Shown here piece after piece: positions 1 through 64,000 of a stretch of DNA of 64,000 bases. Origin of the DNA: Lacrimispora xylanolytica (GTDB lineage: Bacteria; Bacillota; Clostridia; Lachnospirales; Lachnospiraceae). Made by a program: the position numbers and the translations under genes. The stretch's first letter is position 1. Every line of letters begins with the position of its first letter. Under the pieces are notes generated by a model. It ran no database searches. It was not told the origin of the DNA and was given only the letters and a program-made list of their open reading frames with translations. The stretch lies in the NCBI RefSeq assembly GCF_026723765.1, contig NZ_CP113524.1, forward strand, positions 2,527,001-2,591,000. Reading direction: 5' to 3'.

Positions 1-1844
1 ATGCTGTTAATGCAGAAATCGACGGCTTCGATACAGACAGGAATACCTTTGTGGGAACGTATGGCTCCAACAAAGAGCCGGTTATGGTCGGGAAGAACTC
101 ATCCGGTAACTCCATGGCAAGCGGCTGGTCTCCCATTGGTTCCCATCGTCTTTCCATCCATTTGGAACCAGGAGAAGCAAAGGAACTGATCTTTGTACTT
201 GGTTATGCCGAAAATCCCGACGACAAAAAGTGGAGCGCTCCAAACATCATAAACAAAGAGCCTTCAAAGTCTGTTTTAGACAAATACAGTACAAGTGCTC
301 AGGTAAATGAAGCCATTCTTTCATTAAAGAAACACTGGGAACGGCTTCTATCAACCTATTCTGTTTCAATGTCAGATGAAAAAGCGGCCCGTATGGTCAA
401 CATCTGGAACCAGTATCAATGTATGGTGACCTTTAACATGTCCCGCTCCGCTTCCTACTATGAATCAGGTACAGGAAGAGGCATGGGATTTCGGGATTCC
501 TGCCAGGATCTTCTGGGCTTTGTACATATGATACCAGAACGGGCAAGAGAACGTATTATCGACATTGCCTCCACTCAGTTTGAAGATGGAAGCGCTTATC
601 ATCAGTATCAGCCTCTGACGAAAAAGGGCAACCTGGATATCGGAAGCGGTTTTAACGATGATCCTCTTTGGCTCATTGCAGGAGTTTCTGCCTATATCAG
701 AGAAACAGGTGACTGGGATATTCTAAAGGAATCTGTTCCCTTTGACAATGACGAGACGAAGAGCCAGTCTCTGATGGAACACCTTAGGCGTTCCTTTGGC
801 TTTACAAAAAATAATCTGGGACCTCATGGACTTCCCTTAATTGGAAGAGCGGACTGGAATGACTGTCTGAACTTAAACTGCTTCTCCACAGAGCCTGGAG
901 AATCCTTTCAGACAACAGGTCCATCGGAAGGTCCAGTTGCCGAATCCATTATGATCGCAGGAATGTATGTAAAATACGGGAAAGAATATGCGACCATTTG
1001 CCGTATGACCGGGCTGGAGGAAGAGGCTCTGAAAGCAGAGGAATCTGTAAAAGAAGTTTACGATGCCGTACTGAAGTCAGGTTGGGATGGCAAATGGTTC
1101 TTAAGAGCCTACGATGCATTTGGAGAAAAGGTAGGTTCCAAGGAGTGCGAAGAAGGACAGATTTTTATAGAGCCTCAGGGATTTTGCGTAATGGGAGGCA
1201 TTGGAATTTCAGAAGGCCTTGCCGAGAAAGCTCTTGACAGTGTGAAGGAACATCTTGACACACCATACGGCATTGTAATCCTTCAGCCGGCCTATTCAAC
1301 ATATCAGAAGCATCTGGGAGAGATTACCTCTTACCCGCCAGGTTATAAAGAAAATGCAGGTATCTTCTGCCACAACAACCCATGGATTACCATTGCTGAA
1401 ACCATGATCGGCAGAGGTAACCGGGCATTTGAAGTATACCGGCGCACCTGTCCTGCTTATATCGAAGAAATCAGTGAGATTCACAAGACTGAACCTTATG
1501 TATATTCCCAGATGATAGCAGGTAAGGATGCCAAAAACTTTGGAGAGGCAAAAAACAGCTGGCTGACTGGTACAGCAGCATGGACCTTTGTCAGCATCTC
1601 CCAATACATTCTTGGAATCCGCCCTGGCTTTCATGGGCTCATTGTAGATCCATGTCTTCCTGATTCTATTGAAGAATTCACCGCCATCCGTAAATTCAGA
1701 GGCGCCGACTATCATATTCAGGTCAGAAAAAGCAAACATGGCGAACCAAAAGCGTTCTTGGTTGACGGTATGTCTATGGAAGGAAATGAAGTTCCATTTG
1801 AAGAAGGTAAGAAAGAATATCATATTACGGTGGTTTTACCGTAA
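1..1844 (+). CDS. GH94 glycoside phosphorylase (cellobiose/chitobiose phosphorylase type), 5' end outside window
   Basis: The reading frame is open from base 3 and the residues before the first ATG at 51 ([18 protein letters not shown]) are typical GH94, so the gene is cut by the left edge and ATG 51 is not the true start. The visible ~614 residues hold the (alpha/alpha)6-barrel and C-terminal domain. [10 protein letters not shown] carries the general-acid Asp of the family, and [12 protein letters not shown] plus [14 protein letters not shown] are conserved phosphate/subsite segments. Known family role: cytosolic phosphorolysis of a beta-linked disaccharide to hexose-1-phosphate and free sugar, saving ATP. 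The C-terminal segment ([21 protein letters not shown]) resembles both cellobiose and N,N'-diacetylchitobiose phosphorylases, so the substrate is unresolved. It ends at a rho-independent terminator, as the last gene of its transcript. Confidence 0.88.
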
Positions 1845-1850
1845 GTCTCA

Positions 1851-1881
1851 GGGCAAGGTCATTACGGCTTTGCCCTTTTTT
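1851..1881 (+). terminator. Rho-independent terminator of the GH94 gene
   Basis: GGGCAA and TTGCCC arms flank a loop and are followed by a run of six T, starting 6 bases after the stop codon. Confidence 0.85.
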
Positions 1882-1898
1882 AAGTTTCATGATATAAT
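1870..1898 (+). promoter_or_regulatory. Candidate sigma-A promoter of the nitroreductase gene
   Basis: TTGCCC (1870-1875), 17-base spacer, TATAAT (1893-1898). The -35 is formed by the 3' arm of the preceding terminator hairpin. Transcription would start about 20 bases before the nitroreductase SD. Confidence 0.5.
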
Positions 1899-1928
1899 AA
1901 CTAGAAAAATCAGTAAGGAGAGGAAAGA

Positions 1929-2480
1929 ATGGATTTCTTAGAACTGGTCAAAGAACGTTACTCTGTAAGAAAATTCAGCAACAAAAAAATTGAAAAGGAA
2001 ACCCTCGATTTAATACTGGAAGCAGGAAGACTTGCTCCTACTGCTGTTAATTTTCAACCTCAAAGAATTCTTGTCATTGATAGCGAAGAAAATCTGGAAC
2101 AATTAAAATCATGTACGATTTACCATTTTCATGCTCCCATGGCTCTTCTCGTTTGCTACGATAAGACGGTGAGCTGGAAGCGGTCTTATGATAAGGAAGA
2201 TATGGGAGTGGTGGATGCCAGCATTGTAACCACTCAGATGATGCTCCAGGCTGCCGCTCTGGGACTTGGCACTACCTGGGTAGGACATTTTGATCCGGAG
2301 GCGATTCGGTCTGCTTTCCAAATCCCTGATTATCTTATTCCCGTGGCACTGCTTCCCCTGGGATATCCCAGAGAAGACTGTGTCCCTCATCAGCTCCATG
2401 GTACCAGGTATGAGATGGAGCACACTGTTTTCTATAACTCCTTTGAGGGTATTCAGGAAGGAAAATCCTCTAACAAATAA
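1929..2480 (+). CDS. Nitroreductase family protein
   Basis: 183 residues, the normal size of a compact FMN-dependent nitroreductase. The N-terminus (ERYSVRKFSNKKIEKETLD) carries the family's RxSxRxF FMN-phosphate motif. LAPTAVNFQPQRILVI (residues ~37-52) and GLGTTWVGHFDP (residues ~115-126) are further FMN and dimer-interface segments. Such enzymes reduce nitro groups, quinones or related acceptors with NAD(P)H in the cytosol, but the physiological substrate cannot be read from sequence. Start at 1929 is supported by AAGGAG about 8 bases upstream. It appears monocistronic: its own promoter overlaps the previous terminator and a hairpin follows its stop. Confidence 0.85.
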   Translation: MDFLELVKERYSVRKFSNKKIEKETLDLILEAGRLAPTAVNFQPQRILVIDSEENLEQLKSCTIYHFHAPMALLVCYDKTVSWKRSYDKEDMGVVDASIVTTQMMLQAAALGLGTTWVGHFDPEAIRSAFQIPDYLIPVALLPLGYPREDCVPHQLHGTRYEMEHTVFYNSFEGIQEGKSSNK

Positions 2481-2488
2481 TTCAAAAA

Positions 2489-2540
2489 GAACCCCCTTAC
2501 GTTTCGGCTTTTTCTGATTAAACCGAAGCATGAGGGGGAC
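2489..2540. terminator. Hairpin between convergent genes
   Basis: Imperfect inverted repeat with CCCCCTTACGTTTCGG and CCGAAGCATGAGGGGG arms around a T-rich loop. It lies between the convergent nitroreductase and carboxymuconolactone-decarboxylase-like genes, so it is a likely bidirectional terminator. Confidence 0.65.
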
Positions 2541-2545
2541 TTTAA

Positions 2546-2860
2546 TTATTTACCTTCTCCATCAAAGGCTTTTAATGCGATGGGAAGAGAATGTATCACT
2601 GTATTGCCAACGGCCGGAAGCCCAACCAGTACGCTGCTTATGATCTCTTCTCTCGTAGCGCCGTGGGCTTTTGCCATCTGCACGTGGAAGGGGATACCGC
2701 TATCCAGCTTTACAGCTGCCATTACTGCGATATAGGCTAATTCCTCTGTCTTTTTGTCCAGAGCGCTTGCTGCATCTAATTTCTGAATGGTCTCCATCCA
2801 TGCTTTATGAACCTCTGGTGCCTCCTCTTGAAATGTCTGAAATGCATTACTTACCTGCAT
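2546..2860 (-). CDS. Carboxymuconolactone decarboxylase (CMD) family protein
   Basis: 104 residues. The ELAYIAVMAAVKLDSGIPFHVQMAKAHGATREEI stretch (given here as ELAYIAVMAAVK then GIPFHVQMAKAHG) matches the all-helical CMD/AhpD fold, including the His-containing helix. The CxxC thiol pair that defines AhpD peroxidases is absent (SGIPFH in its place), so peroxidase activity is not supported. It lies downstream of a zinc-ribbon gene and a TetR regulator on the same strand with small gaps, suggesting one regulated unit. The real substrate is unknown. Confidence 0.8.
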   Translation of the reverse strand: MQVSNAFQTFQEEAPEVHKAWMETIQKLDAASALDKKTEELAYIAVMAAVKLDSGIPFHVQMAKAHGATREEIISSVLVGLPAVGNTVIHSLPIALKAFDGEGK

Positions 2861-2890
2861 ATTAATTCTCCTTTCTATGATCTTCTGCCC

Positions 2891-3133
2891 CTAAAAAAAG
2901 TGCTTCCAGGCTGGCAGCTTTTTCATGCCATTTAACGCAATCTCAATTGCTGCAAATTCATCAAATCCCTGTGTTTTCATTATAAAACCAACTGTACTTG
3001 CTTTTTTCTCTTCAAATGACTGCATGGACCCATCTGGCCTTGCACAATGAATACAATAATCCTTTTCCATATCGCCTCCCGGAAAATCAGAAGCATTTTC
3101 CATAGGCATTCCACAAGCGATGCATATCTTCAT
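2891..3133 (-). CDS. Small zinc-ribbon protein
   Basis: 80 residues from the chosen start. CIACGMPM and YCIHCARPDG supply two CxxC knuckles spaced ~28 residues apart, the pattern of the putative zinc-ribbon family found in many Firmicutes. The C-terminal part (AAIEIALNGMKKLPAWK) is helical. I chose ATG 3133 (MKICIACG) over the upstream ATG at 3154 because AGGAGG lies 7 bases before 3133 and the upstream start would overlap the TetR stop. The function is unknown. Position between a TetR gene and a CMD gene suggests co-expression with both. Confidence 0.75.
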   Translation of the reverse strand: MKICIACGMPMENASDFPGGDMEKDYCIHCARPDGSMQSFEEKKASTVGFIMKTQGFDEFAAIEIALNGMKKLPAWKHFF

Positions 3134-3147
3134 CCTATTTCCTCCTG

Positions 3148-3729
3148 TCAACATCTTATCAGCGTTAGAAAGGTATCTTTTAATTCCCTGGAGTAACGGC
3201 TGATTACCGGACCTTGGGGCGCAAAAAAATCTTTATTCCATAAATAATATTGAATCATTCCAAGCCATGTGGAATATAGCATATGGACGGGAATATTCTT
3301 TATGGTCCCTTTGTTTATTTCCTCCTCAAAAATACGGCCAAAATGATGTGCAATGGTAGTCTGGGTATTGGCAAACGTATACTGCACTTCTTTTGGAAGC
3401 AGACTTCTTTCTGTCATCAGCCGGGTATAAAAGCCCTCATGGCGGCTTAAAATTTCCAGATGCATCTTAAGAAGCTCTTCCACACTCCCGCTTTCCTCTG
3501 CAAGCCTTCGAATCTCCAAGGCAAGAGATGTGCCAAAGCTTTCGATCAGGCATTCCAGCAGTTCATTCAACGACTGAAAGTGGGAAAATACAGAACCATG
3601 AGAAATCCCAGCTTCTCTTGCTATCTCAGCAGTCGGTGCGCCAAACCCCTGCTCCATATACACCCGATATGCCGTATCCAGTATCTTCTGCCTTGTATTC
3701 TCTTTTTGTATCTGTCTTTTTGATTTCAT
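3148..3729 (-). CDS. TetR/AcrR family transcriptional regulator
   Basis: About 193 residues. The N-terminal HTH (TRQKILDTAYRVYMEQGF, then EIAREAGISHGSVFSHF) is canonical TetR, and the C-terminal ~140 residues form a helical ligand domain with no recognisable specificity. The first in-frame ATG is 3744, but it abuts a palindrome. I place the start at ATG 3729 (MKSKRQIQKENTR), although neither has a strong SD. It heads a minus-strand unit with the zinc-ribbon and CMD genes and probably represses it through the palindrome just upstream. Confidence 0.8.
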   Translation of the reverse strand: MKSKRQIQKENTRQKILDTAYRVYMEQGFGAPTAEIAREAGISHGSVFSHFQSLNELLECLIESFGTSLALEIRRLAEESGSVEELLKMHLEILSRHEGFYTRLMTERSLLPKEVQYTFANTQTTIAHHFGRIFEEEINKGTIKNIPVHMLYSTWLGMIQYYLWNKDFFAPQGPVISRYSRELKDTFLTLIRC

Positions 3730-3747
3730 ATATTGACCAACCATTCA

Positions 3748-3763
3748 TTGAGTGTGTACTCAT
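3748..3763. promoter_or_regulatory. Candidate TetR operator
   Basis: TGAGT-GTGT-ACTCA, a 5-base inverted repeat with a 4-base centre, lies 19 bases upstream of the chosen TetR start and between the divergent TetR and S8-protease genes. Its size and place fit autoregulation. Confidence 0.45.
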
Positions 3764-3916
3764 TATAATTCCAATTGATGAAAAAAGCAATCATTATTTT
3801 AAATTCCTGCACATTTTTTCGTTTCATCTCTTATAATATCAGTTTTATGCAAACCGCACAGACCGTCTGCATAGTATATACATATACTTTGCCTTGTAAG
3901 GCACAGGAGGCAATTC

Positions 3917-5590
3917 ATGCAAAAAATTTTGGACAATGAATATTATGATTTAATCATAAGCAATGCCCTGATTCCCGAATCGGTTGACAAAGGCAATGTA
4001 ACGATGATTAACGAAAAACACTCTCTTCTCCACTTGCATAGAAGCCAAATGAATGCCTGTGACCTTGGAATTTATCCTTACAGTAGTTTCCCCTCTCTGT
4101 TTACTCTGGCTTCTAAGGTGAGTGTAGAAAAATCCGGAGTTGGAAGCATACAAAGAGAACCTGGCCTTAATTTATTTGGTCTGGGCATTATCATTGGAAT
4201 TATTGATACAGGGATTGATTATCAGCACCCTGCCTTTCGCAACCGCGATGGGTCCAGCCGGATTCTCTCTATCTGGGATCAGTCCGATCAAAACGGAAAA
4301 CCTCCAAAAGGCTTTGAATTCGGTTCCGTCTATACAAAGACCAACATTGATACTGCTTTAATGTCTACCGCTCCCTTAAGCATTGTTCCAAGCGTTGACA
4401 CTCATGGTCATGGAACGGCAATCGCCAGCATTATTTCCGGCACCCCCAGTCAGGATAACTCCTTTATGGGAGTAGCTCCCCAGACAAAATTGGCTGTTGT
4501 AAAGCTGAAAGAGGCAAAAAAAAGCTTAAAGGATATCTTTGCAGTACCAGAAGATGCCTTATGCTATCAAGAATCTGATATCATGCTGGGAATCCGTTTT
4601 ATACTTTCTCTTGCCCAGCAATTAAGCCGTCCAGTTATAATTTGTATTGCTCTTGGCAGCAGTCAGGGAGGTCATTGCGGAAGGAGTGCCCTGGCTCGTT
4701 ATATAGACAGCATTGTAAATCTGCAAAGAATTAATGTAACTGTAGCTGCAGGCAATGAAGCGGATAAACGCCGCCATTACTACAACAACATCACTTCCTC
4801 TCCCTATGAAAATGAATTTTATTTAAATGTAGGAGAACAGGATAAGAGATTTTCTATGGAAATATGGCCGTTCCCGCCGGGAAGAATTACTCTGGATATA
4901 GTTTCACCTAACGGAGAATTTCTGGAAGGAAGGCCCCCCTCCCTTAACCGATGCGAAAAATATCAGCTTACCGTGGGCAATTCATCCGTCTGGGTCAATA
5001 ACATAGATATGGATGGAGAGACCGGGGATCAAGTGATTTTAGTTCGCTTTGATAATCCTTTACCAGGACCATGGCTGTTAAAAATCCACAGCATGGAAAA
5101 CGAACCCTTTTTTGTCCACTCCTGGCTTCCCTCCGGTAATCTCATAACCAATGAAACCTACTTTCAGATTTCAACGCCTAATACCACAATCACTTCACCT
5201 GGAAACGCAAAAAATCCTCTTACGGTAGCAGCTTACAATCAGTTTTTTGACTTGATTCTGGAAGAATCGGGAAGAGGCTATTCCAGATTTGGCGATGTCG
5301 TTCCAGATATAGCTGCTCCTGGCTACCGAATCCCCTGCGCCATTCCAGGTAATCAGTATGGCACCTTGACCGGTTCAGGCGCTGCCTGTGCTCATGCCAC
5401 CGGCGTTGCCGCCATGGTCATGGAATGGGGTTTTGCCCGGGGAAATTATACAGAAATGACTGGCCTGCAGGTTAATCGTATGATTATCCGAGGCGCAAGA
5501 AGAAATGATCTTTATCAATTTCCCAACAACATATGGGGATATGGCCAGGTGGATATTTACCATATATTTGAACGGCTGTCAGTTATTTAA
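3917..5590 (+). CDS. S8 (subtilisin/Csp-like) peptidase with altered serine motif
   Basis: 557 residues, no obvious signal peptide, start supported by AGGAGG. The S8 fold is clear: Asp97 in GIIDTGIDYQHP, His165 in DTHGHGTAIASI and the oxyanion Asn in VAAGNEA. The canonical GTSxAA(P/A)H serine segment reads GSGAACAHATG, putting Gly488 where the nucleophile is expected and a Ser at 487, one residue early. Length and the inserted ~150-residue jelly-roll-like region between Asn and Ser resemble clostridial Csp-like subtilases, some of which (CspA, CspC of C. difficile) are known pseudoproteases in spore germination. Whether Ser487 can serve as nucleophile is unresolved. Convergent with the MFS gene across an 83-base palindrome. 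Confidence 0.85.
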   Translation: MQKILDNEYYDLIISNALIPESVDKGNVTMINEKHSLLHLHRSQMNACDLGIYPYSSFPSLFTLASKVSVEKSGVGSIQREPGLNLFGLGIIIGIIDTGIDYQHPAFRNRDGSSRILSIWDQSDQNGKPPKGFEFGSVYTKTNIDTALMSTAPLSIVPSVDTHGHGTAIASIISGTPSQDNSFMGVAPQTKLAVVKLKEAKKSLKDIFAVPEDALCYQESDIMLGIRFILSLAQQLSRPVIICIALGSSQGGHCGRSALARYIDSIVNLQRINVTVAAGNEADKRRHYYNNITSSPYENEFYLNVGEQDKRFSMEIWPFPPGRITLDIVSPNGEFLEGRPPSLNRCEKYQLTVGNSSVWVNNIDMDGETGDQVILVRFDNPLPGPWLLKIHSMENEPFFVHSWLPSGNLITNETYFQISTPNTTITSPGNAKNPLTVAAYNQFFDLILEESGRGYSRFGDVVPDIAAPGYRIPCAIPGNQYGTLTGSGAACAHATGVAAMVMEWGFARGNYTEMTGLQVNRMIIRGARRNDLYQFPNNIWGYGQVDIYHIFERLSVI

Positions 5591-5644
5591 AGTCAGTGAC
5601 CGTGCCAGGCTGTTACTTAATAGCTCTTTCCAATATCAAGCAAT

Positions 5645-5727
5645 AAAAATACGTCTTGACCAGTTTCCAGCGTAGTGCCATTTTATTCATGGCACACCAC
5701 ACTGAATACTGTTCAAGACGTATTTTT
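5645..5727. repeat. 83-base imperfect palindrome, likely bidirectional terminator
   Basis: Outer arms AAAAATACGTCTTGA (5645-5659) and TCAAGACGTATTTTT (5713-5727) are perfect. An inner GTGCCAT/ATGGCAC stem and a partly paired middle continue the fold. It lies between convergent genes and has T-runs on both strands. Confidence 0.7.
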
Positions 5728-5788
5728 CAGTAAGAGGTATTATATTTTTGCACTATTGCTCATTACAGATTTGTATCGTTATAGCTTC

Positions 5789-6982
5789 TTAACGATTTTT
5801 TTCAGCTCTGCTTTTATTGATATAATATACCGCAGATACGATAGTGCCTATGAGAGAAATTCCTGCCAGCACTAAATAACCGCAATGGATACTAAAAGCA
5901 GAGGCCAGGGCTCCCGTAAAGATTGGAAATGTAGTCATACCTATGGCATAGACTGCCTGAAAAAGACCCATGGCTGTGGAACGCTTTTCTAATGGAATTC
6001 CGCACATTGCTTCAGAATTAAGATAAGAAAACAAAATACCGGTAGACATTCCAGGAAGTATCTGCAGGAATAAAAGCTGTGATATTTTATTTGCTGACGG
6101 TACCAGGATACAGTATACAGATACAATGACAAAGACGGTAGGTATCCAGAATCTGGGACCTTTCCTGCAACAGAGAAAGGTGGAAGCAAAAGCTGCAAAT
6201 CCCACTGCTGAAACCATATATATGATAGAAGATAATCCAACAAGCCCATTGGAAGCTCCAAGGTCTTTTAGGATTTGATTTGTAAATGACATTACAGTCG
6301 TAAGCTGAATGCCCTGTTGAATGAGAGCAAGTATGGCAAATAACCATAACCGTTTTAACTTACATACGGAGAGAAGGTCTTTTATATCAGCCTCTCCAGT
6401 CTTTTTGCATGGTTCTTTTATTTGAAGTGAAAGAATAAATGCAAGCAGTCCGGCACACACACTGAGAATGCAGATTCCCATCATCCCGATTCTGCTGTAG
6501 CCAATGGTACTTAACAGAAAACCAACGAGCATGCCAAGGTTATTAAACATTACAATCCTGCTGGTGGCTTCCTGCTGGTTTTTGTTTGAAAAGTGATTGG
6601 TGTAAAACACCATAAAAGATATCCACATGGCCGAAGCAAGGCCTGAAAAGAGATTTGCTGCTAAAAATCCCATTCCATTGCCCCAGAATATCCGAAACAA
6701 GGAGGCCAGACCGGAAAAACAAGTTCCTGCCATAATGAAACATTTATGCCTTCCAATGGAATCCGCACAGAGTCCTATGGGAAGCCGAAATACCAGCTGG
6801 GTAATCCCATAGGCGCCTAAGACCATTCCGGTAAATGTACTGCTGACACCTAAAAAAGTCAGATAAGTCGTTTGATAGGGAATGTATATGTACTGCGCAA
6901 ACCAAAAGAGGGAAACCATGGCAAGAAAACGGATTTCCTGTTTGCGAGTAAAAGTTTGTTCGTTCAATTTGTGTCCCTTCAT
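5789..6982 (-). CDS. MFS transporter
   Basis: 397 residues with about 12 hydrophobic segments. Segment GAYGITQLVFRLPIGLCADSIGRHK carries the family loop motif between TM2 and TM3 (GLCADSIGRHK). The start is at ATG 6982, overlapping the antiterminator gene by 4 bases (ATGA), so it is translationally coupled and the last gene of the beta-glucoside operon. The substrate is unknown. Position after a PTS and phospho-glucosidase suggests export of an aglycone or a related glucoside product, which is inference only. Confidence 0.82.
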   Translation of the reverse strand: MKGHKLNEQTFTRKQEIRFLAMVSLFWFAQYIYIPYQTTYLTFLGVSSTFTGMVLGAYGITQLVFRLPIGLCADSIGRHKCFIMAGTCFSGLASLFRIFWGNGMGFLAANLFSGLASAMWISFMVFYTNHFSNKNQQEATSRIVMFNNLGMLVGFLLSTIGYSRIGMMGICILSVCAGLLAFILSLQIKEPCKKTGEADIKDLLSVCKLKRLWLFAILALIQQGIQLTTVMSFTNQILKDLGASNGLVGLSSIIYMVSAVGFAAFASTFLCCRKGPRFWIPTVFVIVSVYCILVPSANKISQLLFLQILPGMSTGILFSYLNSEAMCGIPLEKRSTAMGLFQAVYAIGMTTFPIFTGALASAFSIHCGYLVLAGISLIGTIVSAVYYINKSRAEKNR

Positions 6983-7836
6983 TTCCTGTTCTGCTGAGAG
7001 TATTCCTCCAAAATCCGATGAATATGGACCGTTAAGTACATTTCTTCCTGTCTGGACAGTCTGGAATCAAATTTTTCCTGAATAAAGATCCCAATTTTTT
7101 TCACACAGTCGTACTCCCTTTCACAGCTTTCAATGACATGAGTATAAAAAGAATCCTCATAATCATATAAATCCTGACTGCCATTGACAAGCCGTTGTGC
7201 AAAAAGCCGCAAGTGAGTGACGAAACGGGTATAACCGATCCCCTCTTCATTGTAAATAATGGAGAAGTTGTATTTCACAATATCTAAAATTCCTTGAACG
7301 GTTTCAAAAATGGTCTGGTTGTCAGTACTATCAGAGTTATTTGTTTGGGCATTGATAAAATGAAAGGCAATGTTGCCGGCCTCATCCTGGGGTAAGTCCA
7401 CATGCAGCTGCTCCCTCACAAGCTGCAGGGCATATAATCCGACCTGGAATTCTTTCGGATTAAAGCGCTTTAATGTCTGTGTATAAAAATTCTGTATTAA
7501 AATCCCCTCATGATATCTTTTTACAGCAAAAGAAAGATGGTCCGTAAGCCCCAGATAAATGTGCTCCATTAAAACCATCCCATATACTTCTATGGCATGG
7601 TCTATCACCTGCTTTGCCAGTTCAAAATAAGTACTGTCAATCTCAGATGCAAGACGGATGATATTCTTTGAAATGGACCGGTCCTTTAAGACGAACACTT
7701 TCTCAATGTCTTCACTTTTTAAATGGTGGCCAATGGATTTATTAAATCCAATTCCCTTTCCCATCAAGATCACTTCTCTGCCGCTGTCGTCAAGCGCCAG
7801 CAGCAGAGAATTATTCATTACCTTAACAACCCTCAT
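6979..7836 (-). CDS. BglG/LicT-type transcription antiterminator
   Basis: About 285 residues. Residues 1-55 (MRVVKVMNNSLLLALDDSGREVILMGKGIGF, here split as MRVVKVMNNSLLLA and VILMGKGIGF) form the CAT RNA-binding domain. Two PRD domains follow, with the conserved His residues near MEHIYLGLTDHLSFA and in TVHIHRI. The known mechanism is that the PTS phosphorylates the PRDs, and the dimeric protein binds a RAT hairpin to prevent termination. A matching RAT and terminator lie before the PTS gene of this operon. ATG 7836 is preferred to the in-frame TTG 7842 because GGGG lies 7 bases before it. Third gene of the operon, 22 bases after GH1. Confidence 0.9.
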   Translation of the reverse strand: MRVVKVMNNSLLLALDDSGREVILMGKGIGFNKSIGHHLKSEDIEKVFVLKDRSISKNIIRLASEIDSTYFELAKQVIDHAIEVYGMVLMEHIYLGLTDHLSFAVKRYHEGILIQNFYTQTLKRFNPKEFQVGLYALQLVREQLHVDLPQDEAGNIAFHFINAQTNNSDSTDNQTIFETVQGILDIVKYNFSIIYNEEGIGYTRFVTHLRLFAQRLVNGSQDLYDYEDSFYTHVIESCEREYDCVKKIGIFIQEKFDSRLSRQEEMYLTVHIHRILEEYSQQNRK

Positions 7837-7858
7837 AACCAAACCCCATTTCTGTTAT

Positions 7859-9283
7859 TTAGAGTTCTTCCCCGTTCGTTTCAATTACCCGCTGATACCA
7901 GTAAAAGCTGTCTTTTTTAATGCGGCTCATATCTTTTAAGTCATGATCGTCACGATTGACATAAATGAAACCATAACGTTTCTTAAATCCCTCGTGAGAG
8001 CTAAGGAGATCCATAAAGGTCCAAGGGGAATATCCCAGCATCTCAACTCCGTCTTCTATTGCCTGGCTGCAAGCCAGAATATGAGCCCTCAAGTAATCGA
8101 TTCTATAATCGTCATGGACCTTTCCGTCTTCTGTTAAGGTGTCAGCGGTACCCAGTCCATTTTCTGTAACGATTAGAGGAAGATGATATTTTTGATGATA
8201 ATTATTTAATACGGTACGAAGGCCTAGCGGGTCAATCTGTGCTCCGTATTCACTGGATGCAAGATGCTCATTTTTCAGATGATGGAAATATCCATACTGG
8301 TCAAAATCAACCTGATTGATCGGGAAAGCTCTCTCTCCTACAGGATGAGTTTCATCCGCCGGCAGATACTTAACGCAAAGAGTGCGATAATAATTAAGAG
8401 CAATAAAATCCATCTTTGCATCCTTTAATATTTCCTCATCCTCCGGCATCATAACGGGAACGATGTTTCTTTCCTCCAGGTAACGCATGTAATAACCTGG
8501 ATAGCGGCCATAGTAATGCATGTCCAGACAGTAATCTGTCTTAAACCAGTCATTTAACCTGGCTGCCCAAACATCTTCCGGACGGTTGCTCTCCGGGTAC
8601 GTACAGGTGGAAGAAACTGCCGGACCAATCTTGCCTTCCGGAATGATAGAATGGCATGCCTTCACTGCCAGTGCATGAGCGAGGAACATGTGGTAATCCA
8701 TCTGTGCTCTCTGACGGTCAGCCTCCCAGCTGTCTTCTGCGGTAATATTCACTCGTTCATCCACACGGACCATGAGGTTTTGTTCGTTATGAACCTGCCA
8801 ATAGGTCACCCTGTCACCAAATGTTTGAAAACAGACCTTTGCATAGCGCTCAAATGCTTTTACGCATTCTCTGGATTCCCAGCCATTGTATTTTTCAACC
8901 AGTGCATAGGGAAGATCAAAGTGATATAAAGTAATAAAGGGCTGAATATCATTGTCTAACAGGCAGTTAATGACATCATTATAAAAATCGATTCCTGCCT
9001 GATTAATTTCCCCGTCGCCATCTGGTATGATTCTTGCCCAGGCAATGGAAAAACGGTAAATATTAAGTCCCATCTCTTTCATTAAAGCGATGTCCTCTTT
9101 CCAGTGATGGAAGAAATCGCTGGCAACCTTACTGTCAGCCTGTAAATGAGAACGTTTAAAGGAGTTTATATCCGCAACCGTAGGCCCTTTTCCGCCTTCA
9201 TCCCAGCCACCTTCAATCTGAAATGCAGATGAGGATGCTCCCCATAAAAAGTGATCAGGAAACTTCGTTTTTATTTTGTTCAT
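7859..9283 (-). CDS. 6-phospho-beta-glucosidase, GH1
   Basis: 474 residues, normal for GH1. FLWGASSSAFQIEGGW is the N-terminal signature, HNEQN supplies the acid/base Glu and LIVTENGLG the nucleophile Glu. It hydrolyses phosphorylated beta-glucosides (cellobiose, salicin, arbutin type) in the cytosol to glucose-6-phosphate plus sugar or aglycone. It follows the EIIBCA gene with a 12-base gap, so uptake and cleavage are co-expressed. Exact substrate not determined. Confidence 0.93.
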   Translation of the reverse strand: MNKIKTKFPDHFLWGASSSAFQIEGGWDEGGKGPTVADINSFKRSHLQADSKVASDFFHHWKEDIALMKEMGLNIYRFSIAWARIIPDGDGEINQAGIDFYNDVINCLLDNDIQPFITLYHFDLPYALVEKYNGWESRECVKAFERYAKVCFQTFGDRVTYWQVHNEQNLMVRVDERVNITAEDSWEADRQRAQMDYHMFLAHALAVKACHSIIPEGKIGPAVSSTCTYPESNRPEDVWAARLNDWFKTDYCLDMHYYGRYPGYYMRYLEERNIVPVMMPEDEEILKDAKMDFIALNYYRTLCVKYLPADETHPVGERAFPINQVDFDQYGYFHHLKNEHLASSEYGAQIDPLGLRTVLNNYHQKYHLPLIVTENGLGTADTLTEDGKVHDDYRIDYLRAHILACSQAIEDGVEMLGYSPWTFMDLLSSHEGFKKRYGFIYVNRDDHDLKDMSRIKKDSFYWYQRVIETNGEEL

Positions 9284-9295
9284 GTCAAAACTCCT

Positions 9296-11209
9296 TTACT
9301 GATTTTTTTTGATGGCAATGACCGACTTCTCAAGAGTAGCCCCTTTTCCTGTAATCCCGGAAACCTGCTGAAATACCGGAGTATTGCTTACGATAATCGG
9401 AACAATGGTATCATAGCCTTCTTTTTTTAATGCATCAATATCAAAGGACAGAATTTTAGTTCCCTTTTTAATATGACTGCCTTCTTCTACAAACTTCTCA
9501 AAATGCTTTCCTTCTAACTGAACGGTGTTAATTCCAACATGGATAATCATCTCTACCCCATTATCCAGCATAAGACCAAGTGCATGAAGGGTTGGATAGA
9601 TTAAGGTCACAGTACAGTCTTCCGGAGCCACTACCTCTCCTTTTTCCGGAATAATAGCAATTCCATTTCCTAATGCCATAGAGGAAAATACTTCATCATT
9701 TACTTTCGTCATGGAAACAGCTTCACCTTCAATGGGTGAATATATGAATAAATCAGCTTCTGATGGATCGAATTCCGTATTCTTTGTTTCGACTGTTGTC
9801 TTTGATTCTGGTGTCTGGGCCACTGCTGTTGCTTCTGTTTTCTTTTTCTTATCTCCCATTTCATCAAAGCCAAACAGGTAAGTAAGTATCATGGCGCCAA
9901 AGAAGGATACGCCTACTCCGACCAGATAATAAACAAATGGTTTCATACCAAAGGCCGCATACGTTGCAAAGGTAAGAATTCCGTTATTTGCAAAGGAATC
10001 GCCATATACACCGCCAACGCCCATGATAGCTCCGCCAATGGCACCGCAAATGATAGCATAAATCATCGGTCTTTTTAAACGAAGGTTACAACCATAAATG
10101 GCAGGTTCCGTAATACCACATACGGAAGCAGATATTGCTGCTGATGCTGCTACCGTCTTTAAATCTTTATTCCTTGTTTTTAACATAACACCCAGAGCTG
10201 CTCCACCTTGTGAGAAGTTGGCTGCGCCTGCGAAAGCAAGAAGGTTCTGGTGACCGAACTGAGCTACATCGTTAATACCAATTGGAAGAAGTGCTCTATG
10301 CGCACCGAATATAACAAACACGCACCACATACCGCCGATAAAGGCACCGCAGATGGCCGGGCTTAAATTCATCATACCAGTATAAACAAAGGTGATTGCG
10401 TTACCGATGTAGATACCAATGGGACCAAATACCATAAAGGTTGCCGGAAGCATCACAAGGAGTGACAGACCAGGAACCAGAATGATTTTTAAGACTTCTG
10501 GAATTACTTTTTCTAAAAATTTCTGCACATAGGAAAGAATGAAAACTCCAATGATAATCGGAATAACAGAGGAAGCATAGCTTGCTTTGGTGATGGTAAC
10601 ACCAAACATGCTCACTACATCTTTCCCAGTCATCAGCGCTACGACTGACGGATAACACATGGTACCACCAAGTGCCATTGCAATAAATTCATTTGCCTTA
10701 AATACCTTGGCACTGGTATATGCTAAAATAACAGGCATGAAATAGAATAAGGCATCCGTACCAGCCATAATCAGCGTGTATGTCTGATTTACCGTAATAT
10801 CCACACCTTGCTTCGCTGCCAGAATCTTTGCAATGGTAAGGAATCCCTTTAAAAGACCGGAAGCTGCAATCGCAGGAACCATAGGGGTAAACATAGCAGA
10901 AACTGCAATCAGAATGCGGTTCCAGATGGATACCTTCTCTTCGCTGATCTCTGTTGTTTCATCTATGGATATCATAGGAACCATGGCATCATAAACCTGG
11001 TTTACCTTGGTTCCCAGCACTACCTGGAACTGTCCTCCGCTCTCTACAACAGAGATGACACCTTCCAGATGTTCGATGGTTTCTTTATTTGCTCTTTTTG
11101 AATCCTTTAATTGAAATCTTAATCTTGTAAAGCAATGGGTCAGTCCTTTTACGTTACCAGAACCGCCAACATTTGTTAAGATATCTTTCGCTATTTGATT
11201 ATAATTCAT
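9296..11209 (-). CDS. PTS beta-glucoside transporter, EIIBCA
   Basis: 637 residues with domain order B-C-A. EIIB: NVGGSGNVKGLTHCFTRLRF has the phospho-Cys (~residue 27 of the chosen start). EIIC: about ten membrane segments with GITEPAIYG. EIIA: IHVGINTVQLEG contains the phospho-His, preceded by a Thr/Glu-rich linker around residues 455-480. ATG 11209 (MNYNQIAKDILTN) is the start, with AAAGGGG 9 bases upstream. The longer in-frame extension runs into the terminator leader and is not coding. First gene of the operon controlled by the RAT/antiterminator pair. Confidence 0.93.
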   Translation of the reverse strand: MNYNQIAKDILTNVGGSGNVKGLTHCFTRLRFQLKDSKRANKETIEHLEGVISVVESGGQFQVVLGTKVNQVYDAMVPMISIDETTEISEEKVSIWNRILIAVSAMFTPMVPAIAASGLLKGFLTIAKILAAKQGVDITVNQTYTLIMAGTDALFYFMPVILAYTSAKVFKANEFIAMALGGTMCYPSVVALMTGKDVVSMFGVTITKASYASSVIPIIIGVFILSYVQKFLEKVIPEVLKIILVPGLSLLVMLPATFMVFGPIGIYIGNAITFVYTGMMNLSPAICGAFIGGMWCVFVIFGAHRALLPIGINDVAQFGHQNLLAFAGAANFSQGGAALGVMLKTRNKDLKTVAASAAISASVCGITEPAIYGCNLRLKRPMIYAIICGAIGGAIMGVGGVYGDSFANNGILTFATYAAFGMKPFVYYLVGVGVSFFGAMILTYLFGFDEMGDKKKKTEATAVAQTPESKTTVETKNTEFDPSEADLFIYSPIEGEAVSMTKVNDEVFSSMALGNGIAIIPEKGEVVAPEDCTVTLIYPTLHALGLMLDNGVEMIIHVGINTVQLEGKHFEKFVEEGSHIKKGTKILSFDIDALKKEGYDTIVPIIVSNTPVFQQVSGITGKGATLEKSVIAIKKNQ

Positions 11210-11261
11210 ATACAAAACCCCTTTCAAGTATTTTCTTATCTCCTCATCCGGCCGGAATGAC

Positions 11262-11342
11262 AAAATAAAAAGACCCAATTAAACGAACTCTTCATAAGAC
11301 AAAATACCCCATCCGTCTTATAACCATTCGTCTAATCCGATC
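11262..11342 (-). terminator. Antitermination-controlled leader terminator of the beta-glucoside operon
   Basis: On the minus strand, arm GATCGGATTAGACGAA (11342-11327) pairs with TTCGTTTAATTGGGTC (11287-11272), 15 of 16 positions counting G-U, followed by TTTTTATTTT. The first four bases of the stem overlap the 3' end of the RAT, so RAT formation and the terminator are mutually exclusive. Confidence 0.85.
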
Positions 11343-11367
11343 TTGCCTGCATTACCAGTAACACGTC
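11339..11367 (-). promoter_or_regulatory. RAT (ribonucleic antiterminator) site for the BglG-type protein
   Basis: Minus strand GTGTTACTGGTAATGCAGGC followed by AAGATC matches the licT/bglG RAT pattern (GTTACTG ... GCAGGCAA). It lies immediately upstream of and overlaps the leader terminator. Confidence 0.88.
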
Positions 11368-11405
11368 TTCATATTCATTTATTTAGTTGTTCTCAACTTA
11401 AGCAT

Positions 11406-11434
11406 AATATATCACTATTTTTTTAATCGCGCAA
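11406..11434 (-). promoter_or_regulatory. Promoter of the beta-glucoside operon
   Basis: Minus-strand TTGCGC, 17-base spacer, TATATT, about 40 bases upstream of the RAT. Confidence 0.6.
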
Positions 11435-11578
11435 TATCCTTTTTTGTTTTTCTGCATTTAATACAATCTTACTATGTATTTTTTGTCGAAAGTAGACAAA
11501 TGACAGGAATCTGTTTCACATTCCTGTGGGAATGCCTAAATGCACTCCCACAGTCTGCTTTATTTATCAACCTCCTGG

Positions 11579-13177
11579 TTACTTGCCATTTTCTTTTTTA
11601 TATTCATCCATATCTTTTTGGAACGCTGATTTCACTTTGTCATATCCTGCATCCTTAATCTTTCTCCTCATTTCATCAATGGCTTCCCGGGGATTGTCAT
11701 ATTTTCCATAGGCAAGCTGAGGAAGATATTCTGATAAAACATTGGCAATGGCGGCCTGTTCCGCTTCCACCTCATGTTTGTTCAGGATTAAGTTCTCAAA
11801 TTCATAGGTATAAGCAATTTCATTGAGATTCTCAATCATTTCCTTTGTACCGCTCCAATTGAAGCTGTTTTCCAGCTCCAGGTCATCGTTTCGTCCGCAC
11901 CAGAAATTAGAATCCAGTTTATCCGTACTCTGGTCCCAGCCTTCCGGGTAAGCAAGCTTATTATCTGAAGTAATGATATAATCTGTCCCCTCGATTCCGT
12001 AATTGATATACCGGTAACAGGTTTCATCATTGCGAAGAAGATCATATACCATAAGGGCTCTTTCGGGGTGTTTGGAATTAGCACTAATGGCCGCTGCTCC
12101 GTGAGTTTTTAATGGCTTTGCTATGTTTTTATTTTCCTGGCCCCAGGGATACATCTTTGCATCAGAACCCGGCTGCTTCTTATCCATATTAGGCTTTATC
12201 TGTGAGTAATAGGTCTGGCTGTGATGTTGATCGCTTCCACTGGTTCCTGCATACATCTCTTCTCTGGAATCCCCGTCAAAATTAAGGACATCCTCTCGCC
12301 AGACACCGATTTCATTCCATTGTTTCATCAGCTCGGCTGCTTCATAGATAACATTTGACTCCATATACGGGGAATAGATGGTATAGGGATCCGAAGCGCT
12401 GGTAAACCAGAATTCATAGTTACCCGCGTTACAGCCTACCATGACCCGGCTGTCTGTATTGGACTGTATGAACCCTCCGAGTACACCTCCGGAGTTATTT
12501 TTCCCAGCCACATCCCAGGGAATTACACCTTCTTTATTTTCTTTAACATACTGAAAATAGGTGGTCAGATCATTAAATTTAGTCACAGTTCCATTTAAAA
12601 GACCTGCCTCTTTGGCCCAGTCTCCGCGGTAGAACATCCCGTGATTGGTATACTGAGTGTAATGATCTTCCGGGATAAAATAAATCTCACCCTTATATTT
12701 GCAAATATTCCAGTTACCAGAAGCATCAACCTGACTCCAGGTCTTAGGCGCATAAGTTTTTAACATTTCTTCGGATAAGGGAAGAAATGCTCCCTTCTCC
12801 ACATTTTCCCAGCCGTACAGCCAGTCAGTAGCCGTCGTGATAATATCCATGGAGCTGTCCCCGCTTAGGAGCTGGACATTGTACTGGGTCTGCCAGTCTG
12901 CCCATTCTACATAGGTAAGCTTTAATTCTGCATTGACCTTTTCCGTAAGAACCTGATTTAATTCCTTAAGCATTGCCTCACACCTGCCATTGCTTGGCTT
13001 ATCTCCAAGTACCAGCATGTTGATTACCTCGTGACTGGAGGTATCTACACTTCCGTCCCCCTTTTTCGGCGATGTGTTTTTTGAGACTCCCTCCCCCTTA
13101 CAGCCTGCAAGACCTACGGCCATAACAGCAGACAGTATGACTGCCATTGCAGACGCTACAAAACCATGTTTTCTCAT
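11579..13177 (-). CDS. Extracellular solute-binding lipoprotein (LipO/AlgQ-like, oligosaccharide ABC importer)
   Basis: About 532 residues. The hydrophobic leader ends in the lipobox VGLAGC, so the mature protein is anchored at the outer face of the membrane by a lipidated Cys. The body (~500 residues) is a large bi-lobed substrate-binding protein of the kind paired with LplB/LplC permeases. ATG 13177 (MRKHGFVASA) is chosen because GGAGG lies 6 bases upstream, while ATG 13195 lacks an SD. It is the third gene of a permease-permease-binding protein unit. No ATPase gene is present, as is usual for this class, which shares a global MsmX-like ATPase. Substrate unknown. Confidence 0.87.
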   Translation of the reverse strand: MRKHGFVASAMAVILSAVMAVGLAGCKGEGVSKNTSPKKGDGSVDTSSHEVINMLVLGDKPSNGRCEAMLKELNQVLTEKVNAELKLTYVEWADWQTQYNVQLLSGDSSMDIITTATDWLYGWENVEKGAFLPLSEEMLKTYAPKTWSQVDASGNWNICKYKGEIYFIPEDHYTQYTNHGMFYRGDWAKEAGLLNGTVTKFNDLTTYFQYVKENKEGVIPWDVAGKNNSGGVLGGFIQSNTDSRVMVGCNAGNYEFWFTSASDPYTIYSPYMESNVIYEAAELMKQWNEIGVWREDVLNFDGDSREEMYAGTSGSDQHHSQTYYSQIKPNMDKKQPGSDAKMYPWGQENKNIAKPLKTHGAAAISANSKHPERALMVYDLLRNDETCYRYINYGIEGTDYIITSDNKLAYPEGWDQSTDKLDSNFWCGRNDDLELENSFNWSGTKEMIENLNEIAYTYEFENLILNKHEVEAEQAAIANVLSEYLPQLAYGKYDNPREAIDEMRRKIKDAGYDKVKSAFQKDMDEYKKENGK

Positions 13178-13232
13178 GACACTCCTCCATTTCATACTTT
13201 TTATATAGGAATCTTAAGAAAGAAACTCCCTC

Positions 13233-14132
13233 TCACCCCTTAACTGCTCCAATGGCAATACCCGATATAAAATACCGTTGGACAAACGGATACATAAATA
13301 TAATAGGACCTGTTGCAATAACGGCCGTCGCCATTTTCAGTGTATTAGAGGGCAATGCTGTTATGGAAACATTGGCTCCGGCCACTGAAGATTTTAATGC
13401 ATTTGCCATGTTTATTACGTTATACAGATAATACTGCAGGGGCTTATAGGTGACGGAGGACCCCAGATAAAGGGAGGATAAGTACCATTCATTCCAATAA
13501 CCAAGGGCGAGAAACAGACCTACCGTAGCAAGCGCCGGCTTTAACATGGGAAATATAAGGGTGGCAAAGATCGTAAAATCACCAGCACCATCTATTTTTC
13601 CAGACTCCGTGATTTCATAGGGCACGGATTTGGCAAAGTTTTTCATGAGAATTATGAGCCAGGGAGTCATAAGAAGCTGCAGGAATACAGCAAGGTAACT
13701 TCCCTTTAAATTCAGATATCTGGAAACCCAGATATAGGTGGGGGCCATTCCTGCGGAAAACAAGGTTGTAAAATAGATAAAGAAGGAAAGTATATTGCGA
13801 AACGGGAAATCCTGCCGCTGCAGGGCGTACCCCGTCATGGCTATAAGAAACAGGCCAAGCATGGTTCCGCAGACTGTCATGAGGATGGTAACGCCATAGG
13901 AACCAAGTATCATTTTAGGATACCGGAATACCCACTGGTATGCAGTCAGTGTAAGTCCTCTGGGAAGCAGACCAAACCCCTGCCTGCTGATTACGCTTTC
14001 CGTGCTTAAAGATGCAGAGAGAATCAGTATAAAAGGGAGAAGGCATACCATGGTAAATAACACCACGACCGCATAGGAGATACCCTTTATGAAAAGATTT
14101 GTTTTACATTCTTTTATTTTCTTTTTCTTCAT
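13233..14132 (-). CDS. Carbohydrate ABC transporter permease, LplC/MalG type
   Basis: About 299 residues with six membrane segments. The EAA loop, which contacts the ATPase, is the segment EITESGKIDGAGDFTIFATL (residues ~190-210). Start at ATG 14132 (MKKKKIKECK), preceded by GGGGGGAAAG; the ORF upstream of it overlaps the preceding permease. It pairs with the next permease upstream and the lipoprotein downstream to import an oligosaccharide. Confidence 0.88.
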   Translation of the reverse strand: MKKKKIKECKTNLFIKGISYAVVVLFTMVCLLPFILILSASLSTESVISRQGFGLLPRGLTLTAYQWVFRYPKMILGSYGVTILMTVCGTMLGLFLIAMTGYALQRQDFPFRNILSFFIYFTTLFSAGMAPTYIWVSRYLNLKGSYLAVFLQLLMTPWLIILMKNFAKSVPYEITESGKIDGAGDFTIFATLIFPMLKPALATVGLFLALGYWNEWYLSSLYLGSSVTYKPLQYYLYNVINMANALKSSVAGANVSITALPSNTLKMATAVIATGPIIFMYPFVQRYFISGIAIGAVKG

Positions 14133-14145
14133 TTCTTTCCCCCCT

Positions 14146-15099
14146 CTAAAACAGAGCGTAATCCGGATCAATCTTCTTTACAACCCAGTTGCTGAACATG
14201 ACCAGAGCAAACCCAAACAGTGACTGATATAACCCCACTGCTGATGAAGTGGAGAAATTGTTCTGTGACATCATCATCCGGTATACTGCTGTTTCAATGA
14301 TGTCCGTGGTGGGAAACAGCTGTGAATTCGCCCCCACCAGGTTCCAGAAGAGACCAAAATTCCCCTTCATAATTCCTCCCAGTGCAAACAGCAGTAAGAT
14401 AATAAACGTGGGTTTCAGGCTGGGGAGAATGATGTAGCGGATTTTCTGCCAGCTGTTAGCCCCATCCACTTGGGCAGCTTCTACGATCCCAGCCTCTATT
14501 CCGCAAATAGCCGCAAAATAAACCACAGACCCATATCCGGTCTGCTGCCACATCTGGCAGAAAACTACAATAAACGGCCATATTCCTGCCATACTGTAGA
14601 TTTTGACCGGATTTCCTCCAGTCTCCCGCAAGAGTGTATTAAGGGCACCTGTATCATAATTTAAGATGTTAAACATGATCGCCCCAATAAGAACAACCGA
14701 GATAAAATAAGGCAGAAACATAATTGTCTGAGATACTTTTCTGAACCATCTGCTGTTAATTTCGTTGAGCATAATGGCCAGGGCAATCTGAAGTACATTT
14801 CCAAGAAGTATAAAAACAAGATTATAGAGGATGGTGTTTCTGGTAAGCAGACTTAGCTGGCCTGATTTTATAAGGAATTCAAAGTTTTTCAATCCAACAA
14901 ATGGACTGCCGAAGATGCCATCCCTGAAATTGTAGTTGGTAAACGCTATGTACACACCAGGAAGAGGACAATAATTAAATACGATAAAAAAAGCCACTGC
15001 CGGAAGACACATTAACAGCAATGTCCGGTTATTCCTCACCTTTCTGCGAAAACTCCCTATCCCATGATGGGTTGATACTGCTTTACGTTCCGTATCCAT
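14146..15099 (-). CDS. ABC transporter permease, LplB type
   Basis: About 317 residues with six membrane segments and an EAA loop (IVEAAQVDGANSWQKIRYI). The N-terminal FIVFNYCPLPGVYIAFTNY segment is typical of LplB/YtcP-type permeases that work with large lipoprotein receptors. ATG 15099 (MDTERKAVSTH) is chosen because GGAGG lies 6 bases upstream; ATG 15105 would sit on the SD. It is the first gene of the importer operon and divergent from the WYL regulator. Confidence 0.88.
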   Translation of the reverse strand: MDTERKAVSTHHGIGSFRRKVRNNRTLLLMCLPAVAFFIVFNYCPLPGVYIAFTNYNFRDGIFGSPFVGLKNFEFLIKSGQLSLLTRNTILYNLVFILLGNVLQIALAIMLNEINSRWFRKVSQTIMFLPYFISVVLIGAIMFNILNYDTGALNTLLRETGGNPVKIYSMAGIWPFIVVFCQMWQQTGYGSVVYFAAICGIEAGIVEAAQVDGANSWQKIRYIILPSLKPTFIILLLFALGGIMKGNFGLFWNLVGANSQLFPTTDIIETAVYRMMMSQNNFSTSSAVGLYQSLFGFALVMFSNWVVKKIDPDYALF

Positions 15100-15330
15100 A
15101 CACATCCTCCTTTCCAATACTGGTTGCAAAATGAACCGTTTTTACGTTACAGCCCTTTCTCATGAAACCGTCTTACTCCCATGTATATTCAGGAACGGCC
15201 TGTGAAATGCGTTTGTCCACCCTTTTTCACAATCACTGATACTCCTTCTATTCTATAAAAATCTGTAGTATACTAGAAAAAGGTTGCAAAATATGACACT
15301 TTTAACATGTAACGAGGAAATGGGGAATTT

Positions 15331-16266
15331 ATGAATAAATCAGAACGTTTAAGCGATATGATTATGTTTTTAAAAGACAAAAGCGCCTTTCGTCTAAAAG
15401 ATATTATGGAACGCTTTGAAATATCCAAAAGTACCGCACTCAGGGACGTGCAATCTTTAGAGAGAATGGGATTGCCCATCTATTCCAAGCAAGGCAGAAA
15501 TGGTCATTATGGAATCCTTAAAAATCGGCTGCTGTCTCCCATTTTATTCACAATGGACGAGGTTTTCGCTTTATATTTCTCCATGCTAACATTAGAAGCC
15601 TATGAAAGCACTCCTTTTCATTTAAGCGTAGAGCAGTTAAAAACAAAATTCGAAACATGTATATCTTCTGATAACATCTCATTGCTGCACCGCATGGAAC
15701 AGGTTTTTTGTTTGGGTTCCATCAGACATTTTAATCATTGCCATTTTTTAAAGGATATTCTTCAATATGCTATAGAGGAAAAAGTTTGTGAAGTGGTTTA
15801 CAGAAAGAAAGATATGGATCGCAGCTATGTGGTACAGTTTTTTGATATTACCTCAGCCTATGGTCAATGGTATGCCACAGGGTACAACTTTGGGACCCAT
15901 GCACCTCAGGTATTTCGATGTGACAAGGTTACAGAATTAAAAGAAAGTTTTTTATATCAGGCTAAACCTTTGGAGGAATTTCAAAGAAAGGCAGATCATT
16001 TATATAAGAAACCAGGTGCAATCGAATTCGAGGTAGCTATTTCTAATAAGGGAGCAGACTTATTTTACAAGGAACATTATCCATCTATGGAGCTGTTCCT
16101 GGAAAATGGTCAATATATGATCCGGGGGTTTTATAATCCTGGAGAAGAATCCTTTATTGCTCATTATCTCACGTCCTATGGAGAGAACATTGAATCTATA
16201 AAACCTGATGCCCTTAAGAAACTGATGGTAGAGCAATTGGAATCTTTGATCCGACACTTGCATTAA
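15331..16266 (+). CDS. HTH and WYL-domain transcriptional regulator (YafY type)
   Basis: 311 residues. Residues 1-60 form a DeoR-like winged HTH (FRLKDIMERFEISKSTALRDVQSLERMG). The middle and C-terminal parts match the WYL ligand-sensing module of YafY-type regulators, with the YxxGYNFGTHAPQVFRCDKV region (shown as TGYNFGTHAPQVFRCDKV) at ~183-200. It is divergent from the ABC importer, with 231 bases between, and is its likely regulator. The ligand is unknown. The SD is weak (GAGGAAATGGGG upstream). Confidence 0.82.
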   Translation: MNKSERLSDMIMFLKDKSAFRLKDIMERFEISKSTALRDVQSLERMGLPIYSKQGRNGHYGILKNRLLSPILFTMDEVFALYFSMLTLEAYESTPFHLSVEQLKTKFETCISSDNISLLHRMEQVFCLGSIRHFNHCHFLKDILQYAIEEKVCEVVYRKKDMDRSYVVQFFDITSAYGQWYATGYNFGTHAPQVFRCDKVTELKESFLYQAKPLEEFQRKADHLYKKPGAIEFEVAISNKGADLFYKEHYPSMELFLENGQYMIRGFYNPGEESFIAHYLTSYGENIESIKPDALKKLMVEQLESLIRHLH

Positions 16267-16300
16267 CTGACTTTTTCATGATGACCATTCATTTAAAGAA

Positions 16301-16331
16301 CGCCGGCATAGAAATCATCCTTATGCCGGCG
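16301..16331. terminator. Hairpin between convergent regulators
   Basis: Perfect CGCCGGCATA/TATGCCGGCG inverted repeat with an 11-base loop between convergent WYL and AraC genes. There is no strong T-run, so factor-independent termination is plausible but unproven. Confidence 0.55.
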
Positions 16332-16370
16332 CTCATCCTGCAGTTAGTAAGAAGCAGAATTTGTTTGTAT

Positions 16371-17261
16371 TTATTTTTTCTTAATGGGAATCCACAATTC
16401 GCAAAAAAGTTCTGGTTCCTTCTGGCCATAGTAAACTTCAAAATCTGTATCGTCCGTATGGGTATAACCGGATTGAGGCAGAAACTCTTTAAAGAAGCGG
16501 CTCCAGGTCTCACTGATACAATTACCGCTGTCTCCGTAACATTTAAATACCACATATTCCGTGGGTTCTACATCCCAAAGCTTAAAGCCCTGTTTTTTTA
16601 AGGCTATCTCATCTCCAATCACAGTTTCACTGTCAATTAATACTCCTATGCCATAATCAAAGGTTGCTTCCTGCTCTTTGGTAGGACTGCAAAGTCCATA
16701 TAAATCCTTTTTTCCCGCTGGCCGCATTCCAATGAGCTGGTTTATGATTCCATCTTTACGGCATTCTCCCCAAAACAGTGGAATATCCTGATTGCTCTCC
16801 TCATTAATGATCTCATTTCGAAACGCCTTCACCTTTGTGATAAATGTTCTCTTACCCACTTCTTCTACTCTGTAATCCATCGTTCTACCACCTTCCAATA
16901 TAATCTTAATAACTAAGGCCTGAAACAAGGAAAGCTGAGTCCCTTTTACTTTAGCAAGCTTTGGAGAAACTCCATGAAACCTGGAAAATGCTTTGGAAAA
17001 GCTCTCCGGCGTTTCATAGCCGTATTTATAGGCAGCATCAATGATTTTTATATCCGTTAGCTGCAGCTCCTGTCCTGCCAGAGATAACCTTCGATTTCGT
17101 ATATATTCGTTTGCTGTAATTCCTGCCATCAGGCTGAACGTCCTGTGAAAATTATAACAAGACATGTGCACCTGTTTGGCTGCATCTTCATAATTGATGT
17201 TCTCCAAAAGATGTTCTTCCATATAGTCAATTGCTGTTTGTAAAAGAGTTACCCATTCCAT
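16371..17261 (-). CDS. AraC family regulator with GyrI-like effector-binding domain
   Basis: About 296 residues from ATG 17261 (MEWVTLLQTAIDYMEEHL), supported by AAGGAGG 9 bases upstream. N-terminal double HTH (residues ~1-105) includes DAAKQVHMSCYNFHRTFS and YKYGYETPESFSKAFSRFHG. The C-terminal ~150 residues match the GyrI-like/effector-binding fold used by Rob, BmrR-type and similar regulators to bind amphipathic drugs (YGIGVLIDSE, LWDVEPTEYVVFKCYG). Divergent from a second AraC-GyrI gene; ligand and targets unknown. Confidence 0.85.
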   Translation of the reverse strand: MEWVTLLQTAIDYMEEHLLENINYEDAAKQVHMSCYNFHRTFSLMAGITANEYIRNRRLSLAGQELQLTDIKIIDAAYKYGYETPESFSKAFSRFHGVSPKLAKVKGTQLSLFQALVIKIILEGGRTMDYRVEEVGKRTFITKVKAFRNEIINEESNQDIPLFWGECRKDGIINQLIGMRPAGKKDLYGLCSPTKEQEATFDYGIGVLIDSETVIGDEIALKKQGFKLWDVEPTEYVVFKCYGDSGNCISETWSRFFKEFLPQSGYTHTDDTDFEVYYGQKEPELFCELWIPIKKK

Positions 17262-17515
17262 GTTCACTGCCCTCCTTGTATGGAATATTATAGATGATTT
17301 CAATCACACTTTCCTGTTGCGGCTTGCTTTCTTCTGTCCGTTTTCATGGATTACAGGTTCTGTTATTGATATGCTTCTTATTATACCATGCTCAATACTG
17401 CATGAAAATAATAGTTTTCCAATCGCTCATATGATAAACTGGAATCAAATTAGCAAGAATAGTCGAGAAGTTTTCTTTTGCTGCTGTTATGATTGTTACT
17501 GTTAGGAGGGGGAAT

Positions 17516-18391
17516 ATGGAGGAACAGATTTCAGCGGTCAGCCGAATGCAGGATTATATTGAACGCCATTTGAAAGAGAACATTACACTTGCCGACTTGG
17601 CAAATGCATCACACTTTTCTCCTTGGCATTCTCACAGATTATTTTCTCAGTATATCAATATGACACCTGCTGATTATATAAGGCGTCTTCGGCTGTCTAA
17701 GTCAGCGCTTAAACTAAGAGACGAATCATGTAAAATTATTGACGTTGCCCTGGAGCTTGGATTTGGCAGTACCGATGGCTATCAGCGTGCATTTTTACGG
17801 GAATTTGGCTGTAATCCAAGGGAATATGCAAAATCGCCCATACCTCTATACCTTTTCACTCCATACAAAGTTAACGATCAAATGGTTCGAAAGGAGATTA
17901 AAATGGAACGGACTAAAACAGTATTTCTTCAATTGGTTGAAAAACCTGCCAGAAAAGTGATTATCAAACGAGGGGTAAAAGCAGCGGAATATTTTACCTA
18001 CTGCGAAGAAGTTGGATGTGACGTGTGGGGACTGCTCACCAGTATAAAATCCATTAGCAATGAGCCAGTTTGCCTTTGGCTCCCAAATGTTTACCGAAAG
18101 CCAAACACATCAGAATATGTTCAGGGTGTTGAGGTGCCAGTAGACTATGATGGAATGATTCCCGGTGGATTTGATACGATTTTACTGCCAGAAGCAAAAT
18201 ATCTGATGTTTAGGGGGGAGCCCTTTGATGAAAATGATTTTTGCGAAGCGATTAAGGAAGTTCAGGAATCCATGAATCAATATGATCCGTCCTTTATTGG
18301 ATATGTATGGGATGATGAAAATCCCCGTATTCAATTAGAACCACTTGGGGAACGAGGATATATTGAGCTAAGGGCTGTAAAAGATAAATAA
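17516..18391 (+). CDS. AraC family regulator, N-terminal HTH with C-terminal effector-binding domain
   Basis: About 291 residues. ATG 17516 (MEEQISAVSRMQDYIE) is chosen because AGGAGGGGG ends 3-6 bases upstream; the earlier ATG at 17489 precedes the SD. The two HTHs are in residues ~10-110 (LADLANASHFSPWHSHRLFS, ELGFGSTDGYQRAFLREFG). The remaining ~170 residues resemble the GyrI-like domain but include a region (CEEVGCDVWGLLTSI) that is more divergent. It lies divergently 254 bases from the other AraC-GyrI gene. Targets unknown. Confidence 0.83.
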   Translation: MEEQISAVSRMQDYIERHLKENITLADLANASHFSPWHSHRLFSQYINMTPADYIRRLRLSKSALKLRDESCKIIDVALELGFGSTDGYQRAFLREFGCNPREYAKSPIPLYLFTPYKVNDQMVRKEIKMERTKTVFLQLVEKPARKVIIKRGVKAAEYFTYCEEVGCDVWGLLTSIKSISNEPVCLWLPNVYRKPNTSEYVQGVEVPVDYDGMIPGGFDTILLPEAKYLMFRGEPFDENDFCEAIKEVQESMNQYDPSFIGYVWDDENPRIQLEPLGERGYIELRAVKDK

Positions 18392-18436
18392 TGACGCCAT
18401 AAGTGGCACGAGCCTGTCCCTTTGTTATAAAATACT

Positions 18437-18469
18437 TAGGCTGAGTTCTTTCTAATTAGACTCAGCCTA
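18437..18469 (+). terminator. Hairpin after the AraC gene
   Basis: TAGGCTGAGT and ACTCAGCCTA arms around a 13-base loop, 46 bases after the stop codon. The following sequence is not T-rich. Confidence 0.55.
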
Positions 18470-18559
18470 TATCCCATCTATTAAAAGCATCTGTTCTGGT
18501 GTAAATGATGTTTTATAATATTACAAGAATATCATTTGGCGCTTCTTTGCATAGAAGCC

Positions 18560-19309
18560 TTAATAATTCCCGGAAAATTGATTCACAATTCCATCTGTCA
18601 TCATATCTGCCATTTCCAACGCCTGAGTTTCAATTTGGTCATAAGTAGTAATGCTTTTCTCATATTTCCCAGTCAGCATCTCAACAGCTTCATCTTTTGT
18701 CATTGCAAGATGGTCAAAGAGCATCGTTTTCCAAGCTTCCTGAGACCAGTAAGGATTAATACTTGCAAGAAAAGAAGCGATTTCCTCTGCATTTGTATAC
18801 CATTTCTTCTCTGCTTCTTCCGCAGCCTTGCTATCACCAGCTTTTGCTGCCTTTATTAGATCTGCAGCGATTACAAGATGGCTGGTAAACAGCTGTTCAA
18901 ACCTGGAAGCCGCTATTTCTCCATAGAGGGGCTTAAGTAGTGCTTCAAAATCCTTCGGGTTCTGAAGCAAACGGTTGGTAACCAGATCCACGTCTGGTAA
19001 GCCAAAGACCATACTTAAGATGGTCAACCGAGTCCATGTAATGTGCTGTTCCCACAGCATTCGAATATAATTACTTAAATCTACTTGTGCTTTACTTATG
19101 TCTTCAGATGCCTGGGTGATACATGGCGGTAAATCAAGAGTATTGGGCTGCAAGCATATGACTTGCCCGATATAAAGATTGCCTGGATCTATTCCTGGAT
19201 TAGCCGCTAAGATTTCATCCGTACTGGTATTAAACTTTAGAGCAATTAAAAATATGGAGTCTCCAGGACAGACTTTGTAACAAATTGAGCCGTTGGGACA
19301 TTGTAACAT
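18560..19309 (-). CDS. LysM-domain protein
   Basis: About 249 residues from ATG 19309 (MLQCPNGSICYKVCPGDS). Residues ~8-55 form one LysM module (GDSIFLIALKFNTSTDEILA, GNLYIGQVICL), which binds peptidoglycan or chitin-like glycans. The remaining ~180 residues are helical and acidic, with no recognised catalytic motif. No signal peptide is visible, as in several Clostridia LysM proteins of spore or cell-surface association. The SD is weak (AAGG 11 bases upstream). Function not established. Confidence 0.7.
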   Translation of the reverse strand: MLQCPNGSICYKVCPGDSIFLIALKFNTSTDEILAANPGIDPGNLYIGQVICLQPNTLDLPPCITQASEDISKAQVDLSNYIRMLWEQHITWTRLTILSMVFGLPDVDLVTNRLLQNPKDFEALLKPLYGEIAASRFEQLFTSHLVIAADLIKAAKAGDSKAAEEAEKKWYTNAEEIASFLASINPYWSQEAWKTMLFDHLAMTKDEAVEMLTGKYEKSITTYDQIETQALEMADMMTDGIVNQFSGNY

Positions 19310-19404
19310 AATAATCACGACCTTAATGATATACTTATTACTATTATAATGACCATGAAAATAAATCGTACCTATCAAACACCATAAATATAAGCTTTTT
19401 TGCT

Positions 19405-19440
19405 ATAAATAAGAGCCGGCATTTAGCCAGCTCTATTTAT
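19405..19440 (-). terminator. Terminator of the P-type ATPase transcript
   Basis: Minus-strand hairpin with AAATAGAGCTGGC and GCCGGCTCTTATTT arms, just after the ATPase stop and followed by T-rich sequence. Confidence 0.7.
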
Positions 19441-19451
19441 ATTAAATCTGT

Positions 19452-22103
19452 TTACTTTGAACATATCCGCTGTATCAGTTTTGTAATTTCTACAAGAATC
19501 AAAGGCAGCAGGGAAAATCCCAGGGTTATCAGCCACTGATGGAAGGAAAGCGTTGTCAGACTGAAAAAGCTTCTCAATTGAGGAATGATCATAATCAGTG
19601 CAATGATCACTCCAGAGGCTGCCATCGTTCCAAACAGCGCTTTATTATGTTGGTTTCCACGGGTAAAGATGGAATCAATATTGGAACGCTGATTTAGGGC
19701 GTGGAACATCTGGGAAATGGCCAGAACAAGAAATGTCATAGTCATTCCTACGGTATGCCCCTGAGCCGTTAGACCATATCGGTATGCCCAAACCGTGGCT
19801 ATGGTAATAAAAATACCGTGGAGAATCACGCGGATCACCAATCCTGATTCAAATAAGGTTCCTGACTTCACCGGTTTATGCTTCATAATATTTTTGCTGG
19901 CAGGATCAATTCCCAATGCAATGGCCGGAAGAGAATCCGTCACCAGGTTAATCAACAATATGTGCACTGCAAGAATCGGCGCATCCCAGTTAAGTAAGGT
20001 CGCGATAAAGAGAGTCAATATTTCTGCGATGTTTCCTGCCAGAAGGAACTGAATCACCTTTTGAATGTTTCTGTATATACGACGCCCTTCCCGGATTGCA
20101 TACTCAATGGTAGTGAAGTTATCATCAAGAAGCAGCATATCGGCCGCTTCCTTTGCCACATCGGTTCCGCTTTTTCCCATGGCAACACCGATATCCGCAG
20201 CTTTTAATGCAGGGGCATCATTTACCCCGTCGCCAGTCATGGCTGCAATTTCGCCAGTACGCTGAAGGGATTCTATGATACGAAGCTTGTCGCTTGGGGT
20301 CACACGGGCGAAAACAGTTGTTGTTCCAATTGATTTATCAAGCTCATCATCGGACATCTTATGGAGCTCATCACCGGATACAACGGTATTTCCTTCGCAG
20401 AAAATTTTTAACTGCTGTGCAATTGCTACCGCAGTTACCTTATGATCTCCTGTAATCATGATGGTACGGATTCCAGCAGCCTTACAGGTCTCCACTGCCT
20501 GAATTACCTCCTTACGAGGTGGGTCGATCATGCCGACCGCTCCAAGAAAGGTAAGATCACATTCCAGGTCAGCCTCATCATCTTCCGGTATTTCTGAAAC
20601 AACGCGCTTTGCAAATCCTAAGACACGAAGTGCATCTGATGACATGGTCAAGCATAATTCCCGGATCTCTTTACGGTCTTTCTCTGTAATGGATCGTATT
20701 CCGCTTGATGTCAATATATAGTTACAAAGAGGAAGCATTTCATCCACAGCACCTTTTGTAAAGGCAGTAAAACCGTCCTTCATTTGGTGAACTGTAGTCA
20801 TTCGCTTACGATCAGAGTCAAAAGGCTGTTCAAATAAGCGTGGGTGTTCCTCTTCTAATTCATTCTGATTAAGTCCAAAAGCATCACCCAGATAAATCAA
20901 GGCTCCCTCTGTTGGATCACCAAGAATTTCTCCTGGCCGGTCTGGGTCAAGGCTTGCATTGTTACAAAGCAAAGCCGCGTGAACCAACTCCAGATAAATC
21001 TCCTGTCTTTCCGATGCTCTTCCTACTTCCGTGGTATGACCGGATTCAAAATCTCCATTCATAGCCACCTTAGTAACTGTCATTCTGTTTTGAGTTAATG
21101 TACCCGTTTTGTCACAGCAGATGACCGTAGCTCCACCTAAAGTTTCTACCGCCGGCAATTTACGTACCAGAGCATTTTTCTGAGCCATTCTCTGTACGCC
21201 AAGAGCCATTACAATCGTGGCAGTGGCTGGCAAACCTTCTGGAATTACTGAGATAGCCAGGGATATGGCGGTCATTAACAATGGTATCCAGGGTCTTCCG
21301 TACAGGGAACCAATCACAAAAATCACAATACAGACAAGAAGTCCGAAGATACTTAGAATCTTGCCTACGGAATTTAACTTTTGCTTTAAAGGGGTGTCGT
21401 ATTCATCCTGCTGATCCAAAAGACCTGCGATCTGACCTACTTCTGTTCGCATTCCGGTTTCCACTACAATACCGGTTCCGTTTCCGTACATGACCACAGA
21501 TGAACTATAAGCCATATTGCTGCGATCTCCCAATGGAGATTCCTCTGAAAACAGAGCTGTATCTTCTTTGTCCACAGGAACAGATTCTCCGGTTAAGGAA
21601 GCCTCCTGGATTTTTAAATTGTTGGTATTGATTAATCGGATATCCGCCGGAACGATACTGCCATCCTCTAAATAGATAATGTCTCCAACTACCAGTTCCT
21701 TTGCAGGAATCATACTTTCTTCCCCTTCTCGCAGTACACGGGCAAAAGGTGCTCCCATATTCTTTAAGGCTTCCAGGGCATTTGCTGCTTTTCGTTCCTG
21801 AATAATACTTACAGTTGCATTTAATGCTACAATTACTAAAATTACAATCGCTTCTGTCCATTCATGAAGCAGGACAGATAACCCCGCAGCTCCAATCAAA
21901 ATTAAGATCATGACATCGGTAAGCTGCTCTTTCAGCATGATTAAAATGCTTTTCTTACTTTTCTGACGCAGTTCGTTAAACCCGTCTCTTTGTAGTCTTA
22001 GTGCCGCCTCGGCATCGCTTAGGCCATCCTCTGATGTTTCAAGCATTGCTTGCACATCTTCTACTGATTTTGCGTGCCAAGGCTTAGGTAAGTGGTCATC
22101 CAT
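19452..22103 (-). CDS. Cation-transporting P-type ATPase, calcium-pump (type II) family
   Basis: 883 residues, the normal length for bacterial PMCA/SERCA-like pumps. Visible motifs: TGES (actuator), PEGL in TM4, Asp331 in DKTGTLTQ as the phosphorylation site, and MTGDGVNDAPALK (hinge). The C-terminal six-helix cation domain ends near residue 880. Homologues export Ca2+ at the expense of ATP; no subtype-specific proof here. The start ATG 22103 overlaps the stop of an upstream leader ORF (TAATG), so its translation is probably coupled. Confidence 0.9.
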   Translation of the reverse strand: MDDHLPKPWHAKSVEDVQAMLETSEDGLSDAEAALRLQRDGFNELRQKSKKSILIMLKEQLTDVMILILIGAAGLSVLLHEWTEAIVILVIVALNATVSIIQERKAANALEALKNMGAPFARVLREGEESMIPAKELVVGDIIYLEDGSIVPADIRLINTNNLKIQEASLTGESVPVDKEDTALFSEESPLGDRSNMAYSSSVVMYGNGTGIVVETGMRTEVGQIAGLLDQQDEYDTPLKQKLNSVGKILSIFGLLVCIVIFVIGSLYGRPWIPLLMTAISLAISVIPEGLPATATIVMALGVQRMAQKNALVRKLPAVETLGGATVICCDKTGTLTQNRMTVTKVAMNGDFESGHTTEVGRASERQEIYLELVHAALLCNNASLDPDRPGEILGDPTEGALIYLGDAFGLNQNELEEEHPRLFEQPFDSDRKRMTTVHQMKDGFTAFTKGAVDEMLPLCNYILTSSGIRSITEKDRKEIRELCLTMSSDALRVLGFAKRVVSEIPEDDEADLECDLTFLGAVGMIDPPRKEVIQAVETCKAAGIRTIMITGDHKVTAVAIAQQLKIFCEGNTVVSGDELHKMSDDELDKSIGTTTVFARVTPSDKLRIIESLQRTGEIAAMTGDGVNDAPALKAADIGVAMGKSGTDVAKEAADMLLLDDNFTTIEYAIREGRRIYRNIQKVIQFLLAGNIAEILTLFIATLLNWDAPILAVHILLINLVTDSLPAIALGIDPASKNIMKHKPVKSGTLFESGLVIRVILHGIFITIATVWAYRYGLTAQGHTVGMTMTFLVLAISQMFHALNQRSNIDSIFTRGNQHNKALFGTMAASGVIIALIMIIPQLRSFFSLTTLSFHQWLITLGFSLLPLILVEITKLIQRICSK

Positions 22104-22267
22104 TAATGTAAATCTCCTTTATAAAATTTATTAAAAGTCAGAATAGCACAAAAAGGCATGCCTTGCCATGTAACACGCAAAGCACACCTTTGTATTATTC
22201 TGAAACCTTTTCTATTTAAATACGGTTGATTACAGTTATTGTTATTGCTACTGTCACTGTCATCCAT
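22103..22267 (-). CDS. 54-residue leader ORF overlapping the P-type ATPase start
   Basis: ATG 22267 has AAGGAG 12 bases upstream and encodes MDDSDSSNNNNCNQPYLNRK and onward to GDLH, with the stop overlapping the ATPase ATG as TAATG. The N-terminal Asp/Ser/Asn run is low complexity. The second half of the ORF overlaps a 15-base-pair hairpin. It may be a real small protein, or a translated leader that sets ATPase translation. I see no family match. Confidence 0.5.
   Translation of the reverse strand: MDDSDSSNNNNCNQPYLNRKGFRIIQRCALRVTWQGMPFCAILTFNKFYKGDLH
22152..22191 (-). promoter_or_regulatory. Terminator-like hairpin inside the ATPase leader
   Basis: Minus-strand AAAGGTGTGCTTTGC pairs fully (with G-U) to GCAAGGCATGCCTTT across a 10-base loop and is followed by TTG. 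It lies within the small leader ORF, ~50 bases before the ATPase start, so it could be an attenuator. Confidence 0.5.
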
Positions 22268-22301
22268 TGAGTGAATTATCTCCTTAAAATATTTACAAAA
22301 T

Positions 22302-22330
22302 ATTATATCCAATGAATTATATTTTGTCAA
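22302..22330 (-). promoter_or_regulatory. Consensus sigma-A promoter of the ATPase
   Basis: Minus strand: perfect TTGACA (22330-22325), 17-base spacer, perfect TATAAT (22307-22302). Confidence 0.88.
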
Positions 22331-22341
22331 TAACCAATTTT

Positions 22342-22371
22342 GACCTGGCAATCCTACGGACTGCCAGGTCA
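22342..22371 (-). terminator. Hairpin after the DUF2798 gene
   Basis: GACCTGGCA and TGCCAGGTC arms with a 12-base loop between the DUF2798 stop and the ATPase promoter. No clear T-run follows, so termination is inferred from place. Confidence 0.5.
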
Positions 22372-22377
22372 AATATG

Positions 22378-22863
22378 TTACTTTATTTTAACTGCTTTCC
22401 TGGTCTCGCTTTTAAAAAGGATACCAAATATCATACGTATCAGAGGACCTACAAAGAATATCTGGGAAAAAAGAGCCATAGGAAAATTAAATACTACGGT
22501 ATTAATCCATACAGATACTATCTCAGTTCCAGGGTTTCTAAATAAGATTACAGCAATCAGACTCATGATAGGGCACATAACACATACCGTCATGGTCGAT
22601 ATCAATAATATCATAAAAATCGGCTGCTCCATAACCGGCGTAACGATTCGTTTCACTAACTTCATGGTTAATCTTTCACCAATCAGTAATTCAATCAAAA
22701 TGGCAGCCGGCCACATAATGATCATCTCGTGAAAAGCCAGTAAAAAAATCTGATTCTTCATGCTTCCCATTTCTAAAGCTATGTTATAACAAATCATAAC
22801 ATACACCATAAAAAAGGTCATTAACAGAGTAAAGATAATGGTTTGAAATTTGTTTCTTGGCAT
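22378..22863 (-). CDS. DUF2798-type small membrane protein
   Basis: 161 residues, with four hydrophobic segments in two repeats (LLMTFFMVYVMICYNIAL and LISTMTVCVMCPIMSLIAVI). This matches the two-copy DUF2798 arrangement, found in small integral membrane proteins of unknown role. Start ATG 22863 (MPRNKFQTIIF) with GGAGGAGC upstream. Stands alone between the TIM-barrel gene and the ATPase; no functional hint from context. Confidence 0.7.
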   Translation of the reverse strand: MPRNKFQTIIFTLLMTFFMVYVMICYNIALEMGSMKNQIFLLAFHEMIIMWPAAILIELLIGERLTMKLVKRIVTPVMEQPIFMILLISTMTVCVMCPIMSLIAVILFRNPGTEIVSVWINTVVFNFPMALFSQIFFVGPLIRMIFGILFKSETRKAVKIK

Positions 22864-23014
22864 TTGATGCTCCTCCTGGTAGTAAATTTAAGTAAAGTAT
22901 CTGTGTTGTTCATGCCAGGCAGCAACGTTTCCAATAAAACCAAATTCTTTTACTCTAAAACTCAAGTAGTATACAACATTTCTGTGTAACAATCAAGTAA
23001 ATTATAAATATCTT

Positions 23015-23704
23015 TCAATCTAAATCTGTCATCTTACAACGTTTACGATACTCCTCCATGATATGTCTGAATATCTCACCATTGCTTGGAGGGGTATATG
23101 TAATGGCATTTGCCCCTGCTTCTATTACAGCTTCAATGGTTTCATTGTTTGGACCACCGGTTGCTATAATTGGAAATGTTTTATCAATCCTGCGCAGTTC
23201 TTTTATGATCTGGGCGGTATTGCGGCCGCCGGATACGTTAATGATGTTAGCACCGGATTCCAGCATACGTTCTTCCAGATTTTCATGAATGGAGATAATG
23301 GATAATACAATGGGAATATCAATATAATCTGACAAAGCTTTCACAAAATCTGTTTTAGTAGGCGCATTGAGGACGACTCCAATAGCTCCATGAAGTTCGG
23401 CATCAAGTGCGATTTCCCGAACTCTCGCACCAGAGGTAGTACCCCCGCCCACACCCGCGAAAACAGGTTTCTGCGATACATCAATAATTGCATTTGTGAC
23501 CTGCAATGTAGGAGTGAATGGGTATACGGCAATGACAGCATCTGCGTTACAATTAGCTATAATGGCTACATCCGTAGAGAATAAGATTGATCTTATCTTC
23601 TGCCCGTTAATAATAATTCCTGATGCCTGATTTATGGATTCTGGAACAATTACTGTATGGGTGCGCAAATTCGTATTAATTCTCGGCACAATTTTATCAT
23701 TCAT
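23015..23704 (-). CDS. TIM-barrel family protein of unknown reaction
   Basis: 229 residues. The alternating pattern of strands ending in Gly/Ala turns (VFAGVGGG, GAIGVVLNAPT, IVLSIISIHENLEE, INVSGGRN, IIATGGPN, ITYTPP) is that of a (beta/alpha)8 barrel with a phosphate-binding-like GGP loop late in the sequence. Homologues are generally labelled hydrolase or unknown. I cannot name a substrate. Upstream of it a strong hairpin separates it from the P450 gene, so it is probably a single-gene unit. Confidence 0.6.
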   Translation of the reverse strand: MNDKIVPRINTNLRTHTVIVPESINQASGIIINGQKIRSILFSTDVAIIANCNADAVIAVYPFTPTLQVTNAIIDVSQKPVFAGVGGGTTSGARVREIALDAELHGAIGVVLNAPTKTDFVKALSDYIDIPIVLSIISIHENLEERMLESGANIINVSGGRNTAQIIKELRRIDKTFPIIATGGPNNETIEAVIEAGANAITYTPPSNGEIFRHIMEEYRKRCKMTDLD

Positions 23705-23767
23705 ATGTTTGTTCCCCTTTTCATTTTAGTTATTTCGTATTTTAAATTATATCATATCTTAAAACAC

Positions 23768-23806
23768 AAAAAAACGAGTATTTATTTCAATTTACTCGTT
23801 TTTTTA
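23768..23806. terminator. Bidirectional terminator after the P450 gene
   Basis: AAAAAAACGAGTA and TACTCGTTTTTTT arms with a 12-base loop; T-runs on both strands. Confidence 0.85.
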
Positions 23807-23852
23807 TAACCTGTAGATAGATTACGCTTCTGTTTCATTATTCTTCTTTGAC

Positions 23853-25112
23853 TCAAGCTTTTCTTTTGATATTCGTCATGACAAATCCGCTTTCAGGCAA
23901 GGTGGGAATTCTGGAGAGACGAAAGCTCAAATCCTGCTCTGGGACTTTAAATTCAATTTTATTCACCAGGAAATTAAGGCTTGCTTTCATTATCTCAATC
24001 GTAATACCTTCTCCGGGGCACCGATGTCCCTTGGCTGGATCACCGCCTCCCTGAGGAATAAAGCTGTATGTTCTATCCTTTTCTTCCAAAAAACGATTTG
24101 GTTCGAATTGCTCAGGATTCTTCCAGATATGAGGATCATGATCCATCCCGTATACATCCAGTAATACCAACACTCCTTTTTTAAACCCATATCCATTCCA
24201 CTCAAAATCTCTATGAACCCTTGCTCCAAGAAATGGGGTAAATGGATAGAACCTGCGAACTTCCTGCACAAACATTTCATAATATTTATCTTCATTGCAA
24301 AGTAATTCATCCTGGCAATGGGGGTGTTCATAGACTGCTAAAGCAGTAAATGTAATATAAGTTGAAATTGCCACAATAGGTCGAATTACGTTAATCAGTT
24401 CTTTTGCAGCCATTGGAAGATCCATCTGATTTCCATCAAGATCCCTGTGAAAAGCCATTGATTTCAGGGGGGAGTCCTCTTCCATTTTCAGCTTTCCCTG
24501 TCTTACATCCTCAATTATTCCTTGAATCCATTCCTCCGTTTTATTACGCCCTGACTTACCCTTCCAGTATCTTGGCCCAACGCCTCCTATTCCATCAATC
24601 ATGGAACAAAAATCATCTGCTCTGTCTTCTATTTCATTCTCTTTTACAGGGACGCCTGTCCACTTACACGCTACTTTGCATATAATATTTTTAACTTCAT
24701 GAAAAAGTACAATTTCTTTCTTTTCCATCCATTTAGCTACAGACGCCTCCAATTCTTTCTCAAAAAGCTGTGTCAGCTCATTTTGACGCTCCTCTGTCAT
24801 CAGAGACATAAAAAATAATTTACGCTCCGTGTGGGGTTTTTTATCCATTCCCTGAATCGCATTAACACCAAATAGTGTTTTTTGAACTCTCATTGGCATT
24901 GCGCCTTTTCGTTGAAACAGTTCTTCATTGTAAAAAATCTTACAGGCCTCTTCTCCGCTTAAGCAAATTGCTTTTTCGCCCATGATATGAGTTTCAAACA
25001 TATCACATTGATAGCGATCCATTCTATTTTTAATAAACAGGTATCCTTCTTCTAATATGTTAAGCGTATGATCTAAGCCTTTTTCCTGTACGATTCTCTC
25101 TTTTACTTCCAT
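23853..25112 (-). CDS. CYP152-family cytochrome P450 peroxygenase (fatty-acid hydroxylase)
   Basis: 419 residues. The heme ligand is Cys365 in GGGDPAKGHRCPGE, with the shortened proximal loop of CYP152 peroxygenases. An Arg-Pro pair in NVIRPIVAIS matches the fatty-acid-carboxylate-binding Arg of P450-BSbeta, which replaces the usual acid-alcohol pair. Family chemistry: H2O2-driven alpha/beta hydroxylation (or decarboxylation) of fatty acids without a redox partner. No ferredoxin or reductase gene adjoins it, which agrees. Unusual in an anaerobe but known in clostridia; an H2O2-removal role is inference. Confidence 0.88.
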   Translation of the reverse strand: MEVKERIVQEKGLDHTLNILEEGYLFIKNRMDRYQCDMFETHIMGEKAICLSGEEACKIFYNEELFQRKGAMPMRVQKTLFGVNAIQGMDKKPHTERKLFFMSLMTEERQNELTQLFEKELEASVAKWMEKKEIVLFHEVKNIICKVACKWTGVPVKENEIEDRADDFCSMIDGIGGVGPRYWKGKSGRNKTEEWIQGIIEDVRQGKLKMEEDSPLKSMAFHRDLDGNQMDLPMAAKELINVIRPIVAISTYITFTALAVYEHPHCQDELLCNEDKYYEMFVQEVRRFYPFTPFLGARVHRDFEWNGYGFKKGVLVLLDVYGMDHDPHIWKNPEQFEPNRFLEEKDRTYSFIPQGGGDPAKGHRCPGEGITIEIMKASLNFLVNKIEFKVPEQDLSFRLSRIPTLPESGFVMTNIKRKA

Positions 25113-25359
25113 TTTTTCTCCCTTATATCAAAAATTATATTGTTTAAAGTAAAATACTTATCGTTTTAGTATCGCTCGATGACTAATAATTATTCGTTAG
25201 AGGAGAGCCAATATACAGTTTCTTAATCATGAATCGTACTGACTGATATGTAACAATATAAGTTAGAAAAAACATAAGTTTTTCAAGTATTTCATATATT
25301 TATTTACACTTATATATCACAAAGGCAGGTTCAAAATATAGAAAACCTGCCTTTAAATA

Positions 25360-25662
25360 TTAATTGCATTCGTCGCAATTATCAAAGTTATCGTTATAAT
25401 TATTGTCGAAATTATTCTGGTAGTTATAGTCATAATTATTATCATAATTATTATCATAATTACGACTGAAATCATCATAAGAGTTATTGCTAAATTCCTC
25501 AGATCTCCACCGACACTTTCTGCATCCATCTCTAAAGCCCTGCCAGTAAGCCTCTCTAATTTCTCTTCTGCACCGTTCATTATTACCATTGTTTCCATTA
25601 TTATTGCCATTGTTGTTCCAGTTGCAATGGCGTCTGCAGCAACCACAGTTAAAGCAGCCCAT
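25360..25662 (-). CDS. Asn/Cys/Tyr-rich low-complexity small protein
   Basis: 100 residues, start ATG 25662 with AGGAGGTGAG upstream. N-terminus MGCFNCGCCRRHCNW has five Cys and is followed by an Asn/Gly run. A charged centre (REIREAYWQGFRDGCRKCRW) precedes a C-terminal tract of N-Y-D-N repeats with a final CDEC. The second half is built on a tandem DNA repeat of a 12-base unit (25375-25470, CATAATTATTAT type). Composition resembles spore coat or exosporium structural proteins, but I recognise no family; function is inference. An overlapping frame (25353-25646) is Ile/Thr-rich and lacks an SD. Confidence 0.6.
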   Translation of the reverse strand: MGCFNCGCCRRHCNWNNNGNNNGNNGNNERCRREIREAYWQGFRDGCRKCRWRSEEFSNNSYDDFSRNYDNNYDNNYDYNYQNNFDNNYNDNFDNCDECN

Positions 25663-25958
25663 TCATCTCACCTCCTTTCCTATCACCATACTTTATTGTA
25701 TGTTATCAAAAGACAAGTTGTGAAAATGAACCTTTCTTCCAATCTATGATGAAAGGATTTTAGCTTCTAACTATAGTGCCGTCAAAAAGAGAGAGGCGAT
25801 TATCTCCTCCCTCTCATGTCACATTGTTTTTATTCTTATACATAAGAATATACATGTTGATATCTTCGTTTCTGCCACTTATATATCCAGGTAAATATTA
25901 ATTACTTTACAATTCTCTATTACCCAGGAACGGTAGAATTGAAGGTAAGATTATGGTT
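25663..25958. other. Intergenic region between the Asn-rich gene and ribH
   Basis: About 296 bases. It holds the rib operon terminator (25784-25815); otherwise AT-rich with no ORF of note. Confidence 0.6.
25784..25815 (-). terminator. Terminator of the rib operon
   Basis: Minus-strand GAGAGGGAGG pairs to CCTCTCTCTT with one G-U, followed by five T, about 145 bases after ribH. Confidence 0.8.
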
Positions 25959-26426
25959 TCAGCCTTCCATATCCCGTAATAAATTTACCATTTCAATTGC
26001 ACCTACCGCACAATCAAAGCCCTTGTTTCCAGCCTTTGTACCGGCACGTTCAATTGCCTGTTCAATATTTTCAGTTGTGAGAACTCCAAACATCACTGGA
26101 ATATCACTGTCTAAAGATACATGGGCTATTCCCTTAGAAACTTCACTGCATACATAGTCATAATGGGTGGTGCTGCCACGAATTACAGCACCCAGGCAGA
26201 TGATTGCATCATATTTTCTGCTTTTTGCCATCTTGGAGGCAATGAGCGGAATTTCAAATGCGCCGGGAACCCATGCTATGTCAATGTCATCCTCGCTGAC
26301 TTCGTGACGTTTTAGCCCATCAAGTGCTCCCCCAAGCAGTTTACTTGTAATAAATTCATTAAATCTTGCAGCAACAATACCAATCCGTATGTCTCTGGAT
26401 ACTAAATTTCCCTCAAAAGTTTTCAA
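25959..26426 (-). CDS. ribH: 6,7-dimethyl-8-ribityllumazine synthase
   Basis: 155 residues. The conserved segments [43 protein letters not shown] and [23 protein letters not shown] (the last shown as [16 protein letters not shown]) are those of RibH, with His in THYDYV at the active site. It condenses 5-amino-6-ribitylaminouracil with dihydroxybutanone phosphate in the penultimate step of riboflavin synthesis. Starts at a TTG (26426) with AAGGAG 9 bases upstream. Last gene of the rib operon, after ribBA. Confidence 0.95.
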
Positions 26427-26446
26427 TGTCTTAATCTCCTTTTTTA

Positions 26447-27646
26447 TTAATAATGTAGGATATGACCCATTTTTTTCTGTTTGGTTTTCAGATAGTATAA
26501 GTCGTGATCTGTGGCCTCCATCTCAATCGGAACCCGCTGTGTGATTTCCATACCAAATCCGGAAAGTTGATATACTTTATCCGGATTGTTGGTTAGCAGA
26601 CGGAGGGTCTTGACTCCAAGGTCCCTTAAAATCTGTGCGCCAATGAAGTACTCCCGCATGTCTCCAGGAAAGCCAAGAGAAAGATTGGCTTCCAGGGTAT
26701 CCATCCCCTGATCCTGAAGTGCATAGGCGCGGAGTTTATTAATCAGACCTATTCCTCGCCCTTCCTGACGCATGTAAAGAAGAATTCCCCTTCCTTCTTT
26801 TTCAATTTGCATCATGGCTGCTGCATACTGCTGTCCGCAGTCACATCGCATGGAACCGAACGCATCTCCAGTCAGGCATTCGGAATGAACCCGGCATAAC
26901 AGATTATCTCCATCACCAATATCACCCTTTACCAGTGCTACATGGTGCTCCCCATTAAGCTTGCTGATATATCCATAAGCCTTGAAATCACCATACTTTG
27001 TAGGCATAGATGTGCAGGTTACCTGCTCCACCAGGGTCTCATTTCTCTTGCGGTAATCCTGTAAGGCTTTGATTGTAACCATCTTAATGCCCCATTTCTC
27101 TGCCAGCTCCATAAGCTGTGGTGTACGCATCATCGTTCCGTCATCTCTCATAATCTCGCAGCAAAGACCACATTCCTTTAAACCAGCCAATCGCATAAAA
27201 TCCACCGTAGCTTCAGTATGTCCGTTTCTCTCCAGTACGCCGTTTTTCTTTGCAAGGAGTGGAAACATATGGCCGGGACGGCGAAAATCCTCGGGTCTGC
27301 TATCCTCTGCAACGCATTGTAAGGCGGTGATGCTCCGCTCTGCTGCTGAAATGCCAGTGACGGTGGTCACATGATCAACGGATACAGTAAATGCGGTCTT
27401 ATGATTATCCTGGTTATCCTCTACCATTTGAGGGAATTGGAGTTTTTGACAAAGTGCTTCGCTCATTGGCATACAAATCAGGCCTTTGCCATGTACCGCC
27501 ATGAAATTTACATTTTCAGTTGTGGCAAACTCTGCTGCACAGATAAAGTCTCCTTCGTTTTCTCTGTCCTCATCGTCCGTAACCAGAATAATTTTACCAA
27601 GGCGAAGGTCCTTAAGCGCCTCTTCGATTGTGTTAAATTCAACCAT
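26447..27646 (-). CDS. ribBA: Bifunctional DHBP synthase / GTP cyclohydrolase II
   Basis: 399 residues. N-terminal half (~1-200): RibB with [11 protein letters not shown] binding Mg2+ and the phosphate. C-terminal half (~205-399): RibA with the zinc-binding [14 protein letters not shown] cysteines and the GTP-ring region RQEGRGIGL. The two halves give 3,4-dihydroxybutanone-4-phosphate and the first pyrimidine intermediate. Usual length and fusion order for Firmicutes. ribE overlaps nothing here; the ribE stop lies 11 bases upstream. Confidence 0.96.
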
Positions 27647-27657
27647 CTTTATTCCTC

Positions 27658-28296
27658 CTAAAAGCCGTATTTGGCAAGAAATTCGGCTGTGATATTGTTG
27701 TTTTTCGTTTCGCTTCCCATAAGATGTTCCACGTATTTACCAACACAGTCATTCTCTAAATTGACCAGATCCCCTACACGCCGTTTGTCTAGTGTTGTGA
27801 ATTGAGCCGTGTGAGGTATGATGGATACATGAAAGCTGTCTTTAGACACCTTGGCAACTGTGAGACTGATTCCGTCAATGGCAATGGAGCCCTTCTCAAT
27901 GATATAACGAAGAACGGAAAGGGGCGTTTTGATTTTATACCAGACAGCGTTATCATCTCTTTGTATGTTAAGAATGGTGCCGGTTCCATCGATGTGACCG
28001 GAAACGATATGTCCGCCAAATCTTCCATTTACAGGCATAGCCCGCTCCAGATTAACGGAACTTCCGATACGAAAATTCCCAAGTGATGAGCGGTTCATGG
28101 TCTCATGCATCACATCAGACTCAAAGCCAGTGGAAGAAATCCTAGTCACGGTAAGACAGACACCATTTACAGCAATGCTGTCTCCCAAATGAATGTCATC
28201 CATGATCTTCGATGCCTGAATCCTTAGGACAGCAGAGCTTGCTCCTTTTTTCATACCTTCTATCGTTCCTATTTCTTCTATGATTCCTGTAAACAT
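27658..28296 (-). CDS. ribE: Riboflavin synthase, alpha chain
   Basis: 212 residues made of two lumazine-binding repeats, each opening with a MFTGIIEE-like strand (residues 1-8) or a related GHIDGTGTI segment. Catalyses dismutation of two 6,7-dimethyl-8-ribityllumazine molecules to riboflavin. It overlaps the end of ribD by 19 bases, so is translationally linked. Order ribD-ribE-ribBA-ribH is the usual Firmicutes operon. Confidence 0.95.
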
Positions 28297-29378
28297 GGGA
28301 TTACCTCACTTTCTACCAAAATATCCTCCCCAACCTGTGTGATTACTGGCTTATTCAGCAGGAATGCTCCATCGGGGTGAGTCACACCAAGGCCCTCCAC
28401 CGGAGACTTTCCTCTGCCGCCAAACATCTTCGGAGCGATATATGCCTGTATCTTATTTACAATTCCGCTTTTAAGTGCTGACCAATTCAGTGTGCTGCCT
28501 CCCTCCAGCAAAAGACTGTCAATCTGCCTTTCACCCAGCTTTCTCATCAGGCCGTTTAAGTCAATATGATTATCTTTTTGTGGAAGCACCATGATCTCAC
28601 AGCCTGCATCCAGGTACGGCTTATGCCGTTCCGCCTCTGTTACTGCCGTGGCAATAAGTGTGGAAGCTATATTACTTGTAGTAACAATTTTTGCATCCAG
28701 TGGTGTTCTTAAATGGGTATCACAAACAATGCGCAGCGGATTTTTACTGTTTTCCAGCCGGCAGGTCAGCAAAGGCTGGTCTGCGAGAACAGTACCAACT
28801 CCAACCATAATGGCAGTATAACGATGTCGGTCCTCATGAACCCGATGGCGAGCCTCTGGGCCAGTGATCCATTGGGACTTTCCTGTATGGGTGGCGATTT
28901 TTCCATCCATGGTCATGGCATATTTCATAATTACATAGGGGGTTTTGCTTTGAATGTAATGGAAAAAGCTTTCGTTAAGTTTGTCACATTCATCCTTTGC
29001 AGTATTCTCAATTACCTCAATGCCGTGAGACCGTAACATCTCAATTCCTTTCCCCGCAACCAGCGGATTAGGATCAGCGGACCCAACTACCACTCGCGTA
29101 ATACCACTTTCTATGATTGCTTCGGTACAGGGTGGTGTTCTTCCGTGATGACAGCAGGGTTCCAATGTCACATAGAGCGTTGCCCCCTCTGCCGATGTCC
29201 CACAGCTTGCCAGTGCTATCCTCTCAGCATGGAGTTCCCCGTATTTTTTGTGATAGCCCTGCCCAATGATATTTCCCTCCTTTACAATAACCGCCCCAAC
29301 CATTGGATTTGGATTTACCCAGCCGCATCCCTGTTTTGCAAGTTGAATTGCAAGACGCATATAACTGATATCTTCCAT
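28278..29378 (-). CDS. ribD: Bifunctional diaminohydroxyphosphoribosylaminopyrimidine deaminase / reductase
   Basis: 366 residues. N-terminal deaminase: zinc ligands from GELHAERIAL (HAE) and CCHHGRTPPC (PCxxxxxxxxC). C-terminal reductase (~145-360) with the NADPH-binding region ITGPEARHRVHEDRHRYTAI (shown as ITGPEARHRVHEDRHRY). It carries out the second and third steps of riboflavin synthesis. First gene of the operon, ~90 bases after the last leader hairpin. Confidence 0.95.
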   Translation of the reverse strand: MEDISYMRLAIQLAKQGCGWVNPNPMVGAVIVKEGNIIGQGYHKKYGELHAERIALASCGTSAEGATLYVTLEPCCHHGRTPPCTEAIIESGITRVVVGSADPNPLVAGKGIEMLRSHGIEVIENTAKDECDKLNESFFHYIQSKTPYVIMKYAMTMDGKIATHTGKSQWITGPEARHRVHEDRHRYTAIMVGVGTVLADQPLLTCRLENSKNPLRIVCDTHLRTPLDAKIVTTSNIASTLIATAVTEAERHKPYLDAGCEIMVLPQKDNHIDLNGLMRKLGERQIDSLLLEGGSTLNWSALKSGIVNKIQAYIAPKMFGGRGKSPVEGLGVTHPDGAFLLNKPVITQVGEDILVESEVIPCLQES

Positions 29379-29474
29379 ATTGCACCTCCTTCAAAATTTA
29401 AAGAGTCTGCTTTGCCGGACTCAGGCATTGACGCTCTGCATGTTAGTGACCAGGGCACAATTACATAAAAAATA

Positions 29475-29495
29475 CCCCGAACAAAACGTTCGGGG
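29475..29495 (-). terminator. Leader terminator 3 (nearest ribD)
   Basis: CCCCGAAC/GTTCGGGG with AAAAC loop, followed on the minus strand by TATTTTTT. Its CCCCGAA arm is complementary to the TTCGGGG at the 5' edge of the FMN aptamer, so it may take part in the switch. Confidence 0.8.
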
Positions 29496-29552
29496 CTAAA
29501 AATATATGCAGCGCTTTCTTCCACGTAAACCAGAATCCTTGCTGCAAAAATA

Positions 29553-29576
29553 CCTTGAACACGAACATGTTCAAGG
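29553..29576 (-). terminator. Leader terminator 2
   Basis: CCTTGAACA/TGTTCAAGG with a 6-base loop, minus-strand T-run TATTTTTG follows. Confidence 0.75.
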
Positions 29577-29626
29577 CATTTTTAGTAAGCGAATTATGGT
29601 TACGGTGCATGGAAATAAAAATAAAA

Positions 29627-29654
29627 GCTCTGAAATGGCAATTCATTTCAGAGC
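29627..29654 (-). terminator. Leader terminator 1 (nearest the aptamer)
   Basis: GCTCTGAAATG/CATTTCAGAGC, 11-bp perfect stem with 6-base loop, followed by TTTTATTTTTATTT on the minus strand. Confidence 0.8.
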
Positions 29655-29694
29655 ATAATCTTAAATATCCACGCAAAAACGTAAATCATTCTTT

Positions 29695-29800
29695 ATCTTC
29701 TACTATCAGACTTTACTGTCGGCTTCGGAATTTAACCGAATCAACCTTGCGGTTCGTGGGCTATACCACCGGTCGGGAATTTCACCCTGCCCCGAAGATT
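29695..29800 (-). promoter_or_regulatory. FMN riboswitch (RFN element)
   Basis: Minus strand reads ATCTTCGGGGCAGGGTGAAA, TTCCCGACCGGTGGTA, AGCCCACGAA, TTGATTCGGTTAAATTCCGA and AGCCGACAGT in order. These are the conserved blocks of the RFN aptamer. It lies 315 bases upstream of ribD, and terminator hairpins follow. Known role: FMN binding favours termination of the rib mRNA. Confidence 0.96.
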
Positions 29801-29816
29801 TTATTCAATTGGCGTC

Positions 29817-29845
29817 ATTATACTACTGTCTGCGCATCATGTCAA
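29817..29845 (-). promoter_or_regulatory. Consensus promoter of the rib operon
   Basis: Minus strand TTGACA (29845-29840), 17-base spacer, TATAAT (29822-29817), just downstream of the citF stop and 17 bases before the aptamer. Confidence 0.9.
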
Positions 29846-29872
29846 TAAAAATCTTTTGTCAGCTGTTCTGTC

Positions 29873-31435
29873 TTAATCCTCATATTCATATGGCTTTACC
29901 TGACGCACTACATCAAGGATTGTTCCATCACGAGCTTCCACAATAGCAACTACCTTATCTTCCCATTCCAGCAAATCCGGCTCCCCAACAAGGCTGTACG
30001 CTTTTTCCTGCAGGGATTCAATTGTGACATGCTTAATACCAGCTTTGTCCAAACACTCAATGATATCCTGACGTACCGGATTAACGGCAATACCATAATC
30101 TGTTACCAAAACATCTACACATTCTCCTGGTGTTGTTACGGTTACTACATCCTTGCAGACTGTCGCCATTCGGCCGCGGGTAAGAGGTGTAACAATAATG
30201 CAGCATTTGGAACCTGCGGCAGTATCGGGATGTCCACCTGGAGCTCCACGTAGTACACCATCGGATCCAGTAATTACATTTACGTTAAATTTCGTGTCGA
30301 TTTCAAGGGCAGAAAGAACTACATAATCCAGTTTATTTACATATGCACCTTTATTAGCCGCATTTGCATATTCACTTAAATCAATTTCAATGTGATGTGG
30401 ATTGCTGAATAAATGAGCTGCTGCACCCTGATCAAAGTCCTGGGTATCCAGAATGTAATCCACATAACCTTTATCCTGTAATGCACAGATTGCGGAGCTG
30501 GTACCTCCAAGAGCGAAGCTCATTTTAATCCCTGCTTTTTCCATATGCTCTTCCAGAAAACGGTTTACCGCCAGGGAAGGGCCGCCGACTCCTGTCTGAA
30601 AAGAAAATCCATCTTTAAAATAAGGAGTCGCTACAATGACATTTGCAACATTCTGAGCCATCATAAGTTCACGTGGATTGTCTGTCAAACGTGCTTCCTT
30701 TGTAGCAATTTTATTGGGATCACCAATTGCATCCACAACACAAACCGCATCTACATCAATACAAGAAATGGATGACGGAAGGTTGGGGAATGGAACCAGT
30801 GTGTCAGTGATAATAACTGTGTGATCCGCATAGCGTGCATCATGGTTTGCAAATCCCATCGAGCCACAGTTGTTTTTTCCTCCCTGTCCCTTGGCGTTGC
30901 CACAGTTGTCAGAGGTTGCTGCTGCCAGAAATGCAATATCAATATGCACTTCTCCTGCTTCCACTGCCCGGGGACGTCCGCCATGGCTTCTGATGATTAC
31001 AGGCTCTTTTAGTTTTCCTGCGGAAATCACTTCGCCGACACGTCCACGAACCCCTGAGGTCTGCGCCTCTACAATAATTCCCCGCTCCATATAATCTGCA
31101 AAAATATCCTGCGCAGAACCAAGAGAGGTAGCTGCAACGTGCAGATCCTTCAGTCCCATTTCTTCTACCAGCACTTTACAGACCATTGCAGCTACATAAT
31201 CACCATCACGGAACTCCGTATGAAAAGAGAATGTCATTCCGTCATGTGCTCCACACCGTTCACAAGCTTCACGAATTGTCTCGCAGATTTTGCTCTCCAT
31301 TGGTTTTTCACCGCGCTTTACGGTAGGAGAAGCCTTTTTGATATACTGTCCATCTTTATAATTTCTTCCCTGATATACCTCACGGCCATCTTTTAACAGA
31401 TAATCCGGGATATCTCTTCCAACTGCGTTAATCAT
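29873..31435 (-). CDS. citF: Citrate lyase alpha subunit (citrate:acetyl-ACP transferase)
   Basis: 520 residues, full CitF length. GVRGRVGEVISAGKL, GAPGGHPDTAAGSKC and the long C-terminal region are conserved. The subunit exchanges acetyl-ACP for citryl-ACP within the cytosolic citrate lyase complex, feeding CitE. 18 bases downstream of citE. I see no terminator between citF and the rib promoter, so some read-through into the FMN leader is possible. SD GGGAGA before ATG 31435. Confidence 0.94.
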   Translation of the reverse strand: MINAVGRDIPDYLLKDGREVYQGRNYKDGQYIKKASPTVKRGEKPMESKICETIREACERCGAHDGMTFSFHTEFRDGDYVAAMVCKVLVEEMGLKDLHVAATSLGSAQDIFADYMERGIIVEAQTSGVRGRVGEVISAGKLKEPVIIRSHGGRPRAVEAGEVHIDIAFLAAATSDNCGNAKGQGGKNNCGSMGFANHDARYADHTVIITDTLVPFPNLPSSISCIDVDAVCVVDAIGDPNKIATKEARLTDNPRELMMAQNVANVIVATPYFKDGFSFQTGVGGPSLAVNRFLEEHMEKAGIKMSFALGGTSSAICALQDKGYVDYILDTQDFDQGAAAHLFSNPHHIEIDLSEYANAANKGAYVNKLDYVVLSALEIDTKFNVNVITGSDGVLRGAPGGHPDTAAGSKCCIIVTPLTRGRMATVCKDVVTVTTPGECVDVLVTDYGIAVNPVRQDIIECLDKAGIKHVTIESLQEKAYSLVGEPDLLEWEDKVVAIVEARDGTILDVVRQVKPYEYED

Positions 31436-31452
31436 ATCCTATTCTCCCTTTC

Positions 31453-32364
31453 TTACAGATCGCCGTGATAAACACCACATGCCTTTGCCAGTGCGATGAT
31501 ACGCTTTGCATCCTCAAAGAACGGAATATCAACCATTTTTCCGTCGACTGTATATACACCGATCCCTGCATCTGCCTGTGCCTGACAACCTCGTACCAAC
31601 TTTTCAGCATAGACAATTTCTTTTTCTGTGGGTGCGAATGTTTCATGTACAAAAGCAATCTGCTTCGGATTTACGATACTCTTACCATCGAAGCCCATCT
31701 GATGATTCTGAATAACCTCAGCCTGAAATCCTTCCATATCATCAATGTTTGGAAACATGGTATCAAAGCATTGTACACCTGCCGCACGGGCTGCCAACAG
31801 CATCTGTCCACGGGCAACCATCATTTCTACACCACCTCGCTGAATCTGCACATGCATGCTCTTACGGAAATCACCTCCGGAAATCGCGCAGCCAAGCATA
31901 CGGTCAGATGCGGTAACAATTTCATATGCATTCATGATTCCCATAGGGCTTTCCAGTGCCGCCATCAGAAGTGTTCTTCCTTCCTCAACACCGAACTCCC
32001 GCTCTGCTGCTAATACGGCCGCCTCTACCTGACGGACCATTTCTGCATTTTCACATTTTGCTATACGGATTCCGTCTGCTCCTCCGGCAACACATACACG
32101 TACATCCTCCTGCCAGTGTGGCGTATCAAGGCCATTGATACGAACAAGGACCTCCGTATCTCCATAATCAATATTCTTTAATGCGTGATACAGACTAAAA
32201 CGTGCTGCATCCTTCTGATTTTCAGCCACAGCATCTTCCAGATCCAGGATAATACTGTCACTTCCATAAATATAGGCATCTTTAATAAGACCTGGCTTCT
32301 GTGAATTCATGAACATCATTGTGCGGCGCAGACGCTTTTTATCTGGCTTTGGTCGTTGAATCAT
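31453..32364 (-). CDS. citE: Citrate lyase beta subunit (citryl-ACP lyase)
   Basis: 303 residues. RRTMMFMNSQKPGLIKDAYI, SIILDLEDAVAENQKDAAR and GFDGKSIVNPKQI are CitE signature segments; Glu/Asp in LDLEDAV bind Mg2+. Splits citryl-ACP to acetyl-ACP and oxaloacetate. ATG 32364 (MIQRPKPDKK) is preferred because GGGAGG is 9 bases upstream and it gives an ATGA overlap with citD; ATG 32382 would cover the SD. Confidence 0.95.
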   Translation of the reverse strand: MIQRPKPDKKRLRRTMMFMNSQKPGLIKDAYIYGSDSIILDLEDAVAENQKDAARFSLYHALKNIDYGDTEVLVRINGLDTPHWQEDVRVCVAGGADGIRIAKCENAEMVRQVEAAVLAAEREFGVEEGRTLLMAALESPMGIMNAYEIVTASDRMLGCAISGGDFRKSMHVQIQRGGVEMMVARGQMLLAARAAGVQCFDTMFPNIDDMEGFQAEVIQNHQMGFDGKSIVNPKQIAFVHETFAPTEKEIVYAEKLVRGCQAQADAGIGVYTVDGKMVDIPFFEDAKRIIALAKACGVYHGDL

Positions 32365-32660
32365 TTGATAATACCTCCCCATGGAATATTGGAAGCGGAC
32401 TGATCGCAGCTACGATATACGGCGCATTCCACACGTGCTTTTAGTGTACAATCAAGTGCTCCCTTGTCAATAACAGTTACCTTTGCATTCGTTACTTCCA
32501 GCCGATTCAGAGTTTCCAATACAGCGGCCTTAATCTGGCGGCCATACTGATTTAATACACTGCTCTGAATATTCAGTTCCAAACCGTTTCCAGGTTCTAT
32601 TGTGACCTGTGCATCACTGGATTCCAGTGTGCCGGCTACAGCACTATTTTTAATTAGCAT
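32361..32660 (-). CDS. citD: Citrate lyase acyl carrier protein, gamma subunit
   Basis: 99 residues. Ser in AGTLESSDAQVTI (~residue 14) is the attachment site for the phosphoribosyl-dephospho-CoA arm. The arm carries acetyl and citryl groups between CitF and CitE. ATG 32660 (MLIKNSAVAG) has AAAGGAG upstream, and the longer ORF start 32681 is unsupported. First gene of citDEF. The genes for the prosthetic group and activation (citC, citX, citG) are not in the window. Confidence 0.94.
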   Translation of the reverse strand: MLIKNSAVAGTLESSDAQVTIEPGNGLELNIQSSVLNQYGRQIKAAVLETLNRLEVTNAKVTVIDKGALDCTLKARVECAVYRSCDQSASNIPWGGIIK

Positions 32661-32681
32661 TGAGATTTCTCCTTTTTTCAT

Positions 32682-32991
32682 TTACGTTGAATAAAATTTA
32701 AGTATATTTACCTGCTGAGTTCATTGTATCCTTGTTCAATCATTGTGTAAAATTCATAATATTTCTCATATTCCATTCCATTTTGGAATTCTTTTCTCTT
32801 TCCTGTCCTTTTCCAGATTGCTTTATAAACTTTACACAAAAAGCCCTTTTGTAATTTGTATATCATGCATATACATTCCATTTTTGAATGTTATATAATG
32901 AATTATAATCATATAACTCCCTCTATCCAAAAAAAGGTTTTTGATGTAGCATAAACATATGGAATGGAAACGTTTAAGACAGGAGTAAAAA
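32682..32991. other. Divergent citD/LysR control region
   Basis: 310 AT-rich bases. Two copies of ATTCCA-N3/4-TGRAAT-like palindromes lie at 32775-32789 (ATTCCATTTTGGAAT) and 32875-32889 (ATTCCATTTTTGAAT), exactly 100 bases apart. Their 5-base arms and T/A ends fit LysR-type boxes. A cre-like TGGAAACGTTTAAG lies at 32965-32978, just before the LysR gene. No ORF is seen. Confidence 0.5.
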
Positions 32992-33849
32992 ATGGACGAA
33001 AAGGATTTTGAAATGCTAAGCATTCTGAATGAAACGAGAAACATCACACGTGCAGCGGAACGGCTTTATATTACGCAGTCTGCTCTGTCGAAAAGAATAA
33101 AAGCCATTGAAAAAGAGTTGGATATGGAAATACTAATTCGCTCCCGCCAGGGAATCCGCTTCACTCCTGCTGGTGAGAAAGTACTGGAGCACAGCACAAC
33201 GGCCGCCAGAGAAATGAAACTGTTGCGTACCCATCTGGAAACTATGAATGAGGAAATATGCGGAACTCTTAACTTGGGGGTTTCCATTAACTTCGCCCTG
33301 TATAAATTACCAGATATCCTGGGGGAATATCATGAGAAATACCCAAAAGTTAATTTGCAGATTACCACAGGACAAAGCCGTGATCTTTACCGGCAGATGC
33401 TGGACGGCTCCCTGGATATTGCCATAATTCGTGGAGAATATTCCTGGGACGGAATCCAGTATCTCGTGTCTCAGGAAAACATATGCCTGGTATTTAATGA
33501 GGAATATGAAACCACTCCTCTTTCTGACTACCCATATATCAGTCACAAAACAGATATGACCCAGTCAGCTATGATTACACGCTGGATTCATGATCAAAAC
33601 TTAAATCCCCGGACAAATGGGATTTGTGTAGACAGTGTTACTGCCTGTGTGGAAATGGTAAAGCGGGGATTAGGCTGGGGGCTCTTACCGGAAATTGCCT
33701 TAGAGCATTTCCATGGCTGCCAAAAGCCTTGTACCTTTGCAAACGGCGAACCGTTTATAAGGCGAACCTATATTTACTGTCAGCGGGAGGCCCAAAAACT
33801 ACCACAAATAGAAGCATTTATGGAGATTTTAAGAAATAATCGTTTCTAG
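32992..33849 (+). CDS. LysR family transcriptional regulator, probable citrate regulator
   Basis: 285 residues. HTH at 1-60 (NITRAAERLYITQSALSKRI). The C-terminal effector-binding half has two PBP-like lobes (LNLGVSINFALYKLPDILG and WGLLPEIALEHF). Divergent from citDEF and so its likely regulator, as in other citrate-fermenting Firmicutes. SD GACAGGAG precedes ATG 32992. Ligand not proven; citrate or oxaloacetate is inference. Confidence 0.85.
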   Translation: MDEKDFEMLSILNETRNITRAAERLYITQSALSKRIKAIEKELDMEILIRSRQGIRFTPAGEKVLEHSTTAAREMKLLRTHLETMNEEICGTLNLGVSINFALYKLPDILGEYHEKYPKVNLQITTGQSRDLYRQMLDGSLDIAIIRGEYSWDGIQYLVSQENICLVFNEEYETTPLSDYPYISHKTDMTQSAMITRWIHDQNLNPRTNGICVDSVTACVEMVKRGLGWGLLPEIALEHFHGCQKPCTFANGEPFIRRTYIYCQREAQKLPQIEAFMEILRNNRF

Positions 33850-33918
33850 TACTAACGCGTTATCTCGTTTAGATTACCTTCCTTAAACCAATCAAGTGCA
33901 TACCGCCTAACAGAGTAT

Positions 33919-33950
33919 TAAAAAGGAGCTGCTCCGGCAGCCCCTTTTTA
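33919..33950. terminator. Bidirectional terminator between LysR and GH43 genes
   Basis: TAAAAAGGAGCTGC and GCAGCCCCTTTTTA arms around a tetraloop (TCCG) with one mismatch; A/T runs on both sides. Confidence 0.8.
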
Positions 33951-33979
33951 ATGTTCTTTATTTTATTTATATAAGAAAA

Positions 33980-35626
33980 TTATTCTGATTTTATGCCCCA
34001 TATGCATGTATTGTTATCTCCCACAGTGGTAAATGTCATTGTTGGCTTTGCAGTGCCATTTTCGTCGTGCTGTTTGAAGAATACTCCCTGATATTCCGTA
34101 CCATTTATATTCAGTGTAATATAATCGTACTTGTTTCCTATGGTTTTTTTCCAGGTTCCCGCTTTGTCTCCCTGAACCTTTCCGTTTTCAAGAAGGGTAA
34201 TGGTTTCTTTCTTCACCATGTCAGAGGTGGTTTTCTGACCATGATCGTATAAATCATATTTGCCATGTATCTCCTTGGAGTCATAATGATTGATAGGATC
34301 ATTTTTGTTTTCAAATACAGCAGTTACTGGCCAACCCTTTTGGTTTAAAAATTGCTGATGAATCCGAACCTCATGGTTTTCCGTTCCGTTATCAAATCTT
34401 TGATGATAAACCAGATAACGGTTTTTATTCCCGTCAATGATGGCACTGTTATGCCCTGCTGCCTTATATCCTGTGCTTCTATTTCCCAGCTTATAATTGC
34501 CCATAAGTTTTATTCCGTACTGCTCATTATTGCTATTATTACCGGCCGCATTTTTCCCTGATGCATCAAGATAGGGGCCGGTGACCTCCTTGGAACGGAA
34601 CAGACGCATGTTGTATCCACCATTGGCGGTCAGTCCACCATAGGTTTCATAAAGATAATAATAGCCGCTTTCCTCGTCATATATGATATAGGGTCCTTCC
34701 CCAGACTGATGATTTCCTCCAGCCAGATGGACACCAAAATAGCGGTCCACGTAATTTCCACTCACTCCATCTACAGAATCCGTTCCAGGGTACTTCACTG
34801 CTCCTGTCTCCCGGTCCAGTTCACATAAGTAGATTCCTCCCGACCAGGAGCCATAAACCATATAAAGCTTATTTCCTGTTTTATCAAAAAACAAGGTGGG
34901 ATCAATGGCATTGGGACCATAATTGTGATTCCATTCATTTCCCTTAAACCATTGATTGCTGATTCCATTCTTTAATACACCGGAATCCGTCAGTTTTTTT
35001 ATATTCAGGTACTTATTATCCCACCTTGTATTCCTCCTGCTGTTTCCATCTGTCTTTCCATCTTTTGTAAAACCGGAATAAATCACAGTGTCCACATAGG
35101 TGTAGGGACCATCTATATTTTTAGAAATGCCGTAACCAATACAGGACCTGCGCCAGGTTGAAGATGCGCTGTAGTAAATCATATAGGCACCTTTGCTTCC
35201 GTCTTTATTCCGGTAATAGGGATTCCAAATAACATCCGGTGCCCAGACAGCATACTTTCCCCCGGAACAATCCCCGTCATCATAGCCTGCCCATAGAAAT
35301 GACTCTTTTAAATTTTCTCTTACGTTTCCATAGAGCCAGTTATTTGTTACATTGTCATAATCAGTTCCAAGAGATGTCCAGTTGACCAGATCCTTTGATT
35401 TCGCACCAGCAAGGTGAGAACCAAAGATATAATATTCCCCGTCCTTTGCCTGAACGATTGATGGATCGTGGACTGATACCCGCTTTGGTGCAGCCTGATT
35501 GTTTTGTGGGGACTCACTGCTTTCTTCTGCCTGCGCCTGAAACATAAATGCAATTACAAAAACGAAAAGAACCCCTACGACTGCCAGATACTTTCTAAAA
35601 GTTCTGCTCCTAACCACTCCACTCAT
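33980..35626 (-). CDS. Secreted GH43 arabinanase-like glycoside hydrolase
   Basis: 548 residues with signal peptide (VVGVLFVFVIAFMFQAQAEE). Five-bladed-propeller residues: base Asp in VSVHDPSIVQAKDGEYYIFG, WAPDVIWNPYYR, and AIDPTLFFDK. HNSAI in the later blade fits arabinanase-type GH43. The final ~100 residues (YDSKEIHGKYDLYDHGQ to the end) form a beta-rich C-terminal domain seen in extracellular endo-arabinanases. Such enzymes cut alpha-1,5-arabinan outside the cell. No arabinan importer adjoins. SD AAAGGGGG upstream of the ATG. Confidence 0.87.
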   Translation of the reverse strand: MSGVVRSRTFRKYLAVVGVLFVFVIAFMFQAQAEESSESPQNNQAAPKRVSVHDPSIVQAKDGEYYIFGSHLAGAKSKDLVNWTSLGTDYDNVTNNWLYGNVRENLKESFLWAGYDDGDCSGGKYAVWAPDVIWNPYYRNKDGSKGAYMIYYSASSTWRRSCIGYGISKNIDGPYTYVDTVIYSGFTKDGKTDGNSRRNTRWDNKYLNIKKLTDSGVLKNGISNQWFKGNEWNHNYGPNAIDPTLFFDKTGNKLYMVYGSWSGGIYLCELDRETGAVKYPGTDSVDGVSGNYVDRYFGVHLAGGNHQSGEGPYIIYDEESGYYYLYETYGGLTANGGYNMRLFRSKEVTGPYLDASGKNAAGNNSNNEQYGIKLMGNYKLGNRSTGYKAAGHNSAIIDGNKNRYLVYHQRFDNGTENHEVRIHQQFLNQKGWPVTAVFENKNDPINHYDSKEIHGKYDLYDHGQKTTSDMVKKETITLLENGKVQGDKAGTWKKTIGNKYDYITLNINGTEYQGVFFKQHDENGTAKPTMTFTTVGDNNTCIWGIKSE

Positions 35627-35847
35627 AAAATACCTTCCCCCTTTAATCCCAGCTTTCTTATTCTCCTTGCTCTTCCAGAATCCATGGCATAGTAAATCAG
35701 CCTTGCAGCATTTTTAATTCATTTGATACAATGCCATTTCTCAAAAGACAGGAAGAACGCTACCTTATAGCCTATTGTGTTGTTTCACAAAATATCACTT
35801 ATTCCCAGGTGCAGAGCAACCAATGCATTTATAATATCATTGATAGC

Positions 35848-35884
35848 AAAAAAGCCTGCCAGAATATCTTCATTCCAGCAGGCT
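35848..35884 (-). terminator. Terminator of the ABC-2 exporter operon
   Basis: Minus-strand AGCCTGCTGGAAT/ATTCTGGCAGGCT hairpin followed by TTTTTT, 22 bases after the permease stop. Confidence 0.85.
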
Positions 35885-35906
35885 ATCTCTCCTGAATTGT
35901 TCTTCG

Positions 35907-36743
35907 TTACCCCCAAAGTGCATTGGCATCGGTGGCACTTCGATTCAGTCGGGAAAAATCGGTCTTAACAAAGGATATCGTTGAAAGAAGCAAGAACACC
36001 AAACCAATGACCAGGATAACACCAAACGTCATGATCGGAGTAATTGCAAAACCATTGATTTGTACCACCAATCCTTCTTTAATCAGTTCGGAAACAGGAA
36101 GATTCCCTTTTTCCAGGACAATCATTCTAAAAAATGCTGTGGCATAAGTCATGGGATTAAAGTAAGCTACAAACTTCAAAGAGCCTGGCAGCATGGACAA
36201 CGGAACATAGGCACCGGACAGAAACGTCAGGGGCATTGTTACTGCTGTTTTGACAATCTGAAATGTTTGTCCGTTGCGTACCTTCGTAGCTAAGAACAGA
36301 CCAACACCAGAGAATACGATGCCGATAAAGATCATGGAAACAAGCACCAATAGAGGCGTTTTCCAGCTTGTAAACTTTATGCCGATAAATAAACCAATTA
36401 CCAGGATCAAGATACCCTGTAAGGTGGCTACCGTTGCTGCGGACAGTAATTGTCCCATTGCAACGTAAACTCTTTTTGCCGGGGAGACCAAAACTTCTTT
36501 CATAAAACCACTGACCATGTCATCAACCGTTGAAGACGCAAGATTTAATGCACTTTCAAATACAGTGGTGATAATAACACCCGAAAGCATGTACGCGATA
36601 GGGTTTTCAATGAAATCATTTTTAAATATCGCGCCAAACACATACACAAAGAAAAAGGGAAACACAAGTGAAAATATTAACCCGGTCTTATTTCGTACAA
36701 ATGCTTTTAGTCCTCTTTTCCATAAAGCGAATACTGTATTCAT
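35907..36743 (-). CDS. ABC-2 type permease
   Basis: 278 residues with six membrane segments. LSGVIITTVFESALNLASSTVDDMVSGFMKEVLVSPAKR (for example ASSTVDDMVSGFMKEVLVSP) is the ABC-2 coupling region and FLSGAYVPLSMLPGSLKFVA the family motif between TM4 and TM5. With the adjacent ATPase it makes a DrrAB-like half-size exporter of a drug, lipid or antimicrobial peptide. The substrate is unknown. Starts 2 bases after the ATPase stop. Confidence 0.85.
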   Translation of the reverse strand: MNTVFALWKRGLKAFVRNKTGLIFSLVFPFFFVYVFGAIFKNDFIENPIAYMLSGVIITTVFESALNLASSTVDDMVSGFMKEVLVSPAKRVYVAMGQLLSAATVATLQGILILVIGLFIGIKFTSWKTPLLVLVSMIFIGIVFSGVGLFLATKVRNGQTFQIVKTAVTMPLTFLSGAYVPLSMLPGSLKFVAYFNPMTYATAFFRMIVLEKGNLPVSELIKEGLVVQINGFAITPIMTFGVILVIGLVFLLLSTISFVKTDFSRLNRSATDANALWG

Positions 36744-36745
36744 AT

Positions 36746-37666
36746 TTATCCCTCCTCCCTGATCTTTTTCCCTGTTATCTCTAGAAACACATCATTAAAG
36801 GTTCCTTTTTTTATTTCGATATTGGTAATGTGCTCCTTATGAACGCTTAATACCTCAAGCAAACGGTCCAGATACTCTGCTTCTACCTTGTAAAAACCGT
36901 CTTTTTTTGAATAGTTTAATTGGTGCTCCCCTAGCAGGCGTTCAAATCCTTCTTCATCGTTTGTATTGATATAAGCCTTGTCCTTTGTATACTTTTTCTT
37001 CAACGCGTAAGGGGTATCATGTGCGACAATTACCCCTCCATCCATAATCGCTATCTTATTACAGATTTCGGCTTCTTCCATATAGTGGGTGGTTAGAAAG
37101 ATTGTTATGTTCCTCTCTTTTTGAAGCTTCATAATATATTCCCATATATGTGCTCTGGTCTGGGGATCCAGCCCGGTTGTTGGTTCATCAAGGAATAAGA
37201 CCTTTGGATAATGCACCAGGCCTCTGGCAATCTCAACACGCCGTTTCATTCCTCCTGATAAAGCGGAAACCATTTTCTTTCTTTCATTTGTTAAATCCAC
37301 AAGGTTTAGAACAAAAGAAATTCGTTCTTCTACTTCCTTGTTTGGAATGTTATAAAATACACAGTGCATTTTCAAGTTCTCTTCAATGGTCATTTTCGCA
37401 TCAAGAGTGGAATCCTGAAATACAACTCCAATGGAAGACCTTACCTCACTTTTTTGCCTGCTCACATCTTTTCCATCGATCAATAACGTACCGGAAGTTT
37501 TTTCAAAAATGGTACATAACGTATTTATCGTTGTGCTTTTTCCAGCACCATTTGGCCCAAGAAATGCAAATACACTGCCTTCTTCCACATCAAAAGATAT
37601 ATCATTTACTGCGACAAAGTCACCATATTTTTTTGTGAAGTTTTTAACCTGAATGATTGGATTCAT
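36746..37666 (-). CDS. ABC transporter ATP-binding protein, DrrA/CcmA-like
   Basis: 306 residues. Walker A GPNGAGKST, signature LSGGMKRRVEIARGL, Walker B VLFLDEPTTGLD, and switch His in LTTHYMEEAE. A ~70-residue C-terminal domain follows the nucleotide-binding domain, as in exporter ATPases of the DrrA class. First gene of the exporter pair, SD AAGGAGATAAAACT. Confidence 0.88.
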   Translation of the reverse strand: MNPIIQVKNFTKKYGDFVAVNDISFDVEEGSVFAFLGPNGAGKSTTINTLCTIFEKTSGTLLIDGKDVSRQKSEVRSSIGVVFQDSTLDAKMTIEENLKMHCVFYNIPNKEVEERISFVLNLVDLTNERKKMVSALSGGMKRRVEIARGLVHYPKVLFLDEPTTGLDPQTRAHIWEYIMKLQKERNITIFLTTHYMEEAEICNKIAIMDGGVIVAHDTPYALKKKYTKDKAYINTNDEEGFERLLGEHQLNYSKKDGFYKVEAEYLDRLLEVLSVHKEHITNIEIKKGTFNDVFLEITGKKIREEG

Positions 37667-37985
37667 AGTTTTATCTCCTTATTGCTGATTGTAGTAAAGT
37701 ATAGTTTGATGTAACTAATTATGACGAAGCAATCACAGCGTTATCATCAACGAAAAGCCCCTATTTTATGCGGTGCTCCAGCATCACCTAAGTGTTATAT
37801 GAAAAATTCAAGCTGTATTCACTATGAAACACAGCAAGAATACTGCTATATTATCACAATAAAATATCATTTACAACAGAGAACATGTACCATGCAAAAC
37901 ACCAGTATCATGTTGACCAATTAAAAAAGCGGTACTCTGCCTTTGATTGTTCCAACAAATGGCATAATACCGTTTTCCCTTAACC
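37667..37985. other. Intergenic region
   Basis: About 320 AT-rich bases upstream of the ABC exporter and downstream of the neopullulanase gene. It contains the neopullulanase terminator (37924-37976). No ORF with an SD is seen on either strand. Confidence 0.6.
37924..37976 (-). terminator. Terminator of the maltodextrin operon
   Basis: Minus-strand hairpin ACGGTA...GCCATTTGTT / AACAATCAAAGGC...TACCGC with interior loops, followed by TTTTTTAATT. Confidence 0.7.
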
Positions 37986-39740
37986 TTATATATATATTTT
38001 GTATCCCAACGCTTCCAGAGGCTCTTTATCACCCACGGAAGAAAGAATCATATTTTTCTCCCCTCTATTCCATTCCTGATCCATATCTGAAACATTCAGA
38101 CTTACAAATAATCTTCCCTTTCTTCCGTCTCTCACAAAAGTCAACCGTTTTTCATTGGTCTCTTCCCATAGTACTTCATAGGAAGTGTCCTCCTCTATAT
38201 ATTCCTTTCTTATCTCTATGATCTTCTGAACAAATTCACATAGTTGTGTATTCTGGCTCCACACCATGGGATTCCTGTATTCATTTTCCTTCATCCCGCA
38301 AATTGCCTGTTCATCACCATAAAATAAGCTGGGGACTCCCGGAAACAGCATAAGAAGGATACAAGCTAATTTCCACTTCCGCAGGTCGCCCCTGCAAAGA
38401 GATAAAAATCTGGGCACATCATGGCTATCCAACAGATTCAGCTGTCCGTTTACAAGATTGGTAGGGTAACGGAGCCTCATCTGTTCCAGCTGTTTGGCAG
38501 CAGTTAATGCATTTTTATTATCTCCAATGATGTGATCACGGCAAATTCGTCTAAACTCGTAATTCATGGTTGAATCAAAGATATCTCCCCGAAGCCAGCT
38601 TTCTGCATTCTCCCACACCTCGCCAATGAGGATTGCTTCCTTATTTTCTTTTTTTACTGCTTCCCTGAACTTTCTCCAAAAATTCCGGTCTATTTCATTT
38701 GCTACATCTAGTCGCCATCCATCTATTTTATACTCACGAATCCAATAAGTACCTACATTGGCAAAATACTTTTGCACCTCTTCATTCGAAGTATTTAGTT
38801 TGGGCATCTTAGGCTCATAAGCAAAGCAGGCATAACCAGGTTTTTCTTTTTCCGACTGCGGCCGTCGAACCGGGAACTTTAAGTCATAAAACCAATCAAT
38901 ATATTTTGAATTTTCTCCCTTGTCCATTACATCTTCAAAGGCAGAAAATTCCCAGCTGCAATGATTAAAAACACCATCTATAATGATTTTCATCTCTCGT
39001 TTGTGAATTTCCTCCACTAAATGTTTAAATTCCTCATTGGTTCCCAAACACGGATCAATGTGATAATAATCAATGGTATCATATTTGTGGTATTCTCCTG
39101 CTGCAAATATAGGATTGAAATAAATGCAGTTAACGCCAAGTGCCTGGATATAATCCAGATTTTTGATAACTTCTTTCAGCGTTCCTCCTAATCTTGATCT
39201 GCAGACCTTTCCATTTTCTAATATCACTTCCCTTGGCTGTGTGGGCGAACCAGATTTCTCACCGACAAAGCTATCTGGAAATATATTATAAACGACTGCC
39301 TTCTTAAACCAGGCTGGCACATCTGGTATTTCAGTTCTTAATATGTAGGGGTACTGATAATACTCGCTTCTTTCTTCCATAATGTTACGCTCAAAATAAA
39401 GAATTGCAAGTTCATTAGAAAAACGTTCTGAGTAATAATAGGTCCACTCTCCTTCATTTTGCAGCTTAAAATAATAGCATACACGGGCATATGGTGTTTC
39501 AAACGTTGCTTCATAATAGTCAAAAAGTTCATCCCTTGCTTTTATCTCCATCTGAATTTCTTCAAAAACAACGGGTGTGGAAGGACAAGCCCGATCACCA
39601 TAGTATAAGGTACACGCGGAGACATTGTCTTTTTGTGTTCGTATTCTTATGGTCAATTTATGTTCCGAATTGGCAAATGCATAATTGGATAACGGTATAT
39701 GCAAAACCGCCTCACGATTTATTTTCATGTTGTTTTTCAT
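37986..39740 (-). CDS. GH13 neopullulanase/cyclomaltodextrinase-like alpha-glycosidase
   Basis: 584 residues, no signal peptide, so cytosolic. N-terminal ~120-residue beta-domain (KLTIRIRTQKDNVSACTLYY) is the CBM34-like domain of this subfamily. GH13 residues: nucleophile in DGWRLDVANEID, acid/base in LIGEVWENAES, and Asp in LLDSHDVPRF. Known role: hydrolysis of imported maltodextrins or cyclodextrins. ATG 39740 overlaps malG by one base (TAATG), so it is translationally coupled and is the last gene of the operon. Confidence 0.9.
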   Translation of the reverse strand: MKNNMKINREAVLHIPLSNYAFANSEHKLTIRIRTQKDNVSACTLYYGDRACPSTPVVFEEIQMEIKARDELFDYYEATFETPYARVCYYFKLQNEGEWTYYYSERFSNELAILYFERNIMEERSEYYQYPYILRTEIPDVPAWFKKAVVYNIFPDSFVGEKSGSPTQPREVILENGKVCRSRLGGTLKEVIKNLDYIQALGVNCIYFNPIFAAGEYHKYDTIDYYHIDPCLGTNEEFKHLVEEIHKREMKIIIDGVFNHCSWEFSAFEDVMDKGENSKYIDWFYDLKFPVRRPQSEKEKPGYACFAYEPKMPKLNTSNEEVQKYFANVGTYWIREYKIDGWRLDVANEIDRNFWRKFREAVKKENKEAILIGEVWENAESWLRGDIFDSTMNYEFRRICRDHIIGDNKNALTAAKQLEQMRLRYPTNLVNGQLNLLDSHDVPRFLSLCRGDLRKWKLACILLMLFPGVPSLFYGDEQAICGMKENEYRNPMVWSQNTQLCEFVQKIIEIRKEYIEEDTSYEVLWEETNEKRLTFVRDGRKGRLFVSLNVSDMDQEWNRGEKNMILSSVGDKEPLEALGYKIYI

Positions 39741-40582
39741 TATCCTTTCACTCCTCCTGTAGTCAGTCCTGATACCATATATTTTTGTATGGAAAAAAAC
39801 AGGATCAAAATAGGTACTGAAACTAAAATTGCGGCCGCTGAAAATAAGGACCAGCTTCTGCTATAATCATTGGCCTGAAGCTGATAAAGCCCGCCTGCAA
39901 GGTTATAGTTCTCCTCTTTCATTAAAAATGTAGTTGCAAACAGATACTCATTCCATACAAAAATTAATACCATGACCGCAGTCACAATAATGGAAGGTCT
40001 GGCAAGGGGTAGTATGATCTTCCATATGATCTGTCCCGAACTTCCTCCATCAATTCTTGCAGATTCTTCAATTTCAATAGGAATGGTATCGAAGTAACCT
40101 TTCATATTCCAGATACTGAATATACACATGCTTCCTGCATAAATCAGGATTAAACCGATGTAATTATTCAATAAATTCATATTTTTAAATAATCTAAATA
40201 TAGCAAACATCGATAAGATTTGTGGAAACGCATTCAGAATTAACAATAGCTTTAACATCTCATTTCTTCCCCGAAACCGAAAACGGGAAAATGCATACGA
40301 TGCTGTCACCGAAGTCCCCATTGCAAGTATCATGGTTCCAAGACTGAGAACGACTGAATTTTTAAGCCATATAAGAAATGGCTCCTCCACCAGGATTGCT
40401 TTATAATTTTTCAAGGTAGGACTCTGTGGAAATAAGAATCCATTTCCGAATGCAGAACTATCACTGCTTACGGAAAGCAAAAATGCATATAAAATAGGTA
40501 TTAAAGTGATAAAACATAACAGTACAAAAAATACATTTAAGATACTTAGACGAGCCATGCGTTTTGCTGTTTTTATCCTCAT
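39740..40582 (-). CDS. Maltodextrin ABC transporter permease, MalG-like
   Basis: 280 residues, six membrane segments, EAA loop EIEESARIDGGSSGQIIWKI (residues ~190-210). C-terminal KYMVSGLTTGGVKG is typical of MalG. Pairs with MalF; the start overlaps malF by 4 bases (ATGA), and the stop overlaps the neopullulanase start. Confidence 0.9.
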   Translation of the reverse strand: MRIKTAKRMARLSILNVFFVLLCFITLIPILYAFLLSVSSDSSAFGNGFLFPQSPTLKNYKAILVEEPFLIWLKNSVVLSLGTMILAMGTSVTASYAFSRFRFRGRNEMLKLLLILNAFPQILSMFAIFRLFKNMNLLNNYIGLILIYAGSMCIFSIWNMKGYFDTIPIEIEESARIDGGSSGQIIWKIILPLARPSIIVTAVMVLIFVWNEYLFATTFLMKEENYNLAGGLYQLQANDYSRSWSLFSAAAILVSVPILILFFSIQKYMVSGLTTGGVKG

Positions 40583-41469
40583 ACGTGTTCCTCCCGAATG
40601 CCTCGATTGACAAATAAAGAAAAGAGAATGATAAATCCAAATATCACAATGGATACAGCAGAAGAAAGCCCATAATTATTAGATACAAAGGCATTTTGGT
40701 GCGCATATGTAATAACAGTCTGAAGAGTTGCTCCTGTAAGAGACCCCTTTTGCATCGTTAATAAATAGATAATGTCAAACTGCTTGAAGGTGGTAAATGT
40801 CGTCATAATAATGGAAGGAGCTAATATGGGCTTAATGGATGGTATTGTTATATATAAATTTTGTGCCCACCATCCACCTCCATCTAATCTTGCACTTTCA
40901 TAATAGCTGATATCCACACTCTGCAACGCTCCATCCATCATCATAATGAGAAATGGCAGTGCCATCCATAAGTTTAATACCATACAGGAGATGAATGCCG
41001 GAATGTTTTCAGATAAAAAGTCCATGTTGGAAAACCCCAGCGCAGAACGTATTTTATTTAACAAACCGTACTGCGGATTATAAATACCTACTCTCCATAA
41101 TAAAATAGATATGTAAGCCGGCATGGCCCAAGGAAACATCAGGAGTGTTTTGTATAGTCTTGCCAGCTTTAGCCCTTCTGCATTCAATCCCAGTGCAATC
41201 AAATAGGCAGCCAAAATCTGTATGACCATATTTAAAACGGTCCAAATGATTGTAGTTAATAATGCAGACATAAAACCTGAATCCAGTTTCGTTAATGCAC
41301 GTCTATAATTGTCAAAAGCTATAAATTCATAGTCTGTCCAATGATACAGATTCATATTTGTAAACGAAATATATATGGTATAAATAATCGGAAATACAAC
41401 AATTAATCCGATTAATATGATTGAGGGAAAACTATATTCCCATGGAAGAATTTTATTTCTCTTGTTCAT
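40579..41469 (-). CDS. Maltodextrin ABC transporter permease, MalF-like
   Basis: 296 residues with six membrane segments. EAA loop SYYESARLDGGGWWAQNLYI; the periplasmic P2 domain of E. coli MalF is absent, as usual in Gram-positives. Forms the channel with MalG and receives sugar from the MalE lipoprotein. An inverted repeat (41566-41607) separates it from malE. Confidence 0.9.
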   Translation of the reverse strand: MNKRNKILPWEYSFPSIILIGLIVVFPIIYTIYISFTNMNLYHWTDYEFIAFDNYRRALTKLDSGFMSALLTTIIWTVLNMVIQILAAYLIALGLNAEGLKLARLYKTLLMFPWAMPAYISILLWRVGIYNPQYGLLNKIRSALGFSNMDFLSENIPAFISCMVLNLWMALPFLIMMMDGALQSVDISYYESARLDGGGWWAQNLYITIPSIKPILAPSIIMTTFTTFKQFDIIYLLTMQKGSLTGATLQTVITYAHQNAFVSNNYGLSSAVSIVIFGFIILFSLFVNRGIREEHV

Positions 41470-41565
41470 AAATTGCCTACTCCTATATCCCCAACCTGCA
41501 GCAAGCTATCCTATAAAAAGGACAGGTAAGATGTCTCTACATAATCGTAAGACAAGTTTTCTTCT

Positions 41566-41607
41566 GTATGACCGGTTAACGATTTAAAACAAGTTAACCG
41601 GTCATAC
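41566..41607 (-). repeat. Perfect 15-bp inverted repeat between malE and malF
   Basis: GTATGACCGGTTAAC (41566-41580) and GTTAACCGGTCATAC (41593-41607) with a 12-base loop. It starts 5 bases after malE's stop. There is no T-run afterwards, so mRNA processing, 3'-end protection or partial termination is likelier than full termination. Confidence 0.8.
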
Positions 41608-41611
41608 ACTT

Positions 41612-42850
41612 TTATTGCATATCTGCGATTGCAATCTCTGCCTGTTTTTGATATTCATCCGCTACGTTGTTTAAATCTTTGCCCGATTTATTGACTGCCG
41701 CAAGAAGTGATTCTGTCGGTCCCCACATTACGCTCATTTGGGGAATGTTTGGCATCGGCTGTGCAATATCAGCAGTCTTTCTCATGGCAGCTATCATTTC
41801 ATCCTTTGACACCGTTGGATTTTCATAGGATTTTTGATTCGCAGGAGCGCATCTGGAGTTTTCTGCCAGATCAATTCCAAGCTGGGGATCAGCAATTTCT
41901 TTCAGCACCTTTTCCACTGCTTCTTTTTTCGTTTCCGCTGCATGCTTCATAACACCAATTCCCTGCACACCCGAATATGGCACAAGTGCATGACCGTTTG
42001 GCAGCTTGAAATCACATAAGGATTTTATTCCATAATTGATATTAGCTTCTCTCACACCTGATATCAGCCATGGTCCGCCAATAATTGCTGCGGCTTTTCC
42101 GTCTTTAAATAAGGCATTTACCGTATTATAGTCCCCGTCCGCTTCTAATTTGGCAAACTTTTTATTATATTCGATTGCCTCCATGGTCTTTTTGTCATTT
42201 AGTCCTGACTTCGCCTGCTCATTGATAATAAATCCGCCAAATCCGTTTATAAAGGGAGCTACATTATAAGCAGTTGAATGTTGGTTCACTAAAGCATAAG
42301 TTCCAGCAGTGGCATCTGTATGGTTTTTCATGTAGGAATAAAGTTCTTCTGTGGTGGAGGGCACTTCTCCCTCCCACAAATCCTTATTATAAATAAAAAG
42401 CAGTGTTTCAAAGTAGACAGGCATCAGGTATTGAGCATCCTTATAAATTCCTGCTTTCAGCGTCATGGGAAGCATATCCGCATATACGGCTTTGTCAATC
42501 ACATCCGTGATTGGTGCCAAAGCTCCCATTTCCACGAACATTCCTAGAGAATCATGGGCATACATATAAAGATCCGGTCCATTCACCTCATCGCTTCCAT
42601 AAAGTTTAATCTGATCTGTTAACCCGCTCTTTTGCTCGAATTTTACAGTGATTCCATCATCACTTAAAGCCTCATTTAGATGATCTTCCATCAACTGTAT
42701 CATTGCCTTGTCTCCATCATGCCAAATACGAATGGTATTGAGTGCTTCCTTATTCCCCTGCTTTGCTGCAACGCTGTCCGTATTTTTACTACATCCGGTA
42801 ACCATTGCAGCAGTCATTGCAATACACAAAACCAATGCCATCTTCTTCAC
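41612..42850 (-). CDS. Maltodextrin-binding lipoprotein, MalE-like
   Basis: 412 residues from a GTG start (42850) with GGAGG 9 bases upstream. Leader MKKMALVLCIAMTAAMVTGC ends in a lipobox (VTGC), so membrane-anchored. The body is a family-1 substrate-binding protein (IRIWHDGDKAMIQLMEDHLN, GPWLISGVREANINYGI). Delivers maltodextrin to MalFG. Follows the secreted amylase gene by 46 bases. Confidence 0.9.
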   Translation of the reverse strand: MKKMALVLCIAMTAAMVTGCSKNTDSVAAKQGNKEALNTIRIWHDGDKAMIQLMEDHLNEALSDDGITVKFEQKSGLTDQIKLYGSDEVNGPDLYMYAHDSLGMFVEMGALAPITDVIDKAVYADMLPMTLKAGIYKDAQYLMPVYFETLLFIYNKDLWEGEVPSTTEELYSYMKNHTDATAGTYALVNQHSTAYNVAPFINGFGGFIINEQAKSGLNDKKTMEAIEYNKKFAKLEADGDYNTVNALFKDGKAAAIIGGPWLISGVREANINYGIKSLCDFKLPNGHALVPYSGVQGIGVMKHAAETKKEAVEKVLKEIADPQLGIDLAENSRCAPANQKSYENPTVSKDEMIAAMRKTADIAQPMPNIPQMSVMWGPTESLLAAVNKSGKDLNNVADEYQKQAEIAIADMQ

Positions 42851-42896
42851 TTCTCATGCCCTCCATTCAAAATTTAGAAACTATGTTATAAAAGAC

Positions 42897-44876
42897 TTAC
42901 CAGTCTATGGTTACTGTCCCGGCCCCCAATGCAGGCACCGTATAGCTGTGATTATCTCCACTTTGCCAAATGACACTTCCTGCCGCATTCTTCTTGATCG
43001 CTTTAAACTCAATTTTCTGGCCTGCCGGAATATATACGGTTAAATTCCACTCCGGATAATTGGGACAGGCTGCAGGCCCTGCTGCTTTGTTTGGATCCCA
43101 GTTACCGAGTTCCGCGCAGTTCCCTAAAATATAAACATTCTGTCCCCAGTCCGTAGACGCATTGCGAATGTTTATGGTAACTGGAATGGTATCACCTGCA
43201 TTTTCATCAACCACATATATTTTGGAAGTGTCTCCGGTAAGAGTTATTGTTACCTTCTTATCTTTGGATACGGTTATTTTATCATTGGGATTCATTACAT
43301 TTACTAACGTAGTCCCTGCCTTTATGGAACTTTCGGCACGTATTGACATGGTTTCAGTATCGGTACCTTTGGAATTATGAAACGCACAAATTAATTCCTG
43401 TCCCGCATTTTTTCCGCTGTCCATTCTTCTTGAAAACGCATAGGTATGCATGGAAGTCCACATCTCACGTTGTGTTCCAAAGCTTAAAGCTTCATATTTT
43501 TCCCGAAGATCGTTTAAGGTCCGGATAAGCTTATAGGTATTGGTGGAGGTGTTAAAATAATCTTTAATTACATTGCCGTTTTGATCCTTTGTTACCATGG
43601 ACCAACGATTCCAGGTATCTGCAATCCCATTGATCCCCTGACCATTGGCATTTCCTCTGTTTTGCTCTGTTCCCTGGAATACCACCGGGGTTCCCCTTGC
43701 TGTAAATATAAACGTTAACGCATTATGGAGTTTATCAACATCGCCCCCAGCTTCTGTCAGAAAACGATTTCTGTCGTGGTTGTCAATAAATGTAACCATA
43801 TCATTCAGATGAGTACCATAGAGATAATCCTGCGCCAAAATGGATTGAAGTGAGATTTCCGATGTGTTGTTAAAATTCTTTCCATATGCAAAATCATTTA
43901 CAATAGCCTGAAACAAGGGAAAATCAAGCATACCTGTTTCAGCGTTATCTCCGACCCAATCCTTAATAAATTCCACATGCATATCAAAGTTCTCGCCAAA
44001 GGTTGCAACTCCCAAATATTCCTGTAATTCATGAATATCAGATGGCTTCATACATTTTGCCGCATCCACCCTGGCCGCATCTGCCCCCGTATAGGTAAAC
44101 CAGTTCTTTATAGAGTCGAACATAGCACCCTTGGCATCCTTATGATCAAAGTCAATATCATCCAGACCACCCAGGTCATGATCTTCAAGCATCTGGGTGC
44201 TTGCTACTGTATGAGGATGCTCTATGTTAAAATCGATATCTCCTTTGTTGTGATACCATGAGACATTATTAAACGGCGCTGCAGGCTGCAGCTGAGTACC
44301 CTCTTTTAATCCTGTACCGCTAGTATAATGCGCATTGCTTCCGATTCCCTGCAGATAATCTCCCACATGATTGGGAACTACATCAAAAATGACCTTAATT
44401 CCATTTTCATGGCAAACATCTACCATTTCCTTTAGCTTATCCTTGCTGGTCTGAGGATCTCTTGAACCGAAATAGCGATTGGCTCGATTGGGATCAAATA
44501 CATTATAGCCATGATAGGCAGATGGCCACTGTTTTCCACTGGAATCCGGTATTCCCCATAGCTGTGGGTCAGACACCGGTGAAATCCAGATTGCGGTATA
44601 TCCCATTTCCTTAATGTAAGAGATCTTATCTATGATTCCCTGCCAATCACCGCCGTGCATATAACGATAATCTTCTTCTGAGTTCTCTGCATATCGAAAA
44701 GCTTCTCCAGTTGCATTATTCGTTTTATCCCCATCATAAAAACGATCAACCATGATCTGATAAATGGACTCTCCCCGAAGACTTTCGGCTGCATTTACCT
44801 CCATTGAAGGCAACAGTGGCATTGTCATAATAAAACAAAGTACAAAGCTTACAATACGTTTTAACATCTTTTTCAC
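42897..44876 (-). CDS. Secreted alpha-amylase, GH13 with C-terminal CBM20
   Basis: About 659 residues. A GTG at 44876 is chosen because GGAAGGGG lies 8 bases upstream; the in-frame ATG at 44900 has none. Signal peptide MLKRIVSFVLCFIMTMPLLP...VNAAES. GH13 residues: GADAARVDAAK (nucleophile), ATFGENFDM (acid/base), TFIDNHDRNRF (Asp). Residues ~565-660 form the CBM20 starch-binding domain (NVYILGNCAELGNWDPNKAA, WQSGDNHSYTVP). Splits starch outside the cell for the MalEFG importer. Divergent from the LacI gene. Confidence 0.92.
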   Translation of the reverse strand: MKKMLKRIVSFVLCFIMTMPLLPSMEVNAAESLRGESIYQIMVDRFYDGDKTNNATGEAFRYAENSEEDYRYMHGGDWQGIIDKISYIKEMGYTAIWISPVSDPQLWGIPDSSGKQWPSAYHGYNVFDPNRANRYFGSRDPQTSKDKLKEMVDVCHENGIKVIFDVVPNHVGDYLQGIGSNAHYTSGTGLKEGTQLQPAAPFNNVSWYHNKGDIDFNIEHPHTVASTQMLEDHDLGGLDDIDFDHKDAKGAMFDSIKNWFTYTGADAARVDAAKCMKPSDIHELQEYLGVATFGENFDMHVEFIKDWVGDNAETGMLDFPLFQAIVNDFAYGKNFNNTSEISLQSILAQDYLYGTHLNDMVTFIDNHDRNRFLTEAGGDVDKLHNALTFIFTARGTPVVFQGTEQNRGNANGQGINGIADTWNRWSMVTKDQNGNVIKDYFNTSTNTYKLIRTLNDLREKYEALSFGTQREMWTSMHTYAFSRRMDSGKNAGQELICAFHNSKGTDTETMSIRAESSIKAGTTLVNVMNPNDKITVSKDKKVTITLTGDTSKIYVVDENAGDTIPVTINIRNASTDWGQNVYILGNCAELGNWDPNKAAGPAACPNYPEWNLTVYIPAGQKIEFKAIKKNAAGSVIWQSGDNHSYTVPALGAGTVTIDW

Positions 44877-44927
44877 TACTATTTCCCCTTCCTTCTCCAT
44901 TCTTGATATGTTGTTTCCTATTTTATA

Positions 44928-44941
44928 AAATACCGGTATTT
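44928..44941. promoter_or_regulatory. Perfect 14-base palindrome, candidate LacI-family operator
   Basis: AAATACCGGTATTT, with the CG centre usual for LacI-type operators, lies in the amylase/LacI divergent region ~50 bases upstream of the amylase start. Confidence 0.55.
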
Positions 44942-45055
44942 ATAAGCAAATTATAACAATACCACTCCTAATTACAAAGTTTTTTTATACATATTGCTTG
45001 ATTTTTTTAGGTAAACGATATACTATTCTAATGGAGTTTAAGAAAGGGGTGTCCA

Positions 45056-46075
45056 ATGGCTGTAACAATAAAAGATGTTGCCAGGGAAGCCGGAGTATCC
45101 ACGGCTACGGTATCTAAAATACTGAACAACAAGCCTTATATTTCAGAGAGTACGACTCAGCGTGTCATGGAAGTAATGAAACGTCTCAATTATCATCCCA
45201 ATGCACAAGCCAGTAATTTCAAATGCAAACGTACCGGAAACATTATCTTTCTTGCTGTTACGGAAATGCATACTGCCTTTCATAACCCTCACATGTTTGA
45301 AATTCTATGCGGTGCCCAAAATGTAATCCGGGACAAAAACTATAATCTGTCTTTCTTGGGCGTATCTGACAAACAAGATGCTTTTGATTCAGCTAATAAA
45401 GTAGTGGGTTGTAACACGGCTGATGGTATTTTGGTCCATGGCTCTGCTACATCAAGGGCATTGATTGACTTTTTATCTAAAAACAACTTTCCACACATTA
45501 TTATCGGGAGACCCCCATTTGCCAGTCCCTCTTCCTGGATCGATACCAACAATCGTGTTTCTGGTCAAATGGCAATGGAATATTTGGAGAAATGCGGTTA
45601 TTCTCAAATCGCTTTTATCGGAGGACCTAAAAGCGATGAAATATCAAGGCACCGCCTGCAAGGTTTTGTATCGTATATGAATATTAATGGGCTCACCATA
45701 CAAGATGATTTTATAAAATACGGTACCTATACAAAAGAAAGCGGATTTTTAATGATGGAGGAACTCCTAAGTCAACCCACTCTCCCCGATGCCGTTATAT
45801 GTGAAAATAATCAGATTGCAATGGGGGCCGTTGGGGCAATAGAAAAACATCAATTAGCCATCCCAAAGGATATGGGTCTCATTACCTTTGACGATTATCC
45901 TCTCTCACAGCTCATTGATCCTCCTCTTACTGTGATTGATATAGATGTCCATGAAATGGGGAAACAGGCGGCTTCTATCTTATTGAGGAAGATAAAAAAT
46001 CCGGGACTTCAGGTTCAATCCTTTGTTACTCTTCCGAATCTGATTGTCCGATCATCAACCAGAAAACAAAAATAA
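45056..46075 (+). CDS. LacI/GalR family regulator, probable maltodextrin repressor
   Basis: 339 residues. HTH at 1-50 (TIKDVAREAGVSTATVSKIL) and hinge ANASNF; then a PBP-like ligand domain (HIIIGRPPFAS, FIGGPKSDEI, VIDIDVHEMGK). It lies divergently from the amylase-malEFG operon. SD AGAAAGGGG before ATG 45056. Role in starch regulation inferred from place. Confidence 0.88.
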   Translation: MAVTIKDVAREAGVSTATVSKILNNKPYISESTTQRVMEVMKRLNYHPNAQASNFKCKRTGNIIFLAVTEMHTAFHNPHMFEILCGAQNVIRDKNYNLSFLGVSDKQDAFDSANKVVGCNTADGILVHGSATSRALIDFLSKNNFPHIIIGRPPFASPSSWIDTNNRVSGQMAMEYLEKCGYSQIAFIGGPKSDEISRHRLQGFVSYMNINGLTIQDDFIKYGTYTKESGFLMMEELLSQPTLPDAVICENNQIAMGAVGAIEKHQLAIPKDMGLITFDDYPLSQLIDPPLTVIDIDVHEMGKQAASILLRKIKNPGLQVQSFVTLPNLIVRSSTRKQK

Positions 46076-46162
46076 GTGGGATGAAGCCTCATTTAAAACC
46101 AATTGACAAAGTTTGCTTATGTTGAGTTATTATTTAGAGAAATCAAGCGTCTTACGACATAA

Positions 46163-46207
46163 AAATGCATCTTGAATCAGCTTTTAAAGGCTTCTCAAGA
46201 TGCATTT
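46163..46207 (+). terminator. Terminator of the LacI gene
   Basis: AAATGCATCTTGA and TCAAGATGCATTT arms with nested AGC/GCT stem, 88 bases after the stop codon; A-rich before and TATT after. Confidence 0.65.
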
Positions 46208-46283
46208 ATTATGTGCCAGTTTGAAACTGACATATCTCTCGCTATTATTAAGACTCACTGTGGGTATGCTTTATATCCTGTTG

Positions 46284-47897
46284 TTATTCGTCACACCTTT
46301 TCTTACCGCTTGCCATTCCAACGCTAAGCAACAACCACATCATGGGAGTTACAATCACTACACTTATATTTACTACCGCTTGAGTCATATAACATATCAC
46401 AGCAAAACAACAGCCTATGATATATGGCTTTGTCTTCACATTTTTACACATACAGTAAATTGCTGAGCCAAGAAAAACAACGTAAGCAATCAAACCAGTC
46501 AGCCCAATGGTCATGAAGTACTGCAAATACTCATTATGGGCATTTTCAAAGCGTTGTGGCATTTCTTCACCGATTTTTGTTACAGTCAGTATTCCAAAGG
46601 TATCCGGTCCATGCCCAAATAATTTATGCATTGGAGTAAATTCCTTATATAACTCCATTGACTTTCTCCAAATATACCCCCGACCAGTTCCCCAGCTATC
46701 ATCAAATACGAGATAATTCCCCAAAGAGCCATACCTTGCTGCATTTCCAGCCACATTTGCATCAAAAAGCAAAAATCCAAGAACCAATACGGAAAGTATC
46801 AGCAGTCCAGCCCAGCCATACATGACCACCGGTCCAACTTCATCATTCTTATTCCGGCTTTTTTTAATCAGGATATAAACTGCAGCGTATATTGCCCACA
46901 GCCCTGCTACCACGTATAGGAAGCCATTAAACTCAGCCAATGTCTGAAACAAACTATCAAGCCCAATCACCGTATCCTTGTAGGCCTGGTTCATTTGGAT
47001 AATGCATAGCACCACGGTACCAAATGTAGCAAGCATCAGCAAATATCGCTTCATCCCGGTTTTACTTCTGAATAATAGAAAGGGCAGAAATCCAAACAAA
47101 GCGGCCAATGCCAAATATGCATTGTCGCTGCGTCCCAGGATAATTGCAAAAAAGCTAATTACCATACAGAGATAACACCAGATGACTCTTATCCTACTCT
47201 TAGCAATGGCAAACCACGCCGCTGAAGCACCTAAAATCAGTGCAACATAACCGGTGTACATATTAATATTTCCTATGGTGGAGGTAAATATATCCCATTC
47301 TTCATGAGCAATGTATTTATGAAGATTAAGGACATCCATCCTAAAATAATCTGTGATTCCAACAAAACATACAATCATACCACTGACCAGAAAAACATCC
47401 AGTACCCATTCCTTTGCCTTCCAAAACCGGCTAATCATCAGATAGGATGCAACATAGAGTGTCATTAAAAATAATCCTGAATATCGTCCTTCGTTCCCCC
47501 AGAATGACTCATAAAAATAATCGGACTGAAAAGTTGAAATAACGAGAATGATCCCAAAAATGATAGCCCAACAATCAGCTGCACGAAATGTTTTTCTCCA
47601 GTTTTTTGGGCGCAGCCTGGTAAAAAATATCTTTGTATGCTCCCCTTTATACTTCTTGTAGTCGATTACCAGCATTATTAGACAAAGAATAAGGCAAAGT
47701 GATAACATAGCCACAACGCTGCCCCAATAAAATTGATATTTGAACACCAAAATATCTATATAAGAATTATGATATATGAGAGGAAACACTAAGACTAATA
47801 AAACAATAAAAAAGCTTATTACTCCATTGATGATGGATGAACAAGCTTCTGCAAAGGTGTCCTTATGTACTTTTATATTATTACTCTTTGAGTCCAA
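46284..47897 (-). CDS. O-antigen ligase family membrane protein
   Basis: 537 residues with about 12 membrane segments. KLFGHGPDTFGILTVTK and HNEYLQYFMTIGLTGLIAY hold the conserved periplasmic loop and His-Asn of the WaaL/Wzy_C fold. In Gram-positives such proteins attach or polymerise surface polysaccharides on the outer face; exact role not known. Starts at a TTG (47897) with GGAGG 7 bases upstream. Monocistronic in this window. Confidence 0.83.
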   Translation of the reverse strand: MDSKSNNIKVHKDTFAEACSSIINGVISFFIVLLVLVFPLIYHNSYIDILVFKYQFYWGSVVAMLSLCLILCLIMLVIDYKKYKGEHTKIFFTRLRPKNWRKTFRAADCWAIIFGIILVISTFQSDYFYESFWGNEGRYSGLFLMTLYVASYLMISRFWKAKEWVLDVFLVSGMIVCFVGITDYFRMDVLNLHKYIAHEEWDIFTSTIGNINMYTGYVALILGASAAWFAIAKSRIRVIWCYLCMVISFFAIILGRSDNAYLALAALFGFLPFLLFRSKTGMKRYLLMLATFGTVVLCIIQMNQAYKDTVIGLDSLFQTLAEFNGFLYVVAGLWAIYAAVYILIKKSRNKNDEVGPVVMYGWAGLLILSVLVLGFLLFDANVAGNAARYGSLGNYLVFDDSWGTGRGYIWRKSMELYKEFTPMHKLFGHGPDTFGILTVTKIGEEMPQRFENAHNEYLQYFMTIGLTGLIAYVVFLGSAIYCMCKNVKTKPYIIGCCFAVICYMTQAVVNISVVIVTPMMWLLLSVGMASGKKRCDE

Positions 47898-48188
47898 ATC
47901 AAAGCCTCCATTCTCTTCCCTTAATATTAAATAAAGTATAACATTTAATTGACTTAACTACAATTTAAGATTTAATTAATATAAAAACTCATTTTATATA
48001 AGCTTTATTTTATATCATAGATGATAAGATTGGACTTATTATAAGCTTAATCGTACAATTTACTTGATAATTTGATTTATATAATGGTTGAATCTATAAT
48101 TGACGAAACTGTTTTTTCATTTTTTCCACTCTTTTAGTAATGAATATTTGTTTAAGTGAAGTAATCTTTTTATATGGAGGTTAGCATA

Positions 48189-48767
48189 TTGTTAAAAGAC
48201 TATAATACATTAATACGTAGATTTGCATTGGTAACAATAGGAATCATTTTAATCAGTTTTGGAATATCCTTATTTATGAAACCCGATATTTTGGAATTTA
48301 TTAATTGGGCAGATAGCAAAACTTCAGAAACGAATAAGACACAAATGGGAAAGTTTTTTCAATATGTAGTCAATAATGGGATTAAAGTCCCATTTCAAAT
48401 GCTTATTTTATCTCTTATTCCTATTCCGTTTGTCTACTACTTACCAGTTGCATTAACAGCAATTGCTACAGGGGTGGTTCTTTATCTTCCATTCACACCC
48501 CAATTACAAGATAAGATGAGTTTTTTCAAAGTGTTTTTAGGTGTTTTTCCACATGCTACCATTGAATTGTTTTCTTTTTTTATTGTATTGGCCGTGCTAT
48601 TTGAATTTAATAAAGCAATTCGAAGTCATTTGTTTAAAAAGTCCAATTCTAAATTTGGAGTTGTTTATGCTTTTAAGAAAATAGTTACTGTTTATTGTTT
48701 TGTAGCATTTCCCTTACTTGTCGTGGCAGCTTTTATAGAAGCATTTATTACACCAATGATTACTTGA
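48189..48767 (+). CDS. Stage II sporulation protein M (SpoIIM)-like membrane protein
   Basis: 192 residues from TTG 48189, with GGAGG 8 bases upstream; the in-frame ATG at 48174 overlaps that SD. Four or five membrane segments. PHATIELFSFFIVLAVLFEF resembles the conserved H-x-IE-L segment of the SpoIIM/DUF95 family. SpoIIM proper takes part in forespore engulfment with SpoIID and SpoIIP; this copy is isolated from other spo genes, so a stand-alone paralogue is likely. Confidence 0.72.
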   Translation: MLKDYNTLIRRFALVTIGIILISFGISLFMKPDILEFINWADSKTSETNKTQMGKFFQYVVNNGIKVPFQMLILSLIPIPFVYYLPVALTAIATGVVLYLPFTPQLQDKMSFFKVFLGVFPHATIELFSFFIVLAVLFEFNKAIRSHLFKKSNSKFGVVYAFKKIVTVYCFVAFPLLVVAAFIEAFITPMIT

Positions 48768-48816
48768 ATAACATCCTTCTTGATTTCAAGTAAACTCTGC
48801 ATGATACTATTATTAA

Positions 48817-48850
48817 AACAGCTCTAACCTTTTATCCAGAGTTGTTTTTT
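48817..48850 (+). terminator. Terminator of the SpoIIM-like gene
   Basis: AACAGCTCT and AGAGTTGTT arms with a 12-base loop and a T-run after. Confidence 0.8.
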
Positions 48851-48922
48851 TATAATGTGTAATGGACAGGAGCACCTTAATATAACAATATTAATCTGAA
48901 ATATATCTAATATCTTTGATTT

Positions 48923-49840
48923 TCAAAATCTCTTTTGCAACCTTTTTAATAGTAAATGAGAAAAATTGGATATCAGGAGGCCAGATATAATAATAAGCCC
49001 TCCGCCCCATTGTAATGCTGTCAGTTTCTCCTTCAATACGATCTGTGCTGTAATAAGACCCGCTACCGGAACCAAGAGCGATAAAGGAGCCACTTCTCCT
49101 GCGGAGTATTTTGCCAGTAATGTGCTCCATATACCATACCCAATCAGAGTTGCGCACAATGCCAGATATACGATAGAAAAGATGGCTGTTCCATTGATAT
49201 CGGTCAGCTGATTCCATACCTGTAAAGGCTTATTGATGATGATTGCAGCTGTCATCATAGGGATTGGTGGAATCAGACTTGACCATACAACCATGCTAAA
49301 CATATTTAATTTCTTTCCATGTGCCTCTGCTTCTTTTGACGCATATCTAACTACAAGATTGGAAATTCCCCAAAAAAGAGCGGCTAATATCGTTAGAAAG
49401 AATGCCGCTCCCGGTATAGCCGTTCCGCCATTGCCTCCAATGCTGCCGCTTATAAAATAAAGTCCGATTCCAGCAATGATAAGTCCCACCATTTGGCCTT
49501 TTCTGATTTTTTCTTTAAACAAAATGCCAGCAAATAGAATCGTAAAAAATGCCTGTGACTGCAAGACCACTGATGCAACACCAGCGGGCATCCCTATATT
49601 TGCTGCATAAAAAAGGCATGAAAACTGTCCTACACCAACGGTCATTCCATATATGACGATATATTTCCAACTGGTATCTGGCCGCTTTACAAATAGTATT
49701 GCAGGCAGAGCAGCAACCGTATATCTTAATGCCACCAATAAAAATGGCGACATTTCATTGACTCCTAATTTAATTACTGTAAAGTTAATCCCCCATAATA
49801 GCACAACAAATATGGCAAGTAATTTATCCCATGTTTTCAT
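48923..49840 (-). CDS. EamA/DMT family transporter
   Basis: 305 residues with ten membrane segments as two EamA repeats (WGINFTVIKLGVNEMSPFLL for the first, FWGISNLVVRYASKEAE for the second). Homologues export amino acids or metabolites; E. coli YdcZ/RhaT-like members vary. Substrate not determinable. Start 49840 has AGGGATAAGG upstream. Confidence 0.85.
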   Translation of the reverse strand: MKTWDKLLAIFVVLLWGINFTVIKLGVNEMSPFLLVALRYTVAALPAILFVKRPDTSWKYIVIYGMTVGVGQFSCLFYAANIGMPAGVASVVLQSQAFFTILFAGILFKEKIRKGQMVGLIIAGIGLYFISGSIGGNGGTAIPGAAFFLTILAALFWGISNLVVRYASKEAEAHGKKLNMFSMVVWSSLIPPIPMMTAAIIINKPLQVWNQLTDINGTAIFSIVYLALCATLIGYGIWSTLLAKYSAGEVAPLSLLVPVAGLITAQIVLKEKLTALQWGGGLIIISGLLISNFSHLLLKRLQKRF

Positions 49841-50308
49841 AAATTATATCCTTATCCCTCCTAAAAAAATGTTTCATCTGGTAAAAGACGATTTTAGCCT
49901 CCTTATTATACTGACTTCCAATCCCTACAATTATTATAGGCACGAAGCTTCTTTACTTAAGATACTAAAAAACTTATTATTAACTGTTATCTTTTTAAGT
50001 CGCTAATGAATTTGATTATATCTTATCATGGAAATAAAAGAAAGATATAATAAAGATCTATACTGGTTATCTACTGCCCTTCCTTCATACACTCCCTGGT
50101 GTATTTATAAAAAATATTCTGATTGGAGATGAGTATGTACAGGTTGTTCATGATTTCGAGAGTACAGAACATATACAAGCATACTTAACAATTACGATAC
50201 CAACGTAACGATTTGCGGCGTAACATAAGTAACATTAAAGATCCCCATGCAACTAATTATCTGCACGGGGAACATGATTAGAGTAATATCTTTTCCATGA
50301 GTAATCTT
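49841..50308. other. Intergenic region before the peptide island
   Basis: About 470 AT-rich bases. It contains the LytTR gene terminator (50243-50270). A plus-strand frame from ~50085 to 50208 reads like a coding remnant (GDEYVQVVHDFESTEHIQAY), but has no start and stops soon after. It could be a small decayed gene or chance. Confidence 0.4.
50243..50270 (-). terminator. Terminator of the LytTR/MFS transcript
   Basis: Minus-strand CCCCGTGCA and TGCATGGGG arms, 10-base loop, one G-U pair. Confidence 0.65.
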
Positions 50309-51025
50309 TTACTCTTCTTGTTTTTGCTCAATCAGCCAATTTCCAACAACTTTTCTGTTATGCTGGCTTATAGGTAATATTCTTTTATTAACCATTTCTA
50401 TGTAATTATATTGATAAGAGACTATATACGAATAATTTACAATGTAAGATTTATGGATTTGGAGAAAATTTTCACCCGGAAGCTGCTGCATTGCTTCTTC
50501 AAGCTTTCCATAAAATTCATATTCTCCATCCTTTTCTACTATTTTAACTTTTTTTCGATTACTCTCCAAATAAATAATGTCCTTAAAAGGTATTCTTTTA
50601 TGAGTTCGGTTTATTTTAAACTCAAAATATTGATTTTCATGATCAATCAACATAATGGCTGTTTTTAAAACCTTCTTTATTTTCTCTTTTTTTAAAGGCT
50701 TTACTAGAAAGTTCAATGGACGAATATCAAATAATTTGATAGCATAACTTTCTTTTACCGAGACATATACAATTTGTGTTATATTATCATTTCTTTCTTC
50801 TCTTATCTTACGTCCAATTTCTATGCCATTAATAGTCTCGAATTCAATTCCAAGAAATATCAGATGATAAAAATTTTCTTTTATAATATACTTATATAAT
50901 TCTTCACCTGAATAAAAAACATCCACCTCAAATTCTCTTCTCATACTATTTTGAAATACTATTATGACTTCTTCCAGTTGAGTACAAGTTACAGGATCAT
51001 CATCACATATTGCAATATGTAGCAA
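50309..51025 (-). CDS. LytTR-type response regulator lacking the phospho-acceptor Asp
   Basis: 238 residues from TTG 51025, preceded by GGGGGGA (spacing 7); the ATG at 51040 overlaps that SD. REC domain at 1-125 keeps the acidic pocket (AICDDDP) and the Lys in NFLVKPLKKEK, but the acceptor position in the conserved LIFLDIE motif reads LIFLGIE, with Gly59. LytTR DNA-binding domain ~140-238 (IPFKDIIYLESNRKKVKIVE, HKSYIVNYSYI). No sensor kinase adjoins, which agrees with phosphorylation-independent action. It is the last gene of the DUF2087-MFS-LytTR unit. Confidence 0.87.
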   Translation of the reverse strand: MLHIAICDDDPVTCTQLEEVIIVFQNSMRREFEVDVFYSGEELYKYIIKENFYHLIFLGIEFETINGIEIGRKIREERNDNITQIVYVSVKESYAIKLFDIRPLNFLVKPLKKEKIKKVLKTAIMLIDHENQYFEFKINRTHKRIPFKDIIYLESNRKKVKIVEKDGEYEFYGKLEEAMQQLPGENFLQIHKSYIVNYSYIVSYQYNYIEMVNKRILPISQHNRKVVGNWLIEQKQEE

Positions 51026-51084
51026 GTCAATTCCCCCCATGCTTCATAAGTTTATTTCTTAATTAAATAAGGTTATTTGTATAA

Positions 51085-52323
51085 TTAATTAAAAGTATTA
51101 TCTATGAGCCTACTTTTACCTCTTTTCAATATGATTATAATAATAAGTACAATAAACATATTATTCACGATATAAGTGACATCCGGTCCTATTATACTGG
51201 AAATAAAACCGGAATAAAGAATTCCTAACGGAACAAACAGGCTAGAGCTAAATGTTAATAAAGCAAAAAACCGGCCTTGAAACTGCAGTGGAGTATGAAT
51301 TTGAAAATAAGAATTTAATGGCACATTTACACATGTAGTAAAGAAGCCAATTAATAACTGTATTATTAGAAATAGAAAAAAATATAAAGTTTTTAAAGGA
51401 TACAATATGATAGATAATCCACCAGTAATAATCATCAATCCACTATTAATCAAAATAAAATGATACATATAGTTTTGTAATTTAATTTTACGGTTTTTAA
51501 AGATGATGAACCCCGCAATTATCGTTCCTAAAATTGCTGTTGTAGACGTAAATCCAAATAATACATCAGATATTTTATATTTTTGAATTAAAATTCCTGG
51601 ATTCATTATTTCTTCACTACCACCAACAAAAAAATTCAAAGACATAACTAAAATAAACAGATATAAAATATCCTTATGATCCCGAACAAATTGAATTCCT
51701 TCTGTGAGCTCTTTAATCCAATTGGATTTTACAGAAACATCAGATTTACACGACGTGTATTGTATAAAATATTCTAATATGGCAGACGTAACATATAAAA
51801 TCACCATAATTAATAAAATTATTTTAAATCCCCATAACCCAAAAGTAAGTGTTCCTAATACAGGAGCAATAAGTGATGCAGCATTATCACCAAAACTTTT
51901 TATACCATTATATCTTTCTATGGTTTCCAAAGAAACAATTTCTGAAAAAAATACTTTAGATGCTATCTCAAAAATATTAGAGACAATGTTTATTATTATA
52001 GTAACGGTTAATAAAACCCCCAAATAATCATTAAAATTGTAGGTGACAAATAATACAAAATATAAGAATCCTGTAAACAGATCACACAAAATAATAATAT
52101 TTTTCCTATTAAACCTATCCACGAATAATCCTAATAATGGTGTCACAATTATTGCCGGTACTGTAGACAATGTAAAAAAAACACCTGACCAAGCTAAACT
52201 TCCCGAGCTTTTTAAAATAAATAATGGTAAAACGATAAGGTAAAAAGCCACTCCGAACTTAGAAGTCACTCTTCCCATAATTAACAAAATAATATTCTTT
52301 TTATAGTTCCTATCTCCCCCCAT
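51085..52323 (-). CDS. MFS efflux transporter (MFS_3/EntS-like)
   Basis: 412 residues with 12 membrane segments. GLFVDRFNRKNIII is the TM2-TM3 loop motif; FTSTTAILGTIIAGFIIFKNRK is typical of macrolide/siderophore-type exporters. ATG 52323 has AAGGAG 7 bases upstream, overlapping the DUF2087 stop region, so the two are translationally coupled. Its place beside a radical SAM maturase and peptide suggests peptide export or self-protection, by inference only. Confidence 0.85.
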   Translation of the reverse strand: MGGDRNYKKNIILLIMGRVTSKFGVAFYLIVLPLFILKSSGSLAWSGVFFTLSTVPAIIVTPLLGLFVDRFNRKNIIILCDLFTGFLYFVLFVTYNFNDYLGVLLTVTIIINIVSNIFEIASKVFFSEIVSLETIERYNGIKSFGDNAASLIAPVLGTLTFGLWGFKIILLIMVILYVTSAILEYFIQYTSCKSDVSVKSNWIKELTEGIQFVRDHKDILYLFILVMSLNFFVGGSEEIMNPGILIQKYKISDVLFGFTSTTAILGTIIAGFIIFKNRKIKLQNYMYHFILINSGLMIITGGLSIILYPLKTLYFFLFLIIQLLIGFFTTCVNVPLNSYFQIHTPLQFQGRFFALLTFSSSLFVPLGILYSGFISSIIGPDVTYIVNNMFIVLIIIIILKRGKSRLIDNTFN

Positions 52324-52327
52324 ACGC

Positions 52328-53101
52328 TTACTCCTTGATCCAATATTCAGAGCAAGAATCCGTTCTTTCTAAAAAACCATATTCAATTAATAACCGCCGA
52401 ATATATGGAAAATCGCTGTAAATCTTTTTTAACACATTATTTACTTCAATTTCACTATAATGGATACCTGGTGAAAAGTTACTTGCAATTTCCCTTAGTA
52501 TTACGATTTTTCCCTTTTCTTTAGCAGGAAACTGTTTGATGCAGCCATTTTGATCTATATATCTTGCGATCATTTTTTTCTTTTCCTCAACAGTGACATT
52601 GTAACGATCATCAATCATTGTAGCGGTTTTATGGGCATCATAAAATTGAGATGATGGTTCTTCCGATTTCATAAAGTCCTCCTTTTTTTTGAATAGATCC
52701 ATAGCAGCCAAAAATAATTTAGCTTGTTTCTCATACTCATGTAGCTTATACCGGTGATTTCTCACAGTAGAGCAGGAAATACCCTTTACTTCGCTAATTT
52801 CTTTATCAGATTTCCCCTCTGCCATTAATTTTAGTATAGATTGCTGTGTAGATGAAATCCCTAAAAAATTCGGATTCATATTCAGTAAATAATCTAACAT
52901 GGAGCCATGCTTTTCCTCATTATGAATTTTCATCATTTTATACGCATCATAGAAATGATTATTATGCTGAAATATCTCTCCTTTCGTAAAGGTTTCATTG
53001 CATATCAGACAATATACAAAATTATCATTTTCGTAAAAGCCGTTTGTTAACTCATCTTGTGTCACTTGCCATAACGACTTTCTTTCATCGTGGTCTCTCA
53101 T
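52328..53101 (-). CDS. Transcriptional regulator with zinc finger, LuxR-like HTH and DUF2087 domain
   Basis: 257 residues from ATG 53101 (MRDHDERKSLWQVTQ), with AGGGG and AGGAT SD-like runs upstream; the longer ATG at 53218 would cross a promoter. Order: a C2H2-like finger (YCLICNETF, then HFYDAYKMMKIHNEEKHG, C-x2-C...H-x4-H), a LuxR-type HTH (STQQSILKLMAEGKSDKEIS), and C-terminal DUF2087 (KQFPAKEKGKIVILREIAS, FPYIRRLLIEYGFLERTD). DUF2087 is found in Gram-positive regulators. It heads the MFS-LytTR unit and is a likely controller of the peptide island. Confidence 0.8.
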   Translation of the reverse strand: MRDHDERKSLWQVTQDELTNGFYENDNFVYCLICNETFTKGEIFQHNNHFYDAYKMMKIHNEEKHGSMLDYLLNMNPNFLGISSTQQSILKLMAEGKSDKEISEVKGISCSTVRNHRYKLHEYEKQAKLFLAAMDLFKKKEDFMKSEEPSSQFYDAHKTATMIDDRYNVTVEEKKKMIARYIDQNGCIKQFPAKEKGKIVILREIASNFSPGIHYSEIEVNNVLKKIYSDFPYIRRLLIEYGFLERTDSCSEYWIKE

Positions 53102-53198
53102 CTTATCCTGGCCCCTTTTTAGCAATTTTTCATTTCTACTTTTTTCTGCACTTATAAATACTACTATACTACCTATTACATTTATGAACTCATATGTG

Positions 53199-53227
53199 AT
53201 TATATACCTTTTATCCATTTATGTCTA
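53199..53227 (-). promoter_or_regulatory. Promoter of the DUF2087-MFS-LytTR unit
   Basis: Minus strand TAGACA (53227-53222), 17-base spacer, TATAAT (53204-53199). A large palindrome abuts its upstream side. Confidence 0.7.
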
Positions 53228-53230
53228 TAT

Positions 53231-53263
53231 ATATGCAAACAAATATATCATTTGTTTGCATAT
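53231..53263. promoter_or_regulatory. 33-base perfect-armed palindrome, candidate activator site
   Basis: ATATGCAAACAAAT (53231-53244) and ATTTGTTTGCATAT (53250-53263) with a 5-base centre. It sits just upstream of the -35 of the regulator promoter, a usual activator position. No T-run, so not a terminator. Confidence 0.7.
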
Positions 53264-53330
53264 TATAAACTCAAAACTACATTTAGTAATAAAGCATAAG
53301 CTGTAATTCGTATTTTATTGTGTCTATATA

Positions 53331-53387
53331 AAAAGGAGTTGTTGCTAACGTAGATGATTGATCCACTTTTGCAACAACTCTTTTTTA
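53331..53387 (-). terminator. Terminator of the radical SAM-peptide unit
   Basis: GAGTTGTTGC (53336-53345) pairs with GCAACAACTC (53371-53380), with A/T runs outside both arms. Confidence 0.85.
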
Positions 53388-53433
53388 AAAACCATTGTTA
53401 AAATTTTTGTACCTTAAAGAAATGCTCAAAACA

Positions 53434-53535
53434 TCAAGTTGCATACTTCATTACATAATCCTGATTTTCTAAACTCTCGGCAATTATTTCTTTTTCTTCA
53501 AGCTCTTTTAGTTTTTCAAGTAACTGCTTGTCCAT
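53434..53535 (-). CDS. 33-residue putative RiPP precursor or signal peptide
   Basis: ATG 53535 is preceded by GGAGGTGA (spacing 6-8), the strongest SD in the island. The peptide starts MDKQLLEKLKELEEKE and ends ENQDYVMKYAT, an acidic-basic amphipathic N-terminal stretch followed by a short less charged tail. That is the usual leader/core layout of a modified peptide. It lies 23 bases after the B12-radical SAM gene, on the same strand and before one terminator. It has no recognised family. An unmodified regulatory peptide is an alternative. Confidence 0.72.
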   Translation of the reverse strand: MDKQLLEKLKELEEKEIIAESLENQDYVMKYAT

Positions 53536-53558
53536 AAATTCACCTCCACTCTCTTAAT

Positions 53559-55895
53559 TTATTCTAAAGGTATTAAGATCTTTGAATCAAGCATGATTGA
53601 AAATAGATTTCTCAGATCTTTGCCTTTAAAACCAAAATCATTTTTCTTTAACTCTGCCTTTAAGCATTCCAGCGAATGTCTCTTCTTGAAATAATCCAAT
53701 AATAAAAAGGAGAGTTTGTTGATTTTACACATATCGTATGTAATTAGATTTAATAGATAAATGCCACCAGCGTCATTAGCTTCTTTAACAACAAATTGAT
53801 CATTTAATATACAATCAGTACTTTCATAATCTATCAAGTACTGATCTTTATGACTCTTATTGCTGATATTAAGGAAATTGAAATATATCATTTTATTAAT
53901 TTCATCCAACAGTTCCCCCTGTGAACCAGTTAATAGCTCCTGTACGGATATTCCCTCACTCAATTGTTCTAGTATAGTTTGATATTTATCATCCAGATAA
54001 AAAATTTGGTGATTCATACTATTGTATAACACAAACCTCTTGTCTAACGCCAAATCATAATGATTGGCTTCTTGAAAACTAACATGCTCATCTAAATTAA
54101 TATACAAATCTTTACTTTCATTACGTATATCATACATTAATTTCGTCTTTACACTATGATATTCGGTCTTGTTTACAGAATCCAGTATCCATTTTACTTC
54201 TGATACATGCAATCTTTCAGGTAAAAGCATATACTGGGTAAATAATTTATCAGATTGATGCTCGAATTGATGTTTGCTTACTAATTTTATGCTCTCTTCT
54301 GTTGATAGACCTTCCATAATATCAAAGGAAACATTGGTAGATAAATCCCCCCGGCCATCACGGTATATTTTATTAATGCTATATTTTTCAGGATAATACC
54401 ATACATCAGAGCCTATATCTAAACCAAACTCTTGAAAGCCCCTTGATGAATAGGGAACTTTATACTTATTTTTTGATTCATTCAAAATCATAGTAGTATA
54501 GTTGATTGAATTCAAAGCTTCCGCTTCTGTTTCCGTAGGAAAGCCAACCATAAAGAATAGATGTACCGGTATACCGCTCTTTAAACAATTACGTATATTC
54601 ATATCAATCCATTGGATTTTTACATTCTTCTTCATCTTATCGAGCACGCGTTGATTGTATGATTCCAGTCCAAATTGAATTTGTCTACAACCGCTTTTAT
54701 ATATCGCATTACAATTTTCTTCTGTCAATGTTGGACTAAATCGTGTCTCACCATGCCAATAGAAATCCAACTGCTCTTCATTTATCATTTCTGCCAGTTC
54801 AACCATTCTACTTGCTTCAAACGTTTCATCGACAAAAGAAAAAATACGTGAATGATATTTGGAATTAAGCTCTTTCATATTTTGTAGGACCTTCACCACT
54901 GGTATGGTACGATATCTCCCACTGGTTGCACTTGGAATTGTACAAAAAGCACATTTGTTAAAACATTGTCTGCTAGTATATATTGGCAGCACTAATTCCG
55001 GCATTAAATATTTATCCAATTGAAACCCGTCAAAATCAGGCACTGTATCATTGACAATAGACGTTGCCACTATATTATTCTTACAGATTTCATTTTTCTC
55101 ACGGATATAATATAAATTATTGATACCCTCTAAGGTATCACCGTTCTCAACCGCATTTATTAATTGTGGAAGAACTGCCTCTCCATCGTATAGCATAATA
55201 GAATCAAAATATTTATAAAATGGATGACGATTCGTAAAATTATGTATTGCCAACCTGGTTATGTAATTACCTCCAAGTGATATATGCTTGACGCTATTAC
55301 AGCTTTTTTTAATCAGCAAACATAACGTTAACGCCGAAATGAGTTGATACGACCCACTAATTGAAATTCCTATGAATTCAATTTTTTCTTTGTTAATTCT
55401 CTCAATGATCCCTTTTTTATAAAACTCAATAAAAGGATTGATATCACTGTTATCAATTACTTGCATAATATCATTGGTTTGCTTATAACCATACTTCAAA
55501 TCTATTTTATTTAAGTCAATGGTACAGCCGTCTATGGACTTGCTAATTAAAAACAAGCTGTTTTTTATTATATTTTCAGCATAATCCCGCTTTTGCAAAT
55601 CATAATATTCTTTTCCTCTGATAATTGATTTTGCAAGCTCAATTTTTAGTGCGGACTCCTTAACTAAATCAAAGGTTAATTGATCTCTGCCTTTTAATGA
55701 CTTTTCACGTGTGATTATATCCAATGATTTATTTACTCGTTCTGCAGATAACATTTCATCATAAAATTCAATATTTAAATCGACAATGCTTACATCTATA
55801 TCTTCTCGCTCTTTTAGGTATGATTTTAAGATAGGTAATGCTAAGTAAGGCCCTACAGGCGTCCAGCCAGGAGGAAAAATAAGCAGTTTTTTCAT
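53559..55895 (-). CDS. Cobalamin-binding radical SAM protein, candidate peptide maturase
   Basis: 778 residues. Residues ~1-250: B12-binding Rossmann region (LLIFPPGWTPVGPYLALPIL, EFIGISISGSYQLISALTL, SLGGNYITR). Radical SAM core ~305-540: iron-sulfur Cys311, Cys315 and Cys318 in SRQCFNKCAFCTIPSAT, with QFGLESYNQRVLDKMKKN and FFMVGFPTETEAEA following. The C-terminal ~150 residues contain two PqqD/RRE-like stretches (FVLYNSMNHQIFYLDDKYQT and GIYLLNLITYDMCKINKLS), known as peptide-binding domains. Related enzymes do C-methylation or other radical chemistry on RiPP peptides. No SD of its own: the ATG lies 1 base after an 11-codon ORF. Confidence 0.88.
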   Translation of the reverse strand: MKKLLIFPPGWTPVGPYLALPILKSYLKEREDIDVSIVDLNIEFYDEMLSAERVNKSLDIITREKSLKGRDQLTFDLVKESALKIELAKSIIRGKEYYDLQKRDYAENIIKNSLFLISKSIDGCTIDLNKIDLKYGYKQTNDIMQVIDNSDINPFIEFYKKGIIERINKEKIEFIGISISGSYQLISALTLCLLIKKSCNSVKHISLGGNYITRLAIHNFTNRHPFYKYFDSIMLYDGEAVLPQLINAVENGDTLEGINNLYYIREKNEICKNNIVATSIVNDTVPDFDGFQLDKYLMPELVLPIYTSRQCFNKCAFCTIPSATSGRYRTIPVVKVLQNMKELNSKYHSRIFSFVDETFEASRMVELAEMINEEQLDFYWHGETRFSPTLTEENCNAIYKSGCRQIQFGLESYNQRVLDKMKKNVKIQWIDMNIRNCLKSGIPVHLFFMVGFPTETEAEALNSINYTTMILNESKNKYKVPYSSRGFQEFGLDIGSDVWYYPEKYSINKIYRDGRGDLSTNVSFDIMEGLSTEESIKLVSKHQFEHQSDKLFTQYMLLPERLHVSEVKWILDSVNKTEYHSVKTKLMYDIRNESKDLYINLDEHVSFQEANHYDLALDKRFVLYNSMNHQIFYLDDKYQTILEQLSEGISVQELLTGSQGELLDEINKMIYFNFLNISNKSHKDQYLIDYESTDCILNDQFVVKEANDAGGIYLLNLITYDMCKINKLSFLLLDYFKKRHSLECLKAELKKNDFGFKGKDLRNLFSIMLDSKILIPLE

Positions 55896-55896
55896 T

Positions 55897-55932
55897 TTAA
55901 CTTTGTATGATTGTATTTAAAATGGTAATCAT
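55897..55932 (-). CDS. 11-codon leader ORF before the radical SAM gene
   Basis: ATG 55932 with AAAGGAGAG directly upstream encodes MITILNTIIQS and stops 1 base before the maturase ATG. The maturase lacks its own SD, so translation re-initiation from this leader is likely. It could alternatively be a tiny secreted signal peptide. Confidence 0.6.
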   Translation of the reverse strand: MITILNTIIQS

Positions 55933-55950
55933 ACTCTCCTTTCCCTTATT

Positions 55951-55980
55951 AATATAGAAATCAAAGAATAAGTATGTAAA
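55951..55980 (-). promoter_or_regulatory. Weak candidate promoter of the radical SAM gene
   Basis: Minus strand TTTACA (55980-55975), 18-base spacer, TATATT (55956-55951). The leader to the 11-codon ORF would be short. Confidence 0.35.
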
Positions 55981-56103
55981 AGTACATGAAGTGAAGTTTT
56001 CTGAAATTATGGACAGCATTATCAGCTACATTGATATAATTCTATTTATTATTTATACAGATATTTTCATAAGATTTTATCAGAAAAATGAACCTTTTTT
56101 TAT

Positions 56104-56136
56104 TTATGGAAAAAATGATATATACATTTGCCATAA
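56104..56136. promoter_or_regulatory. Imperfect palindrome upstream of the radical SAM gene
   Basis: Minus strand TATGGCAAATG then TATATATCATTTTTTCCATA. Arms pair with a few mismatches. It resembles the 53231-53263 palindrome in length (31 bases) and in the TATATCATTT centre; both lie ~130-175 bases upstream of a start. Confidence 0.45.
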
Positions 56137-56164
56137 TTTAAATTCTTGGGCATTGGGGTAATAA

Positions 56165-56203
56165 AACAGACGCAATTGTCTCTAGCGGACTTTCGCGTCT
56201 GTT
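56165..56203 (-). terminator. Terminator of the GPH/GH78/HPr-like unit
   Basis: AACAGACGC and GCGTCTGTT arms with a 21-base loop, then TTTTATTA on the minus strand. Confidence 0.75.
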
Positions 56204-56228
56204 CATATTGGTCACTGCTGTTGAGTTC

Positions 56229-56459
56229 TCAATCTATTATATATTTGGAGAATTTCTCATCCACTAACTCTTCATCCTCCGTATTGGCGACTAATACAAG
56301 TGTTTCTTCCAAATTCAGGCTGAATATTCCCATGATAGACTTTGCATCAACAGTATATTTTCCTTGTGATAAATCCATATCACAATTAAAGTGGCTGCAA
56401 ATGCGGTTAAATTCCTGAACTGCACTAATACTCGGTATCTTTACTACTCTTTTTATCAA
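56229..56459 (-). CDS. HPr-like protein without the phospho-His
   Basis: 76 residues from TTG 56459 with GGAGAGAG upstream. The KSIMGIFSLNL segment matches the Ser46 region of HPr; the active-site His15 is missing (NRICSHFNCDM near that place, no GLHARP motif). Such HPr-like proteins of clostridia act, if at all, in catabolite control rather than in PTS phosphotransfer. It directly follows a decayed ROK gene, whose stop it overlaps. Confidence 0.8.
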   Translation of the reverse strand: MIKRVVKIPSISAVQEFNRICSHFNCDMDLSQGKYTVDAKSIMGIFSLNLEETLVLVANTEDEELVDEKFSKYIID

Positions 56460-56562
56460 TTTTCTCTCTCCATTTCATTACCTTTTTCAAGAATATCCGC
56501 ATCTTCATTCATTATCGCATATTTAATAAAGGTTCCCCCGAATCAATTACAAGATATTCCAT
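56456..56562 (-). pseudogene. ROK-family sugar kinase remnant, frameshifted and truncated
   Basis: ATG 56562 opens MEYLVIDSG, and one base out of frame continues GTFIKYAIMNEDADILEKG, together the N-terminal ATP-binding sequence of ROK kinases (DxGGT). A run of five G where six would keep frame marks a 1-base deletion. The continuation stops after EMEREN, ~270 residues short of a full kinase. It lies 5 bases after the GH78 gene, where a kinase would be expected. Confidence 0.75.
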
Positions 56563-56567
56563 GTATC

Positions 56568-58130
56568 TCACACCTCATCTGATAATTTTCGAAGCAGATA
56601 AGCGGGGGTACAACTCCATGCATGGCAGTAGCTGTTTACTGCCGAAGAGCCATAGGGAGATTCTTGAGGGTTATCCGGATTATACAATTCCCAGAAAGTA
56701 TCCGCTCCCTGAAAAAGCATACCTCCCCAATAATATTTCATATAGTCTATAGCTTTTTCCTTTTCTCCGCAGAGAATTAATGCTTCTACAAAATGATGAT
56801 TCATATATGGAGTCACCATCCCCATCTCTGGTTTCAGTTCCACAATACGATCCATCAGCATTCTGGCTTCCTCTCCTGCTTTTACACCAGCCAAGACCAT
56901 CCATACCTGGCTTACATAAGAAATCTGACGTTTCTCTCCGCTGATAAATACCCCTTGTTTGTCATCCCAAAAATAATTAAGGGCTGCGCTCACAAACCGT
57001 TTTCTTTCTTCCTTTAATTCATCTGCAAGTTGAACCTTGTCTAAAGCCTCAGCCAGAACAATACCGTCATTCAACGCATATATGTAGATTGCCTGCGCAC
57101 TGGCCTGCTTATTCAGCCCCTCTTTCCAGTCAACAAAACACCAGTTACTATCACCCTCCTGAACCACGTTTCTTTCATTGAAACACATTCTGGACAATTC
57201 AATCTGACGATATGCTGACGGCCAAAGCTCTTCTACAGTCTTTATATCATATGTAGCTTCATAATAGTCTTTTAAAGTAGAAATGAAAAACAGCGAGTAA
57301 TCAAACATAAACGTATCATCCACCAGATACTCTGGTTCTGTAAAAAGACAAGCTCCTATGGCTCCGTCGTCTCTGATAAGTCCGGCAAATAAATACATGC
57401 ACCGCTTTACCAATTCATAATCTTTAAACGTTGCATAATTTGCCAAAGCCTGAAGCCTTAAATCCCCCAGCCAAAGTCTACGGTCACGCTTCGGTCCATC
57501 TTCAAACACTGATTGCATACAATTTAGAAGGGTCCTTAGACTGACTTTGTCCATACGTTGCAGAACTGGATCAGAAGCAGAAATCGGCTCTACCTCTTCC
57601 ATATCTACAGCCGAAACTGCTCTGCAAACCACTTCTTCCACTACAACCTGAAATTTTAAAGAAGTATCAACCGCATAAATTTCCAAAAACCGGAATGCAT
57701 ATCGCCTTGGCAAATGCAGCCAGGTTGGCAGCACATCCAAATGAATGTATTCTTCTTGAATCCAACTACGGCTGATCCACCCATTATATTCCTCTGAATT
57801 TTCCGTTATTTCTTTTGGAACCTCACCAAATTTCAGCCTTAAATAAGCCGGCGCATCCTGAGGACTCCCTATGGATTTCAATTTTAAGCTGACATAGCCT
57901 ACTTGATGGTCACCAAAATCCAGAACAATGGATTCCCCTTTCTTTAAAGTAAAAAGCTCTAATTCACCAATTTCTGCTCTTGGCTCCACTTTCCCAGATT
58001 TATTGATGGACACAATATTTATTGGTTTCACTTGTTTCTCTATCAGCTTTGGTTCCAGCTTTATTGCCTTTTCCACAAATACATCATTCGTAATTCTCTT
58101 CATATTTAAATCAACACTAACTGCTGCCAC
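56568..58130 (-). CDS. GH78-like family protein (six-hairpin alpha-L-rhamnosidase fold)
   Basis: 520 residues from a GTG (58130), AGAGGG upstream. FEDGPKRDRRLWLGDLRLQA carries the GH78 catalytic-region motif (DGPKRxRxxWxGD-type). N-terminal ~190 residues are beta-rich, C-terminal ~330 form the (alpha/alpha)6 barrel. Shorter than typical GH78 (~900 residues), lacking accessory domains. No signal peptide, so it acts in the cytosol on an imported oligosaccharide. 15 bases after the GPH symporter gene. Rhamnose specificity is inferred from the family only. Confidence 0.8.
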   Translation of the reverse strand: MAAVSVDLNMKRITNDVFVEKAIKLEPKLIEKQVKPINIVSINKSGKVEPRAEIGELELFTLKKGESIVLDFGDHQVGYVSLKLKSIGSPQDAPAYLRLKFGEVPKEITENSEEYNGWISRSWIQEEYIHLDVLPTWLHLPRRYAFRFLEIYAVDTSLKFQVVVEEVVCRAVSAVDMEEVEPISASDPVLQRMDKVSLRTLLNCMQSVFEDGPKRDRRLWLGDLRLQALANYATFKDYELVKRCMYLFAGLIRDDGAIGACLFTEPEYLVDDTFMFDYSLFFISTLKDYYEATYDIKTVEELWPSAYRQIELSRMCFNERNVVQEGDSNWCFVDWKEGLNKQASAQAIYIYALNDGIVLAEALDKVQLADELKEERKRFVSAALNYFWDDKQGVFISGEKRQISYVSQVWMVLAGVKAGEEARMLMDRIVELKPEMGMVTPYMNHHFVEALILCGEKEKAIDYMKYYWGGMLFQGADTFWELYNPDNPQESPYGSSAVNSYCHAWSCTPAYLLRKLSDEV

Positions 58131-58145
58131 AATATCCCTCTCTTC

Positions 58146-59501
58146 CTAATTTTCTTTTCTTCTTGCTTCCAGCTCTCTGTTAATATCTGGCAGCTTCTTA
58201 TCTAAGTCATAGAATAAAAATGTTACAATTGTTAATACATTTGCTGCAATTGGAATCCAGATATACATTGCACTGATTGCATTTAACGCAGAAGCAGACT
58301 GTACCGGGGCGTTGGCAACATAGCCACTTGCAGCCAGCATTGCGGCTGCAACGGAGCTTGCAACTGCCATTCCTACCTTACCGATAAAGCCGTTCACCGC
58401 AGATAATGTTCCTGAGATATTAATCCCGGATTTCCATTCCCCATAGTCGACAGGATCTGGCTGAATTGCAAAATGCATACTTCCTTTTAGACCATAGCCA
58501 AGAGCTGCAACCACCACTCCCAAAAGCACGACCGGAATGAAACTGCCTCCAATAAAAACCACCACCAATCCAGCACCATGTAATACAGATCCTACGATCA
58601 TTAAATTTCTTTTTGTAGTCAAACGGGATAAAAATGGAACACAAAGATTTGTCACCACTGGTATCAGGGTTGTAATGGTAGCAGCAACACTGGAAAGCTC
58701 TTTATTATCCAGATTATAGGTAAAGTAGAATATGATTGCTCCCGCCTGAATCACAAATCCGCCAAAAAACCAGATAATGTTTGCTGCAAAGAGCAGCCAC
58801 GGTTTATTATGTATCAAACAGCTTAAGATTGCTTTTATACTTACTTTCTCCTCACTGATCCGTATTCTTTCTTTTGTATTAAAAAAGCAGAAAAAGAATA
58901 CCAGACAGCCTACGACACCGAATATCAGCATTACAATCCGAAAACCCACGGCTTCATTTCCCCCTCCCAATCGATCCACCAATTTAAGGGTAAATGCGGA
59001 CACCACAGTTGAGCCTATACAGGAAAAAAAGATACGGCTGGTTGCCAGGTTAGTTCTTTCTCTGGGATCTGCTGTTAATGCCGGTAAGATAGATGCCATG
59101 GGGATATTTACCATTGTGTACGCCACAGACAACAAAATAAAGGTTACATAAGCATAAATCAGCATTCCTTTCTGAGATATATCCGGTACGCTGAATGCCA
59201 GAACTGCTGTAACTGCAAAAGGAATGGCACCTGCGAAGATCCAAGGCCTTGATTTCCCCCACTTCGTGTTTGTCCTGTCAATCATGAAACCCACAGCCAA
59301 ATCAATAAAACCATCAAAAACTTTCGTTACCAAAAACATCACGCTTACCGCTGCGGCTTTGAGATGCATGACATCGGTGTAAAAATACAACAGGTATAAG
59401 GAAATAACCTGCCAAATCAAATTGCATGCAAAGTCGGAAGAACCATATCCGATTCGCTGGCGCCATAGACTTTTTTTCATATCTTTTTCTATCGTATTCA
59501 T
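58146..59501 (-). CDS. GPH-family sugar:cation symporter (MelB/XynP-like)
   Basis: About 451 residues, 12 membrane segments. RIGYGSSDFACNLIWQVISL, MIDRTNTKWGKSRPWI and QPDPVDYGEWKSGINISGT are GPH signatures. ATG 59501 (MNTIEKDMKK) is chosen, with GGGAGGG upstream; ATG 59537 is also possible. Imports an oligosaccharide with Na+ or H+ for the GH78-like enzyme that follows. It is the first gene of that unit and divergent from an AraC gene. Confidence 0.86.
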   Translation of the reverse strand: MNTIEKDMKKSLWRQRIGYGSSDFACNLIWQVISLYLLYFYTDVMHLKAAAVSVMFLVTKVFDGFIDLAVGFMIDRTNTKWGKSRPWIFAGAIPFAVTAVLAFSVPDISQKGMLIYAYVTFILLSVAYTMVNIPMASILPALTADPRERTNLATSRIFFSCIGSTVVSAFTLKLVDRLGGGNEAVGFRIVMLIFGVVGCLVFFFCFFNTKERIRISEEKVSIKAILSCLIHNKPWLLFAANIIWFFGGFVIQAGAIIFYFTYNLDNKELSSVAATITTLIPVVTNLCVPFLSRLTTKRNLMIVGSVLHGAGLVVVFIGGSFIPVVLLGVVVAALGYGLKGSMHFAIQPDPVDYGEWKSGINISGTLSAVNGFIGKVGMAVASSVAAAMLAASGYVANAPVQSASALNAISAMYIWIPIAANVLTIVTFLFYDLDKKLPDINRELEARRKEN

Positions 59502-59644
59502 CTCATCAAAACCCTCCCCTTTATTTGGTATGGCCATGATATCATTACGCAGTTATTTTTTCTATTGAATATTTTATGATATTGACTTGATATTTTTTAA
59601 GATGTTATACTTAAGATAATTGATAAGAATAGAGAGGTGTTTCT

Positions 59645-60694
59645 ATGAAAATAATCAAAGACAAATTTAAAAATTTCATGCTTTCTTATACACAGGATGA
59701 ACTTTTTTATCGCCGCCTTTACGAAGAAGAACACTTACATCCGGAAACATTCTCTCAATATGTTGATTCCTTGGATCGGAATTTTATTGAACAGCATCAA
59801 CTCTATGTCCCCTGCCTTCACGAAACATGGTTTCCTTATATATCCGAAAATGAATTCTTTAAAACTCAATTTCAAAACATTTACATTGCAAAGCACAATC
59901 GTTATTCACCAGAATATCTTCACCAACATGAGTTCTATGAATTTTTTTATGTCTATACTGGCTCTTGTATCAATACAATTCAGGGTAAAGAGCAAATCTG
60001 CCAGACCGGAGATTTGTGTATTATTCCCCCTAATACGAGACATAGCATTGCCGTATTTGATGACAGTGTCATAATCAATGTCATGATTAAGTCCAGTACC
60101 TTCCATGCGACTTTTTTTGAATTGTTTACGAATAATAACGTTTTATCTAATTTTTTCTCCCATACTTTATATGAAAAAACGGAAAACAATTATCTACTGT
60201 TCCACACCCAGTCAGATATTGTTATCCGTTCTCTTATTGAAGATATTTATATCGAATATTACGGTCATAAAAAATATTCGAATTCTCTGCTTGACAGTTA
60301 CCTCTTAACCTTTTGGGTATTACTTCTGCGGCATCATGAAAACCACCTGGAAAGTTTACTTAACACAACTCACCAAAATCTGGCACTACTTGATATCTTA
60401 AATTACTTCCAGGCGAACTTTATGGATATCACCCTTACCTCTGCTGCTGCGCATTTTGGATTTTCTGTTCCTCATTTCAGCAAACTCGTCAAAGATAATA
60501 CAGGTAAGACCTTTATACAGCTTATCCGGAATATACGGTTGGAAAAAGCATGCCGTGCCCTTAAAACAACGAATTTAAGTATTTCTTCTATTTGTGAAAT
60601 TATCGGTTATTTAAATCCCGAGCATTTTAATCGTATTTTCAAAGAAACTTATCATATGACTCCGAGTGAATATCGTAGGAACCATACAAATTAG
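59645..60694 (+). CDS. AraC family transcriptional regulator with N-terminal cupin
   Basis: 349 residues. Residues ~80-170 form a cupin (HQHEFYEFFYVYTGSCINTI, GDLCIIPPNTRHSIAVFDD). C-terminal HTH pair (LTSAAAHFGFSVPHFSKLVK, ICEIIGYLNPEHFNRIFKET). It lies divergently from the GPH-GH78 unit and probably activates it in response to the imported sugar. SD AGAGAGGTG before ATG 59645. Confidence 0.87.
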   Translation: MKIIKDKFKNFMLSYTQDELFYRRLYEEEHLHPETFSQYVDSLDRNFIEQHQLYVPCLHETWFPYISENEFFKTQFQNIYIAKHNRYSPEYLHQHEFYEFFYVYTGSCINTIQGKEQICQTGDLCIIPPNTRHSIAVFDDSVIINVMIKSSTFHATFFELFTNNNVLSNFFSHTLYEKTENNYLLFHTQSDIVIRSLIEDIYIEYYGHKKYSNSLLDSYLLTFWVLLLRHHENHLESLLNTTHQNLALLDILNYFQANFMDITLTSAAAHFGFSVPHFSKLVKDNTGKTFIQLIRNIRLEKACRALKTTNLSISSICEIIGYLNPEHFNRIFKETYHMTPSEYRRNHTN

Positions 60695-60749
60695 TGCAAG
60701 GTGGTTTTGTTTATGGTAATTAAGGAGTTTCCTTAGTCTCACATCATTT

Positions 60750-62030
60750 CTATAGATACTCTAATACCAATCGTTTAATATTTGAATGGTAATCCTCCAG
60801 CCGCACCATTTCATCAATAAAATATTGCTCTAGCTCTTCGGTTCGTGGATACCGCATAATGCATCGCAAAATATGCTCGTAAACGTAACCGTTATGGTTA
60901 TGGCTCATAAAAAATCGCCCCATTTCAATTCCTCTTGGCAACTTTAATCCTGACAAAGCCGACATCAAATGGCAAATATCTGATTCATCACAAAAAATGA
61001 TTCCATTTTTAATATCATCTATTCGTTGGTCATTAATCTCCCCGACCCGGTCAATCTCCGCCTGCTCTTCCACCATCGGATAGGCATCAGCCAGCCCTTT
61101 AATATCCACTGGAAATGACTCATCTGAATGTACAAGCATCAATTCCTGTTGCAATTGATTGGCTTCCGTTATTTCTCTGCATCCACCATTAAACTTAGCT
61201 GATAATTCCTGCTTCTCACGTTTTGTCATTTGCAAATCAACACTGGTAAAATTCATATCACCCATCCGACATCCAATGGTAAAATTCTCGTTCTGTCCAT
61301 TATGTAACGATCTGTACCACAAAGTTCCTTGCATAATAACAAGAGCATTTACGTCCTTACCGTCAATAGCAGCAGCTAATGCTTTATGATGACCATCTAG
61401 CAAGGTGGTCAGATAACCCTCCATATAGTATGCAATCCCCCGACAGCCAGGATTTTCCCGATAATAGTTAATCCGTTCCTTATTGCATTTGTGAATCGGC
61501 TCCGAAGCAATCGTAAAGTAAGGACGTAGATTCCCCCATTCTCCATCACCATAATAATACATACAAGCACCTTTAGACACGCCTTGATAGGGGGATTCCC
61601 AGAACAAGTGGCCATTGCCATCAGTTGGGTGCAGGCAAGTATCTAAAATCGCATAATAACCACTTTTTAATAAACCCAACAGTGGAAACAGATTTCTCAC
61701 TGCATCAATAAGTAAAACCTCCTGCTTACTCTTATTGATATCTGGCATCTCAAGATGAAAGCTTTGATCCATCCCATATCCGCTGCGGACGATTTTTTCA
61801 CAGGTGGGACAAAAATATTCATCGCCTTGAAACTGAATTAGCGGTCTGTCTTGCATGGCAAGGCTCCATATCTGGTTTCCTTCATAGCTGGAATATACCT
61901 CTCTCAATATTCCTTTACCGTTTTGTACTCTAACCAGTACTCCATCTGCATAGAAGTTATCATGAGCTTGCCATTCTTTTAAAATATCAATCTGGATATC
62001 ATTTTGCTTAAATAATTTCTTCCAAAACAT
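60750..62030 (-). CDS. Hypothetical protein with CxxC and a ParB/Srx-like DGHHK motif
   Basis: 426 residues. YFCPTCEKIVRSGYG (residues ~73-87) has one CxxC pair. LLDGHHKALAAAIDGKDVNA (~211-230) resembles the DGHHR segment of ParB/sulfiredoxin-like proteins. The C-terminal region (~350-426) is helical, with charged repeats and MRYPRTEELEQYFIDEMVRL at the end. No family is recognised with confidence. SD AAAGG before ATG 62030. It stands alone, next to a decayed gene. Confidence 0.6.
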   Translation of the reverse strand: MFWKKLFKQNDIQIDILKEWQAHDNFYADGVLVRVQNGKGILREVYSSYEGNQIWSLAMQDRPLIQFQGDEYFCPTCEKIVRSGYGMDQSFHLEMPDINKSKQEVLLIDAVRNLFPLLGLLKSGYYAILDTCLHPTDGNGHLFWESPYQGVSKGACMYYYGDGEWGNLRPYFTIASEPIHKCNKERINYYRENPGCRGIAYYMEGYLTTLLDGHHKALAAAIDGKDVNALVIMQGTLWYRSLHNGQNENFTIGCRMGDMNFTSVDLQMTKREKQELSAKFNGGCREITEANQLQQELMLVHSDESFPVDIKGLADAYPMVEEQAEIDRVGEINDQRIDDIKNGIIFCDESDICHLMSALSGLKLPRGIEMGRFFMSHNHNGYVYEHILRCIMRYPRTEELEQYFIDEMVRLEDYHSNIKRLVLEYL

Positions 62031-62166
62031 ATATTAACCTTTCTGCTGTTTTCGTTCCGTCCCCTGAATATCGCAGCAATAGAAACAAATCGCTTCCTAA
62101 TTAATGTTATACACATAATATCGTTTTTAAAACTTATATCCTTGATTTGTTTCCTCACGCCTTATC

Positions 62167-62803
62167 TTAACACTCATAAAGTAAAACTTCATATGCTAGC
62201 CAATCCACCGACCTCCCTAAATAAGTAATCGATGCTGCATATTGTTCCACAATTGTATAAGAGTTTTCAATGTATTCATGGGTATTAAAACAAATTGTTT
62301 CATCACCCTGAACATTGCACTGTAAGGAATTACATATAAATGTAAAAATGAGATAATATCAAAACCCAAAATATCAGAGTCAATACACTGCCCCCGTGGA
62401 ACCTCATTTCCCAGATGCTTCAAGTGATTTTGTATAATCGGAAGATATTATTCTGCCAGAGAAACTTCTAGAATCAAGAATGAGCCATCTGCAAAATAAT
62501 TTTTATAAACACGTTGGGCATCTGCCAAGCATAAAAATCGGTCATATGTATCCAATAGATTTCGTTCAAATAAATTGCTTACTTCCATTAACAACTTTGT
62601 AAAAGCTATATCATCCAAATTCCATCGTTTCCGATACTACTTTTTTCTCCCTCATGCCCCAGCAAAAAAGCAGCCAATAAAATCTTGATGTTGCTTGTTA
62701 ATACAAGGACTAACCGAATACATCTGTTTAGAGAGTCCTTGAAGAAAATCTAGTGTAACAACTCTCTCATAAAGATTACATCCAATAACTTAAATGAAAC
62801 ACT
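62167..62803 (-). pseudogene. Multiply frameshifted decayed gene, family not identified
   Basis: Reading the minus strand in three frames in turn gives coding-like pieces: LYERVVTLDFLQGLSKQMYS, then WMI..DDIAFTKLLMEVSNL and RVYKNYFADGSFLILEVSLA, then HLKHLGNEVPRGQCIDSDIL, then EYIENSYTIVEQYAASITYL and SVDWLAYEVLLYEC. At least four frame changes and stops separate them, ~200 residues in sum. GTG 62803 with AAAGGTGAG could be the old start. No one open frame covers more than ~70 codons. Confidence 0.65.
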
Positions 62804-63031
62804 CACCTTTCAAATCAAAACTATTGTTGTTACATTTACAATTGCTTTCTATCATACAAAAAAATATCGTAATCAATATAACAGATTTAATATAAGTAAA
62901 AACATTATATTTCTTAATATTTTAAGAAGGATACGATTTCTAACATATTCCACTTCGATTCTTATTAACTCTACGATTTCTTATTTCCACTTTTATCAAT
63001 CAATTTGCAAAACAATTGCTCTTGTAAACTA
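62804..63031. other. AT-rich intergenic region
   Basis: 228 bases with low GC and no ORF or clear terminator. Confidence 0.5.
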
Positions 63032-64000
63032 TTATTTATGTTTATAATTTCTAATGAACTTACATTTTTTCTCGTCATAACATTTAGAAATATCGCTTGT
63101 TGTTCCATACTTAATATCTTCTTCCATAGCCTTTGCTAAGGCAATTCTTTCATGAGCAAAATTATCTTTCGCGCCTTTTTCAATAATTAAAGAAAGAAAT
63201 TCTCTATCAATATCTCTATACCCTTCTTTAAAAATTTCAATATGCTCTTTTAACATCTCTAATTGTAATTCCAAAGAATCATAAAATACATCAAAATGAC
63301 CCTTTATATTTTCAATGTCCTCCCCCTTTGCCAGTACTATATTTTCATATAATTTTGTAAAAACAAATAAAGTACATATTAATGCCCAAAAAGGCCCATT
63401 CACTTTTTCAGTAGAAAAACTCATGTTTTCACTCTCGAAATAACAATACATAATATCAAAGCTACAATGACTGTACTTACATAAAAAATCATACAATGGC
63501 CTAAAGTATGTCTGTTCGCTTTCGCCAACATATTTGGAAGGGCCTGATACTAATTGCCCCAAAAATTCATCTTTATCATTTATAATTACATACTTACCTT
63601 TTAGCTTGCCTTTTTTAGCATGCCCCATCGCCATTTCATATGGGTTCATAATGAAATCTACAATTGCTTTCTCCATTTTTTCAACATCTTTTGAGCGGAT
63701 TGATGTACGGATATATTGACTCATTATATAATTTTCCAAAAGACTCCTTACCAAAATAAGAACATCTTCATTCATAGGTAAATTATTATTATTTAACAGT
63801 TTCCTAATTGCCTTTAAGGTTTTTGTACTTTTAGTCATTACAAAATAATCAAATTCATATATGTATGTATACTTTGATGCACGACTTCCCCGCCCTCTAT
63901 CCAAACAATTCAAATATTCAATCAGACCATCCGGGGTGGCTAGGTTTTCACAAAATCGTTTCGAATATAGTATTAATCTATTAATTATTTTATATACTCT
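63032..64000 (-). CDS. DUF5677-like protein, 5' end outside window
   Basis: The frame stays open from 63913 to the right edge (residues FCENLATPDGLIEYLNCLDR and upstream RLILYSKR), so it is longer than the 293 residues from its first in-window TTG, and is cut by the edge. LVRSLLENYIMSQYIRTS and the Y-x-x-x-C-x-x-SH-like FLCKYSHCSFDIMYCY segment resemble DUF5677, a helical family found near mobile and defence loci. Function unknown. The codon and AT bias agree with an accessory gene. Confidence 0.7.
   Translation of the reverse strand, partial: RVYKIINRLILYSKRFCENLATPDGLIEYLNCLDRGRGSRASKYTYIYEFDYFVMTKSTKTLKAIRKLLNNNNLPMNEDVLILVRSLLENYIMSQYIRTSIRSKDVEKMEKAIVDFIMNPYEMAMGHAKKGKLKGKYVIINDKDEFLGQLVSGPSKYVGESEQTYFRPLYDFLCKYSHCSFDIMYCYFESENMSFSTEKVNGPFWALICTLFVFTKLYENIVLAKGEDIENIKGHFDVFYDSLELQLEMLKEHIEIFKEGYRDIDREFLSLIIEKGAKDNFAHERIALAKAMEEDIKYGTTSDISKCYDEKKCKFIRNYKHK

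Follow-up and report, generated by a model that had tools for sequence, protein, structure and literature searches.

Background

A gene for a radical SAM protein of 778 residues in Lacrimispora xylanolytica is followed by a 33-codon ORF and by genes for a DUF2087 regulator, an MFS protein and a LytTR regulator, an arrangement that raises the question whether the locus makes, exports and controls a RiPP of its own, as proposed in a first reading of the DNA (the original prediction, below). We addressed this question in a window of 64,000 nucleotides, the whole stretch of DNA that was analysed, which is part of a 4.5-Mb single-contig genome labelled G000, and in the related loci of other genomes. 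The locus is real, conserved and rare. With a probability that we put at roughly 0.7, it represents a new RiPP family, the precursors of which end near (K/Q)-Y-(A/V).

Layout of the locus

All ORFs of the cluster lie on the - strand (Table 1), in the order 11-codon leader ORF, radical SAM gene, 33-codon ORF, hairpin with T-run, DUF2087, MFS and LytTR genes and, last, another terminator-like hairpin. Most of what the original prediction had read here was recovered: the radical SAM ORF, the 33-residue ORF 23 bp downstream of it with a strong SD, the MFS gene, and a terminator-like hairpin with T-run that stands 3' of the peptide ORF and is probably common to the enzyme and peptide genes. The stretch is also AT-rich, as described, the block of the five genes having a G+C content of 30.2% versus 39.2% for the window. 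The DUF2087 gene is present, but its ORF (52328-53218) had been over-called; in two relatives (G397 and G398) the open frame extends no further upstream than about residues 26-40, which makes M40, at 53101, the probable start. A gene for an HPr-like small protein (PTS-HPr, 2.1e-06) is found on the same strand at 56229-56459 of the window, upstream of the leader ORF. An Rfam search of positions 44000-62000 found nothing.

Table 1. Features of the cluster, in order along the - strand (window coordinates)
Feature	Position	Strand	Evidence or remarks
Inverted repeat, 8 bp, GTATGATT/AATCATAC, flanking the start of the leader ORF	55905..55934	-	Small hairpin
Leader ORF, 11 codons, MITILNTIIQS	55897..55932	-	SD GGAGAG; stop adjoins enzyme ATG
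Radical SAM maturase (predicted), 778 aa	53559..55895	-	B12-rSAM-type N-terminal domain (family resemblance); core 306-465; C-terminal region of ~220 aa
Candidate precursor peptide, 33 aa, MDKQLLEKLKELEEKEIIAESLENQDYVMKYAT	53434..53535	-	SD GGAGGTG, ATG start
Terminator-like stem 3' of peptide gene	53336..53380	-	10-bp arms, T-run
Palindrome (arms of 14 bp) adjoining the DUF2087 promoter-like site on its upstream side; candidate operator	53231..53263	-	Sequence
Promoter-like site TAGACA-17-TATAAT	53199..53227	-	11/12 consensus matches
LuxR-type HTH + DUF2087 regulator, 257 aa from likely start	52328..53101	-	DUF2087 1.2e-23, GerE 6.1e-07 (Pfam)
MFS exporter (predicted)	51085..52323	-	MFS_1 9.6e-24 (Pfam); TIGR00900 5.2e-51, under the TIGR00900 cut-off
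LytTR regulator, receiver domain with Gly for the phospho-acceptor Asp	50309..51040	-	Pfam and alignment of relatives
Terminator-like hairpin 3' of LytTR gene	50242..50271	-	Terminator scan; 2 such sites in region, 2.2 expected from shuffles

The cluster probably comprises two transcription units, the enzyme and peptide genes forming the first and the remaining genes the second, because the hairpin with T-run that follows the peptide gene is in turn followed by a promoter-like site. The terminator-like region folds at -24.2 kcal/mol, and its stem is retained in G398 with paired changes; the terminator scan does not list it, because the loop exceeds the length that the scan allows. Promoter-like sites number 44 in the region versus 41.6 in shuffles, a count not above that of shuffles and hence no proof. 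No palindrome like that upstream of the DUF2087 gene is listed for the G398 interval. The 11-codon ORF probably serves as a translational-coupling leader of the enzyme gene; at its place in G398 there is a 13-codon ORF of other sequence, the stop of which overlaps the enzyme ATG. The inverted repeat at the leader ORF is kept in G398 with one change that gives a G-U pair, and its fold is unexceptional, with a z-score of -0.36.

Distribution and conservation of the gene set

Orthologues of the enzyme are rare and patchily spread among draws of genomes that sample their groups, overlap one another and, where large, were scored at two candidates per genome. Of 25 genomes from the genus, six give a match at 1e-10 and four carry an orthologue: the window genome, Clostridium sp. 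12(A) (G321; L003, L005), G397 (L004, L034, L072), whose enzyme is 97% identical to that of the window, and G398, where the two parts seen are 73-75% identical. The G398 gene is split over two contig ends, with residues 81-516 unseen, and its pieces are treated as one gene; G321 and G397 are counted once each. The other two genus matches have an identity of 34% or less. A draw of 397 genomes from the family returned the orthologue in G000 and G321 only, 29 other matching genomes standing at 32% identity or below, and 391 genomes from the class gave no new orthologue. Two draws of 398 genomes each from the phylum added the same two genomes both times, G950 with a full-length enzyme (43% identity over residues 1-774) and G908 with a broken one (44% over residues 2-254). 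Among relatives of G950 (45 and 82 genomes) the only matches are G950 itself and a fragment in G1203, and among three genomes searched around G908 only G908 carries a match; a scan of genome contigs gave two loci, those of G321 and G397 again.

Radical SAM relatives at 25-34% identity (G412, G302, G054, G809, G966, G661, Rhizobium and Aureibacter) are distant and were not counted as orthologues. One of them, G302 (L070), has an ORF at 529-1080 (+) with several tandem copies of approximately TMCEQSISIMKKNDDGIKQIGIESP, beside an MFS gene (1148-2389) and a B12-rSAM-like gene (2386-4335); this ORF, which does not resemble the 33-residue peptide, may encode a RiPP precursor whose cores are repeated.

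A viral or plasmid origin of the cluster was set aside, as no relative was confirmed in pattern-based scans of viral contigs, phages searched with the G950 enzyme at E 1e-10 gave none, and the plasmid matches (17 and 8) were partial, none covering 80%. A tRNA-like end had been read beside the G398 cluster, but a tRNA-linked insertion there was rejected, ARAGORN finding no tRNA in L062, L063, L087 or L088. A serine recombinase gene is located upstream of the cluster in G398 (L063 5056-6678) and a tyrosine recombinase gene downstream of it in G950 (L087 13967-14848). Given these recombinase genes, the cluster might have been spread by mobile elements.

Six loci of three lineages, four of them from Lacrimispora, include the 3' end of the enzyme gene; the G1203 fragment falls outside this set, since only residues 1-121 of its enzyme match and the 3' end of the gene is absent. 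A 33-codon peptide gene is found at all six, with an ATA start in one, and so is an MFS gene, as a shortened ORF in G908; DUF2087 is encoded at five and LytTR at four. Enzyme homologues regularly lacking the small ORF, exporter or regulator, named in the original prediction as evidence against the idea, were not encountered among these six orthologous loci. All five genes stand together in G398 at 72-85% identity. The order in G950 is enzyme, 153 bases, an SD with a TTG-started 33-codon ORF (MSKEILKQLQEEALTKEVTAEVFDTCSNSTQYV), a long hairpin, DUF2087 (3.1e-22, here with an ArsR-type HTH) and MFS, beyond which a spermidine-synthase-like protein and the tyrosine recombinase are encoded. The enzyme gene of G908 (L088 5195-9567) lacks the radical SAM core with its CxxxCxxC and is broken by an insertion with a transposase that may be IS66-like; an open 33-codon ORF (MSLEEIKAYVEEHDNTIEFEDLRDAKASHTKYA) overlaps the end of the broken gene, and the shortened MFS ORF is found upstream, in the same orientation. 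The 16 kb examined around this locus contain no DUF2087 gene, and no strong hairpin follows the peptide ORF.

Regulators and exporter

Relatives of the DUF2087 protein occur in 19 of the 25 genus genomes, only 4 of which have the enzyme orthologue, and the protein was accordingly rejected as a marker of the cluster. No other protein of the window cluster is encoded near six genus DUF2087 loci without the enzyme; as read by eye, four of these DUF2087 genes come after TetR, MFS-like, permease-like and ABC genes, whereas the remaining two have different neighbours. The LytTR regulator bears out the description of a receiver lacking its phospho-Asp: a glycine (FLGIE) occupies what we take to be the position of the phospho-acceptor Asp, and it is retained in G321, G397 and G398. 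Only the Lacrimispora loci have this gene, which is absent from those of G950 and G908. The MFS proteins of the window and G950 align over just 123 residues, at 31% identity. A Pfam scan of nine proteins in and around the cluster gave no peptidase.

A different reading is that two independent modules lie side by side, one made up of the enzyme and its peptide, the other a separately controlled unit for efflux or stress that comprises DUF2087, MFS and LytTR. The hairpin and promoter-like site fall between these two parts, 15 genus genomes have DUF2087 but no enzyme orthologue, LytTR is missing from two of the loci and DUF2087 from that of G908, and the MFS proteins have little in common between the window and G950. 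We nevertheless regard this arrangement as unlikely, since the five genes have been kept together in G398, the enzyme, peptide, DUF2087 and MFS genes appear in the same order in G950, and a site-specific recombinase gene is found near the cluster in both genomes.

The peptide gene

The 33-codon ORF is a real gene under purifying selection. Over the 32 codons after the start, the window and G398 differ by 8 synonymous and 4 nonsynonymous changes, for a dN/dS of 0.07 (P = 2e-4, binomial on sites), and the nonsynonymous divergence of the peptide, 0.050, is below the 0.117-0.144 of the C-terminal part of the enzyme and the DUF2087, MFS and LytTR proteins. The comparison with G397 involves 1.5 and 1.5 changes (dN/dS 0.20), too few to say, and the G321 peptide provides little independent evidence because it is identical to that of the window. 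When the 25 genus genomes were searched with the peptide, matches at E < 1e-11 appeared in exactly the four that have the enzyme orthologue, and three further matches lay near E = 1. The peptide has no match in Pfam, NCBIfam or plasmids and no PHROG under E 0.15.

Chance occurrence of such an ORF was gauged in the window, G950 and G398 regions by asking for an ORF of 28-45 aa that has an SD and begins no more than 230 nt downstream. The window and G950 regions pass, compared with 8/1000 and 22/1000 of their shuffled versions; G398, for which 10/1000 shuffled regions pass, fails because the homologous start is ATA and not ATG. From a usual start, an ATG 18 bases upstream, the G398 peptide ORF has 39 codons.

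Read by eye, the peptides of the three lineages have in common a length of 33 and a C-terminal (K/Q)-Y-(A/V). In comparisons with 5000 shuffles, the window and G950 peptides are more similar than expected (0.006 in global mode, 0.010 in local mode), and those of G950 and G908 likewise in global mode (0.002), yet not in local mode (0.12), so that the local comparison fails; the similarity of the window and G908 peptides does not exceed that of shuffles (0.41 global, 0.67 local). The best local match between the window and G950 covers residues 1-20, the N-terminal part being more alike than the C-terminal one.

This last pattern is what a leader and a core predict, and it bears on a different reading of the gene, in which the 33-residue product is a conserved small partner, be it an activator, a chaperone or a regulator, that remains unmodified, the substrate of the enzyme being something else. 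A hypervariable core is indeed missing within the genus: the window and G398 differ at scattered sites, and hardly at all in the last ten residues. The peptide also appears charged and helix-like by eye, and the G908 ORF is open though the enzyme is broken. We consider a partner role quite improbable in view of the distribution of similarity between the window and G950, and also because a short gene beside a radical SAM enzyme is the usual layout of RiPP loci.

The radical SAM enzyme

The enzyme matches PF04055 at 75 bits (cut-off 29.5) and has a CxxxCxxC motif at C311, C315 and C318, retained in G950, which places it in the radical SAM superfamily. Its top NCBIfam match is TIGR04479 (PhpK), at 124.6 bits (E 3.6e-36) for the window and 123.4 bits for G950, against a cut-off of 600. 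TIGR03975 (rSAM_ocin_1, RiPP C-methyltransferase) matches residues 139-459 of the window enzyme at 99.9 bits (E 1.3e-28) and the G950 enzyme at 108.9 (cut-off 281.85), and NF050148 (ApyD) gives 57.8 and 63.9 bits, respectively (cut-off 750). Membership in any of the three families was ruled out by scores so far under the curated cut-offs. ApyD is presumably related to PbsB, an enzyme considered further below. That the enzyme is a small-molecule methylase akin to the P-methyltransferase PhpK, with the small ORF unrelated to it, is highly improbable despite TIGR04479 being the top match of both proteins, since both scores are far too low, only residues 157-466 of the window enzyme are matched, no phosphinate pathway gene is recognisable among the nine proteins scanned, and the peptide gene, itself conserved, goes with that of the enzyme.

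Two of the labels attached to the protein in the original prediction are to be read as predictions. The best NCBIfam relatives include several whose names mark them as B12-binding radical SAM families, all of them far under cut-off, but the Pfam scan of the window enzyme gave no B12-binding match; from this family resemblance we infer that the enzyme is probably cobalamin-dependent. The PqqD-like character of the C-terminus is suggestive only. Past residue ~560 there is no significant Pfam match in two fragments of the window enzyme and one of the G950 enzyme, and the G908 piece has one weak match to Pfam PqqD (E 0.088). By HHalign, the C-terminal halves score above all 30 column shuffles each when compared with two solved PqqD sequences, at probabilities < 1%. 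AlphaFold models reach a pLDDT of only 43 and 31; one low-confidence model places two strands followed by three helices in the first C-terminal segment and one strand with three helices in the second. Together with the hydrophobic pattern, this order of elements suggests that the C-terminus may be read as two PqqD-like segments. A duplication is not supported, because the two halves, compared directly, are alike over 16 columns only. A PDB profile search with the C-terminus gave no match, and one with the whole enzyme gave a single match, over the core, to apramycin oxidoreductase 4 (2.9e-07). The enzyme of strain 12(A) (L003 7001-9154) is 60 residues shorter, in frame, lacking roughly residues 45-104 in its N-terminal part, and is 99% identical over the rest.

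Proposed pathway

The reading of the locus as a new RiPP family stands on a peptide gene that is under purifying selection and on 33 homologous or equally placed codons beside the enzyme at every one of the six loci. With these, the RiPP part of the original prediction is well supported; the notion that the peptide comes with its own export and control fares less well in so far as DUF2087 is not specific to the cluster.

Under the RiPP reading, the enzyme and peptide would be produced from the first transcription unit and the other proteins from the second. The first ~24 residues of the peptide would act as a leader, held by the C-terminal, possibly PqqD-like region of the enzyme, which would modify the C-terminal ~9 residues around (K/Q)-Y-(A/V). 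The modification would most likely be a C-methylation and less likely a cross-link. A housekeeping peptidase could then free a small product for export by the MFS protein, and DUF2087 might tune the expression of the peptide gene, a role that we propose because BtmL of bottromycin is the nearest documented analogue.

More tentatively, and with distinctly less confidence than the family itself, one may envisage a new RiPP class in which a single B12-dependent radical SAM enzyme, its leader-binding region doubled, would act at the C-terminal (K/Q)-Y-(A/V) of precursors that are exactly 33 residues long. The result would be a very small exported molecule, an antibiotic or a signal, under the control of DUF2087; in Lacrimispora a LytTR regulator working independently of phosphorylation would share in this control and might itself detect the product directly.

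If the RiPP reading is true, it adds a family that lies outside the curated enzyme models and has a one-enzyme pathway simple to rebuild in E. coli, and it extends the DUF2087 type of regulator in a RiPP context to Clostridia and a distant Bacillota lineage.

Comparison with known systems

PqqD-like leader-binding domains (RRE) are frequent, although not universal, in RiPP loci. The enzyme may resemble radical SAM RiPP enzymes with a fused RRE of this kind in the order of elements in its first C-terminal segment, as seen in a low-confidence model, and would differ from them in possibly having two tandem copies. A locus of the PhpK type differs from that of the window, which has a peptide gene and an enzyme with a long extra C-terminus. 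In biphenomycin-like clusters, PbsB is a B12-rSAM enzyme that introduces cross-links and acts on aromatic residues of the precursor, and the pbs cluster has an MFS gene (PMC12257519). The window locus is similar in its MFS gene and in the match of its enzyme to the ApyD profile; it differs in that the score is far below the ApyD cut-off, in that its peptide has no FHAFRF-like motif and in that no MNIO gene of the biphenomycin type is present among the nine proteins scanned.

Among the matches listed in the open-licence literature there is no description of the cluster, which is weak evidence with subscription papers outside the scope, and bottromycin is the one RiPP in connection with which DUF2087 comes up. 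In that pathway, the DUF2087 protein BtmL acts specifically to increase precursor gene expression, export is the task of the MFS protein BtmA/BotT, and the class B (cobalamin-dependent) radical SAM methyltransferases are the products of several genes; an ArsR-type HTH fold is predicted for BtmL, in which no canonical wHTH was detected from sequence (PMC7113386). The window locus has one radical SAM enzyme, a precursor of another kind, a regulator with a LuxR-type HTH and an extra LytTR regulator, and a Pfam scan of the nine proteins in and around it found no YcaO of the bottromycin type. On the side of likeness are the candidate precursor peptide, the radical SAM enzyme, probably of class B, the DUF2087 regulator and the predicted MFS exporter, compared as kinds of genes and not as sequences, to which the G950 DUF2087 protein adds the ArsR-type HTH that is the fold predicted for BtmL. 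We read the resemblance to bottromycin as one of gene kinds and not of membership.
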